A stretch of DNA of 64,000 nucleotides from Rhodovarius crocodyli (GTDB lineage Bacteria > Pseudomonadota > Alphaproteobacteria > Acetobacterales > Acetobacteraceae): the NCBI RefSeq assembly GCF_004005855.1, contig NZ_SACL01000005.1:124001-188000 (forward strand). Reading direction: 5' to 3'. Below the pieces are notes generated by a model. The model ran no database searches. It was not told the origin of the DNA and was given only the letters and a program-made list of their open reading frames with translations. Within the stretch, counting starts at the first letter, position 1; each line of letters begins with the position of its first letter. Position numbers and translations under genes: made by a program. Below are positions 1 through 64,000 of this stretch, piece by piece.

Positions 1-2
1 TC

Positions 3-452
3 GGCGCGCCGATCTACGGCAAGCTGGACGCCGACATCGCGTCGGCCCTGATGAGCATCAATGCCGTGAAGGGCGTCGAGATCGGTGACGGCTTCGCCTC
101 CGCGGCGCTGACCGGGGAGGAGAATGCCGACGAGATGCGCATGCGCCAGGACGGCATGGTGGAGTTCCTGGCCAACCACGCCGGCGGCGTGCTGGGCGGC
201 ATCTCCACCGGCCAGCCCATCGTGGCGCGGATGGCGGTGAAGCCCACCAGCTCCATCCTGACCCACCGCCAGGCGGTGACGAAGGACGGCGAGAACACCG
301 AGCTGCGCACCAAGGGCCGGCATGACCCCTGCGTGGGGATCCGCGCCGTGCCGGTGGCGGAAGCCATGCTGGCGATCGTGCTGGCCGACCACCTGCTGCG
401 GCACCGGGCGCAGAATCCGGGGGCGCCGGAAGTGGCGCGGCTGCCGCGGTAG
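3..452 (+). CDS. aroC: Chorismate synthase, C-terminal part (cut by window start)
   Basis: Converts 5-enolpyruvylshikimate-3-phosphate to chorismate, the last shared step of aromatic amino acid synthesis; cytoplasmic and FMN-dependent. The reading frame is open from base 3, so the gene begins upstream of the window. About 149 C-terminal residues are visible. Family-typical stretches include [13 protein letters not shown] near the start, KGVEIGDGF, the [16 protein letters not shown] segment and a late [14 protein letters not shown] segment, which belong to the FMN and substrate site of the family. The stop codon TAG (450-452) runs straight into a strong GC hairpin. Assignment is secure; only the N-terminus is missing. 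Confidence 0.95.
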
Positions 453-472
453 TCAGGGGCAGCGCCCCTGAC
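452..472 (+). terminator. GC hairpin overlapping the aroC stop codon
   Basis: A perfect inverted repeat of 9 bp (452-460 with 464-472) with a 3-base loop. It begins on the last base of the aroC stop codon. There is no following T-tract, so it may be a 3'-end stabilising hairpin rather than a classical intrinsic terminator. The same 21 bases recur exactly at 21641-21661. Confidence 0.5.
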
Positions 473-489
473 CGGGCGGCAACGCTCCT

Positions 490-1194
490 TCAGGCGTCGC
501 TCGCCTCCACCATCACCAACTCCGCTTCCTCGCTGGCCTCGATGGTCAGCGTGGCTTCGTCGCGAATGGCCGCCGCGTCGCGCGGACCAAGCTCGGCGCC
601 GTTCACGGTCACCCGGCCGCGCGCCGCGACCAGATAGGCCACGCGCCCCTCGGGCAGCGCCTGCTCCAGCTTCTGCCCCGGCTGCAGGGTGGCCGCCATC
701 ACGGCGGCGTTGGCGTTGATGCGCAGCGCTTCCTCATCGCCGTCGCGGCCGCTGGCCAGCACCTCGAAGCCGGCCTCGCGGCCTGCCTTGGGAAAGCTGC
801 GGCTGCCCCAGCTGGGCTTGGCGCCCATCCGGTCGGGGATGATCCAGATCTGGAACAGCGTGGTCTTCACCGGCTCCAGATTATACTCGCTGTGCACCAC
901 GCCGGTGCCGGCGGACATCACCTGCACATCGCCGGCCTCGGTGCGGCCGGTATTGCCCAGGTTATCACGGTGGGTGATGGCACCCTCACGGACATAGGTG
1001 ATGATTTCCATGTCGCGGTGCGGGTGCGGGTCGAAGCCCATGCCCGGCGCGATCTCGTCGTCGTTCCAGACCCGCAGCTGGCCCCAATGGACGCGCTTCG
1101 GGTCCTGATAGCCGGCGAAGGAGAAGTGGTGCTTGGCGTTCAGCCAACCGTGGTTGGCACCGCCCAGGCTGCTGAAGGGACGAACATCGATCAT
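490..1194 (-). CDS. Pirin family protein (YhhW-like)
   Basis: A 234-residue bicupin. Pirins bind one metal in the N-terminal cupin; YhhW-type members show quercetinase activity in vitro. The metal-site signature is visible: HPHRDMEIITYV, then a later VVHSEYN. The start at 1194 (protein begins MIDVRPF) is chosen because AGGAG lies 8-9 bases upstream and family similarity begins there; the frame stays open upstream with no recognisable protein. It stands alone between aroC and dnaJ. The cellular substrate is unknown. Confidence 0.85.
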   Translation of the reverse strand: MIDVRPFSSLGGANHGWLNAKHHFSFAGYQDPKRVHWGQLRVWNDDEIAPGMGFDPHPHRDMEIITYVREGAITHRDNLGNTGRTEAGDVQVMSAGTGVVHSEYNLEPVKTTLFQIWIIPDRMGAKPSWGSRSFPKAGREAGFEVLASGRDGDEEALRINANAAVMAATLQPGQKLEQALPEGRVAYLVAARGRVTVNGAELGPRDAAAIRDEATLTIEASEEAELVMVEASDA

Positions 1195-1312
1195 CTCGGT
1201 TACTCCTGCCGGGCGACGATGCGCCGCCCTGTTGCATCCGAGATAGGCGCTGGCCAGAGGTGGCGCCAATGCGGATGGCGCCATCAGCCTTATTCATGGT
1301 GGTGATAATGAT

Positions 1313-1399
1313 GTTCTTTTTTGGAAAAAAGAACCAAAAAACTTTTGGCAGATCGGGGCGCCGCCAGAGGGAGAGTACGCCCTACCCTCTGGCAAAAGG
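1313..1399 (-). terminator. dnaJ 3' terminator made of nested hairpins (AT-rich repeat copy A1)
   Basis: Directly after the dnaJ stop, the minus-strand RNA folds as CTTTTG/CAAAAG around an inner GCCAGAGGG/CCCTCTGGC stem (1363-1371 with 1385-1393), ending in a T6 run. It is followed by a perfect 10-bp hairpin (1313-1322 with 1325-1334) made of GTTCTTTTTT and its complement. The last hairpin and the adjacent CAAAAAACTTTTG are the same repeat seen at 26834, 33640 and 40257. The element separates dnaJ from the downstream pirin gene. Confidence 0.75.
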
Positions 1400-2533
1400 T
1401 TATCGCCCCAACCCGTCCCAGAACTCCTTCACCTTGGCAAAGAAGCCCTCGCTCTCGGGCGAAGACTTGCCGCCCTTGGCATCAGCCTCGAAGGCCTCCA
1501 GCAGCTCCTTCTGCTTCGGCGTCAGGTTCTGCGGCGTTTCCACCACCACCTGCACATACATGTCGCCGCGCTGGGTGCTGCGCAGGACCGACATGCCCTT
1601 GCCGCGCAGGCGGAAGCTGTTGCCCGTCTGTGTGCCCGCCGGGATCGAGACGCGCGACCGCCCGCCATCGATGCTCGGCACCTCGATATGGCCGCCGAGG
1701 GCCGCCTGCGTCATGCGCAGCGGCACGCGGACCAGGATGTTCGCGCCTTCACGCTGGAACAGCGCGTGCTGGCGGACATTCACATCCACATAGAGGTCGC
1801 CCGCGGGCGCGCCCCGCACACCGGCCTCGCCCTCGCCCGAAAGGCGGATGCGCGTGCCGTCCTCGACACCCGCCGGCACTGTCACGTTCAGGGTTCGGTC
1901 GCGCTGCACGCGGCCGGCGCCCAGGCAGATCTTGCAGGGGTTCTTGATGATGCGCCCGGTGCCGCCGCAGGTGTGGCAGGGGCGCTCCACCAGGAAGAAG
2001 CCCTGCTGGCTGCGGATCTTGCCGGCGCCGTTGCAGGTCGGGCAGGTGTTCTGCTGGGCTTGGCCACCCTCGGCGCCGCTGCCGTTGCAGGCCTCGCACT
2101 GCACGGCCGTCGGCACGCGCAGCGTCTTCTTCACGCCGGCGAAGGCTTCCTCCAGCGTGACGGAGATTTCCTGCCGCAGATCGGCGCCGCGCCCCGGCTG
2201 GCCGCCACGGCCGCGCCCGGTGAACTGGCCGAAGATGTCGGCGAACATGTCCTCGAAGCCGCCGCCGCCACCGAAGCCGCCACCGAACCCGCCAGCGCCG
2301 CCGCCGCCCTCGAAGGCAGCATGGCCGTAGCGGTCATAGGCGGCACGCTTCTCGGGGTCCTTCAGGACGTCATAGGCCTCGTTCACTTCCTTGAACTCGG
2401 CCTCGGCCTTCGCATCGCCCGGATTGCGGTCCGGGTGCAGCTTCATGGCGAGCTTGCGGTAAGCCTTCTTCAGCTCATCGTCGCTGGCGCCGCGCTGGGC
2501 ACCCAGAACCTCGTAATAATCGCGCTTGGCCAT
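1400..2533 (-). CDS. dnaJ: Chaperone DnaJ
   Basis: Hsp40 co-chaperone that delivers substrates to DnaK and stimulates its ATPase; cytoplasmic. At 377 residues it is a full-length type I DnaJ. The J domain covers residues 1-70 with the HPD tripeptide at 33-35. A Gly/Phe-rich linker spans about 75-110. The zinc-binding domain has four CxxCxGxG repeats starting at C148, C166, C188 and C202, followed by the two C-terminal substrate-binding domains. It lies 68 bases behind dnaK on the same strand, the usual order. A strong GC hairpin in that gap may reduce its expression relative to dnaK. Confidence 0.98.
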
Positions 2534-2564
2534 CGAATAATCCCACGCCCCAGACCATAGAGAA

Positions 2565-2590
2565 GCGCCCGGGCCTTTCGACCCGGGCGC
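2565..2590 (-). terminator. Hairpin between dnaK and dnaJ (attenuator or processing stem)
   Basis: A perfect 9-bp stem, GCGCCCGGG with CCCGGGCGC (2565-2573 and 2582-2590), with an 8-base loop. It sits 11 bases after the dnaK stop. The bases that follow on the minus strand (TTCTCTATGG) are only weakly T-rich. It could be a partial terminator or a stabiliser of the upstream dnaK message; the sequence alone does not decide. Confidence 0.5.
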
Positions 2591-2601
2591 CTTGCCTCAC
2601 C

Positions 2602-4500
<1,899 letters not shown>

Positions 4501-4590
4501 CCGTCTGTCTCCTGTTGCGGCGGCTCGGGGACGGCCCTGGAAGGCACCGCGCCCAGCCCCTCGCGGATGGTGGTTAGAAGCTACAGTCCC

Positions 4591-4619
4591 AGATATTCAG
4601 CGCGCCGCGCCCGGACAAG
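4591..4619 (-). promoter_or_regulatory. Possible sigma-32-type promoter of dnaK
   Basis: Reading the minus strand, CTTGTC (4619-4614) is followed after 15 bases by GAATATCT (4598-4591), about 90 bases upstream of the dnaK start. The CTTG core and spacing fit the RpoH pattern, but neither box is a full match to the E. coli consensus. Tentative. Confidence 0.3.
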
Positions 4620-4678
4620 AGGGGAAGGCGGTTCCTGTGATGGAAAAGTCACTCTGTGATGAGCAAGGCACGCCCATG

Positions 4679-4706
4679 AAAAAGGCCCGGGGGTCACCCG
4701 GGCCTT
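4679..4706 (-). terminator. Intrinsic terminator of the ftsH operon
   Basis: A perfect 10-bp stem, AAGGCCCGGG with CCCGGGCCTT (4682-4691 and 4697-4706), with a 5-base loop, followed on the minus strand by T5. It lies 8 bases after the ftsH stop and closes the eight-gene minus-strand run that begins near 15.06 kb. Confidence 0.9.
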
Positions 4707-4713
4707 GGTCGTT

Positions 4714-6645
4714 TCAGCCGCCAGAGGGCTGCGGGGCGAAGCCGCCGGTGTCGGGCCGGGGGTTTGGCCGGCCGCCGCTGGTGGGCACGGAGCCCCGGCT
4801 GGAATGCACCGGCTCATCGGGGCGGTTGCGCACGATGGGCTCGCCGTTCAGCAGCTGGCGGATCTCGTCGCCCGACAGCGTCTCGTATTCCAGCAGCGCC
4901 TGGGCCAGCCGCTCCAGCTCGTCGCGATGCTCGGTCAGGATCTTCTTGGCCCGCGCGTAGGAGGCGTCGATGATCCCGCGGATCTCGCTGTCGATCAGGC
5001 GCGCGGTCTCCTCCGAGAGGTTCTTGGACTGGGTGACGCTATGGCCCAAGAACACTTCCTGGCTGTTCTCGCCATAGGCGACCATGCCGAGCTTGTCGGA
5101 CATGCCCCATTCCGTGACCATCATGCGGGCCTGGTTGGTGGCCATCTTGATGTCGCCGGAAGCGCCGTTGGACACCTTGTCAGCGCCGAAGACGATTTCC
5201 TCGGCGACGCGGCCGCCCATGGCCATGGCCAGTTCCGCCAGCATCTTGGACTTGTGCTTGGAGTAGCGGTCGCCCGGCGGCAGGGACATCACCAGGCCCA
5301 GCGCGCGGCCGCGCGGGATGATGGTGGCCTTATGGACCGGGTCGCACTCGGGCTCATGCATCGCCACCAGGGCGTGGCCGCCCTCATGATAGGCGGTCAT
5401 GCGCTTCTCGTCCTCGGACATCACGAGGCTGCGGCGCTCGGCACCCATCAGCACCTTGTCCTTGGCGGCCTCGAACTCGGCCATGCCGACGGTGCGGCGG
5501 CCGGTGCGCGCGGCCAGCAGGGCGGCCTCGTTCACCAGGTTGGCAAGGTCGGCACCCGAGAAGCCGGGCGTGCCGCGGGCGATGATCTTGGGCTCGACGT
5601 CGGAGGCCAGGGGAACCTTGCGCATGTGCACGCGCAGGATCTTCTCGCGCCCGTTCACGTCGGGGTTCGGCACCACCACCTGGCGGTCGAAGCGGCCCGG
5701 GCGCAGCAGCGCGGGGTCCAGCACGTCCGGGCGGTTGGTGGCCGCGATGATGATGACGCCTTCGTTGGATTCGAAGCCGTCCATCTCGACCAGCATCTGG
5801 TTCAGCGTCTGCTCACGCTCATCGTTGCCGCCGCCCAGGCCCGCGCCACGATGGCGGCCCACAGCGTCGATCTCGTCGATGAAGATGATGCAGGGGGCGT
5901 TCTTCTTGCCCTGCTCGAACATGTCGCGCACGCGGCTCGCGCCCACACCCACGAACATCTCGACGAAGTCGGAGCCCGAGATGGTGAAGAAGGGCACGTT
6001 CGCCTCACCGGCGATGGAGCGCGCCAGCAGCGTCTTGCCGGTGCCCGGCGGGCCCACCAGCAGCACGCCCTTGGGGATCTTGCCGCCCAGGCGCTGGAAC
6101 TTCTGCGGATCGCGCAGGAATTCCACGATTTCTTCCAGCTCACCCTTGGCTTCCTCGATGCCGGCGACGTCATCGAAGGTGACGCGGCCCTGCTTCTCGG
6201 TCAGCAGCTTGGCGCGGGACTTGCCGAAGCCCATGGCCCGGCCGCCGCCGCCCTGCATCTGGCGCATGAAGAAGATCCAGACGCCGATCAGCAGCAGCAT
6301 CGGGAACCAGGAGATCAGGATCTGGAACAGCGGGTTGACGTCGCTCTCGACCGGGCGGGCGACCACGCGGATCCCCTTCTCCGTCAGGCGGCCGACCATG
6401 CCCTGGTCCTGCGGCGCATAGGTCGCGAAGCTGCGGCCATCGGTCAGCGTGCCCGTCACGTTCGGGCCCTGGATGGTCACGTCGCGCACATGCCCGGCGT
6501 TCACTTCATTGAGGAAGTCGCTGTAGGCCACCTGCATCTGGGTACGGTTCGCCGTTCCGCCCGATGGCTGGAACAGGTTGAACAACGCCACCAGAAGCAG
6601 CGCTACGATGACCCAGAGGGCGAGGTTCCGGCCGAAATTGCTCAC
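4714..6645 (-). CDS. ftsH: ATP-dependent zinc metalloprotease FtsH
   Basis: Membrane-anchored AAA+ protease that degrades misassembled membrane proteins and short-lived regulators. It has 643 residues. Transmembrane helices lie at about 8-25 and 108-127 with a small periplasmic domain between. The Walker A motif GPPGTGKT is at 198-205 and Walker B (IIFIDEID) near 253-260. The second region of homology ([19 protein letters not shown]) follows, and zinc ligands HEGGH are at 420-424. The start is GTG at 6645, with AGGGA upstream; the same frame is open for another kilobase but encodes nothing family-like there. It lies 8 bases behind tilS. Its usual partners HflK and HflC are at 23.4-25.5 kb. 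Confidence 0.97.
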
Positions 6646-6653
6646 AGGCGTCC

Positions 6654-7910
6654 CTATTCCTTTGTCGGCAAGAGGGCCGACGTGCTGCCTAACATAGGTC
6701 TTATTTGTCCCGGGTGAATGCCCAATTCCAGGGAAACGCCGAAAACGGCGGTCAACGGCCCTCCTGCGGGGCGAAATGTCAGGCCTGGAACCGGCGGGCC
6801 GAGGCCGATATGTGGAACTGCATACAGTCTGCCGTCCTTCCACAGCGCCGGCAGCCCCTTGCGGACGGCAGCCGGCCAGGGCCCGTCGAGCCCCGCCCCC
6901 GCCGCGCCCAGCATGCAGCCGGGCATGTCCTGTTCCAGATGCCAGCGCCCATCCCAAACGGCACCGGCACGGGCAGGCACCAGGGCCTCCAGCAGGGACG
7001 GCTCGCGCAGCACCCAGCCATCGGCGCGCCACCAGGCACCGCCCAGCGTGCCCTGGCCGCGCGCCAGCAGCGCCTCGACCTCGGCCCGGGCGGGCGCGTG
7101 GCGCGCGCCGCCCACCACGCGCAGCAGGGCGGCCAGCAAGGGCGCGTCCAGGGCTGCGGCATCGACGCGGGCCGCGCCGCAGGGCAGCAGCGTCACGGCG
7201 CGGGCGGCGCGGTCGGCCAGGGCGGCATCCCGGCGGGCGCGGCGCCGGCCCAGGGCATGGGCGGCCTGGGCCAGCGCGCCCACCACCGCGCCCTCCCCGT
7301 CCGGGTCGGCCAGCGCGGCACGGGTGCGGATGCGGGCGAAGCGAGGGTTGTCGTTGCTGGGGTCCCGCACGGGGGGCAGGCCGGCCCGGGTGCAGACATC
7401 CTCCAGCGCCGCCGGCGGCGTGCCGAGCAGCGGCCGCAGCACCAGGGCCTCGGGCGCCGCGCGCCAGCCGGGCATGGCGGCCAGCCCCGCCTCTCCGCTG
7501 CCGCGCGCGGCGCGGAACAGCAGCGTTTCCGCCTGGTCCAGCCGGTGATGGCCCAGCATCAGCCAGGCGGCGCCTTCCTCCAGGCAGGCGGCGAGCAAGG
7601 CGGCCAGCCGCCCCTCTCGCGCGCGCTCCTGCATGGCGGGGCCGGGCGCCAGCGCCAGGGTCAGTACCCGCGCCGCGATCCCCTGCCCCGCCAGCATGGC
7701 CCTCACATGGGCGGCCTCGGCGGCGCTTTCCGGGCGCAGGCCGTGGTCGACGATCAGCGCCAGGAAGCGGATGCCGGCCCGGGCGGCCCAATCCCGCGCC
7801 AGCACGGCCAGCGCCAGCGAATGCGGCCCGCCCGACACACCGGCCGCCACCACGGGCGGCGGCGGGCCGAAGCCTGCCGTCAGCGCGCCGAAATCAACCG
7901 GCCTTGCCAT
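6654..7910 (-). CDS. tilS: tRNA(Ile)-lysidine synthase TilS, with altered PP-loop motif
   Basis: Joins lysine to C34 of the tRNA-Ile CAU anticodon so that it reads AUA; normally essential. It has 418 residues. The N-terminal PP-loop region shows SGGPHS at 26-31, where the family consensus is SGGxDS, so the aspartate is replaced by H30. The second signature ([20 protein letters not shown]) is intact. The start overlaps the end of the upstream CoA-transferase gene by 17 bases, and the stop is 8 bases before ftsH. The tilS-ftsH pair is common in proteobacteria and supports the call despite the substitution. Confidence 0.9.
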
Positions 7911-9018
7911 ACTCGCCCAGCGCCGGGGCCGGGCGTTCGATCGCCGGGCGCTGCCCGCCGAAGGAGATGGGCATGCCCACCAGCCGGTAATCCGTGCCCG
8001 GCACCTGCTGCAACTGGCCCGACGCCGCGAGCTGCGGGTCCTCGGCCAGTTCCTGGATGGTGTTGATGGGGGCGCAGGGCACGCCCGCGGCCTCCAGCGC
8101 CTCCAGCCAATGGGCGCGGGGCTTTTCGGCCATCAGCGCCTGCACCATCGGCAGCAGTTCCTTCTGATGGATCAGCCGCTGGCGGTTGGTGGCGAAGCGC
8201 GGGTCCTCGGGCCATTCGGGCCTGCCCAGCAGCGCCGCGAATTTGCGGAACAGCCGGTCATTGCCGCAGCAGACCAGGATGGGCGCGTCGGCGGCGTTGA
8301 AGCCCTGATAGGGCACGAAGGCGGGATGGCCGCTTTCATGCTTCACCGGCACCTCGTTCATGTTGACCCAGCCGGTCAGCTTCTGGGCGGCCCACATGGT
8401 CGCCGTCTCGAACAGGGAGGTGTTGACGATGGTCCCCTTCCCCGTCCGGGCGCGCTCCGTCAGCGCGGCCAGCGCGCCGATCACGGTCCACATGCCGGTG
8501 CCCTGGTCCACCACCGAGGCGCCCATGCGCACGGGCGGGCCATCGGGCGCGCCGGTGATGGCGGACAACCCGCAATAGGCCTGCAACAGCGGCTCATAAC
8601 CCGGGCGGCGGTTCATCGGCCCCTGATGGCCGAAGGCGCCCATCTCGCAATAGATCAGGCGCGGGTGGCGGGCGGTCACGGCCGGGCCGTTGATGCCCAA
8701 CTGCTCCGGCGCGCCGGGGCGCAGGTTGTGGATGAGGATGTCGGCATCCTCCAACTCCCGGTGCAGGGCCTCGACCCCGGCGGGGGATTTCAGGTCCAGC
8801 GCCAGGCTGCGCTTGCCGCGATTGAAATCCTTGAAGATCAGCGCGTCGCCGTCACGGAAGGCGGCGCCCATCATGCGGGCGTCGTCGCCGCCATCGGGCT
8901 TCTCCACCTTGATCACGGTGGCGCCGAGATCGGCCATGATGGCACCGGCGAAGGGACCGGCCAGGACCTGGCCGAGTTCGACCACCTTGATGCCGGAGAG
9001 GGGCTTGGCGTTTTCCAT
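7894..9018 (-). CDS. Class III CoA-transferase (CaiB/BaiF family)
   Basis: Family III enzymes move CoA between carboxylic acids through an aspartyl-CoA thioester. It has 374 residues, close to the usual length. The N-terminal motif KVVELGQVLAGPFAG and DLGATVIKVEKP are typical, and the catalytic Asp lies in MGASVVDQGTGMW. The C-terminal part has the family APINTIQEL segment. Start chosen at MENAKPLSG. It follows the ABC permease gene by 53 bases and overlaps tilS. Together with the transporter and the thiamine-diphosphate enzyme upstream it suggests uptake and CoA activation of a carboxylic acid. The exact acid cannot be read from sequence. Confidence 0.85.
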   Translation of the reverse strand: MENAKPLSGIKVVELGQVLAGPFAGAIMADLGATVIKVEKPDGGDDARMMGAAFRDGDALIFKDFNRGKRSLALDLKSPAGVEALHRELEDADILIHNLRPGAPEQLGINGPAVTARHPRLIYCEMGAFGHQGPMNRRPGYEPLLQAYCGLSAITGAPDGPPVRMGASVVDQGTGMWTVIGALAALTERARTGKGTIVNTSLFETATMWAAQKLTGWVNMNEVPVKHESGHPAFVPYQGFNAADAPILVCCGNDRLFRKFAALLGRPEWPEDPRFATNRQRLIHQKELLPMVQALMAEKPRAHWLEALEAAGVPCAPINTIQELAEDPQLAASGQLQQVPGTDYRLVGMPISFGGQRPAIERPAPALGEYGKAG

Positions 9019-9071
9019 CGGCCGAAAATCCGGGGTGGCGCGTGCCGCGTCAAGCACGGCACGCGCACCGC

Positions 9072-9974
9072 CTACTCCTTCACAGCCCCGGTCAGGCTGC
9101 TGACGTAGTAGTCCACGAAGAAGGAATAGAAGATCGCCACCGGCAGCGACCCCAGCAGGCTGCCCGCCATCAGCGCGCCCCACTGGTACACGTCGCCCGT
9201 CACCAGCTCCGTCAGGATGGCCACCGGCACCGTCTTGCTCTCGCTGCTCTGGATGAAGGCGAGCGCGTAGATGAACTCGTTCCAACTGAGCGTGAAGGAG
9301 AAGATGCCCGCCGAGATCAGCCCCGGCACCGCCAGCGGCAGGGTGATGCGCCGCAGGATCTGCAGCCGCGTCGCCCCGTCGATCAGCGCGCATTCCTCCA
9401 GCTCATACGGGATCGACTTGAAATAGCCGATGAGCAGCCAGGTGCAGAACGGGATCAGGAAGGTCGGGTAAGTCAGGATCAGCGCGAAGGGCGTGTCGAA
9501 CAGCCCCAGCTGATGCACCATCGTGGCCAGCGGAATGAACTGGATCGAGGGCGGCACCAGATAGGCGAGATAGATCGCGAGCCCCACATACTGGCTGCCC
9601 TTGAAGCGCAGCCGCTGGATCGAATAGGCGGCCAGGGTGGAGGCCACCAGCGACAGCACCGTGCTGCACACCGCCACCAGCATCGTGGTCTTGAGCCAGC
9701 GCGGATAGGATGTCTCGAACAGCAGCTTGTAGATGTGGTCGAGCGTGGGCGAGCTGATCCAGAACGGGTTGTGCGTGCGGAAGTCGTACAGCTCCGCGTT
9801 CGGTTTGAAGGCCGTGACCGTCATCCAGTAGAACGGGAACAGCAGGATCAGCAGGAAGCACAGCAGCGGGATCCACAGCATGACCACGCGGCGGGCGCGG
9901 CTGTCCCACTGCATCGTCTCGGGCTGGGCGGTGGCCGAATTGCCCGGCGCAGCTTGCACGGCGGCGTCAGTCAT
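9072..9974 (-). CDS. ABC sugar-type transporter, inner-membrane permease (MalG-like)
   Basis: A 300-residue carbohydrate-type (CUT1) importer permease with about six transmembrane helices, the first at about 29-52. The cytoplasmic EAA loop that contacts the ATPase is visible as ALIDGATRLQILRRITLPLA. Its start overlaps the end of the MalF-like permease gene by 8 bases, which implies translational coupling. It forms one importer with the permease, binding protein and ATPase genes immediately upstream. The substrate is unknown. Confidence 0.88.
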   Translation of the reverse strand: MTDAAVQAAPGNSATAQPETMQWDSRARRVVMLWIPLLCFLLILLFPFYWMTVTAFKPNAELYDFRTHNPFWISSPTLDHIYKLLFETSYPRWLKTTMLVAVCSTVLSLVASTLAAYSIQRLRFKGSQYVGLAIYLAYLVPPSIQFIPLATMVHQLGLFDTPFALILTYPTFLIPFCTWLLIGYFKSIPYELEECALIDGATRLQILRRITLPLAVPGLISAGIFSFTLSWNEFIYALAFIQSSESKTVPVAILTELVTGDVYQWGALMAGSLLGSLPVAIFYSFFVDYYVSSLTGAVKE

Positions 9975-10923
9975 TGGCTTCCCCCTGCTGCCATTTGCGG
10001 CGGGCCAGCGCGAAGTAGGAAAACAGCGTGGCGAAGACCAGGAACGGGATCATCGAGACGGCGATGGCCGCGCCCTCACCCAGCTGCCCGCCCGGAATGC
10101 CGCGCTGGAAGGCCAGCGTGGCCAGCAGGTGGGTGGAGTTCACCGGCCCGCCGCGCGTGATCGCATAGACCAGCTGGAAGTCGGTGAAGGTGAAGATGAT
10201 GCTGAAGGTCATCACGATCGCCAGGATCGGCAGCAGCATCGGGAAGGTGATGAAACGGAAGCGCTGCCAGGAACTCGACCCGTCCAGCAGTGCCGCCTCA
10301 TACAGCGACGGCGAGATGGTCTGCAGCCCCGCGAGCAGGGAGATGGCGACGAAGGGAATGCCGCGCCACACATTGGCGAAGATGAGCGAGAAGCGCGCCG
10401 GCCAGGCGCTGCCGATGAAGTCGATGTTGGTCGTCCGCCAGCCCAGCACATCCACGAACAGGTAGGAGATGATGGAGAATTGCGGGTCGTAGATCCACCA
10501 GAAGGCGATCGCCGACAGCACGGTGGGCACGATCCAGGGCAGCAGGATGATGGCGCGCAGCAGCGACTTGAACGGCAGGTGCTGGTTCAGCAGCAGCGCC
10601 AGCCACAGGCCCAGGCCGAATTTCAGCACGGTGGCGACGGCGGTGTAGAACACGCTGTAGAACACGGCGTTCCACCACAGCGGGTCGCTCAGCAGATACT
10701 CGAAATTCTCAAGCCCGACCCACACGCCGCGCCGGCCGATGGTGGTGTCCGTGAAGGCCAGGAAGATGCCGAGGCCGAGCGGATAGGTGAGGAAGGTCAT
10801 CAGCAGCCCGACGGCCGGCAGCAGGCAGATGATGACGAGGAAGGGCTTCCAGTCGAACAGGCGTGCGAGGGCGGAAGGCTCCGCCCTGCGTTTCGTCCAG
10901 TCGATGGCGGTGGACGCCGACAT
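9967..10923 (-). CDS. ABC sugar-type transporter, inner-membrane permease (MalF/UgpA-like)
   Basis: A 318-residue permease of the MalF/UgpA type. After a short cytoplasmic N-terminus there is a helix at about 27-48, then a periplasmic stretch and five further helices. The EAA motif reads EAALLDGSSSWQRFRFITFP. It lies 5 bases behind the binding-protein gene and overlaps the next permease gene. Family members import sugars, polyols or glycerol phosphates; the nearby CoA-transferase and ThDP enzyme suggest an acid-type substrate here, but that is inference. Confidence 0.88.
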   Translation of the reverse strand: MSASTAIDWTKRRAEPSALARLFDWKPFLVIICLLPAVGLLMTFLTYPLGLGIFLAFTDTTIGRRGVWVGLENFEYLLSDPLWWNAVFYSVFYTAVATVLKFGLGLWLALLLNQHLPFKSLLRAIILLPWIVPTVLSAIAFWWIYDPQFSIISYLFVDVLGWRTTNIDFIGSAWPARFSLIFANVWRGIPFVAISLLAGLQTISPSLYEAALLDGSSSWQRFRFITFPMLLPILAIVMTFSIIFTFTDFQLVYAITRGGPVNSTHLLATLAFQRGIPGGQLGEGAAIAVSMIPFLVFATLFSYFALARRKWQQGEAND

Positions 10924-10928
10924 GGGCG

Positions 10929-12269
10929 TCAGCGCCGGCGGAAGAAGCGCTGGGCGCGCCGCTCCGCCTCACGCGCCGCCTGCTCGGGCGTGGACTGGCC
11001 GGAGGCCACGGCGGCGCACATCTGCACCATCACATACTCGGCGGTCGCCGCTGCCGAGGCCTCGCTGATCGGGCCCTTGTAGCCGATCCAGAACGGGCTC
11101 TTCATCGTGTCGCGGAACACCGCCACCTTCGGGTCGCTGCTCCAGACCCCGCTGGCGCCGTAGTTCTCCAGCGGGTGCGCCCAGTAGCCCAGGTTGGCGT
11201 TCAGCCAGGGGTCATACTGCTCACGCTCCAGCAGGAACTGCAGCAGCGCCTTGGCGGCGTTGGGATAGCGGCTGTGCTTGAACACCATGGCGTTCAGCGT
11301 CAGCCCTGCCATGGGCGAGAACGACGCCTTGCCCTTGGGCAGCAGCATATGCTCCGTGTCCTCGGCGATGGCGCGCGTGGCGGGGTCGTTCTTCAGCGCG
11401 AAATAGAGCGACACGCCATTGGCCGTCAGCCAGCACTCGTTGGACGCATAGGCGCGGTTGTTGCTGACATCGCCCCAGGACAGCGTGCCGGGGATGAAGG
11501 TGGCGTACATCTCCTTCAGGTAGTTCAGCGCCTCGATCGTCTCGCGGCTGTTGATGCCGACGCTGCCGTCCTCATTCACCAGGAAGCCGTTGTGCGACCA
11601 GATGACCCAGTTGGCGAAGCCGTTGCCGTCACCCACCGCATTGCCCAGCGCGAAGCCCGCGGGCTTGTTCGCGCTCTTGAGCTTGCGCAGCAGGTCGAGG
11701 TAACCGGCATGGTCCTCGGGCGGGCGCTCATACCCGGCCGCGTTGACCGCCGATTTGCGATAGACCAGCGGCCCGCCGGAGGAGCCGAAGGGCAGACCGA
11801 TCCAGTTGTTGGTGCCGTGCCGCTTGCCGTAGCGCTGGGCCAGCGCCAGCCAGCCGCCATAACGCCGGCCGAGGTATTCCGCGACATCCGTCAGCTCCAC
11901 CAGCTTGTCCACATAGACATGCGGGCTCTCGTTGAAGCCGATGATCATGTCCGGGCCCGCGCCGGTATTGGCCGTGACGGCGGTCTGCTGGGTGATGTCC
12001 TCCCAACCCACGAAATCGACACGCACCTGCACGCCGGTCTGCTGGGTGAAGCGGGCGCAGTTGGCGCGGAACACATCCTCATCGGGCTGGACGAAGCGCA
12101 CGGGGCGCAGCATGCGCAGGGTGGCGCCGCTCTCGATGGGTAGGCGCGGCGCCGGCGCGTCGGCGGCGGTGATGGCCTGGGCCTGGGCCTGGGCCTGCTC
12201 GGCGGCGGTCATGGCGGCCATGGCAGCGGCGGAAAGCCCGATGGCATTGCGGCGGGTGGTCAGCATCAT
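10929..12269 (-). CDS. ABC transporter periplasmic solute-binding protein (family 1 type)
   Basis: A 446-residue periplasmic binding protein. The N-terminus TTRRNAIGLSAAAMAAM has twin arginines before a hydrophobic stretch, so Tat export is likely. The signal peptide appears to end in the Gln-Ala-rich region around residues 25-32. The body shows features of the maltose/glycerol-phosphate binding class, such as GPDMIIGFNESPH and GLPFGSSGGPLVYRKS. It sits between the ATPase gene (117 bases upstream) and the two permease genes. Confidence 0.87.
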   Translation of the reverse strand: MMLTTRRNAIGLSAAAMAAMTAAEQAQAQAQAITAADAPAPRLPIESGATLRMLRPVRFVQPDEDVFRANCARFTQQTGVQVRVDFVGWEDITQQTAVTANTGAGPDMIIGFNESPHVYVDKLVELTDVAEYLGRRYGGWLALAQRYGKRHGTNNWIGLPFGSSGGPLVYRKSAVNAAGYERPPEDHAGYLDLLRKLKSANKPAGFALGNAVGDGNGFANWVIWSHNGFLVNEDGSVGINSRETIEALNYLKEMYATFIPGTLSWGDVSNNRAYASNECWLTANGVSLYFALKNDPATRAIAEDTEHMLLPKGKASFSPMAGLTLNAMVFKHSRYPNAAKALLQFLLEREQYDPWLNANLGYWAHPLENYGASGVWSSDPKVAVFRDTMKSPFWIGYKGPISEASAAATAEYVMVQMCAAVASGQSTPEQAAREAERRAQRFFRRR

Positions 12270-12386
12270 GTCGTTCTCCCTGTTGTCCCGCCCAGGGTTG
12301 CTCCCCGGTGCGGCTTTCGTGTCGACGGCTGAAAACTCGGTGGTGGTTCTCTCGGCAGTTCCTTCAGAAAAAGACGGAGCGGCAGG

Positions 12387-13433
<1,047 letters not shown>

Positions 13434-13435
13434 GA

Positions 13436-15064
13436 TCAGAGCCTCGAAACCTGGGTTTCCTTGCTGGTGATGAATTCCAGCAGGGCGGGCTTGCCTTCCT
13501 TGGTGGCGGCGATGCCGCGCTGGATGGCGGGGATGATGTCCTCGGGGCGTTCGACGCGCTCGCCGAACCCGCCGAACGCACGGGCCATTGCGGCATAGTC
13601 GCCGCTGATGTCAGTGCTGCGGTATTTCTCCGTGCTGACCGGCATCACCTTCAGCTCGATCGCCATGGAGAAGTTGTTCAGCAGGATGGAGAGGATGGGG
13701 ATGCGCTCGCGCACCGCCGTCTCGAAATCCATGCCCGTGAAGCCGATGGCGGCATCGCCCCATACATTGATGCACAGCTTGTCCGGTGCCGCGAGCTTGG
13801 CGCCCATGGCCAGCCCCAGCCCATAGCCCAGCTGCGTGGTCTTGCCCCAGCCGAGATAGGAAAGCGGCGTGCGCGACACCCAGAACGGCGAAAGCTGGTC
13901 GCGCGGGCTGCCCGCATCATGGGTGATGATGGTGTTGTCCACATCCACCGTGCGCCACAGGTCGCGCAGCACGCGGTACGGGTTCAGCGGCGCGTCGTTG
14001 CTGTCGCGCTTGGGCGCCCATTGCCGCAGCCAGGGCGCGCGGATCGCCTCGATCTCCTGCTGCACGCCGGGGATGTCGCGGGTTTCCTTGATGCGGCCGC
14101 GCAGTTCCTCCAGCAGCGCATCCAGCACCAGGGCCGCATCGCCCACCAGGCCGATCTCGCAGCGGACATCCTTGTCCAGGTGGTCGGGGTCGAGCGTGGC
14201 GTGGATGATCTTCTTGCCCTTGGGCATGGCCACGCCGAAATTGGTCTCGGTGAAGGAACAGCCGATGCCGAAGATGACGTCGGAATTGTCCAGGAAGTGC
14301 CGCACCGGCGCCGAGATCGCGAGGCCGCCGGAGCCCAGCGCCAGCGGGTGATCCTCGGGGAAGGAGGACTTGCCGCCCAGGCTGCTGGTGACCGGCGCGC
14401 CGAGCAGCTCGGCCAGCGCGCGCAGCTGCGGCCAGGCGCGGGCCCAATGCACGCCGGTGCCGGCATAGATCACCGGGCGGCGGGCATGGGCCAGCATCTC
14501 GGCCGCGCGCTTCACGTCCAGCGGATCGGGTGCCGCGCGCGTCTTGACCGCCGGGGTGTATTCCCAGTTCGCCGGCATCTCCTCGTTGAACATGTCGGTG
14601 GGGATTTCCACCAGAACCGGGCCGCCGCGCCCGTTCTTCAGCCGCGCGAAGGCGCGGCGCATGATGTTCGGCACCTCGGCCGCGTTCATGATCGCCTCGG
14701 TGCTTTTGGTGATGCCGCGCATCTGCACCGTCGAATTGTAGTTGGGCGGCACATGCGCGATGCGGCGCGGATAGCCCATGGGCAGCACCAGCACGGGAAT
14801 GCTCTCGCCGAAGCACTGGGCCACGCCGCCATAGGAGTTCTCGGCGCCCGGACCGTGCTGCATGCAGAAGGCCCCGATCTCCTGGCCCGAGGTCACGCGG
14901 CTGATGGCGTCGGCCATATGCAGCCCGATGCGTTCCTGGCGCACCATGACAGGCCGGATATCGATCGCGGCCGCGGATTCGATGAGGTGGTTTACCGGAT
15001 AGCCCGTGAGGGTTCGAATGCCCTCGCGCCGCATGATCTCCGCGATCGCGTCGCCGACCTTCAT
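13436..15064 (-). CDS. Thiamine-diphosphate-dependent enzyme (acetolactate synthase-like fold)
   Basis: A 542-residue ThDP enzyme with N-terminal Pyr, central and C-terminal PP domains. The catalytic glutamate is E44 in VRQERIGLHMADA. The cofactor motif begins at WGDAAIGFTGMDFET and ends at NN, so GDA replaces the common GDG. It is the first gene of the long minus-strand run and is followed after 2 bases by the transporter ATPase gene. Class members decarboxylate or ligate 2-keto acids or acyl-CoAs, for example acetolactate synthase, oxalyl-CoA decarboxylase and 2-hydroxyacyl-CoA lyase. A CoA-transferase in the same operon hints at an acyl-CoA substrate, but I cannot assign the reaction. Confidence 0.82.
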   Translation of the reverse strand: MKVGDAIAEIMRREGIRTLTGYPVNHLIESAAAIDIRPVMVRQERIGLHMADAISRVTSGQEIGAFCMQHGPGAENSYGGVAQCFGESIPVLVLPMGYPRRIAHVPPNYNSTVQMRGITKSTEAIMNAAEVPNIMRRAFARLKNGRGGPVLVEIPTDMFNEEMPANWEYTPAVKTRAAPDPLDVKRAAEMLAHARRPVIYAGTGVHWARAWPQLRALAELLGAPVTSSLGGKSSFPEDHPLALGSGGLAISAPVRHFLDNSDVIFGIGCSFTETNFGVAMPKGKKIIHATLDPDHLDKDVRCEIGLVGDAALVLDALLEELRGRIKETRDIPGVQQEIEAIRAPWLRQWAPKRDSNDAPLNPYRVLRDLWRTVDVDNTIITHDAGSPRDQLSPFWVSRTPLSYLGWGKTTQLGYGLGLAMGAKLAAPDKLCINVWGDAAIGFTGMDFETAVRERIPILSILLNNFSMAIELKVMPVSTEKYRSTDISGDYAAMARAFGGFGERVERPEDIIPAIQRGIAATKEGKPALLEFITSKETQVSRL

Positions 15065-15181
15065 TGAGGCCCCTTTCCTGCTTTTCCTCCCGCACCGGTG
15101 TTTCCCGGAGCGAATTGGAGGCTAGACCGCGCCCGAGCCCCGGCGCAACCTTGCAGTGCCGCAATCTCTGATGAGGGCCTG

Positions 15182-15370
15182 ATGAGCGAGATCCCGACGC
15201 CGGAAACCATGAGCCTGATGCTGGCACGCGCCGGCATCTCCCTGCCGCCCGCCGAGGTCGAGGAACTGCGCCAGCACTGGCCGCTGTTCGCGCCCATGCT
15301 GGCGGGGCTGCGCAAGCCCGCTCTGCCCACTTCCGCCGAACTCGCCGTCACCTTCAAGGCCAGCCGCTGA
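15182..15370 (+). CDS. AtzG-like (DUF4089-type) small amidase partner
   Basis: A 62-residue protein, mostly helical with a conserved hydrophobic pattern (LMLARAGISLPPAEVEELRQ). Its stop is 1 base before the start of an amidase gene. This arrangement and size match the AtzG/AtzE pair, in which the small GatC-like subunit stabilises the amidase. Start ATG chosen because similarity begins at MSEIPTPE; the frame is open further upstream. It may instead be an uncharacterised GatC-like partner of a different amidase. Confidence 0.65.
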   Translation: MSEIPTPETMSLMLARAGISLPPAEVEELRQHWPLFAPMLAGLRKPALPTSAELAVTFKASR

Positions 15371-15371
15371 C

Positions 15372-16751
15372 ATGCCCCTGACAATCGCCGCCGCCGCGAA
15401 GCAGATCGCGGCGCGCACCCTCTCGCCCGTCGAACTGGCCCAGGAACGCCTGGCCCGGGCAGAGGCGCTGAACTCCACCATCTGGGCCTTCATCCGCATC
15501 ACGCCCGAACCCGCGCTGGCCGCCGCGAAGGCTGCCGAGGCGCGACAGATGTCGGGCAGCCTGAAGGGCCCGCTGGACGGCATCCCCTTCGCGCACAAGG
15601 ACATCTACTGCACCGCCGGCATCCCGACGACCGCGCATTCGGCGCAGTTCATCGACCATGTGCCGGCCGAGGACGCCACCACCGTGAAGTGGCTGGCGGA
15701 TGCGGGCGTGGTGTCGCTCGGCAAGCTGGCCACCCATGAGTTCGCCTTCGGCGGGCCGAGCTTCGACCTGCCCTGGCCGCCCGCCCACAACCCGTGGAAC
15801 CCGAAGCACTTCACCGCCGGTTCCTCCTCGGGCACCGGCGCCGCCGTTTCCGCCGGCATCATCATGGGCGGCACCGGCAGCGACACGGGCGGTTCCATCC
15901 GCGGGCCTTCCGCGCTGTGCGGCATCGCCGGCATCAAGCCGACCTATGGCCTGTGCCCGCGCACCGGCATCCTGCCGCTGGCGCAGTCCCTGGACCACGC
16001 GGGCCCCATGGCCCGCACGGCGGAGGATTGCGCGCTGCTGCTGCAGGCGATGGCCGGCCACGACCCGGCGGACCCGGCCAGCGCCAAGGTCGAGATCCCT
16101 GATTACGCCGCCGCCCTGAACCAGGGCGTGAAGGGCAAGACCATCGGCGTGATCCGCCACTTCCATGAGGTGGACAACCCGGTCAGCCCCGCGACCCTGG
16201 CCGGCATCGAGCGCGCCATCGCCGCCCTGAAGGAGGCCGGCGCGATCATCAAGGACGTCACCCTGCCTTCCCTGCAGGAGTTCAACAACGCCGGCTGGGT
16301 CATCCTGATGGCCGAGGCATATTCCGTGCATGAGACCCGCATGCAGACCGCGCCCGAGAAGTTCGGCGAGGGGCTGCGCCATCGGCTGGCCTTCGGCGGG
16401 CTGGTGACGGGTGCGGACTACATCGCGGCCCAGAAGCGCCGGCTGGAGCTGATCGCGCGCACCCAGGCCGCGACCGAAGGCTGCGACCTGCTGATCACGG
16501 CCGTGGCGCCGGGCGAGGCACCGCCGATCGACAAGGTGCCGAAATGGGCCATGCTGGAAAAGCCGGGCTTCACCATCCCCGGCAACATCCTGGGCTGGCC
16601 GGCCATGAGCGTGTTCACGGGCCTCGGCGCCGGGGAACTTCCGGTGGCGGCGCAGATCATCGGCAAGCCCTTCGACGATGCGGGCGTGCTGGCGGCGGGG
16701 CATCTGCTGGAAAAGGCGCTGGGGACGCTGGAACTGGCGCCGGGGATTTGA
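15372..16751 (+). CDS. Amidase-signature enzyme (AtzE/GatA family)
   Basis: Hydrolyses a C-N amide or carboxyamide bond through a Ser-cisSer-Lys triad. It has 459 residues. K76 lies in PFAHKDIYC, the cis-serine is within GSSSG at 150-154, and the nucleophile is S175 in GSDTGGSIRGPSALCG. It forms a two-gene operon with the small protein 1 base upstream, which suggests a GatC-like/amidase complex such as the carboxybiuret hydrolase AtzEG. It is not expected to be the tRNA amidotransferase GatA, because no gatC or gatB is adjacent. The substrate is unknown. Confidence 0.85.
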   Translation: MPLTIAAAAKQIAARTLSPVELAQERLARAEALNSTIWAFIRITPEPALAAAKAAEARQMSGSLKGPLDGIPFAHKDIYCTAGIPTTAHSAQFIDHVPAEDATTVKWLADAGVVSLGKLATHEFAFGGPSFDLPWPPAHNPWNPKHFTAGSSSGTGAAVSAGIIMGGTGSDTGGSIRGPSALCGIAGIKPTYGLCPRTGILPLAQSLDHAGPMARTAEDCALLLQAMAGHDPADPASAKVEIPDYAAALNQGVKGKTIGVIRHFHEVDNPVSPATLAGIERAIAALKEAGAIIKDVTLPSLQEFNNAGWVILMAEAYSVHETRMQTAPEKFGEGLRHRLAFGGLVTGADYIAAQKRRLELIARTQAATEGCDLLITAVAPGEAPPIDKVPKWAMLEKPGFTIPGNILGWPAMSVFTGLGAGELPVAAQIIGKPFDDAGVLAAGHLLEKALGTLELAPGI

Positions 16752-16785
16752 GGTGCCCCAGGGGGCGCCGCCCCCTGGCCCCCCG

Positions 16786-16806
16786 CCAGGAGATAATATC
16801 TCCTGG
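16786..16806. repeat. Perfect 21-base palindrome after the amidase gene
   Basis: A 9-bp inverted repeat, CCAGGAGAT with ATCTCCTGG, with a 3-base AAT loop (16786-16794 and 16798-16806). It is part of a 230-base non-coding stretch composed almost wholly of hairpins. Confidence 0.6.
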
Positions 16807-16820
16807 ACCTGATATGAGTT

Positions 16821-16856
16821 TGGCGCCCTATCTTCGCAGGTAGGGCGCCATTTTTA
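16821..16856 (+). terminator. Intrinsic terminator of the amidase operon (repeat family B, copy B1)
   Basis: A perfect 10-bp stem, TGGCGCCCTA with TAGGGCGCCA (16821-16830 and 16841-16850), with a 10-base loop, followed by TTTTTATT. It is a good terminator for the amidase operon. A copy with 27 of 30 identical bases lies at 21569-21598. Confidence 0.85.
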
Positions 16857-16913
16857 TTATAATATCAACCAGAAAAGCCTTGGCAGGATCAGTGCCAACT
16901 CCCCGGGGTCCAG

Positions 16914-16934
16914 GGCCGCTACGGTCCTGGCGGG
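16914..16934. repeat. Family B side arm (inverted copy of 21536-21556)
   Basis: These 21 bases, centred on CCGCTACGGTCCTGG, are a perfect reverse complement of 21536-21556. In both places they accompany the 30-base family B palindrome, but on opposite sides and in opposite orientation. Confidence 0.7.
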
Positions 16935-16966
16935 TGTCCAGAGGGCAGAGCCCACTGGTGGGGAGT

Positions 16967-16987
16967 TTGAGGGGCAACGCCCCTCAA
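16967..16987 (-). terminator. GC hairpin over the stop codon of the phytanoyl-CoA dioxygenase-like gene
   Basis: TTGAGGGGC and GCCCCTCAA (16967-16975 and 16979-16987) form a 9-bp stem with a 3-base loop. The gene's TGA stop (16984-16986) lies inside the stem. The layout is the same as at the aroC stop. Confidence 0.5.
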
Positions 16988-17838
16988 TGCACCAGCGACA
17001 TCTCCGGAATAGTCTCGCTGGCCTTCCTGAACCGCTCCAGGCTGTCCGCATGGGTCGCCAGCGCCCCGGCGTCCATATCGGCCTTGGGCTCGGCTTCCAG
17101 GTCGAAATGGTTGTGGCTGTTCGCCCCGCGCACCAGCGTGGCCGACAGCCTGGTCGGCCCGGTGTGATAGCAGCGCGCCGGGATGTAGCTGATGCCCAGC
17201 CCGATGCGGTCATGCGCCGCCCGGTTGGGCGCCGAGGCATGCAGCACCATCGTGTCGTGCAGGGAAAACTCGCCCGGCTGCAGCTGCACGGGCACGCCCT
17301 GGCTCTCGTCCACCGCCACCTTCACGGTCTGGCCGCGGCTCAGCATGATGGCCGGGTCCGGCGCGTCGACATGGGCGATCTGCCCTTCGCGATGGCTGCC
17401 CGGCAGCATGGTCACGCAGCCGCTTTCCAGCGTGCTGGGCGTCAGCGCCACCCAGGCGGTGACGTGCTCATGCGGGGCCAGGCCGAAATAGGTGCCGTCC
17501 TGGTGCCAGGGCACGAAGCCCTCGGTGCCGGCCTTCTTCCACCAAAGCGTGGTGTGGAACACCAGGATGTCGGGGCCGATCACGTCCTCCACCGCGTCCA
17601 GGATGGCCGGGTGGCGCACGATCTCGGCCGCCCAGCGGAACAGCAGATAGGGCTTCAGCCGGGGCGGCGGCTGCCGGCGCGTGGGGTCGGAGGGGAAGGC
17701 GCGCTCGAAGCCCGCGATGCTGTCAGCCATGCGGGCACGCCAGCTCTCCGCCTGTTCGGCCGAGACGGCGCGCATCGGGGTGACGAAACCATCGCGCCGA
17801 TAGGCCGCGACCTGTGCCTCATCCAGCAACTTGGGCAT
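16984..17838 (-). CDS. Phytanoyl-CoA dioxygenase (PhyH) family protein
   Basis: An Fe(II)/2-oxoglutarate-dependent oxygenase family member of 284 residues. The iron ligands are visible: H112 and D114 in WHQDGTYFG and H200 in VLHASAPN. The 2-oxoglutarate-binding arginine is likely R211. A clear AGGAG site lies upstream of the ATG at 17838; the frame continues far upstream without family similarity. It is divergent from the sugar dehydrogenase gene. The substrate is unknown; members hydroxylate acyl-CoAs, compatible solutes or halogenate metabolites. Confidence 0.85.
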   Translation of the reverse strand: MPKLLDEAQVAAYRRDGFVTPMRAVSAEQAESWRARMADSIAGFERAFPSDPTRRQPPPRLKPYLLFRWAAEIVRHPAILDAVEDVIGPDILVFHTTLWWKKAGTEGFVPWHQDGTYFGLAPHEHVTAWVALTPSTLESGCVTMLPGSHREGQIAHVDAPDPAIMLSRGQTVKVAVDESQGVPVQLQPGEFSLHDTMVLHASAPNRAAHDRIGLGISYIPARCYHTGPTRLSATLVRGANSHNHFDLEAEPKADMDAGALATHADSLERFRKASETIPEMSLVH

Positions 17839-17931
17839 GGCGGAGCTCCTGTTAGCCTTCAGGGCCAGTGTTTTCCCGGTCATACGGTCTGACAAGCTGG
17901 GAAAGTGCCGAATCCTTCCCATGTGACAGGC

Positions 17932-19068
17932 ATGTCGACCCGCCGTGCCCTGCTTCTGGCCAGCCCCAGCCTGGCCACTGTTCATCGGGCCCATGCCCAG
18001 TCCGTCACCATTCAGACCCAGGCCGGGCGCCTGCGCGTCAGCAAATGGTGCGGCGGCCTGTCCCACCCCTGGGGTGCGGCCTTCCTGCCCGACGGCCGCA
18101 TGCTGGTGACGGAGCGCGAGGGAAGGCTGCGGCTGATCTCCCCCGATGGCCGGGCGGGCCCGCCCATCAGCAACCTGCCGCCGCTGGAGGCCGCGGGCCA
18201 GGGCGGGCTGCTGGACGTGAAGCTGGCCGCCGACTTCGCCTCCAGCCGCCGGATCTGGCTCAGCACCGCCACGCTGGTGGCGGGCGGGGCGCTGACGCGG
18301 CTGTCCTCGGCACGGCTGTCGGCTGACGGCACCCGGCTGGAGGATGTGACCGCCGTGCTGGATGCGGCACCCGCCCAGTCGCGCGGGCGCATCCATTATG
18401 GCGGGCGCATCGCCGTCAGCCCCGATGGCCGGCACGTGTTCCTGACGACGGGCGAGCGCAACGAGAACCGCGCCCGCGCCCAATCCCTCAGTGACCTGGC
18501 GGGCAAGGTGCTGCGGCTGACGGCCGAAGGGCGCGTGCCGGCGGATAATCCCTTTGCCGGCCGGGCGGGCGCCCGGCCGGAGATCTGGAGCTATGGCCAC
18601 CGCAACCCGCAGGGCATCGCCTTCAGCCCCACGACCGGCAGCCTGTTCGTGGCGGAGTTCGGCCCGCTGGGCGGGGATGAGCTGAACCTGATCCGCCCCG
18701 GGCTGAACTATGGCTGGCCGGTCGTCAGCCATGGCCGGAACTACGACGGAACCATCATCAGCAACCGGGCGGAGGCTCCGGGGATGGAACCGCCGCTGCG
18801 CGCCTGGGTTCCGGCGATCAGCCCCTCGGGGCTCGCCTTCGGGCCGATGGACGGGCGGATCACCGGGTGGCGCGGCAGCGCCTTCATGTGCTGCCAGAAC
18901 ACGCCCGGCCTGCTGCGCATCGCCATGCAGGGCGACCGGCCCGGCGCGGAGGAAAGGCTGCTGTGGAATGAGCACCGGGTGCGACTCCTGGTCTTCAACC
19001 AGGAGGGTTCAGGACACGTGCTGGTTGATGCGGATGAGGGCATGATCCTTCGCATCGAGCCGATCTAG
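17932..19068 (+). CDS. PQQ-dependent sugar (aldose) dehydrogenase, Asd/YliI type
   Basis: A periplasmic six-bladed beta-propeller quinoprotein that oxidises aldoses to lactones. The signal peptide is MSTRRALLL...RAHA, with cleavage near residue 22. Typical stretches are GLSHPWGAAFLPDGRMLVTER, GRIHYGGRIAVSPDG, LTTGERNENRARAQ, WSYGHRNPQGIAF and EFGPLGGDELNLI, which include the active-site histidine and the PQQ and Ca contacts. Length is about 378 residues from ATG 17932; a GTG 27 bases upstream is an alternative start. Electrons would pass to the respiratory chain. The PQQ biosynthesis genes are not in this window. Confidence 0.88.
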   Translation: MSTRRALLLASPSLATVHRAHAQSVTIQTQAGRLRVSKWCGGLSHPWGAAFLPDGRMLVTEREGRLRLISPDGRAGPPISNLPPLEAAGQGGLLDVKLAADFASSRRIWLSTATLVAGGALTRLSSARLSADGTRLEDVTAVLDAAPAQSRGRIHYGGRIAVSPDGRHVFLTTGERNENRARAQSLSDLAGKVLRLTAEGRVPADNPFAGRAGARPEIWSYGHRNPQGIAFSPTTGSLFVAEFGPLGGDELNLIRPGLNYGWPVVSHGRNYDGTIISNRAEAPGMEPPLRAWVPAISPSGLAFGPMDGRITGWRGSAFMCCQNTPGLLRIAMQGDRPGAEERLLWNEHRVRLLVFNQEGSGHVLVDADEGMILRIEPI

Positions 19069-19282
19069 CTAACACAGCCGTAAAATATCACTGAATTTTT
19101 GCTCGTTTTTTATGCTTTCGTACTCAGAAATGGTGCCGTTTTTAACACAACCTCCACTAAGACCTCACCTCGACGTCACTTTGCCCGAAACTGCCTGCTC
19201 CATTGGCAGCTGCACGCATGGTAGCGACGTCATGCATACGCAGGCGCAGACGGCGCCCGCGACGAGGAAGGACGACGACCTA

Positions 19283-20047
19283 ATGTTGCTACGCACCGCC
19301 GCCCTGGCGCTTTCGCTCCTGGTCCCAGCCATGCTGGCGAAGCCGGCAGCCGCCCAGACCGCCATCGGCGAAACGGGCCTCACCATCGGTGGCACGCTGG
19401 GCTTCCAGAGCGACTACCTGTTCCGCGGCATCAGCCAGACGCGCAGCCGCGTCGCCGGTCAGGGCTCCCTTGAGCTGTCGCACAGCTCGGGTTTCTACAT
19501 CGGCACCTTCATCTCGAACGTGGATTTCCTGGGCTATACGCCCCGCGCCGAAGTCGACGCGCTGGCCGGCTACCGCTTCACCGCGCTGAACACCAATTTC
19601 GACCTGGGCGTGTCCTGGTACACCTATCACAACTTCAACCGTCGTGACGGCCAGTTCCCGATCAACTACTTCGAGTTCATCGGCAAGGCGACGCATGAAG
19701 TCGGCCCCGTGACGCTCGCCGGGCAGATCGCGATCTCGCCCAACTACTTCGGTTCCTCGGGCACCGGCGTCTACGTCGAGGGCGGCGGCGACTGGAACAC
19801 CGGCCTGTTCGGCCTGATGGTCGGCGCCCGCGTCGGCTACCAGTGGATCGAGCGCAACCCGCGCTTCGGCACGCCCGACTACGCGAACTGGAACATCGTG
19901 CTGTCCCGCCCGATCGACCTGGGCAGCTTCGGCACCGTGACGGCGGCCGTGGGCTACTACGACACCAACATCAGCCGCGCCGAATGCGGCGGCGGGCAGA
20001 ACATCTGCCGCGCCCGCGCCCTCGGCTCGCTGACCTGGAAGTTCTGA
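19283..20047 (+). CDS. TorF-like putative outer-membrane porin
   Basis: A 254-residue exported protein. A signal peptide covers about residues 1-24 (MLLRTAALALSLLVPAMLA...AAAQ). The mature part begins with the family hallmark FQSDYLFRGISQT and alternates amphipathic beta strands, ending in an aromatic residue (WKF), as outer-membrane barrels do. ATG 19283 is chosen because a GAGGAAGGA site and a signal peptide follow from it; an in-frame ATG at 19232 is less likely. The upstream 200 bases are unusually AT-rich for this genome and probably hold the promoter. Solute specificity is unknown. Confidence 0.8.
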   Translation: MLLRTAALALSLLVPAMLAKPAAAQTAIGETGLTIGGTLGFQSDYLFRGISQTRSRVAGQGSLELSHSSGFYIGTFISNVDFLGYTPRAEVDALAGYRFTALNTNFDLGVSWYTYHNFNRRDGQFPINYFEFIGKATHEVGPVTLAGQIAISPNYFGSSGTGVYVEGGGDWNTGLFGLMVGARVGYQWIERNPRFGTPDYANWNIVLSRPIDLGSFGTVTAAVGYYDTNISRAECGGGQNICRARALGSLTWKF

Positions 20048-20063
20048 GAACCGTCCTTCTGAG

Positions 20064-20108
20064 ACGAGAATCGGGGGCCCTGGCGAAAGCCGGGGCCCTT
20101 CTCGTTTC
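20064..20108 (+). terminator. Intrinsic terminator after the TorF-like gene
   Basis: Outer stem ACGAGAA/TTCTCGT (20064-20070, 20099-20105) encloses GGGCCC/GGGCCC and an inner GGC-GAAA-GCC stem with a GNRA tetraloop (20082-20091), followed by TTTC. It is a very stable hairpin 16 bases after the stop. Confidence 0.8.
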
Positions 20109-20158
20109 GCGGTGCAGGATCGGTGTATGCTCGCCCATCAGCCGGAGACCCGCGCCGC

Positions 20159-21514
20159 ATGAGCGACCAGATGGCGGAAGAATTCATCCCGCCCCATCCG
20201 CCGCGCCTGGAAAAGCGCCCGTCCCTGCTGCGCAGCATCGCGCTGTTCCGGCGCAGCATGCTCGATGTCTGGATGAAGGGGCATTTCGCCTCTGACTTCT
20301 TCGCCACCAAGATCCTCCGGCGGCGGATCTTCGTGTGCAATTCGCCCGATACGGTGCGTGAGGCCTTCGTCGAGAAGGCCGAGACCTTCCACCGCAAATC
20401 CCCCCAGCAACGCTATGCGCTGGAGCCCCTGCTGGGCGACGGGCTGTTCGTCTCCGAGGGCGAGACCTGGCGCCAGCGCCGCCGCGCGGTCGCGCCCGTC
20501 ACCCATGCCTCCCGCATGCGGGAACTGGCGCCCGTGATGACGGAAGTCGCCGGCGAATGGGCCGATCGCTGGCGCGCCCTGCCCGACGGGGCCGAGATCG
20601 ACGCGCTGGAGGAAATGGCGCGCATGACCGCCGAGGTCATCTGCCGCACCCTGTTCGGCCGCGCGCTGGGCAGCGCCTCCGCCGAGACGGTGGTGCATGC
20701 CTTCTCCGCCTATCAGGCGCGGGTGGGCCAGACCGCGCTCGGCGCCATGCTGAACCTGCCCGAGGCGATCTCAAGCCTGCAGGGATTCGGCACCCGGCGA
20801 GAGGCACGGCGCATCCACGCCGTGCTGGATGAGCTGATCGCCGCCGTCCTCGCCGCCCCGGATGTGGGGGAGGCCTCGCTCGTCCGCGCCCTGTCCGCGC
20901 TGCAGGCCATGGAGCCCTGGGCCCTGCGCAACGAGGCCGCGACCCTGTTCATGGCCGGGCATGAGACCACGGCGAACACCATGGCCTGGTCCTGGTACCT
21001 GCTCTCACAGTCATCGGCCGATGCGCAGCGCCTGGCCGATGAGGCCAAGGCAGTGCTGGGCGGCCGCAGCGCCACGCTGGAGGATGTCGATTCGCTGCCC
21101 TTCGCCCGCGCGGTGATCGAGGAAAGCCTGCGCCTCTATCCGCCCGTGCCCGTCCTGGCGCGCGAGGCGCTGGAGGACGGCGAGTTGGCCGGCAGGCCGG
21201 TGCCCAAGGGCTCCCTGGTGCTGGTCGTGCCCTGGCTGCTGCACCGGAACCCGAAGCTGTGGGATGCGCCCGATACCTTCAGGCCGGCGCGCTTCCTCGA
21301 TGCCTCGCCGCCGCGCTACGGCTATGTGCCCTTCGCCATCGGGCCGCGCGTCTGCACCGGGCAGCAATTCGGCATGGTGGAGACGGTGATCTGCCTGGCG
21401 ACCCTGGCCCAGCATGCCGCCCCCAGGCTGAAACCCGGGCACAAGGTGGCCCCGGTCAGCCGGCTGACCCTGCGGCCGGGGGATGCGCTGCCGATGGTGA
21501 TGCGGAAGGCGTGA
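20159..21514 (+). CDS. Cytochrome P450
   Basis: A haem-thiolate monooxygenase of 451 residues. The I-helix oxygen-binding motif AGHETT is at 266-271, the K-helix ExxR (EESLR) at 321-325, and the haem loop FAIGPRVCTGQQFG carries the cysteine ligand C399. There is no N-terminal membrane anchor, so it is a soluble bacterial type. ATG 20159 has GGAGA 10-11 bases upstream. No ferredoxin or reductase gene is adjacent, so redox partners must be encoded elsewhere. Substrate unknown. Confidence 0.93.
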   Translation: MSDQMAEEFIPPHPPRLEKRPSLLRSIALFRRSMLDVWMKGHFASDFFATKILRRRIFVCNSPDTVREAFVEKAETFHRKSPQQRYALEPLLGDGLFVSEGETWRQRRRAVAPVTHASRMRELAPVMTEVAGEWADRWRALPDGAEIDALEEMARMTAEVICRTLFGRALGSASAETVVHAFSAYQARVGQTALGAMLNLPEAISSLQGFGTRREARRIHAVLDELIAAVLAAPDVGEASLVRALSALQAMEPWALRNEAATLFMAGHETTANTMAWSWYLLSQSSADAQRLADEAKAVLGGRSATLEDVDSLPFARAVIEESLRLYPPVPVLAREALEDGELAGRPVPKGSLVLVVPWLLHRNPKLWDAPDTFRPARFLDASPPRYGYVPFAIGPRVCTGQQFGMVETVICLATLAQHAAPRLKPGHKVAPVSRLTLRPGDALPMVMRKA

Positions 21515-21535
21515 CGCCGGGGCTTTGCCCCAGAC

Positions 21536-21661
21536 CCCGCCAGGACCGTAGCGGCCCGGTCAATAAAATGGCGCCCCACCTTCGCAGGCAGGGCGCCAAA
21601 CTTGTCTCGGTCCAGGACCGAGTTCGGTCCTGGCGGGGTCGTCAGGGGCAGCGCCCCTGAC
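21536..21661. repeat. Composite hairpin repeat between P450 and htrA (family B copy B2 plus others)
   Basis: From left to right it holds four elements. First is the 21-base arm at 21536-21556 (reverse complement of 16914-16934). Second is the 30-base family B palindrome at 21569-21598, with an 8-bp stem. Third is a hairpin CCAGGACCGA/TCGGTCCTGG at 21612-21633. Fourth is an exact copy of the 21-base hairpin found at 452-472 (here 21641-21661). It lies between the convergent ends of the P450 and htrA genes and contains no gene. Confidence 0.75.
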
Positions 21662-21704
21662 TGCTTTTCCCCACTGGGGGCTCCGGGGGCTAAGCCCCCG
21701 CCGT

Positions 21705-23309
21705 TTACCGCCCCAGCCGCAGCGGCACGAACCGCTGCCCGTTCTGGCTTTCCACCAGGAACAGCGCGGTGCCCCGGCCCTGGCGGCGCAGGCGTTCCAC
21801 CCGCTCCGTCAGTTCCTGCGGGGTGCCCACGCGTTCCTGCTGCACTTCCAGGATGATGTCGCCCGGGCGGATCTCACGCTCTGCGGCCGGCGAGTTCGGG
21901 GCCACTTCCACCACGGCCACGCCGCGCTGGTCGGGGCGCAGGCGCAGGCGCTCACGCAGTTCCGGCGTGATGCCGGCCACGCGCAGGCCAAGGCCCGTGA
22001 TCTCCGTGGGGCGGCCGGGCTGCGGCACGGCGCGCTGCTCGGCCGAGGCCAGCTGCTGCTCGGGCGGCAGTTCGCCCAGCGTGACGTTCACCGTCACCTC
22101 GCGCCCGTCGCGCCACAGCACCACCGGGGCACGGGTGCCGACGGAGGTCTCGGCCACGATGCGCGGCAGGCTGCGCATGTCGCGCACTTCCTGGTTGTTG
22201 AAGCGCAGCACCACGTCGCCGTTGCGGATGCCCGCCTCGGCCGCGGGCGTGCCTTCCTGCACGCGGGCCACCAGCGCACCGCGGGTGCCGTCGCGCAGGT
22301 TCAGGCTCTCGGCGATCTCGTCCGTCACCTGCTGGATGTTCACGCCCAGCCAGCCGCGACGCACGCGCCCGCCCTCGGCCAACTGCCGCGTGATGCCGCG
22401 CGCCAGGTTGGACGGGATGGAGAAGCCGATGCCGATGGAGCCGCCGCTCGGCGAATAGATGGCGGTGTTGATGCCCACCACCTCGCCGCGCATGTTGAAC
22501 AGCGGGCCACCGGAGTTGCCGCGGTTGATGGCCGCATCCGTCTGGATGAAGTCGTCGAAGGGGCCCTGGCGGATGTCACGGCCACGGGCCGAGACGATGC
22601 CCGCCGTCACGGTGCCGCCCAGGCCGAAGGGGTTGCCGATGGCCAGCACCCAGTCGCCCACCTCGGAAGTGTCGCTATCGCCCCAGGGGACGAAGGGCAG
22701 CGGCCGGTTGGCGCGCACGCGCAGCACCGCAAGGTCGGTGCGCGGGTCGGTGCCGATCAGCTCGGCGCGCAGCGTCGTGTTGTCCTGCAGGATCACGTTG
22801 ATCTCGCTGGCGCCGTCGATGACGTGGTTGTTCGTCACGACGATGCCCGAGGCATCGATGATGAAGCCCGAACCCAGAGAGTTGCCGCGACGGCCCTGCG
22901 GGCCGGGGGCGCCGGGGCCACCGGGGCCCTGGCTGCCCGGGCCCTGGCCGCCGGGGCCTTCATCGCCCGGGCGGTTCCGGTTGAAGAAGTCGCGGAAGAA
23001 TTCCTCGAAGGGGCTGCCTGGCGGGGCCTGGGGCATATCCGGCGCGTTGGGGCGGGCACCGGGCCCACCCGGACGCACCGGCGCGCCGCCGATGGTGGTG
23101 GAGACGTTGACCACCGCCGGCAGCAGCCGGCGCGCGAGCGGGGCGAAACTGTCGGGACGGCCGGCGGGCACGTTCTCCGCGCCGGCCGCCGGGGGGGCGG
23201 CTGCGGGGGGCACGGCGGGCGTGGCGGTCTGGGCCAGCACGGTGGGGGGCGAGAAGGCTGGGATAGCCAGGCTCGCGGCGAGAATGGCGGCGGAGAGACG
23301 CATGGGCAC
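21705..23309 (-). CDS. htrA: Periplasmic serine protease HtrA/DegP (Do family)
   Basis: A periplasmic protease and chaperone of 534 residues. It has a signal peptide at about 1-27, a trypsin-like domain with triad H162 (TNNHVIDG), D192 (DPRTDLAVL) and S266 (NRGNSGGPL), and then two PDZ domains. Between the signal region and the protease core, residues about 114-140 form a collagen-like Gly/Pro/Gln-rich linker, which is unusual in length. It lies downstream of hflK-hflC on the same strand, separated by a 130-base gap with a strong hairpin, so it may have its own promoter. Confidence 0.95.
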   Translation of the reverse strand: MPMRLSAAILAASLAIPAFSPPTVLAQTATPAVPPAAAPPAAGAENVPAGRPDSFAPLARRLLPAVVNVSTTIGGAPVRPGGPGARPNAPDMPQAPPGSPFEEFFRDFFNRNRPGDEGPGGQGPGSQGPGGPGAPGPQGRRGNSLGSGFIIDASGIVVTNNHVIDGASEINVILQDNTTLRAELIGTDPRTDLAVLRVRANRPLPFVPWGDSDTSEVGDWVLAIGNPFGLGGTVTAGIVSARGRDIRQGPFDDFIQTDAAINRGNSGGPLFNMRGEVVGINTAIYSPSGGSIGIGFSIPSNLARGITRQLAEGGRVRRGWLGVNIQQVTDEIAESLNLRDGTRGALVARVQEGTPAAEAGIRNGDVVLRFNNQEVRDMRSLPRIVAETSVGTRAPVVLWRDGREVTVNVTLGELPPEQQLASAEQRAVPQPGRPTEITGLGLRVAGITPELRERLRLRPDQRGVAVVEVAPNSPAAEREIRPGDIILEVQQERVGTPQELTERVERLRRQGRGTALFLVESQNGQRFVPLRLGR

Positions 23310-23389
23310 CTCGGTGTGACTGGCCTTTCGGCCCGATCTCAGTGAACGGGCTTTCGACCCGATGGTATGAACCGTAACGCCGTAAAGTC

Positions 23390-23421
23390 TCCCGGGGATG
23401 ACGGGAGCGTCACCCCCGGGA
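23390..23421 (-). terminator. Hairpin between hflC and htrA
   Basis: TCCCGGGG...CCCCGGGA with an inner TGAC/GTCA (23390-23402 with 23409-23421) gives 12 pairs and one mismatch. The following minus-strand bases are ACTTTACGG, a weak T-run. Likely a terminator or attenuator after hflC. Confidence 0.5.
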
Positions 23422-23442
23422 ACAAACAGTATCTTTAATGTT

Positions 23443-24321
23443 TCAGCGCGGGGCCGAAGGGGCCGGCATCTGCCGCAGATAACGGAAGAAGTCGCTGTCA
23501 GGGGTCAGCACCATACGCGCCTCACCGTTCGAGAACACCTCCCGGTAGGCCTGCATGGTGCGCCAGAACTGGAAGAACTCCGGGTTGCGGTTGAAGCTCT
23601 CGGCGAAGATGCCGATGGCTTCCTGCTCACCGGTACCGCGCAGGATGTTGGCCTGGCCCTCGGCTTCCGCAAGCAGCACGGTGCGGTCGCGCTCGGCCTG
23701 GGCACGGATGCGGGCGGAAACCTCGGCACCCTCGGCGCGGGTCTCGCGCGCGACCTTCTCACGCTCGGACTGCATGCGCGCCAGGATGGCCTGGGTGTTT
23801 TCGTCCGGCAGGTCCGTGCGGCGGATGCGGACGTCCACCACCTCGATGCCGAAGCGGCGGGCTTCCTCATTCACCTGTCGGCGGATCTCGCCCATCACGC
23901 GGGCGCGGTCGGAGGACAGCACGGAGAGCAGCGGCTCGCTGGCCAGCACGCGCCGCAGGGAGGAGCTGACGATGGAGGACAGGCGGCCGCGGATGCCCAT
24001 CTCGGCCTGGCCGGCGGTCTGGAAGAACACCAGCGGGTCGGTGATGCGATAGCGGGTGAAGCTGTCCACGATCAGGCGGCGCTGGTCGGAAAGGATCACT
24101 TCCTCGCCCGGCGCCTCATAGTCCAGCAGGCGGGCATCGAAGGCGATCACGGCCTGCACGAACGGGATCTTCACATGCAGGCCCGGCTCATTGATCACGC
24201 GCACGGGCTGGCCGAACTGCGTGACCAGCACCTGCTGGGTCTGGTGCACGGTGAAGAAGGCGGAAAAGGCGGCGATGACGGCGACGACGACGACGCCGGC
24301 CGCGATGGCTGCGCGGTTCAT
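23443..24321 (-). CDS. hflC: FtsH modulator HflC
   Basis: An SPFH/band-7 membrane protein that forms a cage with HflK around FtsH and tunes its proteolysis. It has 292 residues. An N-terminal signal anchor lies at about 5-24, and the SPFH domain has family stretches GLHVKIPFVQAV and DYEAPGEEVILSDQRRL. A charged coiled-coil region (about 165-235) precedes the C-terminus. Its ATG overlaps the hflK stop by 4 bases, so translation is coupled. Confidence 0.95.
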   Translation of the reverse strand: MNRAAIAAGVVVVAVIAAFSAFFTVHQTQQVLVTQFGQPVRVINEPGLHVKIPFVQAVIAFDARLLDYEAPGEEVILSDQRRLIVDSFTRYRITDPLVFFQTAGQAEMGIRGRLSSIVSSSLRRVLASEPLLSVLSSDRARVMGEIRRQVNEEARRFGIEVVDVRIRRTDLPDENTQAILARMQSEREKVARETRAEGAEVSARIRAQAERDRTVLLAEAEGQANILRGTGEQEAIGIFAESFNRNPEFFQFWRTMQAYREVFSNGEARMVLTPDSDFFRYLRQMPAPSAPR

Positions 24322-25538
24322 CGCGTCACCCCCGGGTTGCGGGTTTGCGGGATGAGCGCGGGGGCGGCGGTGGGCGCGGCCTGGCCGGGCACCGGGCCCG
24401 GCGCGCGGGCGGCCGGCGGCGTGCCGAGCTGCAGGAAGGGCACCACGCCCTGCAGCCGGTCATCCACCAGCACCACCGGGTTGCGGCGCAGGATCTCTTC
24501 CATGGTTTCCAGATAGATGCGGCGCGACGTCACGTCCTGCGCCTGGGTATAGGCCGTCAGAACGGCGGCGAAGCGGCCGGCCTCGCCTCGGGCACGGGCG
24601 ACCTGGCTGTCGCGGAAACCCTGGGCCTCCGCCAGCATGCGCTCGGCCTCACCACGCGCGCGGGGGATGATGTCGTTGCGATAGGCCTCGGCCTCGTTGC
24701 GCATGCGCTCGCGGTCGGCATTGGCGCGCTGCACGTCGCGGAAGGCATCGACCACGGCGTTCGGCGGGTCGACCTTCTGCATCTGGATCTGCACGATCTC
24801 GATACCCGCGCCGTACTGGTCCAGCACGGCCTGGGTGCCGCGACGGACATCCAGCTCGATCTGGGCGCGCGCCTCGGTCAGCGCGGCCTGGATGTTGGTG
24901 CGGCCGATCACCTCGCGCATCACCGATTCGGCGGCGGATTTCACCGTGTCGTCCGGGTTGCGGGTGTTGAACAGATAGTCGCTGGCATCGCGGATGCGCC
25001 AATGGATGGCGAAGTCGATGTCCACGATGTTCTCGTCGCCGGTCAGCATCAGCGATTCGGCGGCCACGTCGCGGGCATTGCCCATGCGGCCGGGCTGCAG
25101 CTGCTCGCCGCCCGCCCGGAAGCCGACATCGACGCGGTTGATGCGCGTCACGCGCGGGGTCGTCACGCTCTCGACCGGCCAGGGGATGGCGTAGTTCAGG
25201 CCCGGCTGCGCGGAACGGTTGTAGGCGCCGAAGCGCATCACCACGCCCAGCTCATCCGGCTGCACCCGATAGAAGCCCGAGGCGCCCCAGATCGCGACGA
25301 CGGCCACGGCCGCCAGCGCGACCATGCGACCGCCACCCGACCCGCGCGGAAGGAAACGACGGATGGTGTCCTGCAGCTGGCGTATTGCCTCCTCCAGGTC
25401 CGGTCCGGGGCCGCCGGGCGGGCGCTGGCCGCCACCTCCAGGCCCACCGTTCGGAGGGGGATTTCCCCAAGGCCCACCCTGATTGCCAGGAGGGCGCGGG
25501 CTGCCCCAGGGGCTCTGCCCGCCATCATTCCACGCCAT
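24318..25538 (-). CDS. hflK: FtsH modulator HflK
   Basis: Partner of HflC in the FtsH-HflKC complex; 406 residues. A Gly/Pro/Trp-rich cytoplasmic N-terminus (about 1-47) precedes a transmembrane helix at about 71-88. The SPFH domain follows, with DELGVVMRFGAYN and PGLNYAIPWPVE, then a coiled coil. ATG 25538 (MAWNDGGQ) is chosen from family alignment; an in-frame upstream start adds 18 unlikely residues. It is divergent from mrp across 208 bases. Confidence 0.95.
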   Translation of the reverse strand: MAWNDGGQSPWGSPRPPGNQGGPWGNPPPNGGPGGGGQRPPGGPGPDLEEAIRQLQDTIRRFLPRGSGGGRMVALAAVAVVAIWGASGFYRVQPDELGVVMRFGAYNRSAQPGLNYAIPWPVESVTTPRVTRINRVDVGFRAGGEQLQPGRMGNARDVAAESLMLTGDENIVDIDFAIHWRIRDASDYLFNTRNPDDTVKSAAESVMREVIGRTNIQAALTEARAQIELDVRRGTQAVLDQYGAGIEIVQIQMQKVDPPNAVVDAFRDVQRANADRERMRNEAEAYRNDIIPRARGEAERMLAEAQGFRDSQVARARGEAGRFAAVLTAYTQAQDVTSRRIYLETMEEILRRNPVVLVDDRLQGVVPFLQLGTPPAARAPGPVPGQAAPTAAPALIPQTRNPGVTR

Positions 25539-25746
25539 CTGCGTCGTTTTCTCCGCGAAGCCTGAGTAGTGAGGGCACCGGACGGCACCCAACGTGACAA
25601 AGAGTTTAGATTAGCCGACCGCAATGCGCCACCTGCCAAGGGGAACCCTGGGGGGGTGCGCTGCGACGCGCTTGCGTCCATATCTCTGCCGCGTCGGGGA
25701 TATTGCCCGGCATTACAGAGTTTTCAACGGAAGACGGACCCCGCCG

Positions 25747-26832
25747 ATGTCGGAACATGCGGTACGCCAGGCCCTGGCGCTGGTGAAGGACCCCGGAACG
25801 GGCAAAGGGCTGGTCGAGGCAGGCTTCGTCGAGGCGGTGCTGCTGCGCGACGGGCTGGTGCAGGTCACGCTCGCCGTCCCGCGCGAACGCGCGCGGGAAA
25901 TGGAAGCGGTGCGCGCCGCCGCCGAGGCCGCCGTGGGCGCCCTGCCCGGCGTGCTGTCCGCTACCGTGGTGCTGACGGCCCATAAGCCCGCCGCCGAGGC
26001 GCCCGCCAAGCCCGCCCCCGCAGGCCAGGGGGCGATGCTGATGCCGGGCGTGAAGCACATCGTGGCCGTCGCCTCCGGCAAGGGCGGGGTGGGCAAGTCC
26101 ACCACCGCGGTGAACCTGGCCGTCTCCCTTGCCGCGCAGGGGCTGCGCGTGGGGCTGCTGGACGCCGACATCTACGGCCCCTCCCTGCCGCAGATGCTGG
26201 GCACGCAGGAGAAGCCGCGCGTCGCCGCCAGCCGCATCCACCCGATCGACCGCTGGGGCCTGAAGGCCATGTCCATCGGCTTCCTGGTCGAGCAGGAAAC
26301 CCCCATGGTCTGGCGCGGCCCCATGGTCATGGGCGCGCTGGAACAGATGATGGGCCAGGTGGAGTGGGGCGACCTCGACATCATGGTCGTGGACATGCCG
26401 CCGGGCACCGGCGACGCGCAGCTGACCATGTCCCAGCGGGTGCCGCTGGCTGGTGCGGTCATCGTCTCCACGCCGCAGGACGTGGCGCTGATCGACGCCC
26501 GGCGCGGCGTGCGCATGTTCGAGAAGGTGAACGTGCCCGTGCTCGGCCTGATCGAGAACATGAGCTTCTACTGCTGCCCGAATTGCGGTCACCGCGCCGA
26601 CATCTTCGGCCATGGCGGGGCGGAGAAGGAAGCCGAGCGCCTCGGCACGGAGTTCCTGGGCGCGCTGCCGCTGAAGCTGGCGATCCGGGAACTGGCGGAT
26701 GCCGGCACGCCCATCGCGGCCGCCAAGCCCGACAGCGAGGAGGCCGGGCACTACCGCGCCATCGCGGCGCGGCTGTGGGGGAAGCTGAACGGGGAAGCGA
26801 AGCCGAGAGGGCCGAAGATCAGCTTCGAGTAA
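25747..26832 (+). CDS. mrp: Iron-sulfur cluster carrier ATPase Mrp/ApbC (NBP35 family)
   Basis: P-loop protein that carries and transfers Fe-S clusters; cytoplasmic. It has 361 residues. An N-terminal MIP18-like domain (1-75) joins through an Ala/Pro linker to the ATPase domain, with deviant Walker A GKGGVGKST at 111-119. The cluster-binding CxxC is C277-P-N-C280, and VVDMPPGTGD is family-typical. ATG 25747 is chosen from alignment; an upstream in-frame extension has no family similarity. It is convergent with the DUF599 gene, and the gap is filled by an AT-rich hairpin repeat. Confidence 0.95.
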   Translation: MSEHAVRQALALVKDPGTGKGLVEAGFVEAVLLRDGLVQVTLAVPRERAREMEAVRAAAEAAVGALPGVLSATVVLTAHKPAAEAPAKPAPAGQGAMLMPGVKHIVAVASGKGGVGKSTTAVNLAVSLAAQGLRVGLLDADIYGPSLPQMLGTQEKPRVAASRIHPIDRWGLKAMSIGFLVEQETPMVWRGPMVMGALEQMMGQVEWGDLDIMVVDMPPGTGDAQLTMSQRVPLAGAVIVSTPQDVALIDARRGVRMFEKVNVPVLGLIENMSFYCCPNCGHRADIFGHGGAEKEAERLGTEFLGALPLKLAIRELADAGTPIAAAKPDSEEAGHYRAIAARLWGKLNGEAKPRGPKISFE

Positions 26833-26833
26833 T

Positions 26834-26931
26834 GTTCTTTTTTGGAAAAAAGAACCAAAAAACTTTTGTGAGCTTTGGGCCTGCCTGAAACTCACAAAGT
26901 CTTTTTGCTTCTTTTTCTTCAGAAAAAGAAG
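26834..26931. repeat. AT-rich three-hairpin repeat, copy A2 (bidirectional terminator)
   Basis: Fills the 105 bases between the convergent stops of mrp and the DUF599 gene. H1 is GTTCTTTTTT-GG-AAAAAAGAAC (26834-26855, perfect). H2 pairs 26856-26876 with 26888-26907 (CAAAAAACTTTTGTGAG side), near-perfect. H3 is CTTCTTTTTC-TTCA-GAAAAAGAAG (26908-26931, perfect). Both strands present stems followed by T-runs, so it should stop transcription in both directions. Confidence 0.8.
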
Positions 26932-26937
26932 AATGCC

Positions 26938-27609
26938 TTACTGCGCCTGCAGCGCATCCCGCACCACCGAGCGGAACTCCCGCCGGTGGATCTCATACAG
27001 CACGAACAGGCTGGCGATGATCAACGCCACCGGGTGGATGATCCAGGCGAGCGCGGCCAGGCCGAAATAATAGCTGCGCAGGCCGGAATTGAAGTGCTTG
27101 GCGCCCCGGTTCACCACCCGCGCCGCCGCCTCGGCCCGCGCGATCGCCTGGGTGTCCACCGGCAGCCCCACCACCAGCGTGCTGGTGTAGTTGAACTGGC
27201 GGAACGCCCAGGTCAGCTCGAAGAAGGCGTTGATGAAGATCACGATCAGCACGCCGATCTTCACCTCCCACATCGCCTCGTTGGGCACCTCGCCCCAGGG
27301 CAGCGCCGCCACCACCCGCCGCCCCACATCGGGCGCCGCCAGCAGCGCCATCAGGCCGCCCAGGATGAAGATGGAGGTGGAGGCGAGGAAGGAGGTGGAG
27401 GACATCAGGTTGCCGATGGTCGCGATGTCCGCGATGCGGTTGTCCCGGCCCAGCGAGGCGATCATCCAACGCCGGCGATGCTCGTCCATCGCCGCGATCA
27501 CGCTGCGGGCGCGGATGCGCGGCATGCGGTCCACGACATAGGCGTAGACCACCCAGCACAGCACAAAGACCGCGAAGGCCAGCCAGTCGAGAAAGGTAAG
27601 CGGGGGCAT
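26938..27609 (-). CDS. DUF599 family membrane protein
   Basis: A 223-residue integral membrane protein of unknown function. Hydrophobic helices lie at about 6-25, 74-92, 118-136 and 185-205. The family's conserved stretches FLASTSIFILGG and HFNSGLRSYYFGLAALAW are visible. It stands alone between mrp and hpnH on the minus strand. No catalytic residues can be named. The family match is confident, the role unknown. Confidence 0.75.
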   Translation of the reverse strand: MPPLTFLDWLAFAVFVLCWVVYAYVVDRMPRIRARSVIAAMDEHRRRWMIASLGRDNRIADIATIGNLMSSTSFLASTSIFILGGLMALLAAPDVGRRVVAALPWGEVPNEAMWEVKIGVLIVIFINAFFELTWAFRQFNYTSTLVVGLPVDTQAIARAEAAARVVNRGAKHFNSGLRSYYFGLAALAWIIHPVALIIASLFVLYEIHRREFRSVVRDALQAQ

Positions 27610-27656
27610 GCCCTGGCTATAGCACAGGGGGGCGGCCGGCGCCCCCCTCCGGCGTG

Positions 27657-28835
27657 TTACTCCGCCGCCACCTGCTTGCCGCTGCCGCCATGCTTGGCGC
27701 CGCGCGCGGGCTCATGGGCGATGTCTTCCATCACCTTCTGCACATGGCCGCTGAACACGTATTCGGCCGGGCGCTGCTTGGTCAGGTCGATCTCGGGGGC
27801 CATCGGGCCCTCAGTGCGGGGGCCGCGGAACTGCGCGGTCAGCGCCTTGATCGGGTGCTTCAGCGCGTCGATCGCGGCCGTCGCCTCGAAGCCCGAATGG
27901 ACCATGCAATCGGCGCACTTCTCGTAGTTGCCGACGCCGTACTTGTCCCAGTCGGTGGTGTCCATCAGCTCCTGATAGGTCTTGGCATAGCCTTCACCCA
28001 GCAGATAGCAGGGGCGCTGCCAGCCGAAGATGTTGCGCGTCGGGTTGCCCCAGGGCGTGCAGTTGTAGGACTGGTTGCCGGCCAGGAAGTCCAGGAACAG
28101 CGGGCTGTTGCCCATGCGCCACTTGGCCTTGCCGCCCTTGGCGCCGGTGTTGCGCGACAGCACGTCGCGGAACAGCTCCTTGGTCGCCTGGCGGTTCAGG
28201 AAGTGCTTCTGGTCCGGCGCGCGCTCATAGGAATAGCCGGGGGACAGCATGATGTTGTCCACGCCCATCGCCGTCACGTCGTCGAAGAACTTCGCGGTGC
28301 GCTCGGCATCGGCGTTGTTGAACAGCGTGCAGTTGATGGCGGTGCGGAAGCCCTTGTCGCGCACCTTCTTCAGGGCCGCCACGGCGCGGTCGTACACGCC
28401 TTCCTGGCTCACGGCCCAGTCATGCTGGGCGCGGTCGCCATCCAGATGGATGTCCCAGATGAAGCGCGGGTGCGGCTTGTAGTCGTCCATGCGCTTTTCG
28501 AGCAGCAGGGCGTTGGTGCACAGGATCACGATGCGGCCCTGGTCGAGCAGGCCCTTCACGATCTCCGGCATTTCCTTGTGCAGCAGCGGCTCACCGCCCG
28601 CGATCGCCACCACCGGCGCGCCGCATTCCTCGGCGGCACCCAGGCTTTCCTCGACGGTGAGGCGCTTGTTCAGGATCTTGTCCGGATAATCGATCTTGCC
28701 GCAGCCGGCGCAGGCCAGGTTGCAGCGGAACAGCGGCTCCAGCATGAGGACGAGCGGGAAGCGCTTGCGCCCCGACAGCTGCTGCTTGAGCACATAGGCC
28801 GCGACCTTGGCCTGCTGAGAAAGAGGAATACCCAT
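27657..28835 (-). CDS. hpnH: Adenosyl-hopene transferase HpnH (radical SAM)
   Basis: Radical SAM enzyme that attaches the 5'-deoxyadenosyl group to diploptene, the first step to extended hopanoids. It has 392 residues. The [4Fe-4S] motif is C38-N-L-A-C42-A-G-C45. A C-terminal cysteine cluster (CADCMVHSG) precedes an accessory-domain tail. ATG 28835 (MGIPLSQQAK) with AGGAG 11 bases upstream is chosen; the frame extends further upstream without similarity. Divergent from copC-copD-hpnN, whose last gene is also hopanoid-related. Confidence 0.95.
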   Translation of the reverse strand: MGIPLSQQAKVAAYVLKQQLSGRKRFPLVLMLEPLFRCNLACAGCGKIDYPDKILNKRLTVEESLGAAEECGAPVVAIAGGEPLLHKEMPEIVKGLLDQGRIVILCTNALLLEKRMDDYKPHPRFIWDIHLDGDRAQHDWAVSQEGVYDRAVAALKKVRDKGFRTAINCTLFNNADAERTAKFFDDVTAMGVDNIMLSPGYSYERAPDQKHFLNRQATKELFRDVLSRNTGAKGGKAKWRMGNSPLFLDFLAGNQSYNCTPWGNPTRNIFGWQRPCYLLGEGYAKTYQELMDTTDWDKYGVGNYEKCADCMVHSGFEATAAIDALKHPIKALTAQFRGPRTEGPMAPEIDLTKQRPAEYVFSGHVQKVMEDIAHEPARGAKHGGSGKQVAAE

Positions 28836-28998
28836 CCGGCGGGTTGCTCCTGGAATCCTGGGTGCGAGACGGCACCGAAGTGCAGCCCTATAGCATGCGG
28901 CGCCGCAGCGCCAAACCTTCCCGCACATGGCCTTCCTGCAAGCTTTCGCAAGGTTTCTCCCCGTTGCACCTGCGCGGGGGCGACCCTAGTTTCCGCCC

Positions 28999-29379
28999 AT
29001 GCCCAAAATCGCCCGCCGCGCCGTGATGGCCTCTCCCTTCCTGCTGGCCGTTCCCGGCACCGCGCGGGCCCATGCGATTCTGCGGCGATCCGAGCCGGCG
29101 GCCGGGGCCACCGTGCCACCGGGGCCGCTTCGCATTCACATCCTGTTCAACAGCCGCATCGACCACGAGCGCAGCCAGATCCTGATCGCCCCTGCCCGGC
29201 GCGGCGGCGGCGGCACGGCCGATGAGGTGCGGGTGGAGCTGGAAGCAGGCCTTCCCGCCACGGAAATGGCCGGCACCACCCAGCCCCTGGCACCGGGCAA
29301 CTGGCGCTTCCGCTGGCAGGTGCTGGCGCTGGACGGGCACATCACCCGCGGCGACGTCCTGTTCACCGTGGCGGCCTGA
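28999..29379 (+). CDS. copC: CopC-like periplasmic copper-binding protein
   Basis: A small periplasmic copper-binding beta-barrel protein of 126 residues. The signal peptide ends TARA, and cleavage before H25 would give the mature protein an N-terminal histidine. With D112 and H114 in LDGHITRGD, this reproduces the Cu(II) His-brace site known for CopC. It is 6 bases upstream of the copD-like gene. Function in copper uptake or tolerance is inferred from the family. Confidence 0.85.
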   Translation: MPKIARRAVMASPFLLAVPGTARAHAILRRSEPAAGATVPPGPLRIHILFNSRIDHERSQILIAPARRGGGGTADEVRVELEAGLPATEMAGTTQPLAPGNWRFRWQVLALDGHITRGDVLFTVAA

Positions 29380-29385
29380 CGCCTC

Positions 29386-31059
29386 GTGGAGCTGTTCCTC
29401 GACCTCTACGGCTTCCTCTCGGTGGTGCTGCGGGCGCTGGCGCTAATCGCGCGCAGCGTCACCATCGGCACGCTGTTCTACATCCTTCTGCTGGCGACGC
29501 CGCTCGCGGCCCGATTCCAGCCGGGCGACTCCGCGCTGATGCTCGATTCGGCGCGCCGCATCGGGCTGCGGGCCGGCTGGGTCACGCTGGGCGCCACGCT
29601 GCTGGCGGTCTCGCTGGGGCTGGTCGCGCTGATGGGCTCGCTCGATGTCGGGCTGGCGCAGGCGCTGGGTGCGGGTTTCGCGCTCTCGGGTGCCGGGGTG
29701 CTGGGCTTCACGGTGCTGGCCATGCTGGCGCTGCTGCCGCATGGCGCGCCGGGCGGTCCGCGCATGGCGGTGCTCGGGCTGGCGGCCCTCGGCATGCTGG
29801 CCTCCGCCGCGCTGGGCAGCCACGCCATGGCGCGTGAGGAAGCGCGCGGGCCCATGCTGCTGGCCACCTTCCTGCACCAGATGGGTGCCGCGCTGTGGCT
29901 GGGCGGGCTGCCTGCCTTCATGGCGGCGCTGCGGCTGGGCTGGGCGCCGGCGGCCGCGCAGGCCGTGGGCACGCGTTATTCCGGGCTGGCGGCCGCAGGC
30001 GTGCTCTGCATCATCGGCGGCATCATCGGTTTCTACCTGGGTTATATCGGCACGCCCGAGGGGCTGTACGGCACCGCCTATGGCGCCATGAGCCTGACCA
30101 AATCCGCCCTGATGGGCTTCCTGCTGCTGCTGGGCCTCGGCAATTTCCTGCTGCTGCACCATTTCGCCCGCGGCCATGCGGCCACCGTGCTGCCCCGCGT
30201 CCGCCGCTTCGTCGAATGCGAGATGATCGCGGGCATCTGCATCTTCGGCATCGCCGCCAGCCTGACCAGCGTGCCGCCCGCCGTGGACCTGCCCGACGAC
30301 CGCGTGGAGTGGCACGAGATCGTCGACCGCTTCACCCCCCAGGCCCCGCGCCTGGTCTCGCCCAACCACGAGGATCTCGCGATCCCGAACCTGCAGGCGC
30401 AGCTGGACGCCGAATACCAGGCCCGCCAGGCGCCGGACCGCCCGCAGGCCTTCATCCCCGGCGAGGGGCTGCTGCCGCCGCGCAACGCCTTCGACCTGGC
30501 CTGGAGCGAGTACAACCACAACATCGCGGGCTTCATCGTGCTGGCCGTGGGCCTCGCGGCCCTGCTGGACGCCACGCGCCGGGTGCCATTGGCCCGGCAC
30601 TGGCCCTTGCTGTTCATGGGCCTCGCTGTGTTTCTGTTCCTGCGATCGGACCCCGAGGCCTGGCCCATGGGCCAGATCTCCTTCCTCGATTCGCTGCGTG
30701 ACCCGGAGGCGTTGCAGCACAAGCTGCTCTCCTTCCTGGTGGTGATCTTCGCGGTGTCGGAATGGCTGGTGCGGCTCTCGGGCAAGCGCACGGCGGCCGC
30801 CTATGTCTTTCCGCTCTCGATGGCGGCCGGCGGCTTCCTGCTGCTGGCGCATACCCACGCCATCGCCAATATCCGCGAGGCGCTGCTGGTCGAGCTCTCG
30901 CACCTGCCGCTGGGTGCGGCCGCCGTGGTCGCGGCCTGTGCCCGCTGGGTGGAACTGCGCAGCGAGCCGGACGGCTGGCTGGCGCGCCTCGGCCGCTGGA
31001 CCTGGCCCTGCTGCCTCATCTTCATCAGCCTGATCCTGATCTTCTACCGTGAAGCCTGA
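29386..31059 (+). CDS. copD: CopD-like copper transport membrane protein (long form)
   Basis: A 557-residue polytopic membrane protein, much longer than a minimal CopD of about 300 residues. The N-terminal half (about 10 to 300) carries the CopD-type helices, with GSHAMA, FLHQMGAALWLGGL and HHFARGHA supplying candidate copper-binding histidines. A soluble stretch (about 305-375) precedes a second group of about five helices. Start is GTG 29386, 6 bases after copC. The C-terminus overlaps the hpnN start by 11 bases, implying one operon. Confidence 0.8.
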   Translation: MELFLDLYGFLSVVLRALALIARSVTIGTLFYILLLATPLAARFQPGDSALMLDSARRIGLRAGWVTLGATLLAVSLGLVALMGSLDVGLAQALGAGFALSGAGVLGFTVLAMLALLPHGAPGGPRMAVLGLAALGMLASAALGSHAMAREEARGPMLLATFLHQMGAALWLGGLPAFMAALRLGWAPAAAQAVGTRYSGLAAAGVLCIIGGIIGFYLGYIGTPEGLYGTAYGAMSLTKSALMGFLLLLGLGNFLLLHHFARGHAATVLPRVRRFVECEMIAGICIFGIAASLTSVPPAVDLPDDRVEWHEIVDRFTPQAPRLVSPNHEDLAIPNLQAQLDAEYQARQAPDRPQAFIPGEGLLPPRNAFDLAWSEYNHNIAGFIVLAVGLAALLDATRRVPLARHWPLLFMGLAVFLFLRSDPEAWPMGQISFLDSLRDPEALQHKLLSFLVVIFAVSEWLVRLSGKRTAAAYVFPLSMAAGGFLLLAHTHAIANIREALLVELSHLPLGAAAVVAACARWVELRSEPDGWLARLGRWTWPCCLIFISLILIFYREA

Positions 31060-33637
31060 TACCTACGTCTCCCGCGCTGTCGCCGCCCTGGTCGGCTTCA
31101 GCCTGCGTCATGCCAAGCTCATGGTGCTCGCCTATGTCGTGCTCACCGTGGGTGCGGGCTGGCTGACGGCCACCCGCTTCCAGCTCACCTCCGACGTGTC
31201 GCTGCTGTTCCCGCAGGATCTGGCCTGGCGCCAGACGGAACGCGCGCTGTCCCAGGCCTTCCCCCGGCGCGACGACCTGATCGCCGTCGTGGTGGATGGC
31301 CCAACGGGTGCCGCCGCCGACCGCGCGGCCGAGGAACTGGCCACCCGGCTGCGCGCCCGGCAGGACCTGTTCCGGGTGGTCCGCCGCCCGGATGCCGGCC
31401 CCTTCTTCGAGCGCAGCGCGGGCCTGTTCCTGGACCTGCCCGAGGTCCAGTCCCTCGCGGACCGACTGATCGAGGCGCAGCCCCTGCTGGGCACGCTGGC
31501 GGCCGACCCGTCCATCCGTGGCGTGGCCGACCTGCTGCGCACCGCCATGGAGGGGGTATCGCGCGGCGACACCACGCTGGAGCCGCTGGCCGGCCCGCTC
31601 TCGGCCTTCGCGCGCTCCGCCGAGGCCGCGCTGCGCGGTGAGGTCTCCGAACCCGACTGGACCCGGATGATGACCGGCCGCGAGCCCGGATCGCTGGAGA
31701 CACGGCGCTTCGTGCTGGTGCAGCCGGTGCTGGATTTCTCGCACCTTGCCGCCGGCGGCAGCGCGACGGATGCCATCAGGGCCGCCGCGGCGCCGCTGAT
31801 GCTGAACGGGGTGGACATCCGCCTCACGGGCGGCGTGCCGATGGCCGATGAGGAGTTTTCCACCCTCTCGGAAGGCGCGGTCGAGAATGTCGTGCTGTCT
31901 CTGGGCTTCACCGTGCTGCTGCTGTGGATGGCGCTGCGCAGCTGGCGGCTGATCCTGCCGCTGATGGCCCTGGTGGTGGCCGGGCTGTTCTGGACGGCCG
32001 CCTTCGGCGTGCTGGCGGTGGGGCGGTTCAACCCGCTGTCGATCGCCTTCGCCGTGCTGTTCATCGGGCTCGGCGTGGATTTCGGCATCCAGTTCTCCGT
32101 GCAGTATCGCGCGGAGCGCAAGGCCGCCGGCGCCCTGGCCCCTGCCCTGATGCAGGCCGCGCGCGTGGCGGGCCCCGGCATGACGCTGGCCGCCATGTCC
32201 TGCACCCTGTCCTTCTTCGCCTTCATCCCCACCGAGTATCTGGGCGTGCGGGAGCTGGGGCTGATCTCGGGCGTCGGCATGCTGATCGGCTGGCTGATGG
32301 CCATGACGCTGCTGCCCGCCCTGATGCTGCTGATGAAGCCGGAGGCCGAGGGCCGCGAGGTGGGCTATCCGGGCTTCGCGCCACTCGATGCCTTCCTGTT
32401 GCGGCGGTCCAAGGCGGTGACGGGCTTCGCCGCGCTGCTGGCCGTGGCCTGCATCGCCATCCTGCCCTGGCTGCGTTTCGACACCGACCCCATCAACCTG
32501 CGTGACCCGGGCAAGGAATCGGTCAGCACCTTCATCGAGCTGATGAACAGCATCGATACCAACCCCAACACGCTGGACGCGCTGGCGCCGAACCTGGACG
32601 CCGCCCAGGCCCTGGCCCGCCGGCTGGAGGCCCTGCCCGAGGTCGGCCGCGTGCTGACCCTGCGCAGCTTCATCCCGGAACAGCAGCCCGAGAAGCTGGC
32701 CATCATCCAGGATGCGGCCATGCTGATCGGCCCGACCCTGGCCACCCCGCCGGGCCCCGCGCCCAGCGATGCCGATGTGGCGGCCGCGCTGTCCCGTGCC
32801 GGGGCCGCGTTGCACGGGGCCCAGGGCGACAGCCAGGCCGCGCGCGATGCCCGCCGGCTGGGTGCCGCCTTCATCCGGCTGGCCGATGCCCACCCGTCGC
32901 AGCGGGAGGCCCTGTCCCTGGCCCTGCTGCCCGGGCTGCGCACCACGCTGCGGCAGGTCAATGCGCTGCTCTCGGCGCAGGAGGTCACGCTGGAAAGCCT
33001 GCCGGCCGACCTGCGCGCCGACTGGATCGCGGCCGATGGCCGCGCGCGCGTCGAGATCGCGCCCCGCATCCAGGGCCATAACGGCGATGCCATGCGCGCC
33101 TTCGCCAACGCCGTGCAGCGCGTGGCCCCCGAGGCCAGCGGTGCCGCCATCTCCACGGCCGCTTCCTCCGAGACGGTGCAGAAGGCCTTCCTGGTGGCGG
33201 GCGTCATCGCCGTGGTGGCGGTGCTGGCGCTGCTGGTGGTGCAGCTGCGCAGCCTGAAGCTGTCGCTGCTGGCCATCGCGCCGCTGGCCATCGCCGGGCT
33301 GATGACCCTGGCCCATTGTGCGCTATTCGGCCCGGACCTGAACCTGGCCAACATCATCGCCCTGCCGCTGCTGTTCGGCATGGGGGTCGCCTATGACATC
33401 TACTACGTCACGGCCTGGGTGCGCGGCGAACGCAACCTGCTGGCCAGCCCCCTGAACCGCGCGGTGATCTATTCCGCCGTGACCAACGCCACGGCCTTCG
33501 GGGCGCTGGCCATCTCGCCGCACCCCGGCACGGCCAGCATGGGCGTGGTGCTGGGCGTGTCGCTGATCTACTCGCTGGGCTGCGTGATGCTGCTGCTGCC
33601 GGCGATGCTGGCGGTGTTCGTGAAGACTGAAAGATGA
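31049..33637 (+). CDS. hpnN: Hopanoid transporter HpnN (RND/MMPL family)
   Basis: An RND-type inner-membrane protein that moves hopanoids toward the outer membrane in Rhodopseudomonas and Burkholderia. It has 862 residues. An N-terminal helix (about 22-42) and a large periplasmic domain are followed by a first helix cluster (about 275-435), a second periplasmic domain and a second cluster (about 712-860). The sterol-sensing-like segment SIAFAVLFIGLGVDFGIQFS is typical. Start GTG 31049 lies inside the end of copD. Confidence 0.9.
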   Translation: MKPDTYVSRAVAALVGFSLRHAKLMVLAYVVLTVGAGWLTATRFQLTSDVSLLFPQDLAWRQTERALSQAFPRRDDLIAVVVDGPTGAAADRAAEELATRLRARQDLFRVVRRPDAGPFFERSAGLFLDLPEVQSLADRLIEAQPLLGTLAADPSIRGVADLLRTAMEGVSRGDTTLEPLAGPLSAFARSAEAALRGEVSEPDWTRMMTGREPGSLETRRFVLVQPVLDFSHLAAGGSATDAIRAAAAPLMLNGVDIRLTGGVPMADEEFSTLSEGAVENVVLSLGFTVLLLWMALRSWRLILPLMALVVAGLFWTAAFGVLAVGRFNPLSIAFAVLFIGLGVDFGIQFSVQYRAERKAAGALAPALMQAARVAGPGMTLAAMSCTLSFFAFIPTEYLGVRELGLISGVGMLIGWLMAMTLLPALMLLMKPEAEGREVGYPGFAPLDAFLLRRSKAVTGFAALLAVACIAILPWLRFDTDPINLRDPGKESVSTFIELMNSIDTNPNTLDALAPNLDAAQALARRLEALPEVGRVLTLRSFIPEQQPEKLAIIQDAAMLIGPTLATPPGPAPSDADVAAALSRAGAALHGAQGDSQAARDARRLGAAFIRLADAHPSQREALSLALLPGLRTTLRQVNALLSAQEVTLESLPADLRADWIAADGRARVEIAPRIQGHNGDAMRAFANAVQRVAPEASGAAISTAASSETVQKAFLVAGVIAVVAVLALLVVQLRSLKLSLLAIAPLAIAGLMTLAHCALFGPDLNLANIIALPLLFGMGVAYDIYYVTAWVRGERNLLASPLNRAVIYSAVTNATAFGALAISPHPGTASMGVVLGVSLIYSLGCVMLLLPAMLAVFVKTER

Positions 33638-33639
33638 AT

Positions 33640-33726
33640 GTTCTTTTCTATAAAAAAGAACCAAAAAATTTTTGATTATTAAAACCCACAAAAGTCTTTT
33701 TGCTTCTTTTTCTGCAGAAAAAGAAG
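33640..33726. repeat. AT-rich three-hairpin repeat, copy A3
   Basis: Occupies the gap between the convergent stops of hpnN and apaG. H1 pairs 33640-33647 with 33654-33661 (loop CTATAA region). H2 is a degenerate CAAAAAATTTTTG...GTCTTTTTG stem. H3 is CTTCTTTTTC-TGCA-GAAAAAGAAG (33703-33726, perfect). Same order as copy A2. Confidence 0.75.
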
Positions 33727-33732
33727 ATTCCT

Positions 33733-34140
33733 TTAATGCACCCCGTGCGGCTCATGTGGTGAATCCAGGCTGAAGGCGGGGATCACCACATCGAAGGGCT
33801 CGCCGCTGCCGGTATCCACCATGTGGTACATGCCGCGCATGAAGCCCGAGGGCGTCGCGAGCGGCGTGCCGGAGGTGTATTCGAAGGCCTCTCCGGGTTC
33901 GAGCACCGGCTGTTCGCCCACCACCCCGTCGCCGTGCACGCGCTGCTGGCGGCCCTGGCCGTCGGTGATCAGCCAGGTGCGCTTCAGCAACTGCGCCGTG
34001 GCGGTGCCGCCATTCACGATCCGCACCCGATAGGCCCAGACGAACTGGCCCTTTTCCGGCTCCGACTGGTCCTCCAGGTAGAAGGCCTGGACGGAGACGG
34101 TGATGCCGCGCGTGGTGGCGGTGAAGCTGGGTGCCGCCAT
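33733..34140 (-). CDS. apaG: ApaG protein
   Basis: A single fibronectin III-like domain protein of 135 residues. In Salmonella (CorD) it is linked to Co2+/Mg2+ efflux; the biochemical role is open. Family-typical stretches are FVWAYRVRIVNGG, LLKRTWLITDG, GVVGEQPVLEPGEAFEYTSG and GFMRGMYHM. ATG 34140 is 2 bases after the stop of the LysE-type gene, so it is probably translated from the metZ-lysE-apaG message. The upstream in-frame extension of the reading frame is not used. Confidence 0.92.
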   Translation of the reverse strand: MAAPSFTATTRGITVSVQAFYLEDQSEPEKGQFVWAYRVRIVNGGTATAQLLKRTWLITDGQGRQQRVHGDGVVGEQPVLEPGEAFEYTSGTPLATPSGFMRGMYHMVDTGSGEPFDVVIPAFSLDSPHEPHGVH

Positions 34141-34142
34141 GG

Positions 34143-34754
34143 TCAGGCCCGCCGCATGGCCGCGGTGGCGACACCCGCGCCGATCAGCGCGGAACCACCC
34201 AGCCGGTTGAACCAGCGCCGCACCCCCGGCCGCGTGACGGCGCCGGAGAGGCGCCCGGCCAGCAGCGCATAGGCCAGCGCATTCACCGCCGCCAGGCTGA
34301 CGAAGGTGGCGACCAGCACCACCGCCTGCGGCAGGAAGGGCGCCCCCGCATCCACGAACTGCGGGACGAAGGCCACGAAGAAGGCGATGGATTTCGGGTT
34401 CAGCGCCGTCACGACATAGGCATCGCGCATCGCGCGCCGCCCGGTCATGGGCGGCACGGCGCCCGCCGTGACGGGCGCGCGCCACAGCTTCACGCCCAGC
34501 CACACCAGATAGGCCGCCCCCGCCCATTTGAAGGCGGTGAACAGCAGGGCGGAGGCGGCCATGACCGCCCCCAGCCCCGCCAGGGACAACGACATGGCCG
34601 TGAGATCCCCGAGCGCGACCCCGGCCACCAGCGGCAGCGCATGCCGCCGCCCAGCGCCGAGCGACTGGCCGATCACCAGCAGGATGGTCGGGCCGGGAAT
34701 GGCCAGCATCACCAGCGTGGCGGCGACGAAGCCGGCCCAGGTCTCAAGGCTCAT
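34143..34754 (-). CDS. LysE/RhtB family amino acid exporter
   Basis: A 203-residue inner-membrane exporter with about six helices. The N-terminal family motif AIPGPTILLVIGQSLGAGRRHAL and the central ALNPKSIAFFVAFVPQF are clear. It lies 4 bases behind metZ, so export of methionine, homoserine or a related metabolite is plausible, but family members vary widely in substrate. Likely part of a riboswitch-controlled metZ-lysE-apaG transcription unit. Confidence 0.88.
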   Translation of the reverse strand: MSLETWAGFVAATLVMLAIPGPTILLVIGQSLGAGRRHALPLVAGVALGDLTAMSLSLAGLGAVMAASALLFTAFKWAGAAYLVWLGVKLWRAPVTAGAVPPMTGRRAMRDAYVVTALNPKSIAFFVAFVPQFVDAGAPFLPQAVVLVATFVSLAAVNALAYALLAGRLSGAVTRPGVRRWFNRLGGSALIGAGVATAAMRRA

Positions 34755-34758
34755 GTGT

Positions 34759-35970
34759 TCACTCCGCGGCGAGCGCGACCGGTGAGGCCGCGTCCAGCGC
34801 CTCGGCCAGGTCGTCGATCAGGTCGGCCACATCCTCCAGCCCCACCGAGAGGCGCACGGCACCGTCGGAGATGCCGAGCTTCGCCCGCTCCTCCGCGCCG
34901 ATGCGCAGATGGGTGGTGGTGGCGGGGTGCGTCACCATGGACTTGCTGTCGCCCAGGTTGTTGCTGATATCGATGATGCGCAGCGCGTCCATGAAGCGGA
35001 AGGCCGCCTCCTTGCCGCCCTTCAGCTCCAGCGCCACGAGGGTGCCGCCGCCGCTCATCTGCTTCAGCGCGAGGGCATGCTGCGGGTGGTCGGTGCGGGT
35101 CGGGTAGGCGACGCGGGCGATCTCGGCGCGCTCGGACAGGAAATCGGCGATGGCGGCGGCCGACTTGGACATGGCGTCCACGCGCAGCTTCATCGTCTCC
35201 AGACCCTTCAGGATCACCCAGGCGTTGAAGGGCGACAGGCCGGGGCCGGTGTTGCGCACGAAGGGCTGCAGCACGTCATTGACCCACTTCTTGTTGGACA
35301 GCACGGCGCCGCCCAGCACGCGGCCCTGGCCGTCCATATGCTTGGTGCAGGAATAGGTGACGACGTCCGCGCCCAGCTCCAGCGGCTTCTGCAGCAGGGG
35401 CGTCGCGAACACGTTGTCCACCACGACCAGGGCGCCTGCGGCATGCGCCAGCTCGGACACGGCGCTGATGTCCACCAGGTCCAGCATCGGGTTGGACGGG
35501 CTTTCCAGCAGCACGATGGCGGTGGGCTTGGACAGCGCCGCCTTCCACTGCGCCAGGTCGCCGCCATCCACGAACTCATGCGTGATGCCATAGCGGCCGA
35601 GCAGGTTCGCCACGATCCAGTGGCAGGACCCGAACAGCGCGCGGGATGCCACCACATGGTCGCCGGTCTTGAGGTGGGACAGCATCGCGGCATGGACCGC
35701 CGCCATGCCGGTCGCGGTCAGCCGGCAGGCTTCCGCGCCTTCCAGCGCGCAGAGACGGTCTTCCAGCATGGTCAGCGTCGGGTTGCCGAAGCGCGAATAC
35801 TGGTAGTGCTCGATGCGGTTCTCGAAGGTGTCCTCGGCCTGGCCGGCGGTGTCATAGACGAAGCCGGAGGTCAGGTAGGGGATTTCCGCCGTCTCGCCAT
35901 GGTTGGAACGCAGCGTGCCGCCGCGGACCAGCAGGGTTGCGGGGCGAAGGGGACGATCGGGAAGTGCCAT
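34759..35970 (-). CDS. metZ: O-succinylhomoserine sulfhydrylase MetZ
   Basis: PLP enzyme that makes homocysteine from O-succinylhomoserine and sulfide; cytoplasmic. It has 403 residues. The cofactor lysine is K210 in SCTKHMDGQGR; YQYSRFGNPT and ATGMAAV are conserved substrate and cofactor segments. GAGGC lies 6 bases upstream of the ATG. An SAM-II riboswitch lies about 65-155 bases upstream, so it should be shut off when S-adenosylmethionine is plentiful. The family also includes cystathionine synthases, but the riboswitch and the sequence favour MetZ. Confidence 0.93.
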   Translation of the reverse strand: MALPDRPLRPATLLVRGGTLRSNHGETAEIPYLTSGFVYDTAGQAEDTFENRIEHYQYSRFGNPTLTMLEDRLCALEGAEACRLTATGMAAVHAAMLSHLKTGDHVVASRALFGSCHWIVANLLGRYGITHEFVDGGDLAQWKAALSKPTAIVLLESPSNPMLDLVDISAVSELAHAAGALVVVDNVFATPLLQKPLELGADVVTYSCTKHMDGQGRVLGGAVLSNKKWVNDVLQPFVRNTGPGLSPFNAWVILKGLETMKLRVDAMSKSAAAIADFLSERAEIARVAYPTRTDHPQHALALKQMSGGGTLVALELKGGKEAAFRFMDALRIIDISNNLGDSKSMVTHPATTTHLRIGAEERAKLGISDGAVRLSVGLEDVADLIDDLAEALDAASPVALAAE

Positions 35971-36039
35971 GGGTGCCTCAAATCTCGAACGGGCGTCCGG
36001 CCCCCAGATGGTGAGGGGGCGAGGCGGAGCATAGCCCCG

Positions 36040-36125
36040 CTTCGGCCTGTTTAGCGCGTTTGTTTTTTAAGCCACCCCCTGGGAGATGACAGCTCGCCGC
36101 AAGCTGGCCGGACAAATCGCGAGCG
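36040..36125 (-). promoter_or_regulatory. SAM-II (SAM-alpha) riboswitch with an inserted hairpin
   Basis: On the minus strand, P1 is GCTCGC (36124-36119) paired with GCGAGC (36097-36092). Loop GATTTG (36118-36113), GCTTGC (36104-36099), TTAAAAAACAAA and GCTAAA (36055-36050) match the class core in the right order. CGGCC (36111-36107 region) can pair with GGCCG (36047-36043). Between P1 and the TTAAA segment are about 20 extra bases that fold as GTCATCTC/GGGGTGGC. Downstream hairpins GCGGGGC/GCTCCGC and GCCCCC/GGGGGC precede the metZ ribosome binding site. Confidence 0.85.
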
Positions 36126-36224
36126 GGCGCATGAAGCCCCCAGGGGCAGGCGGCGTCAAGGGTGCCCCCTTCATGCCAGCCGCGCATTGGGGAATGATGC
36201 GCGAAACGCCAGGAGGGAAACGCC

Positions 36225-37151
36225 ATGCACCACACCGTCGCCGTGATCGGCTCGGGCCTGATCGGGTCCAGCTGGGCCACGCTGTTCCTGGCCGCCGGGC
36301 TGAAGGTGCGCGCGAGCGACCCGGCCCCGGGCGCCGAGGCGCGCATGCGCGCCTTCATCACCGATGCCTGGCCCGCCATGCAGGCGCTGGGGATGGACAA
36401 GGTGGGGCTGGAAGCCGGTCTCTCGGCGCTGAGCTTCCATGCGGCGCCCGAGGAAGCGGCGCGGGGCGCCGGCTTCGTGCAGGAAAACGCACCCGAGCGG
36501 CTGGAGATCAAGCGCCAGACCTATGCCGCGATCGAGGCCACCCTGGCGCCCGACGCGATCATCTCCTCCTCGACCAGCGGCATCATGCCGAGCGACCTGC
36601 AGGCGGGCATGAAACACCCCGAGCGGCTGGTGGTGGGCCACCCCTTCAACCCGCCGCACCTGATCCCGCTGGTGGAGGTAGTGCCGGGCCGGGCCACGTC
36701 GGAGGCCACGGTCGAGGCCGCGCTCGCCTTCTACCGCGCCATCGGCAAGGTCGCGATCCGCGTGCGGAAGGAGGTGGTGGGCCATGTCGCCAATCGCCTG
36801 CAGGCCGCCGTGTGGCGAGAGGCGGTGCATCTGGCCAAGGAAGGCGTGGCGTCGGTCGAGGATATCGATCTCGCGGTCTCGGCCGGGCCGGGGCAGCGCT
36901 GGTCCATCATGGGGCCCAGCAAGACCTTCAGCCTGGCCGGCGGCCCCGGGGGCGTGGAGCATTTCCTGGACCATCTGGGCCCGGCCATGGAGAGCTGGTG
37001 GGCCGATCTGGGCACGCCGCGCATCGACGAGGCCGCCCGGAAGATCCTGATTGAGGCCTTCGGCAAGCCGGATGCCGAGGCGTTCCGCCGCATGGTTGCC
37101 TGGCGGGATGCGGCCCTGCTGCGGCGGTTGAAGGCGCTGGCCGAGGATTAG
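36225..37151 (+). CDS. 3-hydroxyacyl-CoA dehydrogenase / L-carnitine dehydrogenase-like protein
   Basis: An NAD-dependent dehydrogenase of 308 residues. The N-terminal Rossmann motif is VIGSGLIGSSWATLF. The substrate-domain signature GHPFNPPHLIPLVEVVPG and SSSTSGIMPSDL are typical of the carnitine dehydrogenase, lambda-crystallin and hydroxybutyryl-CoA dehydrogenase group. GGAGG precedes the ATG. It is divergent from metZ, about 100 bases from the riboswitch, and alone in its operon. The sequence does not distinguish among carnitine, gulonate or acyl-CoA substrates. Confidence 0.8.
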   Translation: MHHTVAVIGSGLIGSSWATLFLAAGLKVRASDPAPGAEARMRAFITDAWPAMQALGMDKVGLEAGLSALSFHAAPEEAARGAGFVQENAPERLEIKRQTYAAIEATLAPDAIISSSTSGIMPSDLQAGMKHPERLVVGHPFNPPHLIPLVEVVPGRATSEATVEAALAFYRAIGKVAIRVRKEVVGHVANRLQAAVWREAVHLAKEGVASVEDIDLAVSAGPGQRWSIMGPSKTFSLAGGPGGVEHFLDHLGPAMESWWADLGTPRIDEAARKILIEAFGKPDAEAFRRMVAWRDAALLRRLKALAED

Positions 37152-37179
37152 GCCTGCGGACACTCGGCTCACGTGCGCG

Positions 37180-37214
37180 TCTGACACCGTCGTTTCCGCG
37201 CTGACGGCGTCAGA
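37180..37214. terminator. Imperfect long hairpin between convergent genes
   Basis: TCTGACaCCGTC (37180-37191) pairs with GACGGcGTCAGA (37203-37214), 11 pairs and one mismatch, with an 11-base loop. It lies between the dehydrogenase (+) and the YopT-like gene (-). No T-tract follows on either strand, so it is only a possible bidirectional terminator. Confidence 0.4.
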
Positions 37215-37306
37215 CCCCTTGCCGATGCCCCAGCTGCTGCGGCTTCTTCCTGGCCAGCGCGAAAACCCGCCGCCAGCCACCTCCGAAAGCCAGGTGTCCG
37301 CCGGCC

Positions 37307-37996
37307 CTAAGGCACAATCGCCGCGCGGAAGAAGTACATGAAGCGCTTGTCGAGCAGCTTGTAGCGCGTGGTCAGCGCCGCCATGGCGTAGTTGATCTCG
37401 GCCTCGGGGATCTTCAGCTCGCCGATATTCGGGTCGAACAGGTACAAATGCTTGCCGTAGCCGAACAGCTTGCCCGAGGAGAGGTAGGTCGCCATGGCAT
37501 GGCCCACCCCGAAGCCCGAAAGCGCCAGCACGTTGTAGTTGTGGGACTGCCTCAGCGCCGTCAGCAGCCCGGCATCATTCGTGAAGTCATGCCTGTGGAC
37601 GGTGCCGTGCAAACTCATGTTGTAGCGCCGGGCCGCGGCGCTGAGGCCGGTGCGCTGGGCCTCCGCCTCGCTGGCGCCGCCGGTGGCCTTGTTCTGCTGA
37701 TAGGCCAGCTGCACCTGCCGTGCCTCGTTGATCACCTGCTGGGTGTTGAACAGGCCGGCGGCACCGAAACGCGGGGCGTTGCGGTTGGCTTGATGGGTGC
37801 GGATCCAGAACATCGACAGCGCGACGCACACACCGCCCGCGACATCGGAGCCCGCGCCCAGCGCCTGGGTCAGCGCGCTGCCCTGGCTGTAGGCGGCCAC
37901 CAGATACGGTCTCAGCGCCGCACCGGTAATGCCCAGCGCCTTGGCGCCATCCGCCATGAAGGCAAGATTGTCGAATTCATCCACGGATTTGGGCAT
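37307..37996 (-). CDS. YopT-type (peptidase C58) cysteine protease candidate
   Basis: A 229-residue protein. The C58 catalytic triad pattern is visible: C57 in AGGVCVALSMFWI, H166 in GFGVGHAMATYLS, and D188 in LYLFDPNIGE. Spacing and flanking residues resemble YopT and AvrPphB, where these residues form a papain-like site. There is no obvious signal peptide or transmembrane helix. GGGAGG lies upstream of the ATG. It stands alone, with no secretion-system gene nearby. In pathogens and symbionts such proteases are injected effectors; here the role is unknown. Assignment is by motif recognition only. Confidence 0.65.
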   Translation of the reverse strand: MPKSVDEFDNLAFMADGAKALGITGAALRPYLVAAYSQGSALTQALGAGSDVAGGVCVALSMFWIRTHQANRNAPRFGAAGLFNTQQVINEARQVQLAYQQNKATGGASEAEAQRTGLSAAARRYNMSLHGTVHRHDFTNDAGLLTALRQSHNYNVLALSGFGVGHAMATYLSSGKLFGYGKHLYLFDPNIGELKIPEAEINYAMAALTTRYKLLDKRFMYFFRAAIVP

Positions 37997-38059
37997 CGAG
38001 GCCTCCCTGCGTCGGGCGCCCGTGGCGCCCGTTTCTGCATGTCAGGGCGTCTCATGCCC

Positions 38060-38087
38060 GGTGCGGTGGCGTAGCAGCCACCGCACC
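38060..38087. repeat. 11-bp perfect hairpin between tarD and the YopT-like gene
   Basis: GGTGCGGTGGC (38060-38070) pairs with GCCACCGCACC (38077-38087) with a 6-base loop. It lies 44 bases after the tarD stop and 64 bases before the YopT-like start, both on the minus strand. It may be a tarD terminator without a T-tract or a 5' leader structure of the next gene. Confidence 0.45.
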
Positions 38088-38130
38088 GACCTAGCCAATA
38101 GAGGCTTTGAAAGCCGTTAATCGGCAGTGC

Positions 38131-39294
38131 CTATTCCGCCAGCTCGCGCATCACCTTGATCAGGTCCGACTTGCCCTCGAAGCCGATGCCCGGCAGCTCC
38201 GGCATCACGATATGGCCGTTCTCGACCTTCACGCTGTCCGGGAAGCCGCCATAGGGCTGGAACAGGTCCGGGTAGCTCTCATTGCCGCCCAGGCCGAGGC
38301 CCGCCGCGATGTTCAGCGACATCTGGTGCCCGCCATGCGGCACGCAGCGGCTGGGGGACCAGCCGAACTTCTTCAGCTCCTCCAGCGTGCGCAGGTACTC
38401 GACCAGCCCATAGGACAGCGCGCAGTCGAACTGCAGCCAGTCGCGGTCCGGCCGCATGCCGCCGTAGCGCAGCAGGTTGCGGGCATCCAGGTGGCTGAAC
38501 AGGTTCTCGCCGGTCGCCATCGGGCCCGGATAGAACTCGGACAGTGAGGCCTGGAGCGCATAGTCCAGCGGATCACCGGCTTCCTCGTACCAGAACAGCG
38601 GATAGTCCCGCAGCATCTTGGCGTAGGCGATGGCGGTCTCCAGGTCGAAGCGGCCATTGGCGTCCACCGCCAGCTGGGCCTGGCTGCCGATTTCCTTCAG
38701 CACCGCCTCGATCCGGCCGCGGTCCTCCTCGATGGAGGCGCCGCCGATCTTCATCTTCACCACGTTGTAGCCGCGGTCGAGATAGCTGCGCATTTCGGCG
38801 CAAAGCTGGGAATTGTCCTTGCCCGGGTAATAGTAGCCGCCGGCGGCATAGACGAAGACGCGCGGGTTGGCTTCCTTGCCCTGGCTCTCGGCCAGCAGGC
38901 GGAACAGCGGCTTGCCCGCGATCTTGGCCGTCGCGTCCCAGATCGCCATGTCCAGCGTGCCGACGGCCACGCTGCGCTCGCCATGGCCGCCCGGCTTCTC
39001 GTTGGACATCATGGTGGCCCAGATGCGGTGCGGGCACAGGTTGTCGCCGGCCTCGTTCAGCAGGGTCTGGGGTGCTGCCTCCAGGATGCGGCCGCGGAAG
39101 CGCTCACGGATCAGCCCGCCCTGGCCGTAGCGGCCGTTGGAGTTGAAGCCGTAGCCCACCACCCGGCGGCCGTCGCGCACCACGTCTGTCACCACGGCCA
39201 CCAGGCTCGTGGTCATCTTGGTGAAGTCGATATAGGCATTGCGGATGGGCGAGGCGATCGGCTGGGTGATCTCGCAGACGTCGATGATGCGCAT
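38131..39294 (-). CDS. tarD: D(-)-tartrate dehydratase TarD (enolase superfamily)
   Basis: Dehydrates D-tartrate to oxaloacetate; Mg2+-dependent mandelate racemase subgroup enzyme. It has 387 residues. The N-terminal capping domain has PIRNAYIDFTKMTTSL, and the barrel carries the VVKMKIGG lysine pair, DANGRF, EEAGDP and GENLFSH metal and substrate elements, then CVPHGGHQMSLNIAAGLGLGG. From memory these segments are near-identical to the characterised Bradyrhizobium TarD. ATG 39294 gives the family N-terminus. A divergent LysR gene 95 bases away probably controls it. No tartrate transporter is next to it. Confidence 0.9.
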   Translation of the reverse strand: MRIIDVCEITQPIASPIRNAYIDFTKMTTSLVAVVTDVVRDGRRVVGYGFNSNGRYGQGGLIRERFRGRILEAAPQTLLNEAGDNLCPHRIWATMMSNEKPGGHGERSVAVGTLDMAIWDATAKIAGKPLFRLLAESQGKEANPRVFVYAAGGYYYPGKDNSQLCAEMRSYLDRGYNVVKMKIGGASIEEDRGRIEAVLKEIGSQAQLAVDANGRFDLETAIAYAKMLRDYPLFWYEEAGDPLDYALQASLSEFYPGPMATGENLFSHLDARNLLRYGGMRPDRDWLQFDCALSYGLVEYLRTLEELKKFGWSPSRCVPHGGHQMSLNIAAGLGLGGNESYPDLFQPYGGFPDSVKVENGHIVMPELPGIGFEGKSDLIKVMRELAE

Positions 39295-39389
39295 GGGCGT
39301 ACTCCCTTGTTCGGGGCGGACCCTAGGTCTGGACCCCACCGCGCGGCCAATGCCAAGATCGGTTCATGTGATGCGCGAACGGTATCGTC

Positions 39390-40247
39390 GTGGAATTGGA
39401 CTGGCTGAAGGATTTTCTCGCGCTCGCGGAACAGCGGAACTTCTCCCGCGCGGCGGAGTTGCGCCACGTGACCCAGCCCGCCTTCAGCCGCCGCATCCGC
39501 GCGCTGGAGGACTGGATCGGCACCCCCCTGTTCGAGCGCGGCGCCCAGGGCGCGGAGCTGACCGCCGCCGGCACCCATTTCCACCCCCTGGCCGAGGACA
39601 TGCTGCACCGCCTGCACCGCGCCCGCCGCGACACCAAGGCGGTGGCGGAACGCGAGGCCGCGTCCCTGTCCATCGCGGCCACCCATGCGCTGTCCTTCAC
39701 CTTCTTCCCCGGCTGGATCCGCGCGCGCCTGCCGCTGGAGGCGCTGGGCACGATCAACCTCGTCTCCGACAGCCTGGAGGCCTGCGAGCAGATCATGCTG
39801 GCGGGCGAGGTGCATGCCCTGCTGTGCCATCACCACCCGGACGCGCCGGGCCGGCTGGAGGCCGGGCGGTTCGAGAGCCGGGTGGTTGGCGGCGACGTGC
39901 TGGTGCCGATGTGCGCGCCCGGTTCGGCCTGGACGCTGGAGGGCCCGACGCGCCTGCTGGGCTACAGCCAGGCCTCCGGCTTGGGGCGCATCCTGGCCGC
40001 CGCCGCCCCCACCCTGCCCGGCCCAGCCGAGGTGGTGTTCACCTCGCACCTGGCCGCCACGCTGATGACGATGGCGCGCGAGGGCTATGGCGTGGCCTGG
40101 CTGCCCATGACCATGGCCGGGGAGGAGCTGGAACGCGGCCGGCTGGTCAGGGCCGGGGGCGAGGCGTTCGATGTACAGGTGGAGATCAGGCTGTTCAGGG
40201 CGCTGGGCGGGAATAACCCCGGGGCGGCGCTGCTGTGGGGGATGTAA
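39390..40247 (+). CDS. LysR-family transcriptional regulator, probable tarD regulator
   Basis: A 285-residue regulator. The N-terminal winged helix (WLKDFLALAEQRNFSRAAEL, then VTQPAFSRRIRALED) and a periplasmic-binding-like effector domain (about 90-285) are typical. The start is GTG 39390. It is transcribed divergently from tarD with about 95 bases between, the usual LysR target arrangement, so tartrate sensing is a reasonable inference. Confidence 0.85.
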   Translation: MELDWLKDFLALAEQRNFSRAAELRHVTQPAFSRRIRALEDWIGTPLFERGAQGAELTAAGTHFHPLAEDMLHRLHRARRDTKAVAEREAASLSIAATHALSFTFFPGWIRARLPLEALGTINLVSDSLEACEQIMLAGEVHALLCHHHPDAPGRLEAGRFESRVVGGDVLVPMCAPGSAWTLEGPTRLLGYSQASGLGRILAAAAPTLPGPAEVVFTSHLAATLMTMAREGYGVAWLPMTMAGEELERGRLVRAGGEAFDVQVEIRLFRALGGNNPGAALLWGM

Positions 40248-40256
40248 GTTAGATAT

Positions 40257-40354
40257 CTTCTTTTTCTGAAGAAAAAGAAGCAAAAAGACTTCGTGAGTTT
40301 TAGGGAGACCCAAAACTCACAAAAGTTTTTTGGTTCTTTTTTACAAAAAAGAAC
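40257..40354. repeat. AT-rich three-hairpin repeat, copy A4 (inverted orientation)
   Basis: Between the convergent stops of the LysR gene and the PBP1A gene, ending 1 base before the latter's stop codon. Order is H3 (CTTCTTTTTC-TGAA-GAAAAAGAAG, 40257-40280), H2 (CAAAAAGACTTCGTGAG with its partner to 40332) and H1 (GTTCTTTTTT-AC-AAAAAAGAAC, 40333-40354). That is the reverse of copies A2 and A3, so the whole element is inverted. Confidence 0.8.
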
Positions 40355-40355
40355 G

Positions 40356-42884
40356 TCAATAAATCCCACCCAAATTCTGCTCCACCCGCTCGGCGGCACC
40401 CGGCGAGAAGCTATCCACCGGCTGCGCGCTGTTCTCCGTGCCCGGGCGGAACGCCTCGATGATGGACTGCCCGTTGTCGTGCTGGATACGCACCAGCGAC
40501 ACGCCCGGAGGCGCGCGGAACGGCACGGCGGGGCTGCCCTGCAGGGCGGCGGCCATCACGTCGCGGAAGATGGGCGCCGCGTTGCTGCCGCCGGCCTCGC
40601 CATTGCCCAGGCTGCGCGGGTCATCGAAGCCGACCCACACCGCGACCACGATGTCGGGCGTGAAGCCCACGAACCAGTTGTCCTTGTAGTCGTTGCTGGT
40701 GCCGGTCTTGCCGGCGACGGGGCGGTTGAGGCCCGCACCGGCGCGGCCGCCGGTGCCGCGCTGCACCACGCCCTGCAGCATGTTCACCATCTGATAGGCG
40801 GCGATGGGGTCGGTGATGCGCCGGCGATTGTCCTCCAGGCTCGGCACCTGCTCGGGGCCGGCGCTGCAGCCCTGGCAGCCGCGCGTGTCACCACGCCACA
40901 CCACCCGGCCGCGCTGGTCCTGCACGCTGTCCACCAGGGTGGGGTTCACGCGCCGCCCTCCATTGACGAAGCCCGCATAGGCCGCGGCCATGCGCGCCAC
41001 CGTCGTCTCGCCCGCACCCAGGCTCATCGCCAGATAAGGCTGCATGTTCTCGATCACGCCGAAGCGGTTGGCCACATCGGCCACGCGCTCCATGCCGACC
41101 TGCTGGGCGATGCGCACCGTCACCAGGTTGAGGCTTCGCTCCAGCGCCGCGCGCATGGACACGGCCGAACCCGTGGCGCCGCCGCTGTAGTTGCTGGGGC
41201 GCCAGACGCCGGCGCCGGTCTGCACCTCGACCGGCGTGTCCAGGAAGCGCTGGTTGGGGGGAATGCCCTCCTCCAGCGCCGCCAGATAGACGAAGGGCTT
41301 GAAGGAGGAGCCGGGCTGGCGCAGCGCCTGGGTGGCGCGGTTGTACTGGCTGCGGTCGAAGCTCCAGCCGCCCGCCATGGCCAGGATGCGGCCGGTGGCC
41401 GGGTCCAGCGCGACGACGGCGCCCTCGACCTCCGGCACCTGGCGCAGGCTGACGCGGCCCTGGCGCTGGGCGTTGGGCTCCACCATCACCACGTCGCCCA
41501 CGGAAACCACGTCGCCCATGCGGCGCGGGGCGTTGCCCAGGCGCGGCGTCTCGTTCGGGCGGCCCGGCAGCTGCGGCCGCGCCCAGGCGAGGTCGGAGAG
41601 ATCCATCACGCCCTCACGCGGGATCAGCGTGCGGGCGGGGCTGCGCTCCAGCCAGGAGACGCGGGCCTCCGTGTTGCTCACCTGGCGCACGACGGCCAGC
41701 TGCCAGGAGGCCAGCATGCCGCCGGGTCGGGGCGTGGCCTCCAGGCCCGGCTGCCAGTCCTGCGGGCCGGCGGCGATGCGCGCCGCGGGGCCGCGCCAGC
41801 CGCCGCGACGGCGGTCGTAGTTCATCAGCCCGGTGTGCAGGGCCGTCTCGGTCGCGGCCTGCAGGTCGGGGTCCAGGCTGGTGCGCACCACCAGGCCACC
41901 GCCGCCGGTCTGTTCGGCGCCGAAGCGGGTGACGAGCTCACGCCGCACTTCCTCGGTGAAGTGCTGGCCCACCGCCACCATGTCGGGGCGGCGGGTCGGG
42001 CGCGTCACCAGGGGCTCGGCCTGGGCCGCGCGCATCTCCTCCTGGGTGATGGCGCCGTCCTCGGCCATGCGTTCCAGCACCCAGTTGCGGCGGGCACGCG
42101 CCGCGTCCGCGAAGCGGGCCGGGTTGTAGTTGTTGGGCGCCTTGGGCAGGGAGGCCAGGAAGGCCATCTCCGCGATGGTCAGGTCATCCAGGCCCTTGTT
42201 GAAATAGGCCTGGGCGGCGGCCGCCACGCCATAGGCCTGGGCACCCAGATAGATCTCGTTCAGGTAGATCTCGAGGATACGGTCCTTGCTGAGCGTGTTC
42301 TCCAGCCGGATCGCCAGCAGCGCCTCACGCGCCTTGCGCAGCAGCGTGCGGTCCGAACCCACCAGCATGTTCTTCGCCACCTGCTGGGTGATGGTCGAGG
42401 CACCCTGCATGCGCCGGCCCGACCCGCGCTCACGCGCATAGGTCACGAGGGAGCGCACGATGCCCATGGGGTCGATGCCGTGGTGCTCGCGGAAGCGCTG
42501 GTCCTCGGCCGAGATGAAGGCGCGCTGCAGCCGGGCGGGAATGGCCTCGATCGGCACAAAGACGCGGCGTTCCACGGCCAGCTCCGCCATCAGGCGGCTG
42601 TCGGCGGCATAGATGCGCGACATCTGCTGGGGGTGATAATCGGCCAGCCAGCGATGGTCCGGCAGATCCGCCTGCAGGCTGGCATACATGCCCAAGCCCG
42701 CCACGCCGCCCGAAAGCACCATCACCGTGGCGCCCACCGTCATCAGCCGCAGGATGCCCCAGCCGCGCGCGCGCTTGCGCCCCTTGCGCGGCTTCTCCTG
42801 CTTCTCAGGCTTGGGTGCGGGCGCGGCCGGGTCGTGGGATGGCGTTGCCATCCGCCCTTCGGCGCGGAAATCGTCTTCGGCCAT
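40356..42884 (-). CDS. mrcA: Penicillin-binding protein 1A (bifunctional transglycosylase/transpeptidase)
   Basis: Builds and cross-links peptidoglycan from the inner membrane. It has 842 residues. A basic cytoplasmic N-terminus (KRARGW region) precedes a membrane anchor at about 44-70. The GT51 domain shows FISAEDQRFREHHGIDPMGI and STITQQVAKNML. The transpeptidase domain has the SxxK serine in GSSFKPFVYLAALEEG and the KTG motif in AGKTGTSNDYKDNWFVGF. The C-terminus ends shortly after the transpeptidase domain. It is monocistronic, with AT-rich repeat A4 as terminator. Confidence 0.95.
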   Translation of the reverse strand: MAEDDFRAEGRMATPSHDPAAPAPKPEKQEKPRKGRKRARGWGILRLMTVGATVMVLSGGVAGLGMYASLQADLPDHRWLADYHPQQMSRIYAADSRLMAELAVERRVFVPIEAIPARLQRAFISAEDQRFREHHGIDPMGIVRSLVTYARERGSGRRMQGASTITQQVAKNMLVGSDRTLLRKAREALLAIRLENTLSKDRILEIYLNEIYLGAQAYGVAAAAQAYFNKGLDDLTIAEMAFLASLPKAPNNYNPARFADAARARRNWVLERMAEDGAITQEEMRAAQAEPLVTRPTRRPDMVAVGQHFTEEVRRELVTRFGAEQTGGGGLVVRTSLDPDLQAATETALHTGLMNYDRRRGGWRGPAARIAAGPQDWQPGLEATPRPGGMLASWQLAVVRQVSNTEARVSWLERSPARTLIPREGVMDLSDLAWARPQLPGRPNETPRLGNAPRRMGDVVSVGDVVMVEPNAQRQGRVSLRQVPEVEGAVVALDPATGRILAMAGGWSFDRSQYNRATQALRQPGSSFKPFVYLAALEEGIPPNQRFLDTPVEVQTGAGVWRPSNYSGGATGSAVSMRAALERSLNLVTVRIAQQVGMERVADVANRFGVIENMQPYLAMSLGAGETTVARMAAAYAGFVNGGRRVNPTLVDSVQDQRGRVVWRGDTRGCQGCSAGPEQVPSLEDNRRRITDPIAAYQMVNMLQGVVQRGTGGRAGAGLNRPVAGKTGTSNDYKDNWFVGFTPDIVVAVWVGFDDPRSLGNGEAGGSNAAPIFRDVMAAALQGSPAVPFRAPPGVSLVRIQHDNGQSIIEAFRPGTENSAQPVDSFSPGAAERVEQNLGGIY

Positions 42885-43124
42885 GCTGTCGGTCTAAGTC
42901 CCCTGGGCGACGCGCCTGCTCACACGGGCGTGCGCGATGCGGCGTACATGGTGAATGCCGCTCAGGGGAAGAAGTATCGCACGAACGAATGATTTTCAGA
43001 AATGCGCGGTGGCGAGGGCAGATGCCCGGCTTTGCAGGCGGATCAAGGCGCTGCCGGGCGATGTTTCAAAGTGAAATCGGGGGAACATCAGGGGCTTCCC
43101 CCACCAGAGACCTGGGCGCGTGTC

Positions 43125-43139
43125 GGGGGCAGAGCCCCC
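43125..43139 (-). terminator. GC hairpin after ilvE
   Basis: GGGGGC-AGA-GCCCCC (43125-43130 and 43134-43139), 13 bases after the ilvE stop. Same 3-base-loop layout as at 452 and 16967, but a shorter stem. Confidence 0.45.
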
Positions 43140-43152
43140 CACGGCCGTCGCC

Positions 43153-44250
43153 TTACGCCTCCACCGGCACCTTCACTTCGCTGGTCCAGCCATGCGGGTC
43201 GTTGCTGTGCCCGTACTGGATGCCGATGATCGCGTCATACAGCTTCTGGGTCAGCGCGCCGGTCTGGCCGTTGCCGATCTTGATGTTCTCGCCCTTGTAG
43301 CCGAGCTCACCGACCGGGGAGACGACGGCCGCGGTGCCCGTTCCCCACATCTCCTTCAGGGTGCCGTTGCGGCCGGCTTCCATCACCTCGTCGATGCTGA
43401 TCTTGCGCTCGGAGACCTTGTGGCCCCAGTCGCGCAGCAGCTGCAGGATGGAGTTGCGGGTCACGCCGTCCAGGATGGTGCCGGCCAGCGGCGGGGTGAT
43501 CACCTCATCGCCGATCTGCATCATGATGTTCATGGTGCCGACCTCGTCGATCCACTTACGCTCGACGCCGTCCAGCCACAGCACCTGGGTGTAGCCGGCG
43601 CGCTCGGCCTCGGCCTGGCCCGAGAGGGAGGCGGCGTAGTTGGCCGCCGTCTTGGCCTCGCCCAGGCCACCCTTCACGGCGCGGACATGGTTGTCGGAGG
43701 CCAGGATGCGGACCGGCTTCACGCCTTCCTTGTAATAGGCACCGACCGGCGAGCAGATCACGAAATAGGTGTAGCTGTGCGAGGGATGCACGCCCAGCAT
43801 CACGTCGGTCGCGATGATGGTCGGGCGGATGTACAGCGAGGTACCGGGGGTGGAGGGCACCCATTCATGGTCGACGCCCACGATCGCCTCGAAGCTGCGG
43901 CGCACCAGATCGGCGTCAAGCTCGGGCATGCACAGGGCGCGGGCGGACTTGTTCAGGCGCTCCGCATGGCGCTGGGCGCGGAACAGGCGGATCTTGCCGC
44001 CCTCACCGCGATAGGCCTTCAGCCCGTCGAAGATGGCCTGGCCGTAGTGCAGGACGGAGGTCGCGGGGTCGAGCGTCAGCGGGCCGTAGGGCACCACGCG
44101 CGGGTCGTGCCAGCCCTTGCCCTCGGTGTAGTCCATCATGAACATGTGGTCGGTGAAGACCTTGCCGAAGGCCAGCGTGTTGTCGGCGGGACGCTGGGCC
44201 GGGCTCCGGGTCCGGGTGACGCTGATGGGGGTCTCGGTCGGGCTGGACAT
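43153..44250 (-). CDS. ilvE: Branched-chain amino acid aminotransferase
   Basis: PLP enzyme for the last step of valine, leucine and isoleucine synthesis. It has 365 residues, matching the longer (type II) BCAT branch. PLP lysine lies in GGLGEAKTAANYAAS; LHYGQAIFDGLKAYR and LWLDGVERKWIDEVGTMN are family-typical. Start chosen at MSSPTETPIS (44250); in-frame ATG codons upstream at 44286 and beyond are possible. Monocistronic, between mrcA and a histidine phosphatase gene. Confidence 0.95.
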   Translation of the reverse strand: MSSPTETPISVTRTRSPAQRPADNTLAFGKVFTDHMFMMDYTEGKGWHDPRVVPYGPLTLDPATSVLHYGQAIFDGLKAYRGEGGKIRLFRAQRHAERLNKSARALCMPELDADLVRRSFEAIVGVDHEWVPSTPGTSLYIRPTIIATDVMLGVHPSHSYTYFVICSPVGAYYKEGVKPVRILASDNHVRAVKGGLGEAKTAANYAASLSGQAEAERAGYTQVLWLDGVERKWIDEVGTMNIMMQIGDEVITPPLAGTILDGVTRNSILQLLRDWGHKVSERKISIDEVMEAGRNGTLKEMWGTGTAAVVSPVGELGYKGENIKIGNGQTGALTQKLYDAIIGIQYGHSNDPHGWTSEVKVPVEA

Positions 44251-44349
44251 CGCAGGGTTCCGCAAGCTTGTTTCGCTGGCCTTCATCCTATCGCAACATC
44301 CATGCGCGAATAGTCCCGCACGGGCACATTGCACCCATGCGGTGACGGA

Positions 44350-44946
44350 TTAGGTCAATGCCTCTGCCCTGACCACGCCCAGGTGCCGCCAGCGCCCGGA
44401 ATCGGGAAGGAACAAGGCGAGGCTGCCTTCCGGGAACTCCGCCTGGGACAGGCCGCGCCCCAGGATCAGGCCGAGCGGGACGATGTGGCCGACCATCACG
44501 CGATGACCGGGGGCGGGCCGGGCCAGCAGGGCGGAGACTTCCGCCGCGTCCTGCGCCGGATCGCGATGGGCGTAGTCGTCGGCGACCAGGGCGGGGTGGA
44601 TGCGGGCATCGCCGAAGGCCAGACGGGCCGTGTCCTGGGCGCGGTACACCGGGCTGGTCAGGGCCTCGGCCACCTGGACGCCACGCCGGCGCAGGCCTTC
44701 GCCCAAGGCGCGCGCCAGCGCCTCGCCGGCCGGGCTCAGGTTGCGCTGGCCTGCGCGGTCATGCAGTCGGCCGGTATCGGCCTGGCTGCGGTCGGTGATG
44801 GAATGGCGCATGTAGATATTGAGGCCCGGCGCGGGCGGAGCCAGCAGCGCCATGGCCTGCTCGGTGGTCAGCAGACCGTCGGCGCGGGCAAGCGCCGACA
44901 GATCGAGAAGCGGCAGGGCGAGGAGCGGCAGGGCGCGGCGGAGCAT
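44350..44946 (-). CDS. Histidine phosphatase family protein, exported
   Basis: A 198-residue member of the phosphoglycerate mutase-like (branch 1) fold. A signal peptide covers about 1-22 (MLRRALPLLALPLLDLSALARA). The phosphohistidine motif reads YMRHSITDR, with S in place of the usual G after RH; the second histidine is in VMVGHIVPLG. A periplasmic phosphatase or a non-catalytic relative is possible. It sits alone between ilvE and dppD on the minus strand. Confidence 0.75.
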   Translation of the reverse strand: MLRRALPLLALPLLDLSALARADGLLTTEQAMALLAPPAPGLNIYMRHSITDRSQADTGRLHDRAGQRNLSPAGEALARALGEGLRRRGVQVAEALTSPVYRAQDTARLAFGDARIHPALVADDYAHRDPAQDAAEVSALLARPAPGHRVMVGHIVPLGLILGRGLSQAEFPEGSLALFLPDSGRWRHLGVVRAEALT

Positions 44947-44985
44947 GACCGCATGCTGCCCGAACGGCGGCACGCCGCGAAACCC

Positions 44986-45972
44986 CTAACCCAGCTTGAT
45001 GCACCGCCCGCGCCGATCGCCGCCCAGCTCCACCATGGGCGGGATCGCATCCAGGCAGGCCTGCTCCGCCAGCGCGCAGCGGGGGGCGAAGCTGCAATTC
45101 ATGGGCTTCGTCGCCAGGCTGGGCGGCGCGCCGGGGATGGTCGTCAGCTTCTTGCCGCGCATGTTGCCATGCACGGTGCTGTTCAGCAGCCCGCGGGGAT
45201 AAGGGTGCGCCGGGCCGGACATGAAGCCCGCCACCGGCCCTTCCTCGACCACCTTGCCGGCATACATCACGGCCACCCGGTCCGCGATCTCGCCGGCCAC
45301 GCCCAGGTCATGGGTCACGAAGATCACGCCCATGCCCAGCTTCTGCTGCAGTTCGCGCAGCAGCAGCAGCACCTGGATCTGCACCGTGGCGTCCAGTGCC
45401 GTGGTGGGCTCGTCGGCCAGCAACAGCTTGGGCTTGCAGGCCAGCGCCACCGCGATCATGGCGCGCTGGCGCAGGCCGCCTGACAGCTCATGCGGATAGG
45501 CCGCGAGCCGCCGCTTGGCGGAGGGGATCTGCACCAGTTCCAGCAATTCCAGCGCGCGGGCATCGGCGGCGGAGCGGGAGACGCCCTCATGCCGCTGCAC
45601 GGCCTCCGCGATCTGCCGCCCGATGGTGAAGACCGGGTCCATCGCCGTCATCGGCTCCTGGAAGATCATCGAGACATCGCCGCCGCGATAGCGCGACAGT
45701 TCCCGCTCGCTCATCGCCATCACGTCGCGGCCCGCGACCTCGACGCTGCCCGAGACCTTGGCGAATTTCGGCAGCAGCCGCATCAGCGCGCGCAGCGTGA
45801 CCGACTTGCCGGAACCGGATTCGCCCAGGATGCACAGCACCTCGCCCTGGGCGAGGTCCATGTCCACGCCATTCACCGCATGCACGGTGCGGTCGCGCGT
45901 CTGGAAGGTGACATGCACGTCGCGCAGCCGCATCAGCGGCGTGGCGGCTTCGGGCTTCAGGGCGGCGCTCAT
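44986..45972 (-). CDS. dppD: Peptide ABC transporter ATPase (DppD/OppD type)
   Basis: A 328-residue ATPase. Walker A GESGSGKS, signature LSGGLRQRAMIA and Walker B LLLADEPTTALD are intact. The C-terminal oligopeptide-transporter domain has CSFAPRCALAEQAC, a possible Fe-S or structural cysteine cluster of this class. Its ATG overlaps the dppF stop by 4 bases. No permease or binding-protein gene is nearby, so its partners must be encoded elsewhere. Nickel or dipeptide specificity cannot be read from the ATPase. Confidence 0.9.
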   Translation of the reverse strand: MSAALKPEAATPLMRLRDVHVTFQTRDRTVHAVNGVDMDLAQGEVLCILGESGSGKSVTLRALMRLLPKFAKVSGSVEVAGRDVMAMSERELSRYRGGDVSMIFQEPMTAMDPVFTIGRQIAEAVQRHEGVSRSAADARALELLELVQIPSAKRRLAAYPHELSGGLRQRAMIAVALACKPKLLLADEPTTALDATVQIQVLLLLRELQQKLGMGVIFVTHDLGVAGEIADRVAVMYAGKVVEEGPVAGFMSGPAHPYPRGLLNSTVHGNMRGKKLTTIPGAPPSLATKPMNCSFAPRCALAEQACLDAIPPMVELGGDRRGRCIKLG

Positions 45973-47006
45973 GCCGTGGCTCCCGCCTTGCTGTGGCCGC
46001 TGGCCGGGTTGGCGATGTGGCAGGCGGCCAGATGGCCGCCGCCGAGGTCCGCCATGATGGGCTTGGACGAGGCGCAGATGTCCTCGGCCAGCGGGCAGCG
46101 GGTGCGGAAGCGGCAGCCGCTGGGCGGGTTCACCGGGTTCGGCGGGTCACCGGTCAGCGGCGGGCTGGTGCGCCGCATCGCCGGGTCCATCGACGGCCGG
46201 CTGGCCAGCAGCGCGCGTGTATAGGGGTGGGCGGGCTTCTCATAGATCGCGTCCACCGGGCCGATCTCGGCCACCTCGCCCAGATACATCACCAGCACGC
46301 GGTCGCTGATGAACTGCACCACGTTCAGGTCGTGGCTGATGAACACATAGGTCAGGCCGAACTGTTCCTTCAGCTCGACCAGCAGGTTCAGCACCTGGGC
46401 CTCGACCGATTTGTCCAGCGCCGAGACGGGCTCGTCCAGGATCACGAGGCGCGGACGCAGCGCCAGGGCGCGCGCGATGTTCACGCGCTGGCGCTGGCCG
46501 CCCGACAGCTCATGGGGGTAGCGGCGGGCGAAGCTCTGCGGTGCCAGCCCCACGGCGGCCAGCAGGTCCCGCGCGCGGGTCCGGGCCTCGGTGTCGCTCA
46601 CGCCATGCACCTTGGGCGCGAAGGCGATGCTGTCCTCGATGGGCAGGCGCGGGTTCAGCGAGGCATAGCTGTCCTGGAACACCATCTGCACCTGGCGGCG
46701 ATAGTCGCGCAGCGCGATGCCGCCGGCATTGCCCTCGCCCACCGCCTCACCGTCGAAGATCATGCTGCCGGTATCGGGCGGCATCAGGCGCATCAGCAGC
46801 CGGGCGGTGGTGGATTTGCCGCAGCCCGATTCGCCCACGATGCCCAGCGTCTCGCCCTTCTCCACCGTGAAGGTCACGCCATCCACGGCGCGCACGGTGG
46901 CGACGGTGCGGCCGAGCAGCCCGCCCTTGATGGGGAAGTGCTTCTGCAGCCCCTCCAGCGTCAACAGGGGCTGGGCGGGGCCGCCGCGATCGAGATGCGT
47001 ATCCAT
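45969..47006 (-). CDS. dppF: Peptide ABC transporter ATPase (DppF/OppF type)
   Basis: A 345-residue partner ATPase of DppD. Walker [10 protein letters not shown], signature [15 protein letters not shown] and Walker [13 protein letters not shown] are present, and the C-terminal extension has [17 protein letters not shown] 47006 (MDTHLDRGG) is chosen; the frame runs 50 codons further upstream without similarity. It is first in a two-gene unit with dppD, divergent from the RAM-domain gene across 181 bases. Confidence 0.9.
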
Positions 47007-47187
47007 GGCCGCAGGGTAGCGCCCCGAGGGGCGGCAGCGGAACGAAGCCGGCGGGTGCCCCGGCGGGGCCACGGCCGCCATCTGCCGCTTCCTTGGGCAG
47101 AAGCCCCGGGCCCTGCTCCCCCTTGGGCCCGGCTTGTGCGACGCACGCCGCCCCGTCATCCTGCGCCCACCCGATGGGAGAGTTCCG

Positions 47188-47433
47188 ATGCGCGCTATCT
47201 TCGTCCTGATTAAATGCGAGATGGGTGCCGCCTATCGCGTGGCCCGCCACATGGCCGACAGCATCGAGGAGCTGTCGGAAATGCACTCGATTTCAGGCAC
47301 CTACGACCTGCTGGGCAAGTTCTACCTGGAGCCCGACCAGGATGTGGGCCTGTTCGTGGTCGACAAGGTGCAGACCGTCGCCGGCGTGAAGGACACGCTG
47401 ACGATGTTAACTTACAACGCCTTCACCGCGTAG
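47188..47433 (+). CDS. Stand-alone RAM (Lrp/AsnC ligand-binding) domain protein
   Basis: An 81-residue protein equal to the C-terminal ligand-binding domain of Lrp/AsnC regulators, without the DNA-binding part. Family-typical segments are AYRVARHMADSIEEL and HSISGTYDLLGKFYLE. GGGAGAG precedes the ATG. Such stand-alone RAM proteins form oligomers that bind amino acids. Its 3' end overlaps the convergent mlrC gene by 22 bases. Confidence 0.82.
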   Translation: MRAIFVLIKCEMGAAYRVARHMADSIEELSEMHSISGTYDLLGKFYLEPDQDVGLFVVDKVQTVAGVKDTLTMLTYNAFTA

Positions 47434-48920
47434 GCGGCGTCCGCGTCCAGCGGATAGACCGGCCTCGGCAGCCGCTTCCAGGTGAAGTTGGTCAGCACGG
47501 GGCTGGTCAGGCCTGCGGTATCCACTTCGAACACGCGCCCGGGCGGGGCGAATTCGTCGAAGCCCGCGCGGAAATGCCCGCGGCTTTTGACCACGATGCA
47601 GCGCGCGGCGGCCAGGTCGATGCCGTGCATCTCCAGCGTGCGCGGCTCATGGCATTGCCGGCGCAGGCTGATCACTACCACCTCCAGCCCGCTGCCCTCC
47701 AGCCGCAGACGCGCGCTGGGGCCGAGGTTGAACGCGCGCCCCGCCATGGTGCCGCGCCGGCCGACCGCGCGGCCGTCGGTCAGCGTCACCACCGTGGCGC
47801 GCGCCGTCATGGGGCGGCTGAACTCGCTGGGGCTGCGGTTGAAGCGGGCCTCGAACACCGCGCCCTCGCCCAGCGCATGGGCTTCGGCGGCGAGCTCCGG
47901 GTCCACGAACAGGCCCAGCACCACGCCGGGCACCTCGGCCTCATGCAGCGCCCGCAGCAGCCAGGCGGTGTTGCCGCGCCCGCCGCCGCCCGGGTTGTCC
48001 CCGCTGTCGGAGAAGATGACGGTCGCCTCGGCATCGCGCGCGACCGTCACGGCCTCCTTCACGGACAGCAGCGTGCGGGTATGGCGCTCCCGCTGGGCCC
48101 AGGCCTTCTGCGCGAGGGTCCGGGCCGCCGCATCCGCCACGTCCTGGCTGGTCGCGGTGGTGTTGATGGTGATGCCGCATTTCGGCAGGTCGCTGAACAC
48201 GAAGCCGCCCGTGACGCTCACATTCAAGAGGGCGGGGTCGGCCTCGACCATCGCCTCGCCCATGCGGATCAGGTCGGCATAGGGGCCTTCGGCGGTCAGC
48301 AGCGTCACGGTGGGGGGCGTCAGCGGCAGGCGGATGAAGGCGCGGTGCGCGCGCGTGCCGCCCAGCAGCAGGCGCAGCATGTCCGCGGCCTCGGCGGCGC
48401 GCGGCGCCTGGTCCACATGCGGGTTGGTGCGATAGGCGATCAGGCTGTCGCAGTTCGCCACCAGCTTCTCGCTGACATTGCAGTGCAGGTCGTGCGTCAC
48501 GACGATGGGCACGCCCGGCCCCACGATCTGCCGCACCATGGCCAGCAGCGTGCCGTCGCTGTCCTCGTCGCCGGTGGCGGAGGACGCGCCGTGGCTCGCG
48601 ACATACACCGCATCGACCGGCAAGGCGCTGGCCAGGCCGCGCCGCACCGTATCCAGCATGCGCAGGAACAGTTCCTGCGCGATCGGCCCGCCCGGGGGCG
48701 CGCCCCACATCGCGATGGGCCTGGGCGTCCAGTCGCCCGTCTCGTCCATGCGGCGATAGAAGCCCGGCAGTTCCGCCGGCAGATGTGAACCCTGGGAGCG
48801 CGCGAGCGGCGTGATGGCCTCGCCCTCCTCCCAGCACAGCGCGCGGAAATCCGCCTCGGTCGTGGTGGGGGCGAACGCATTCGCCTCCAGATGAATACCC
48901 AGGATCGCTACAGTCGGCAT
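47412..48920 (-). CDS. M81 family metallopeptidase / MlrC-like protein
   Basis: A 502-residue protein of the MlrC family, first described in microcystin (cyclic peptide) breakdown and thought to be a zinc enzyme. Visible family stretches are GIHLEANAFAPTTT at the N-terminus, YVASHGASSATGDEDSDG, VVTHDLHCNVS, IFSDSGDNPGGGGRGNT and KSRGHFRAGFDEFAP near the C-terminus. His and Asp in these are the candidate metal ligands. It is divergent from the ArgE-like gene (68 bases), suggesting shared control. Physiological substrate unknown. Confidence 0.85.
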   Translation of the reverse strand: MPTVAILGIHLEANAFAPTTTEADFRALCWEEGEAITPLARSQGSHLPAELPGFYRRMDETGDWTPRPIAMWGAPPGGPIAQELFLRMLDTVRRGLASALPVDAVYVASHGASSATGDEDSDGTLLAMVRQIVGPGVPIVVTHDLHCNVSEKLVANCDSLIAYRTNPHVDQAPRAAEAADMLRLLLGGTRAHRAFIRLPLTPPTVTLLTAEGPYADLIRMGEAMVEADPALLNVSVTGGFVFSDLPKCGITINTTATSQDVADAAARTLAQKAWAQRERHTRTLLSVKEAVTVARDAEATVIFSDSGDNPGGGGRGNTAWLLRALHEAEVPGVVLGLFVDPELAAEAHALGEGAVFEARFNRSPSEFSRPMTARATVVTLTDGRAVGRRGTMAGRAFNLGPSARLRLEGSGLEVVVISLRRQCHEPRTLEMHGIDLAAARCIVVKSRGHFRAGFDEFAPPGRVFEVDTAGLTSPVLTNFTWKRLPRPVYPLDADAAYAVKAL

Positions 48921-48988
48921 CGAAAACCACCCCCGATTGCCAGGGAGCCTGTCACGACTAGGATGGAGCCGAAAGAGGCACAGGGGAC

Positions 48989-50143
48989 ATGCGGGAGCAG
49001 GCCATCGCCCATCTGGCGACGCTGGTGGCGTTCGACACCACCAGCCGGAACAGCAACCTGCCGTTGATCCGGTGGGCCGAGGCGGAGCTTCTGCGCCACG
49101 GCGTGGCCGCGCGCGTGATCGACGTGGACGGCAAGGCGAACCTGCATGCCGTCATCGGCCCGCGCGTGGCGGGCGGGGTGGCGCTCTCGGCCCATGTGGA
49201 CTGCGTGCCGGTCGAGGCCCAGGCCTGGACCAGCGCCCCCTTCACCCTGCGGCGCGACGGCGGGCGCCTCTACGGGCGCGGCACGACGGACATGAAGGGC
49301 TTCGTGGCCTGCGTGCTGGCCATGGTGCCGGAATTCGCCGCCGCCCCGCTGCTGCGCCCCATCCATATCTGCCTGACGCATGACGAGGAGACGACCTTCG
49401 ACGGCGCGGAACGGCTGATGCCGGAACTGGCCGCCGACGCCCCGCCGCCCGCCTGGTGCGTGGTGGGTGAGCCGACCTCGATGCGCCCCGTCATTGCCCA
49501 CAAGGGCTATGCCAGCTGGGATGTGGCCGTCACGGGCCTCTCCGGTCATTCCTCGCGCACCGACGCCACTGCCAACGCGCTGATGGCCGCGGCCGAGGCC
49601 ATCGCCTGGCTCGCCGCCGAGCAGCGCCGCTTCATGGCCGAGGGCCGGCGCGTGGAGGGCTTCAACCCGCCCCACACCACCGTCCATGCCGGCACCTTCC
49701 ACAGCGGCACGGTGCTGAACATCGTGCCCGACCGCGCCGACTTCACCTTCGAGGTCCGCACCGTGCCGGGCGACGACGCGCGTGAGGTGCTGGCCCGTTT
49801 CCAGGCCGCGCTGGAGGGCGAGATCATGCCCCGGCTGCGCGCCATCCACCCCGCCGCCGGCTTCGCCATCGCGCGCCGCGCCTTCGCGCCCGCGCTGGGG
49901 CTCGCGGAAACCCACCCGCTCACCCTCGCCACCCAGCGCCTGACCGGGCGCAACGGCGCCGCCCGCGTCAGCTACGGCACGGAGGCCGGGTATTTCGAGC
50001 AGGCCGGCGTCGCCGCGATCGTCTGCGGCCCGGGCGACATCGCCCAGGCCCATCAGCCCGACGAGTTCATCGAGGAAGACGAGCTCGACGCCTGCCTGGG
50101 CTTCCTCCGACGCCTGACGGAGCGCCAATGCCAGCCGAGCTGA
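48989..50143 (+). CDS. argE: M20 family deacylase, acetylornithine deacetylase (ArgE)-like
   Basis: A di-zinc amidohydrolase of 384 residues. Zinc ligands and active-site segments are LSAHVDCVPVE, GRGTTDMKGF, THDEETTFDGAERL and VVGEPTSM; GLSGHSSRTD lies in the dimerisation domain. Best match in memory is ArgE, but the gene sits with an AstE-like enzyme, an MlrC homologue and peptide transporter ATPases, so catabolic N-acyl amino acid deacylation is equally possible. It overlaps the next gene by 16 bases. Confidence 0.8.
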   Translation: MREQAIAHLATLVAFDTTSRNSNLPLIRWAEAELLRHGVAARVIDVDGKANLHAVIGPRVAGGVALSAHVDCVPVEAQAWTSAPFTLRRDGGRLYGRGTTDMKGFVACVLAMVPEFAAAPLLRPIHICLTHDEETTFDGAERLMPELAADAPPPAWCVVGEPTSMRPVIAHKGYASWDVAVTGLSGHSSRTDATANALMAAAEAIAWLAAEQRRFMAEGRRVEGFNPPHTTVHAGTFHSGTVLNIVPDRADFTFEVRTVPGDDAREVLARFQAALEGEIMPRLRAIHPAAGFAIARRAFAPALGLAETHPLTLATQRLTGRNGAARVSYGTEAGYFEQAGVAAIVCGPGDIAQAHQPDEFIEEDELDACLGFLRRLTERQCQPS

Positions 50144-51093
50144 ACCCGGCCCTGGCGGCGCTGGCGGCCGGCGAACCCGGCCCGCCGCCGCCCGTGCGCA
50201 TCGCCCGCCCGGACCTGCGCCCCTGGGTGGAGGGCAATGTCGCGCGCGGCGCCTGGTCCTTCGAGGGGCCGGCGCCGGGCCCGCACATCTGCATCCTGGC
50301 CCTGACCCACGGCAACGAGATCGCGGGGGCCGTGCTGCTGGAACGCTGGCTGCGCCAGGGCTTGCGGCCCGTCGCGGGCCGGCTGTCGCTGGTCTTCGCC
50401 AACCTCGACGCCTTCGCCCATTTCGACCCGGCCGACCCCGTGGCCAGCCGCTTCGTCGAGCAGGATTTCAACCGCGTCTGGAACCCCGACCTGCTGGACG
50501 GCCCCGGGCGTTCCAGCGAGCTGCGCCGCGCCCGCGTGCTGCGCCCGCTGATCGAAAGCGCGGACATCCTGCTGGACCTGCATTCCATGCTGTGGCCGGC
50601 CGACCCGCTGCTGCTCTCACCGGACAGCCCCCGCTGCATCGAGCTGGGCCTGTCGCTGGGGGAACCGCCGCTGGTGGTGGCGGACCAGGGGCATGAGAGC
50701 GGGCGACGGGTGGTCGATCACCTGGCGGCGCTCGGCCGCCGCGCGGTGCTGCTGGAAGCCGGCGACCATTGGGAGCCCGAGACGGTGGCCCGGATGGAGC
50801 GCGCGGCGTCCCGGCTGCTGCATCTGCACGGGCTGCTTCCCGGCGCGGCGGAACCCATGGCTCCCTCACGGCTGGCGCGCGTGACCGAATCCATCACGGC
50901 CCGCAGCCCCAGCTTCAGCTTCATCCGCCCCTTCCGCGGCGGTGAGGTGCTGGCCGAGCCCGGCACGCTGATCGCGACCGACGGCAGCCGCGAGATCCGC
51001 ACCCCGCACGAGAACTGCCTGCTGGTGATGCCCACGCTGCGCACGGCGCCGGGGGTGACGGCAGTCAGGCTCGCGAGGTTCGAGGAAGCCTAG
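50128..51093 (+). CDS. Succinylglutamate desuccinylase/aspartoacylase family enzyme
   Basis: A zinc carboxypeptidase-fold deacylase of 321 residues. Zinc ligands are in LTHGNEIAG (H and E) and DLHSM (H). EQDFNRVWNP is the family arginine-bearing segment. It starts inside the ArgE-like gene, so the pair is translationally coupled and probably acts on related N-acyl amino acids. It is not followed by other arginine-succinyltransferase pathway genes, so a strict AstE role is unlikely. Confidence 0.82.
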   Translation: MPAELNPALAALAAGEPGPPPPVRIARPDLRPWVEGNVARGAWSFEGPAPGPHICILALTHGNEIAGAVLLERWLRQGLRPVAGRLSLVFANLDAFAHFDPADPVASRFVEQDFNRVWNPDLLDGPGRSSELRRARVLRPLIESADILLDLHSMLWPADPLLLSPDSPRCIELGLSLGEPPLVVADQGHESGRRVVDHLAALGRRAVLLEAGDHWEPETVARMERAASRLLHLHGLLPGAAEPMAPSRLARVTESITARSPSFSFIRPFRGGEVLAEPGTLIATDGSREIRTPHENCLLVMPTLRTAPGVTAVRLARFEEA

Positions 51094-51104
51094 GGGAAGC
51101 AGTC

Positions 51105-51119
51105 GGGGGCCGCGCCCCC
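51105..51119. terminator. GC hairpin between convergent genes
   Basis: GGGGGC-CGC-GCCCCC (51105-51110 and 51114-51119), between the stops of the AstE-like gene (+) and the small secreted protein (-). Same 3-base-loop layout as other stop-codon hairpins in the window. Confidence 0.45.
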
Positions 51120-51123
51120 GCCC

Positions 51124-51597
51124 TTACCGGCGCCCGCGCCGACGCGGCCGGTCCAGCGCCGCCAGCGCCAGGTCGGTCTGGTCCATCGCCGTCTTCAGGT
51201 CGCCACGCCCGGCCGCCAGCCGCGCCGCGGTGATGCGCGCCACCGGGCCGTTCTGCACCGGCTCACCCGCGCGGGTCGCGGGGGTGGAACGCGTCAGCAG
51301 CCGGGACTCGGCGCGTTCCAGGAACTCGATCGCCTGGCCGGCGCGCCGCGCGGTCAGCGCCGCATGGGCGGAGCGCAGCAGCCCCGCCGCATCGTCGACG
51401 CCGGCGGCTTCCGCCTCGGCCGCCGCGCGGTTCTGCTCGGGCACCCAGGGGGTCGCGGCCGGGTTGGCCCGGGCGCGGTCCTGCTCGCGCACCGCGCCGT
51501 CCACCTGCGCCACCTGCTCGGGGTGGCCCCGGCCGTGATGCGCGGCCGCGGGGCCGGCCAGGACAGCCAGGGAAAGAAGAAGGGCGGTGGCGCGCAT
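51124..51597 (-). CDS. Small secreted protein of unknown function
   Basis: 157 residues with a clear signal peptide (about 1-19, MRATALLLSLAVLAGPAAA). The mature N-terminus is HHGRGHPEQ, histidine-rich, which could bind metal. The rest is Ala/Arg-rich and helical, ending in a strongly basic tail (RPRRRGRR). It lies 4 bases behind the adenosine kinase-like gene and is probably co-transcribed. I do not recognise the family; an Ala-rich periplasmic helical protein is the best description. Confidence 0.6.
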   Translation of the reverse strand: MRATALLLSLAVLAGPAAAHHGRGHPEQVAQVDGAVREQDRARANPAATPWVPEQNRAAAEAEAAGVDDAAGLLRSAHAALTARRAGQAIEFLERAESRLLTRSTPATRAGEPVQNGPVARITAARLAAGRGDLKTAMDQTDLALAALDRPRRRGRR

Positions 51598-51601
51598 GGG
51601 T

Positions 51602-52579
51602 TCAGGCTCCGACGAGGGTCTTCAGGTCACGCTGCGGGCGCGGGCCGAAATGGCTGATCACCTCGGCCGCGCAGGCGCTGCCCCACTGGCCGGCCGAGGC
51701 CAGGTCCAGCCCGCGCGTATGGGCGGCCAGGAAGCCGCCGGCATAGGCATCGCCCGCGCCCGTGGTGTCCACCACCTGGGTCGGCACGGCGGCCACCTCA
51801 TGCACCGCATCGCCCGAGACGATGAAGCTGCCCTTCTCGCTGCGGGTCAGGGCGGCGATGCCCACCTCGGCGCGCACGGCGGCCTGGGCGGCGGCGAAGT
51901 CGTCCGTCTCGTACAGGCTGAGGATCTCGGCCTCATTGGCGAACAGGATGTCGCATTCCTCACGCACGAAGGCGCGGAAGGCATCGCGGTGGCGGCCCAC
52001 GCAGAACGGGTCGGACAGGGAGAGCGCGACCTTGCGGCCGGCGGCATGCGCCGCGCGGGCGGCGGCGCGGAAGGCGGCCTGGGCGGCCGGCGGGTCGAAC
52101 AGATAGCCTTCGAGGTAGACGACCTGGGCGCGGGCCACCTCGGCCACGTCCACATCCTGCTCGCCGAAGGTCACGCAGGCGCCCAGATAGGTGTTCATCG
52201 TGCGCTGCCCGTCGGGCGAGACCAGGATCAGGCAGCGGGCCGTGGGGGCGCCGCCCTGCAGCGGGGGCGTCGGGAAATGCACGCCGACGGAGCGGATGTC
52301 ATGCGCGAAAACCTGGCCCAGCGCGTCCTCGGCCACCTTGCCCAGGAAGCCCACCTTGGCGCCCAGCCCGGCGGCGACCGCGCAGGAATTGGCGACGGAA
52401 CCGCCGCTGCTTTCCACGCCCGGGCCCATGGCGGCATAGATGCCTTCCGCCTGCTCGGTGCTGATGAGGGCCATGCCCCCCTTGTTCATGCCGCGCGCGG
52501 CCAGAAAGGCATCGTCGGCGCGGGAGATGACGTCGACGATCGCGTTGCCGATGCCGAGGATATCGAGGGAGGCTGTCAT
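51602..52579 (-). CDS. Adenosine kinase-like PfkB family sugar kinase
   Basis: A 325-residue ribokinase-fold kinase. The glycine-rich N-terminal segment GIGNAIVDVI and GGSVANSCAVAAGLG, plus the C-terminal PfkB signature VDTTGAGDAYAGGFL with the catalytic aspartate, are intact. Overall pattern resembles bacterial adenosine kinases of alphaproteobacteria. ATG 52579 (MTASLDILGIG) is chosen by alignment; the frame is open 110 codons upstream with no similarity. Divergent from the bactofilin gene by 185 bases. Confidence 0.88.
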   Translation of the reverse strand: MTASLDILGIGNAIVDVISRADDAFLAARGMNKGGMALISTEQAEGIYAAMGPGVESSGGSVANSCAVAAGLGAKVGFLGKVAEDALGQVFAHDIRSVGVHFPTPPLQGGAPTARCLILVSPDGQRTMNTYLGACVTFGEQDVDVAEVARAQVVYLEGYLFDPPAAQAAFRAAARAAHAAGRKVALSLSDPFCVGRHRDAFRAFVREECDILFANEAEILSLYETDDFAAAQAAVRAEVGIAALTRSEKGSFIVSGDAVHEVAAVPTQVVDTTGAGDAYAGGFLAAHTRGLDLASAGQWGSACAAEVISHFGPRPQRDLKTLVGA

Positions 52580-52764
52580 GCTGCCCGCATAGCCTCCGCA
52601 CAGGCAGGCGTCCATCGGAGTGCGGAGCGATACGCCCCCGACATGTCCCCATCGCGGGAGTTTTGGCAGATTCTTAAGACGAATCCTGCATGGGGCAATT
52701 GTGCGGGGCGGGCCGGGGCGGTAAGCCTCGGTGAAATCTCCGACTACCGAAGGGGCATTCACGC

Positions 52765-53394
52765 ATGGCGATTTTCGGACGCAAAAAGGAAGACACTCCC
52801 GCTGCCCCCGAGGCACCCGTGACCGTGCCAGCGGCGCGCGATGCCGACCTGACCGCCGCCAACCTCCGCCCCGCAGCCCCGGCGCCCAGCCCTGCCAAGG
52901 AAGCCCCCGCATTGAGCCAGTCGATCCGTCCCACCGCCGCCCCTGCCCCGAACGCGCCGGCCGGGCGCCCGGGCCTGCCGACGCCCGGCGTGGGCGTTCC
53001 GGCCCGCCCGAACCAGGGCGGCCTGCCCGCCTCGCAGAGCGACCGCCGCACCCTGACGGTCGGCAAGGGCATCAGCGTCCAGGGCACGGTGTCCGACTGT
53101 GAGCGCCTGGTCGTCGAGGGCACGGTCGAGAGCGAGATGCTGCAGGCCGCCGAGCTGTCCGTCGGCCAGACCGGCGTGTTCCGCGGCGAAGTGCAGGTCG
53201 AGGACGCGGAGATCGCGGGCCTGTTCGACGGCACCATCACCGCGCGCGGCAACCTGATCATCCGCGCCACCGGCAAGGTGAACGGCGTGGCGCGCTGCAA
53301 GCGCCTGTCGGTCGAGGATGGCGGGCAGCTGATGGGCCGCATGGAAATGCTGACCGACGGCCCGGCGGCCCCCCGCCCCGCTCCCCAGGTCTGA
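52765..53394 (+). CDS. Bactofilin family cytoskeletal protein
   Basis: 209 residues. The N-terminal 90 or so are Pro/Ala-rich and disordered. The bactofilin beta-helix core spans about 93-195, with repeats such as VGKGISVQGTVSDCERLVVEG and VEDAEIAGLFDGTITARGNL. Bactofilins polymerise without nucleotides and organise cell shape, stalks or envelope enzymes. A short membrane-binding N-terminus MAIFGRKKE is visible. Followed by a clear intrinsic terminator. Confidence 0.9.
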   Translation: MAIFGRKKEDTPAAPEAPVTVPAARDADLTAANLRPAAPAPSPAKEAPALSQSIRPTAAPAPNAPAGRPGLPTPGVGVPARPNQGGLPASQSDRRTLTVGKGISVQGTVSDCERLVVEGTVESEMLQAAELSVGQTGVFRGEVQVEDAEIAGLFDGTITARGNLIIRATGKVNGVARCKRLSVEDGGQLMGRMEMLTDGPAAPRPAPQV

Positions 53395-53403
53395 GTATCC
53401 AGT

Positions 53404-53433
53404 ACCCCCGTCCTTCGGGGCGGGGTTTCTTCT
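53404..53433 (+). terminator. Intrinsic terminator after bactofilin
   Basis: ACCCC/GGGGT plus GTCC/GGGC pairs enclose a TTCG tetraloop (53414-53417), with one bulged C. It is followed by TTTCTTCT. It lies 9 bases after the stop. Confidence 0.8.
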
Positions 53434-53460
53434 ACACTTCTCCCGCTAGGGGTTCGCGCC

Positions 53461-54057
53461 GTGACGCCGCGCTGGATGGCCCGCCTGATACCAGCCCACT
53501 TGCTGGTGGCCCTGTTGCCCGCGGCCTGCGCCGCGGGTTCCGACGCGGGTGATGCAACGCGTGAGGCGTTGACCAGCACCCGCGCCAGCCTGGTCGCACT
53601 CGGCCAGGCGCCCGAAGCCCCTCCCTCTCAGCCCGCGCCGCGCCGCGCCACACCCGTGCTGCGCAGCGCCGAGGTTTCCGCGCGTGAGGCCAGCAGCCGC
53701 TGGCCGGAGGCCCGGACGGTGGCGCTGCCCGTGGGCGCCGTGCCCACCCATGCCGGCGCGATGATGGGCAGCAGCCCGGAACGCGTGATGGAATGGCTGG
53801 GTGAGCCCGAGCTGCGCCGCATGGAAGGCCCGGTCGCGATCTGGCTCTACACCGGCTCCGCCTGCCAGCTCGATATCCTGTTCTACCCGACGGCCGAGGG
53901 GCTGCGCGCCGCCCATGTGCAGGCGCGCGCCGGCAGCCTGGCCCAGCGCACCGAAACCGCCTGCCTGCGCGACCTGGCGGGCCAGGCCCGCCGCCGCGCC
54001 AGCCCCGCCGGTGCCTTGATGCCCCGCTCGGCGCTGCCCGCCGAAGCCGGGGCCTGA
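53461..54057 (+). CDS. Exported protein, possibly lipoprotein, with SmpA/OmlA-like segment
   Basis: 198 residues starting at GTG 53461; ATG 53476 is an alternative. The signal segment LIPAHLLVALLPAACAAG resembles a lipoprotein signal, with C23 as possible lipidation site, but the residue before AAC is Pro, so the lipobox is imperfect. The region about 100-140 (MMGSSPERVMEWLGEPELRR, then LDILFYPT) resembles BamE/SmpA-type folds. It precedes the AEC transporter gene by 3 bases. Function unknown; an envelope role is likely. Confidence 0.55.
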   Translation: MTPRWMARLIPAHLLVALLPAACAAGSDAGDATREALTSTRASLVALGQAPEAPPSQPAPRRATPVLRSAEVSAREASSRWPEARTVALPVGAVPTHAGAMMGSSPERVMEWLGEPELRRMEGPVAIWLYTGSACQLDILFYPTAEGLRAAHVQARAGSLAQRTETACLRDLAGQARRRASPAGALMPRSALPAEAGA

Positions 54058-54060
54058 GCG

Positions 54061-54972
54061 GTGTTCGCCGCCTATCTCGACGCCTTCGTGCCCGCTTTCG
54101 GCCTGCTGGTGCTCGGTGCCTTCCTGAAGCGCCGCCTGCTGCCGGACGACACGATCTGGGCGGGCATGGAGCGGCTCATCTTCTGGGTGCTGCTGCCCAG
54201 CCTGCTGGTGGGTGCGATCAGCGAGGTGAAGATGGGCGAGGTGCCCATCCTGGGCATGCTGGCCGCGATCTGGATCGGCCTGGGCCTGGGCACCGTGCTG
54301 TCGGTCATGATCGCGCGCGCCTGGCGGCAGGATCATCCCGCCATGACCAGCGTGCTGCAGGGCGGCATCCGCTTCAACAACCTGATCGGCTTCGCCATTG
54401 CGGGCGCCATCATGGGCGCGCCGGGCGTCACGCTGGGCGCCGTGGCCACCGGGCTGATCGTGCCTTTCGTGCAGCTGATGACGACCGTGGCCTTCGCGCT
54501 CGGCCGCCCGGGCCGGCTGAAGCCCCTGCTGCTGCTGCGCCAGATCTTCCTGAACCCGCTGATCGTGGCCTGCATCCTGGGCTTCGTCATCGCGGGGCTG
54601 GGCGGGCTGCCGCCCGGTGTGAAGCCGCTGGTGCGCAGCCTGGGCCAGGCGACCATCGCGCTCGGCCTGCTGGCGGTGGGGGCGGCGCTTTCCCTCGGCG
54701 CCCTGCGCGACAGGCTGTCGCTGCAGTTGGTCACCACCACGCTGAAGCTGCTGGTGGTGCCGGCCATCACCTATGCGCTGTGCCTGGCACTCGGGCTGGA
54801 TCCGCTGGCGACCGCCACCGCCGTGCTGTTCATGGCGCTGCCCACCGCGGCCACCAGCTATGTCATGGCGCGCGCCATGGGGGGCGACGCCCCGCTGATG
54901 GCGGCAATCACCACCATCGAGCATATGCTGGCGGTGGTGACGCTGCCGCTGTGGATCACGCTGCTGCGCTAA
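54061..54972 (+). CDS. AEC (auxin efflux carrier) family transporter
   Basis: A 303-residue inner-membrane carrier with about ten helices in two halves. Recognisable stretches are FGLLVLGAFLKRRLL at the N-terminus, FNNLIGFAIAGAIMGAPGV and MALPTAATSYVMARAMGGD near the C-terminus. Bacterial members export or import malonate, malate or related acids; substrate cannot be read. Start GTG 54061, 3 bases after the upstream stop, suggests coupled expression. Convergent with the DenD-like gene. Confidence 0.85.
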   Translation: MFAAYLDAFVPAFGLLVLGAFLKRRLLPDDTIWAGMERLIFWVLLPSLLVGAISEVKMGEVPILGMLAAIWIGLGLGTVLSVMIARAWRQDHPAMTSVLQGGIRFNNLIGFAIAGAIMGAPGVTLGAVATGLIVPFVQLMTTVAFALGRPGRLKPLLLLRQIFLNPLIVACILGFVIAGLGGLPPGVKPLVRSLGQATIALGLLAVGAALSLGALRDRLSLQLVTTTLKLLVVPAITYALCLALGLDPLATATAVLFMALPTAATSYVMARAMGGDAPLMAAITTIEHMLAVVTLPLWITLLR

Positions 54973-54981
54973 AATAATGCT

Positions 54982-55007
54982 CGTTCTTTTTCTACAGAAA
55001 AGGAACG
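54982..55007. repeat. AT-rich hairpin, reduced copy A5
   Basis: CGTTCTTTTTC-TACA-GAAAAGGAACG (54982-54992 and 54997-55007), 11 pairs including one G-U, between the convergent stops of the AEC and DenD-like genes. It resembles a single hairpin of the three-hairpin family, with the other two missing. Confidence 0.65.
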
Positions 55008-55913
55008 TCACCGCGCGCCCGTATAATCCGCGATCAGTGCCGCCAGGTCTGCATCCGCCCCGATCCCCAGCGCGCTGGCGTGGGCCGAGACGAAGCGCTT
55101 CGGCCAGCCATCCACCACCTTCTGCGTCACCGGGTCCGGCACCATGCGCACCAGCCGCCCGGCGTCGCCCAGGGCCGCGATCATCTCAGCGATGCTGACG
55201 GTCAGCGCCGGCAGGTTCATGGCGCGGCCCGGCGGCAACTCCGCCTCCGGCAGGTCATAGAGCGCCAGCAGCGCCCGCACCACGGCCCCCACCGAGGCCA
55301 CGGGAATGCGCGTCTCGGGCGAGAGCGGGCAATCCACCTCCCGTCCGGCCAGGGGCTCGCGGATGATGGCGGCTACCTGGTCGGACACCACGGGCAGCGA
55401 GGCACCGGGGCGCGTCAGCACGATGGGCAGGCGCAGGGCGCGGCCGTCGATCTCGCGGCGGCGGCTGTGGTCTGCCAGCAGCAGTTCCACGATGGCCTTC
55501 TGGGTGCCGTAGCTGGTGGTGGGCGTCTGGCGCAGATCGTCCTGCACCGGGTCCGGCAGGTCGCCGCCGAACACGGCGATAGAGCTGGCGAAGACGATGC
55601 GCGGGCGGTTGCTGGCCCGCACCAGCCGCTGCACCGGCGCCACATGCCCCGCCCAGGCGGCGGCCGGGTCGCGCTCTGCCTCCAGCGTCAGGGTCGCGGC
55701 CAGATGGAACACGCTGTCGCAGCCCAGCCCGGCCAGGATGTCCAGATAGGCGGGGTCCGCCAGCTCTCCCACCAGGGCGGTGGTGCCGGGGGGCGGGGTG
55801 AACTCCACTCGGTCGGCCAGGAACAGCTTGTCGGCCTGATACCCCCTGGCCAGCAGGGCCGCGACCAGACGCCGCCCCAGAAAACCCGCGGCCCCGGTGA
55901 TGAGTATGCGCAT
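55008..55913 (-). CDS. denD: NAD-dependent epimerase/dehydratase, D-erythronate dehydrogenase (DenD)-like
   Basis: A 301-residue short-chain dehydrogenase fold enzyme. N-terminal cofactor motif ITGAAGFLGRRLV; catalytic YxxxK in TSYGTQKAIVELLLADH; IDGRALRLPIVLTRPG and REPLAGREVDCPL resemble the D-erythronate dehydrogenase group that starts C4 sugar-acid catabolism. The kinase and isomerase genes of that pathway are not adjacent. ATG 55913 is used; the frame is open 17 codons upstream. Divergent from the MocR regulator by 74 bases. Confidence 0.75.
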   Translation of the reverse strand: MRILITGAAGFLGRRLVAALLARGYQADKLFLADRVEFTPPPGTTALVGELADPAYLDILAGLGCDSVFHLAATLTLEAERDPAAAWAGHVAPVQRLVRASNRPRIVFASSIAVFGGDLPDPVQDDLRQTPTTSYGTQKAIVELLLADHSRRREIDGRALRLPIVLTRPGASLPVVSDQVAAIIREPLAGREVDCPLSPETRIPVASVGAVVRALLALYDLPEAELPPGRAMNLPALTVSIAEMIAALGDAGRLVRMVPDPVTQKVVDGWPKRFVSAHASALGIGADADLAALIADYTGAR

Positions 55914-55987
55914 TCTTGAGCTCCCCGTTTCGCTCATCCTGCCTTGCGGCCGGACGCCGGCCAAGGTGGCATTGAATTTGCTTGGCT

Positions 55988-57535
55988 ATGGGCATGCTGG
56001 ATTTCTCCGCCCCACCGCCGGCGCGCGGCCGGGACCACTGGTCGGCACTGCTGGACCTGGCGGTGGAGCATGGCTCGGAGCAGCCGCTGTTCCAGCAGAT
56101 CTACCTGGGCTTCCGCGATGCCATCCTGGCCCGCCGCCTGGCCGCGGGCAGCCGCCTGCCCTCCACCCGGCTGCTGGCCGAAAGGCTCGGGGTCTCCCGC
56201 ACCTCCGTCCTCAGCGCCTATGAGCAGCTGCTGGCCGAGGGTTTCGTCACAGGCCGTGCCGGATCAGGCACTTTCGTGGCCGAGGACGCGGCGCCCGACC
56301 TGCTGGCGCCCGGCGCGCCGCCCGCCCCGGCGCAGCCCGCGCCGCCACCGCAGCTGTCCCGCGTGGGCCAGCGCTGCGAGGCCCTGGCGACCGCCCTGCC
56401 CGTTCCGCCCGGCCTGCCTTTCGCGGCCGGCTGCTGCTCGGTCGATGCCTTGTCCATCCAGGCCTGGCGGCGCACCGGCATGGAGCTGATGCAGGGCTTC
56501 GACCCCTCCAACCTGAGCTATGCCGACCCCTCCGGCGACCTCGCCCTGCGTGAGGAAGTGGCGAAATACCTGCGCGCGGCGCGGGCGGTCCGCTGCGAGC
56601 CGGAGCAGATTCTGATCCTGTCCGGCGCGCAGCAGGCCATCGACCTGTCCATCCGGGTGCTGCTGAACCCGGGCGACGCGGTCTGGGTGGAGGACCCGGG
56701 CTATCTGGCGACGCGTGAGGCATTGGCGGCGGCGGGTGCCAGCCTGATCCCCGTGCCGGTGGACCGCGAGGGGATGGTGGTCGAGGCCGGGCTGCGCCTG
56801 GCCCCGGAGGCACGCGCCGCCTACATCACCCCCTCTCACCAATACCCGACCGGCGCGGTGATGAGCCTGCAACGGCGGCTGGAGCTGCTGGCCTGGGCCA
56901 AGGCCACCGGCAGCTGGATCATCGAGGACGATTACGACAGCGAGTTCCGCTATGTCGGCCGGCCGCTGGCCTCGCTGCAGGGGCTGGAGGGGGGCGAGGC
57001 GGTCATCTATGTCGGCACCCTCAGCAAGATGCTGTTCCCCGGGGTGCGGATCGGCTTCGCGGTGGTGCCCCCGGCATTGATCCCGGCCTTTCGCGGCGCG
57101 CGCTTCCTGGCGGACCGCAACCCGCCCACGCTGCAGCAGGCGCTGGTCACCAGCTTCATGAAGCGCGGCTTCCTGACCAGCCACATCCAGCGCATGCGCC
57201 AGCGCTACCGCGCCGCGCGCGATACGGTGGTGGAGGCGATGATCCGCCATCTGGGCGATGTGGTGGAGCTGGAGATGCCCGAATGCGGCATCCAGCTGAC
57301 GCTGCATTTCAAGGTGCCGGTGGATGACGTGCGGGTGGCGCAGGCGGCGCTGAGGCATGGGGTGGTGGTGAAGGCCGTCAGCCCGCATTACCTGGGCACG
57401 CCCGCGCGATCGGGGCTGGTGCTGGGCTATTCGGGCTTCGACACCCACCGGCTGCGCAGCGCCGCCGCCCTGCTGGCCAGGGCCGTGCGGGAAGTGATCG
57501 CGGAGGGTGCTAGCTCTTCCGGCGCTGGCCGCTGA
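55988..57535 (+). CDS. MocR/PdxR family GntR-aminotransferase regulator
   Basis: 515 residues. An N-terminal GntR winged helix (about 33-100: PLFQQIYLGFRDAILARRL, then RLPSTRLLAERLGVSRTSV) is joined by a Pro/Ala linker to a fold-type I aminotransferase domain. The PLP lysine is in YVGTLSKMLFPGVRIG. Such regulators use PLP as effector. ATG 55988 is chosen; TTG 55982 and ATG 55994 are alternatives. Divergent from the DenD-like gene, which it may control. Its 3' end overlaps the convergent MFS gene by 26 bases. Confidence 0.9.
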   Translation: MGMLDFSAPPPARGRDHWSALLDLAVEHGSEQPLFQQIYLGFRDAILARRLAAGSRLPSTRLLAERLGVSRTSVLSAYEQLLAEGFVTGRAGSGTFVAEDAAPDLLAPGAPPAPAQPAPPPQLSRVGQRCEALATALPVPPGLPFAAGCCSVDALSIQAWRRTGMELMQGFDPSNLSYADPSGDLALREEVAKYLRAARAVRCEPEQILILSGAQQAIDLSIRVLLNPGDAVWVEDPGYLATREALAAAGASLIPVPVDREGMVVEAGLRLAPEARAAYITPSHQYPTGAVMSLQRRLELLAWAKATGSWIIEDDYDSEFRYVGRPLASLQGLEGGEAVIYVGTLSKMLFPGVRIGFAVVPPALIPAFRGARFLADRNPPTLQQALVTSFMKRGFLTSHIQRMRQRYRAARDTVVEAMIRHLGDVVELEMPECGIQLTLHFKVPVDDVRVAQAALRHGVVVKAVSPHYLGTPARSGLVLGYSGFDTHRLRSAAALLARAVREVIAEGASSSGAGR

Positions 57536-58925
57536 CCTCATGGCCGATATCGGCCGGCAGCCTGGCGTAGAACGGCGCTGACAGGGCACTGACCAGCCCC
57601 GCCACCAGGAAGCCCACCGAGAAGTCCTGCACCGCGAGATCATGCCGGCCATGGGCCCAGGCGCTGATCTCCAGCGTGGTGGTGGCCAGCACGGTGCCGA
57701 GCGCCGGCGCCATCTGCTGGGCCATGCCCATGAAGCCCGTGCCGGCCGATAGCCGGTTCTGCGGCAAATCCGCGAAGGCCAGCGTGTTCAGGGAGGTGAA
57801 TTGCAGGCTGCGGGCCAGGCCCGACAGCGCCAGCCAGATGAACATCGCCCAGATCGGCCAGCTGGGCGTGAACATGGCCGAGCCCGCGAGCGTGACCGCG
57901 GCCGCCAGCCCGCCCCAGACGACCGTGCCCCGGAAGCCCACCGCGCGCAGGATGGGCCGGGCCAGCGGCTTCATCATCAGGGCGCCGAGCGCGGTCGCGA
58001 AGCTGACGAAGCCCGCCTCCGACGCCGCCCAGCCGAAACCCACCTGCAGCAGCACCGGCACCAGGAAGGGGCTGGCGCCCGCGCCGATGCGGAACAGCGA
58101 ACCCGCGAACAGCGCGGCATGAAAGCTCGGCACCTTCAGCAGGGTCAGGTCCAGCGCCGGGCGCGCCGCCCGCCTGCAGTGGCGGATGGCGAAGCCGCCG
58201 GTGATGATGCCCAGCACCAGCGCGACCTCCGGCCAGGCGGTGGGCAGCACATGGCGCCCGATCGTCTCCAGCCCGATCATGAACAGCGTCAGCGCGCCGC
58301 CCACCAGCAGCAGGCCGCGCGCGTCGGGGGGCCCCGGGTCCTCCACCTGCATGGCCGGAATTTTCCAGGCCACCATCAGCAGGCCCAGCACGCCCACCGG
58401 CACGTTGATCCAGAACACGCTGCGCCACCCCGCGAGGTCCGTCAGCACGCCGCCCAGCATCGGCCCGGTGATGGGGCCCAGCATGGCGGGCATGGTCAGC
58501 CAGGCCATGGCGGTCAGCATCTGGTCCTTGCGCAGGCCGCGCAGCAGCAGCAGACGGCCCACGGGCACCATCATGGCGCCGGCCAGCCCCTGCACCACGC
58601 GGGCCACGACCAGCCAGGTCAGCCCGTCCGCCAGGCCGCACATGGCCGAGGAAGCGGCGAACAGCGCGATGGCGAACATGAACACGCGCTTGGGCCCGAA
58701 CTTGTCCGCCACCCAGCCCGAGACCGGGATGAACACCGTCAGCGCCACCAGGTAGCTGGTGATGGCCACGCCCAGCCGCGCCGGCTCCTCCCCCAGGTCC
58801 CGCGCCATGGAGGGCAGCGCCGTCGTCACGGCCGCGCTGTCCAGGTTCTGCATGAACAGCGCGCTCGCCACGATGATGGCGGTCAGACGGGGATCTTTGG
58901 GCGCTGCCTCGGACATCAACGCCAT
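57510..58925 (-). CDS. MFS transporter, DHA2 (EmrB/QacA-like) drug exporter
   Basis: About 471 residues with roughly 14 hydrophobic helices. The motif-A region GWVADKFGPKRVF and motif-C-like GPITGPMLGGVLTDLAGWR are typical of the DHA2 family. The ATG at 58925 or 58916 fits the family N-terminus; neither has a strong ribosome binding site, and the frame is open to 59102. No HlyD-type membrane fusion partner is adjacent. Substrate unknown. Confidence 0.85.
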   Translation of the reverse strand: MALMSEAAPKDPRLTAIIVASALFMQNLDSAAVTTALPSMARDLGEEPARLGVAITSYLVALTVFIPVSGWVADKFGPKRVFMFAIALFAASSAMCGLADGLTWLVVARVVQGLAGAMMVPVGRLLLLRGLRKDQMLTAMAWLTMPAMLGPITGPMLGGVLTDLAGWRSVFWINVPVGVLGLLMVAWKIPAMQVEDPGPPDARGLLLVGGALTLFMIGLETIGRHVLPTAWPEVALVLGIITGGFAIRHCRRAARPALDLTLLKVPSFHAALFAGSLFRIGAGASPFLVPVLLQVGFGWAASEAGFVSFATALGALMMKPLARPILRAVGFRGTVVWGGLAAAVTLAGSAMFTPSWPIWAMFIWLALSGLARSLQFTSLNTLAFADLPQNRLSAGTGFMGMAQQMAPALGTVLATTTLEISAWAHGRHDLAVQDFSVGFLVAGLVSALSAPFYARLPADIGHEVSGQRRKS

Positions 58926-59309
58926 GGATACGCGCGGCGCAGCCCGCGCGGAAGCGTCCCTCTTGCAACCGGCGGGGCTTATTTCTCCGTCACGGCAGGG
59001 GCGCGGCAAACAGTTTCCCACGCAAAGAATTGAACTGCATGTTTCTAGGCGGGTTCGTTCCGAAGCCCGATATGAGGGGCGGGGTTCAGTTGAGTTCCGC
59101 AACGTTATCGGGAGTTGGGAAAGGCCTCAGATATCGGCTGCAGCCTTGCACAACGCCCGGCGTAACAATATTGTGATATCCTTAATCTATTTGATGCTCT
59201 CTGCATTTTTTTCGTTCAGGAAATCATCTGCTGCGGTGCGATAACCCGGCATCTCCGATAACATTGTCATCGCAGGTTCCAGCGAGGAACCGCTTCTTTG
59301 GGAGTGGTA
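58926..59309. other. Non-coding region between MFS and glycosyltransferase genes
   Basis: A 384-base divergent intergenic region, the longest gene-free stretch here. Its right half is clearly more AT-rich than the surrounding DNA. It holds a 10-bp palindrome ACAATATTGT (59165-59174). A possible promoter for the glycosyltransferase is TTGCAC (59146-59151), 17 bases, TATTGT (59169-59174). No small gene with a convincing ribosome binding site was seen. Confidence 0.5.
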
Positions 59310-61814
59310 ATGAGCGAGACGCCCCTGACTGGCGAGCGCGAGCGGCGATGGTCTCTACTGTCGCACAGCGTGCCGCGCGTCAGCCATCCGGCCGCAGGGC
59401 GTGTCTATGGTCATGTCCAGGTATCGCCGCGCCTCCTGCCCCTGCCGCCGACGATCCGGCTCGGCTGGTTCCTGACGCTGGCCGGCGCCGACATGGTGGG
59501 CCCCCGCTTCGCTGAGGGGCGCATCCAGCTCATCTCGACCGACGCGCCTGACCGCTTCGCCTTCACCGCCGATGCGGCGGCCATCGCGGATGCGCACGGC
59601 GCGCCCCTCGCCACCCTCTGGATCGACCTGGTGCAGGAAGGCGAGTTCTGGTTCTGCGACCTGGACTGGAACGCCCTGCGCATCGACCTGGCGATGGCCC
59701 GGCCGCTGCTCGGCTCGCCGCTCGGGGCGGGGCTTCTGCAACGCGCGCTCAGCACCAGCGGCGACCTGGAACTGCTGGGCACCATCCAGGCGGCAGAGCA
59801 GCGCCATCACATCGGCGAATCGCTGCGGCGCGGCCTCCTGGCCAGCGAGGGTCTGCTGCCGGCATCCGCCCCCCGACGCCGCACTGCCGCCCCGGCCGAG
59901 GCCGTGACCGCCGGCCTGCGCCAACAGGCCGCGGGCATGCCCGGCTCCTTCGGCGCGGGCACCGTGGCCGGCGCCCAGCCGCGCCAGCTGCTGGCGGCCC
60001 TGCTGGCCCAGGAACCCTGGCCCGCCTTCGAACTCGCGGATGCCGACTATTTCCAGCGCTCCCGCGTCGAGCACAACCACCTGCGCCTGCCGCTGACCTC
60101 CGCAATGCTCGATGCGCTGGCGACCCAGTCGGGCGCGGCCATGGCGCGTGCCTTTTCCTCGCCGGATGCGCTGCGCCACTGGTGGCTGTTCGACATCGTG
60201 CTGCCGCACCCGCTGCCGGCGGAGGCCCTGCCCCACGATCACCGCCGCTACTGGCAGCGGTTGGTGGTGGCCGATGCCATCGCCCCCGCCAACCGCTATG
60301 TCGCGGAGGCCTGGGAGCAGCATCAGGCCCGGCATCCCGGCCAGGGCGGCTCCCTGCACGACGCGGCGGACCGGCTGGCCTTCCAGCTCTCGCTCGTGCT
60401 CGAAAGCTGGACCGACCACCGCCGCCTGTCGCTGCTGGGCGACGACGCCATTTCCTTCTGGGCGCAGCGCGTGGCCTTCGGCGGCCGCTTCATGTCGCTG
60501 TTCACCCTGCTGGCCGCGATGGCGGCCGAGGTGGAGGACGCGGCGGATGCCGTGGCGGCCGAGCAGACCCTGCTCTCCCAGGTCGAGAAGGTGGAGGCCC
60601 TGGTCGCCGAGCAATGCCCGGCGCTGATGCCGCTGCTGGACCAGGGCAGCGCGCGCCGGGCGCAGCAGCGCCGCCAGCCCGTGTATCTGATCGGCCAGCG
60701 CCATGCGCTGGGCATGGGCCAGGCGCTGCGGCTGAGTGCGGAGGCGCTGGGGCGGCTCGGTGTCGCCACCCGCATCTTCGACGCGGATGAGGCGCAGCCG
60801 CTGATCGTCACCCCCTCCGGCAGGCTGCTGCCCTGGCAGCCCGGCCATCAGCGGGAAGCCCAGGCGCCCGCCGAGGGGTTCGACAAGCCCATCAGCCTGT
60901 TCTTCTGCGGGGCGGACGCCATGCGCGACCTGCTGCGCAGCCAGACCTTCTCCGGCGTCACGGCGCGCAATCGGGTGGGTGCCTTCCCCTGGGCCTTCGC
61001 CGATGTGCCGCCCACCCAGGCCGCCGGCCTGAAGGAGGTGGACGCGCTGTGGGCGCCGACGGACTTCGTCCGTCAGGCTTTCGCCCGCACCAGCAACCGG
61101 CCGCTGGCCACGCTGGGCGTGCCGCTCTCCCTGCCCGAGAACCTGCCCGACCCTTACCCGGAGCTTCTGCCGGACCGCGCCTCGACCTTCGTGTTCTTCT
61201 CGGCCTTCAACCCGGCGGCCGGGCTGCGGCGCAAGAACCCGTCCGCCGCCATCTCCGGCTTCATCCAAGCCTTCCCGAACGGGACGGAGCCCGTGGCGCT
61301 GGTGCTGCGCATGCCCGATGGCGGGGTGGACGAGCTGTCCGACCCCTATGGCGAATGGTCGCTGATCCAGCAGGCCGCGGCGCGCGACCCGCGCATCATC
61401 CTGCTGGAGGAACGCGGCTCCGACGAGCGCGCCCTGTCCTTCGTGCGCCATGCCGATGCGATCGTCTCGGCGCACCGGTCGGAGGCTTTCGGCCTGCTCT
61501 GCGCCCAAGCCCATTATTACGCCCGCCCGCTGATCGCCACCGGCTATTCCGGCAACATGGATTTCTGCAACCCGGACAACAGCTGGCTGCTGGATTTCAA
61601 GCTGCGCGACGTGCAGCCGGGTGAGCTTCCCTTCGACATCCGCACCCAATGGGCCGATGTGAAGATCGACCATGTGGCCGTCCAGATGCTGGCGGTGCTG
61701 CACCAGCGCGACCGCGCGGCGGAACGCGCGCAGCGCGGCCAGGCCCTGGTGCGGGAGATCTACGCGCCGGCGCATTTCGACCAGAAACTGCGGGAGCAAC
61801 TGGGCGCGCTGTGA
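59310..61814 (+). CDS. Large GT4-type glycosyltransferase with long N-terminal extension
   Basis: 834 residues. The C-terminal 350 or so residues have a GT-B glycosyltransferase fold: FVFFSAFNPAAGLRRKNP, a central IILLEERGSDERALSFV, and the donor-binding segment HRSEAFGLLCAQAHYYARPL followed by ATGYSGNMDF. The first 470 residues contain no motif I recognise; they look soluble, with helical Ala/Arg-rich stretches. There is no signal peptide. ATG 59310 is preceded by GGGAG. It lies 142 bases upstream of kdsD, so a role in LPS or exopolysaccharide decoration is a guess from context. Confidence 0.75.
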   Translation: MSETPLTGERERRWSLLSHSVPRVSHPAAGRVYGHVQVSPRLLPLPPTIRLGWFLTLAGADMVGPRFAEGRIQLISTDAPDRFAFTADAAAIADAHGAPLATLWIDLVQEGEFWFCDLDWNALRIDLAMARPLLGSPLGAGLLQRALSTSGDLELLGTIQAAEQRHHIGESLRRGLLASEGLLPASAPRRRTAAPAEAVTAGLRQQAAGMPGSFGAGTVAGAQPRQLLAALLAQEPWPAFELADADYFQRSRVEHNHLRLPLTSAMLDALATQSGAAMARAFSSPDALRHWWLFDIVLPHPLPAEALPHDHRRYWQRLVVADAIAPANRYVAEAWEQHQARHPGQGGSLHDAADRLAFQLSLVLESWTDHRRLSLLGDDAISFWAQRVAFGGRFMSLFTLLAAMAAEVEDAADAVAAEQTLLSQVEKVEALVAEQCPALMPLLDQGSARRAQQRRQPVYLIGQRHALGMGQALRLSAEALGRLGVATRIFDADEAQPLIVTPSGRLLPWQPGHQREAQAPAEGFDKPISLFFCGADAMRDLLRSQTFSGVTARNRVGAFPWAFADVPPTQAAGLKEVDALWAPTDFVRQAFARTSNRPLATLGVPLSLPENLPDPYPELLPDRASTFVFFSAFNPAAGLRRKNPSAAISGFIQAFPNGTEPVALVLRMPDGGVDELSDPYGEWSLIQQAAARDPRIILLEERGSDERALSFVRHADAIVSAHRSEAFGLLCAQAHYYARPLIATGYSGNMDFCNPDNSWLLDFKLRDVQPGELPFDIRTQWADVKIDHVAVQMLAVLHQRDRAAERAQRGQALVREIYAPAHFDQKLREQLGAL

Positions 61815-61857
61815 ACGCCGCCTCACAAAGGCGTGCGCGTGAGTCCGAAAATTGCGC

Positions 61858-61883
61858 GGAAACGCTGGCATTGTAGCGTTTCC
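61858..61883 (+). terminator. Hairpin after the glycosyltransferase gene
   Basis: GGAAACGCT (61858-61866) pairs perfectly with AGCGTTTCC (61875-61883), loop 8 bases. No T-run follows; a second small GTGCC-CT-GGCAC hairpin comes next. Possible terminator or regulatory stem. Confidence 0.45.
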
Positions 61884-61888
61884 GTGCC

Positions 61889-61906
61889 CTGGCACGATTC
61901 TTGAAT
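61889..61906 (+). promoter_or_regulatory. Sigma-54-like promoter upstream of kdsD-lptC-lptA
   Basis: CTGGCACG-ATTC-TTGAA (61889-61905) matches the sigma-54 pattern YTGGCACG-N4-TTGCW except that the C of the -12 GC is A. It is about 50 bases upstream of the kdsD start. In many proteobacteria rpoN itself lies downstream of lptA-lptB, just beyond this window, so an autoregulatory promoter is conceivable. The TGGCAC also forms part of a small hairpin, so chance or another role cannot be excluded. Confidence 0.35.
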
Positions 61907-61956
61907 GTTTCAGAGTGTAGGGGCGGTTGACCCTGGGCCGCGCCACCCCTCATAGG

Positions 61957-62934
61957 ATGCGCGTGGACCAGTCAGTACCCCCCTCCTCCTACCTCGCCGT
62001 CGCCAGGCAGGTGCTCCAGGCCGAAGCAGAGGCGCTGCAGACCCTTGCGGCAGCCATCGGCGTGGAGTTCGACCAGGCCGTCGAGACGCTCGCGGGATGC
62101 ACCGGGCGCGTCATCGTCTCCGGCATGGGCAAGTCCGGCCATGTGGGGCGCAAGATCGCGGCCACCATGGCCAGCACCGGCACGCCCGCCTTCTTCGTGC
62201 ATCCCGGTGAGGCAAGCCACGGGGACCTCGGCATGATCCAGCGCGGGGATGTGGTGCTCGCGCTCTCCAACAGCGGCGAGACGGCGGAGCTGTCGGACCT
62301 GATCGCCTATTCGCGCCGCTTCGGCATTCCGCTGGTGGGCATCACGGGGCGGGCCGGCTCCTCGCTGGCGCGTGATGCCGATGTGGCGCTGGTGCTGCCC
62401 GCCGTGCCCGAGGCCTGCCCGATGGGCCTGGCGCCGACCACCAGCACCACCATGCAACTGGCGCTGGGCGATGCGCTGTCGGTCGCGCTGCTGACGCGGC
62501 GCGGCTTCGGCGCCGCCGATTTCCGCGTGTTCCACCCCGGCGGCAAGCTGGGCGCGCAGCTGATGCGCGTGGAACAGCTGATGCATGCCGAAATGCCCCT
62601 GGCCGCGCCCGAGACGGGCATGGATACCGCGCTGGTGGCCATGACGGCCGGCCGCTTCGGCTGCCTGGGCATCCAGCAGGACGGCCGGCTGGTCGGCATC
62701 ATCACCGACGGCGACCTGCGCCGCGCCATGAAGCAGGGCGGCGACCTGCTCGCCCGCCGGGCCGAGGAAGTGATGACCCGCCGCCCCCTGTCCATCGCGC
62801 CCCACACCCTGGCGGCCGAGGCGCTGCGCATCATGAACGAGCGCAGCGTGACCACCCTGTTCGTGGTGGACGGCCAAGGCGTGCCGCGCGGCATCCTGCA
62901 CATCCATGACCTGCTGCGGACGGGGGTTGCGTGA
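61957..62934 (+). CDS. kdsD: Arabinose-5-phosphate isomerase KdsD (KpsF/GutQ family)
   Basis: Makes D-arabinose 5-phosphate from ribulose 5-phosphate, the first step to Kdo for LPS. It has 325 residues. The SIS domain spans about 35-170 with GMGKSGHVGRKIAATMAS and LSNSGETAEL; two CBS domains follow (about 205-325). PTTSTTMQLALGDALSVAL is family-typical. ATG 61957 has AGG upstream. Its stop overlaps the lptC start by 4 bases, so kdsD, lptC and lptA form one coupled operon. Confidence 0.95.
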   Translation: MRVDQSVPPSSYLAVARQVLQAEAEALQTLAAAIGVEFDQAVETLAGCTGRVIVSGMGKSGHVGRKIAATMASTGTPAFFVHPGEASHGDLGMIQRGDVVLALSNSGETAELSDLIAYSRRFGIPLVGITGRAGSSLARDADVALVLPAVPEACPMGLAPTTSTTMQLALGDALSVALLTRRGFGAADFRVFHPGGKLGAQLMRVEQLMHAEMPLAAPETGMDTALVAMTAGRFGCLGIQQDGRLVGIITDGDLRRAMKQGGDLLARRAEEVMTRRPLSIAPHTLAAEALRIMNERSVTTLFVVDGQGVPRGILHIHDLLRTGVA

Positions 62935-63638
62935 GCGGCTCTCGGCGCGAACCGGGGCTCGGCGCGAACATCACCCCGATCGCCCCACGGCGCGGGGCGA
63001 TGCTCACCCCCTCCCGCGCGCGGGTGGCGCCCAGCGCGCGCTCCATGGCGCGGCGGCACAGCTTCGTGCAGGCGGTGAAATACCTGCTGCCGGGCGCGGC
63101 GCTGCTGCTGATCGCGCTGATCCTGTTCTGGCAGGATATCGAGGGCAAGGACGGCCGCCTCTCCTTCCGGCGCAGCGCGGGCGTCGCGCCCGCCGCCCTG
63201 CAGGTCACCAGCCCGCTCTATCAGGGCCGCGACGACCTGAACCGCCCCTATACCGTGACAGCCACCCTGGCCCAGCAGGCCGATGGACGGCTCGACCCCG
63301 GGCAGGAAGTCATCAACCTGACCGCGCCCCGCGCCGATATCACCCTGAATGACGGCGCCTGGATCCTGCTGGAATCGCGCGACGGCGTGTATGACCGTGG
63401 GCGCAACATGCTGGACCTGGCGGGGGATGTGACCGTGTACCACGACAACGGCACGCTGTTTCGCAGCGACACGGCCCATGTGGACCTGACCGCCGGCACC
63501 GCACAGGGCGACCGCCCGACGGCCGCCCAGGGCCCCTTCGGCATCATCAACTCCGAGGGCTTCGAGATCCAGGAGCGCGGTGCCGTCGTGGTGTTCACCG
63601 GCCGCGCCCATGCCGTGCTGGAGGGGACCCAGCGATGA
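62931..63638 (+). CDS. lptC: LPS export protein LptC
   Basis: Inner-membrane-anchored component of the Lpt bridge that carries LPS from LptB2FG to LptA. It has 235 residues. A basic cytoplasmic N-terminus of about 45 residues precedes a single transmembrane helix (about 51-66, YLLPGAALLLIALILFW). The periplasmic beta-jellyroll follows, with LQVTSPLYQGRDDLNRPYT and ILLESRDGVYDRGRNML. Start GTG 62931 overlaps the kdsD stop; its own stop overlaps the lptA ATG by 4 bases. Confidence 0.92.
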   Translation: MSGSRREPGLGANITPIAPRRGAMLTPSRARVAPSARSMARRHSFVQAVKYLLPGAALLLIALILFWQDIEGKDGRLSFRRSAGVAPAALQVTSPLYQGRDDLNRPYTVTATLAQQADGRLDPGQEVINLTAPRADITLNDGAWILLESRDGVYDRGRNMLDLAGDVTVYHDNGTLFRSDTAHVDLTAGTAQGDRPTAAQGPFGIINSEGFEIQERGAVVVFTGRAHAVLEGTQR

Positions 63639-64000
63639 ACCGTCTTCCGATCGCGCTCTGCCTGGGCCTTCTGGCCACGCCCGCCCTGGCGCAGAACATC
63701 GACCTCTCACGCGGGGGCCCTGTCGACGTGACGGCCACCGACGGCATCGAATGGCGCCAGGAACAGCGCGTGGTGGTGGCGCGCGGCAACGCCCGCGCCA
63801 TCCGTGACGGCGTGACGGTGGATGCCGCGCGCCTGCTGGCCCGCTACCGCCCGCAATCGGGCACCCCGGCGCCCGCGCCCGCGGCCGGCAGCCCGGCCGA
63901 CAGCCCGCTTTCGGGCGGCAATGAGATCTGGCGGCTGGAGGCGGAAGGCAATGTCCGCATCTTCACCGAGACCGACACCGCCACCGGCGACCGCGCCGTC
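63635..64000 (+). CDS. lptA: LPS transport periplasmic protein LptA, N-terminal part (cut by window end)
   Basis: Periplasmic bridge protein that passes LPS from LptC to LptD. Only about 122 residues are visible. A signal peptide MNRLPIALCLGLLATPALAQ (1-20) is followed by the OstA-type repeat: VTATDGIEWRQEQRVVVARG and AEGNVRIFTETDTATGD. A Pro/Ala/Ser-rich insertion lies at about 75-95 inside the repeat region. ATG 63635 overlaps the lptC stop. lptB and rpoN would be expected next. Confidence 0.9.
   Translation, partial: MNRLPIALCLGLLATPALAQNIDLSRGGPVDVTATDGIEWRQEQRVVVARGNARAIRDGVTVDAARLLARYRPQSGTPAPAPAAGSPADSPLSGGNEIWRLEAEGNVRIFTETDTATGDRAV

Follow-up and report, generated by a model that had tools for sequence, protein, structure and literature searches.

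What is an AT-rich element of three hairpins doing at the ends of genes in a GC-rich alphaproteobacterial genome, in several copies and in both orientations? The question is raised by a 64,000-nt stretch of Rhodovarius crocodyli DNA (hereafter referred to as the window), in which two outer hairpins, H1 and H3, enclose a central hairpin. The original prediction took the element to be a mobile or duplicated bidirectional terminator.

Copies in the window and across the genome

All three full copies proposed for the window, the last of them inverted, are present (Table 1). Exact patterns match the window three times for H3 and four times for H1, and have no match in 100 shuffles each; copies 1 and 3 are 94% complementary across 99 nt. 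As had been noticed, the element is AT-rich in GC-rich surroundings, with 25-35% GC compared with 69% for the window. The partial copy near the start of the window, described as H1 plus half of the second hairpin, does contain H1, but it extends further than claimed, and continues into the CAAAAAACTTTTG arm and a centre of another kind. The other partial copy is indeed one hairpin, which ends directly before a convergent stop codon.

Table 1. Positions of full, partial and solo forms of the element in the window
Feature	Position	Strand	Components
Full copy 1	26834-26931	+	H1 26834-26855, central hairpin 26856-26907, H3 26908-26931
Full copy 2, short centre	33640-33726	+	H1 33640-33661, central hairpin 33662-33702, H3 33703-33726
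Full copy 3, inverted	40257-40354	-	H3 40257-40280, central hairpin 40281-40332, H1 40333-40354
Half copy	1313-1399 (approximate)	+	H1 1313-1334, CAAAAAACTTTTG arm, different GC-rich centre, without H3
Solo outer-type hairpin	54982-55007	+	between convergent stop codons 54972 and 55008

The claim that convergent genes flank four of the five, with the fifth behind dnaJ, was borne out. By Pfam, copy 1 is preceded at 1 nt by the stop codon of a ParA/NUBPL-type NTPase gene and followed at 6 nt by that of a convergent DUF599 gene, copy 2 lies between convergent MMPL and ApaG-domain genes, copy 3 between convergent genes for a LysR-type regulator and a penicillin-binding protein, and the solo hairpin between those for a membrane transport protein and an NAD-dependent epimerase. 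The half copy is located directly downstream of dnaJ (minus strand, DnaJ assigned by Pfam) and reaches the dnaJ stop codon; its T-tract is on the side away from dnaJ, and the arm that would be the T-tract is retained. An Rfam search of the window returned no match at the gathering score, and at E ≤ 1 the four loci searched gave sub-gathering matches alone, mostly to models for microRNA precursors and for a plastid psbA 3'UTR.

In the whole genome (G000; 5.27 Mb in 48 contigs), a model built from 37 copies (R1) gave 144 matches over both strands. With the loci placed in register by an HMM, these amount to at least 77 copies, a lower bound that includes two half copies (L034 and L036). In the consensus, GTTCTTTTTTgtAAAAAAGAAC-CAAAAAACTTTTG and AAAGTCTTTTTG-CTTCTTTTTCTtCAGAAAAAGAAG stand before and after a centre of 8-86 nt. 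Identity between copies is 94% and 96% in the two arms and 46% in the centres, compared with 42% for shuffled centres (600 random pairs; the set of 73 copies omits the half copies and the decayed copies L039 and L241). The most similar centres are those of copies 1 and 3 of the window (86%), which means that copies have been duplicated.

Fold of the element and its place at gene ends

Across genera, the three local hairpins are paired in 97.4% of cells among 57 diverse copies. Compensatory changes were found in 15 of the 31 pairs and 36 cells, compared with 2.7 and 3.2 in shuffles, none of 500 of which scored as high, and this signal vanishes when the partners are slid. A second set of 58 copies, which overlaps the first in many rows and has some visibly misaligned ones, gave 13 pairs and 51 cells versus 4.5 and 8.7 in shuffles. 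The covariation argues that selection acts on the structure of the element, whether as RNA or as single-stranded DNA. The initial view that conserved stems and variable loops reflect such selection holds in this respect, but the outer arms are kept in sequence too, and it is the centre that is hypervariable.

Individual copies illustrate the pairing. The feet of the palindromes are GTTC/GAAC or CTTC/GAAG, with TTTC/GAAA and others in some genera. Six copies read in genome G087 have GTTC/GAAC, CTTC/GAAG or TTTC/GAAA at the foot of the second hairpin, paired every time, and among five H1 hairpins read in genome G031, three are paired with different feet (TTTC/GAAA, CGTC/GACG and GGTC/GACC) and two are imperfect. 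The centre folded better than its shuffled versions (z < -1) in 25 of 37 cases and not better in the other 12. We rejected a single long hairpin as the selected fold: it has compensatory changes in 5 pairs and 8 cells versus 4.2 and 5.4 in shuffles (176 and 33 of 500 as high, respectively), and in 52 of the 54 rows that could be read, its outermost positions do not pair.

For gene context, genes were called with a home-made codon-usage finder trained on the window, so that starts are rough while stops come from the sequence. The original prediction expected copies to be rarer inside genes and in divergent gaps, and this is what we found: 47 of the 77 copies lie in convergent gaps, 29 in co-directional ones, one in a divergent gap and none inside genes. 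The count at convergent pairs versus other sites, which had been proposed as a check, likewise came out in its favor, since convergent gaps make up only 11 of the window's 54 gene gaps (Fisher p = 6e-6). The element is also tight against stop codons. In 74 full copies, the gene-facing ends have a median distance of 5 nt from the stop codon, with 91 of 119 within 8 nt, the longer gaps (15 of 119, those above 14 nt) reaching at most 253 nt, and no negative gap; both gaps are within 14 nt in 38 of the 45 full copies between convergent genes. Where copies lie between co-directional genes (29), the end toward the upstream gene is H1 in 16 and H3 in 13, so neither end is favored. A plasmid of Pseudoroseomonas cervicalis, annotated independently, has a copy at a distance of 6 nt from where a FAD-binding oxidoreductase gene ends.

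Such closeness could also reflect a role in the mRNA just past the stop codon, in which the hairpins slow ribosome release or protect the 3' end and termination is secondary. This explanation would fit the 104 of 119 gene-facing ends that are at most 14 nt away from a stop codon, and ribosome stalling is reported for Escherichia coli REPs positioned within 15 nt of one (a passage of PMC12306157, citing earlier work). We nevertheless regard it as improbable: the stop-adjacent hairpin is AT-rich and hence probably weak, and neither the convergent preference nor the equal use of both ends needs an effect on translation.

Termination in both directions as a candidate function

We think it somewhat likelier than otherwise that the element acts in Acetobacteraceae as an intrinsic transcription terminator, dispersed and working in both directions, a reading suggested by its position, its use in both orientations, its covarying local hairpins and its T-rich stretches. 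Read on either strand, the order would be the same: the stop codon and the near outer hairpin come first, followed by an A-tract and the central hairpin, and the far outer hairpin then supplies the T-tract with its left arm. RNA polymerase arriving from either side would pass the stop codon and the near outer hairpin (22-24 nt), and the central hairpin would form; the polymerase would then meet the broken T-tract of the far outer hairpin (TCTTTTTGCTTCTTTTTC in one direction, TTTTTTGGTTCTTTTTT in the other) and release. The near outer hairpin would also act as a spacer, such that a ribosome paused on the stop codon would be unable to cover the foot of the central hairpin. Each outer hairpin would presumably be the spacer for one direction and the T-tract for the other. 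This double role would account for the closeness to stop codons, because a spacer hairpin would allow it to sit a few nt past a stop codon and to bridge the gap between convergent genes. Copies may then be retained at gene ends through the benefit of termination.

In E. coli, the ribosome represses a terminator near the stop codon, with maximal activity beyond 27 nt (as stated in part of PMC4824070). From the stop codon to the foot of the central hairpin, the element has at least 23 nt, with a median of 27 on the H1 side and 29.5 on the H3 side. When measured to the AT-rich foot, the distance is 27 nt or more at 56% of H1-side and 74% of H3-side ends; when the 7-nt AT-rich foot is excluded, it is at least 27 nt at all ends.

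We scanned 40 of the 75 full copies for a hairpin with a T-rich tail, and found one on 27 of 40 plus strands and 32 of 40 minus strands, versus 4 of 20 copies after shuffling. Under tighter limits (energy ≤ -8, tail of at least 4), 0 of 40 plus strands and 5 of 40 minus strands were retained, few passing because the T-tails are interrupted. Further, a simple terminator scan of positions 25000-44000 gave 8 sites versus 7.9 expected, which is not above chance; it picked out copy 3 on the minus strand and H3 of copy 2, while copy 1 was left unmarked.

Similar to known bidirectional intrinsic terminators, the element can be read on both strands as A-tract, hairpin and candidate T-tract, and occurs in convergent gaps. 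Its structure is preserved by compensatory change, as is that of bidirectional terminators in Bacillus cereus (described in a section of PMC5381666). It differs from them in being a family of repeats whose two ends each add a hairpin, whose arms are conserved across genera and whose T-tracts are interrupted.

A terminator selected for one direction would be predicted to lose the arm that a co-directional setting does not need. This decay was not seen among the 29 co-directional copies, in which the unneeded arm is worse in 8, better in 9 and tied in 12, with 0.45 changes in near arms and 0.59 in far arms, and we rejected selection as a one-way terminator on this ground. As both arms are equally conserved in one-way settings, termination alone is insufficient as an explanation. 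The arms are, besides, nearly the same letter for letter in different genera, whereas the centres vary freely. Some additional constraint on the arms is thus indicated, for which the candidates are two-way use everywhere, a recent spread accompanied by homogenisation, and a trans-acting factor.

Spread among relatives and likeness to REPINs

Among nine genomes of the genus, the model matched 144 times in G000, 12 times in G002 (at six places) and not at all in the other seven, with all first-look candidates scored in six of these and 150 of 266 in the seventh (G001). Copy number is thus uneven between close species, at about 77, 6 and 0. In a sample of the Acetobacteraceae, at least 117 of 397 genomes, representing 37 of 102 genera, contain a match; nine candidates were scored per genome, so the genome count is a lower bound and the number of matches within a genome is capped. 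When 30 low-scoring genomes of the family were searched again, many gave 1-3 rows over both strands, and three gave many more (65 in G009, 87 in G096 and 123 in G087). The H3 motif was found, among the matches listed, in Gluconacetobacter species, Roseomonas sp. GC11, Pseudoroseomonas aestuarii and Neokomagataea thailandica, and in MAGs labelled Rhodovastum atsumiense and Asaia bogorensis. In a class-wide sample, 3 of 385 genomes matched, two of them in Acetobacteraceae and the third a weak outsider (E = 2.4e-4) that does not have the same arms.

In G087, some copies (L296, L339-L343) are symmetric, with the same hairpin at either end and equal scores on both strands, and are possibly the ancestral form. 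An UNVERIFIED Microviridae record from cattle blood (MG945182.1, L325:601-634) contains, at 97% identity over 34 nt, H1 and the A-tract arm, behind which comes an inverted repeat rich in GC; its element may be a contamination or a chimera.

We compared sites between G000 and G002. The gene pair around copy 2 (33640) is present in G002 without the element, and its aligned stop codons are 6 nt apart instead of 95 nt; the further relatives read lack the gene pair, so this presence/absence does not distinguish gain from loss. Two sites are shared (L022/L040 and L231/L246), with nearly the same arms and different centres. At two others (L251 and L265), G002 has GC-rich palindromes where G000 has the three-hairpin element, as if the two kinds replace each other at gene ends. 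The flanks of one G002 copy (L243:3342-3439) match those of two different G000 copies (L228 and L019), a sign of recombination between copies. The Gluconacetobacter-like genomes G220 and G251 are more than 99% identical over most shared loci and uninformative on turnover.

Other repeats also occur in convergent gaps of the window. Sets of GC-rich hairpins at 16751-16984 and 21514-21705 have a 38-nt palindrome in common, in inverted orientation (16817-16854 and 21565-21602); the GC-rich palindromes of G002 at the sites of L251 and L265 resemble them. The segment 37136-37313, reaching into the convergent gap 37151-37307, matches at least nine places in G002 and one more in G000 at 76-78% identity, and is apparently another interspersed repeat, commoner in G002.

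By hand count over the stretches compared, synteny with G002 is broken at 8 of 12 elements versus about 8 of 54 other junctions (p = 6e-4). We do not take the elements as the cause of rearrangement, as 3 of 4 element-free convergent junctions are also broken (p = 1.0; a count that omits two more in a segment missing from G002), and convergent boundaries alone can account for the breaks.

An alternative, which we consider possible but rather unlikely, is a REPIN-like replicating element whose inverted arms are recognised by a candidate trans-acting enzyme and whose spacer need only fold, copies at gene ends being harmless or incidentally terminating. REPINs are REP doublets that form hairpins and are linked to RAYT Y1 transposases (according to excerpts of PMC3116915). 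Like these, the element has two conserved, inverted, self-folding ends around a less conserved paired spacer, in many extragenic copies, and the same excerpts describe compensatory spacer changes and a clover fold. The arm and centre identities and the folding centres given above follow this layout, and the near letter-identity of the arms between genera, the lineage-specific centres, the uneven copy number, the retention of both arms in one-way settings and the presence/absence at 33640 would all fit it. On the other side, no match to PF01797 (Y1/RAYT) was found in G000 or G002, although positive controls including E. coli were detected. PF01797 is present in 4 of 13 element-bearing genomes versus 0 of 14 others (p = 0.04), a weak association, seven of the 14 being classed as element-free from the survey of nine candidates per genome; the element is missing from all four PF01797 loci fetched (about 3 kb each). 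We therefore rejected membership in the REPINs themselves. Further, the arms are AT-rich with T-tracts, and their hairpins start with GTTC or CTTC instead of GTAG or CGTC. While REPINs are described as random in extragenic space (PMC3116915, same excerpts), the element is mostly in convergent gaps, abutting stop codons on both sides, which is unexpected for random insertion.

The element resembles GTAG/CGTC-tagged REPs in its preference for convergent and co-directional gaps downstream of coding regions (a passage of PMC3733652, which also lists Acetobacteraceae among families without CGTC repeats). It is unlike them in that its arms are without the tag tetranucleotide, the palindrome feet being those given above. 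Lichenicola cladoniae is a member of the Acetobacteraceae. It is reported to have 1,369 REPs (a passage of PMC12306157), among which the element may be counted.

No target-site duplication was found: none of 75 copies has a direct repeat of 5 nt or more at its ends, and repeats of 1-4 nt occurred as in shuffled pairing. This is unlike a MITE of a DDE transposon and counts against the REPIN-like alternative as well; C or T precedes H1 in 71 of these copies and A follows H3 in 68. Of the original phrase of a mobile or duplicated bidirectional terminator, we uphold the repetition, the position suited to two-way termination and the stretches rich in T that follow the central hairpin on either strand. 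Termination and transposition themselves are candidate properties, the latter with neither a target-site duplication nor a Y1/RAYT gene found in this genome and with one clear presence/absence site.

A role at the DNA level, as a cruciform, a protein site between converging units or an uptake signal that also forms terminators, seems very improbable to us. The copies are AT-rich palindromes, frequently in convergent gaps, and inverted pairs of a repeated motif, the uptake signals of Neisseria and Pasteurellaceae, form terminator-like hairpins (part of PMC1852404). The element is unlike these signals in its much longer conserved unit and far fewer copies, about 77 when full elements are counted and solo short motifs are left outside the count, versus at least 1,000 for uptake signals according to that source; besides, 29 of the 77 copies are co-directional.

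Four exact arm strings occur in no paper of the PMC open library, and we recognised no description of the element among the top matches listed in the open-access literature. RIME and AIME are further repeats of Alphaproteobacteria. We tentatively refer to the element as a dispersed, REPIN-like two-way terminator of Acetobacteraceae. A bolder proposal, which we offer as doubtful speculation, is that an arm-recognising factor other than RAYT copies or homogenises the element behind stop codons, such that a single replicating terminator, working both ways and bringing a ribosome spacer of its own, would serve gene ends across the family.

If the element terminates transcription, a part of about 100 nt would end two genes together and carry its own ribosome spacer, and it may be useful as a two-way terminator in acetic acid bacteria and allow ribosome-terminator interference to be tested cleanly. 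If a trans-acting factor maintains its arms, the element would replicate in the manner of a REPIN but without the RAYT enzyme to which REPINs are linked, and that factor may be traceable by comparing the close species that differ so widely in copy number.
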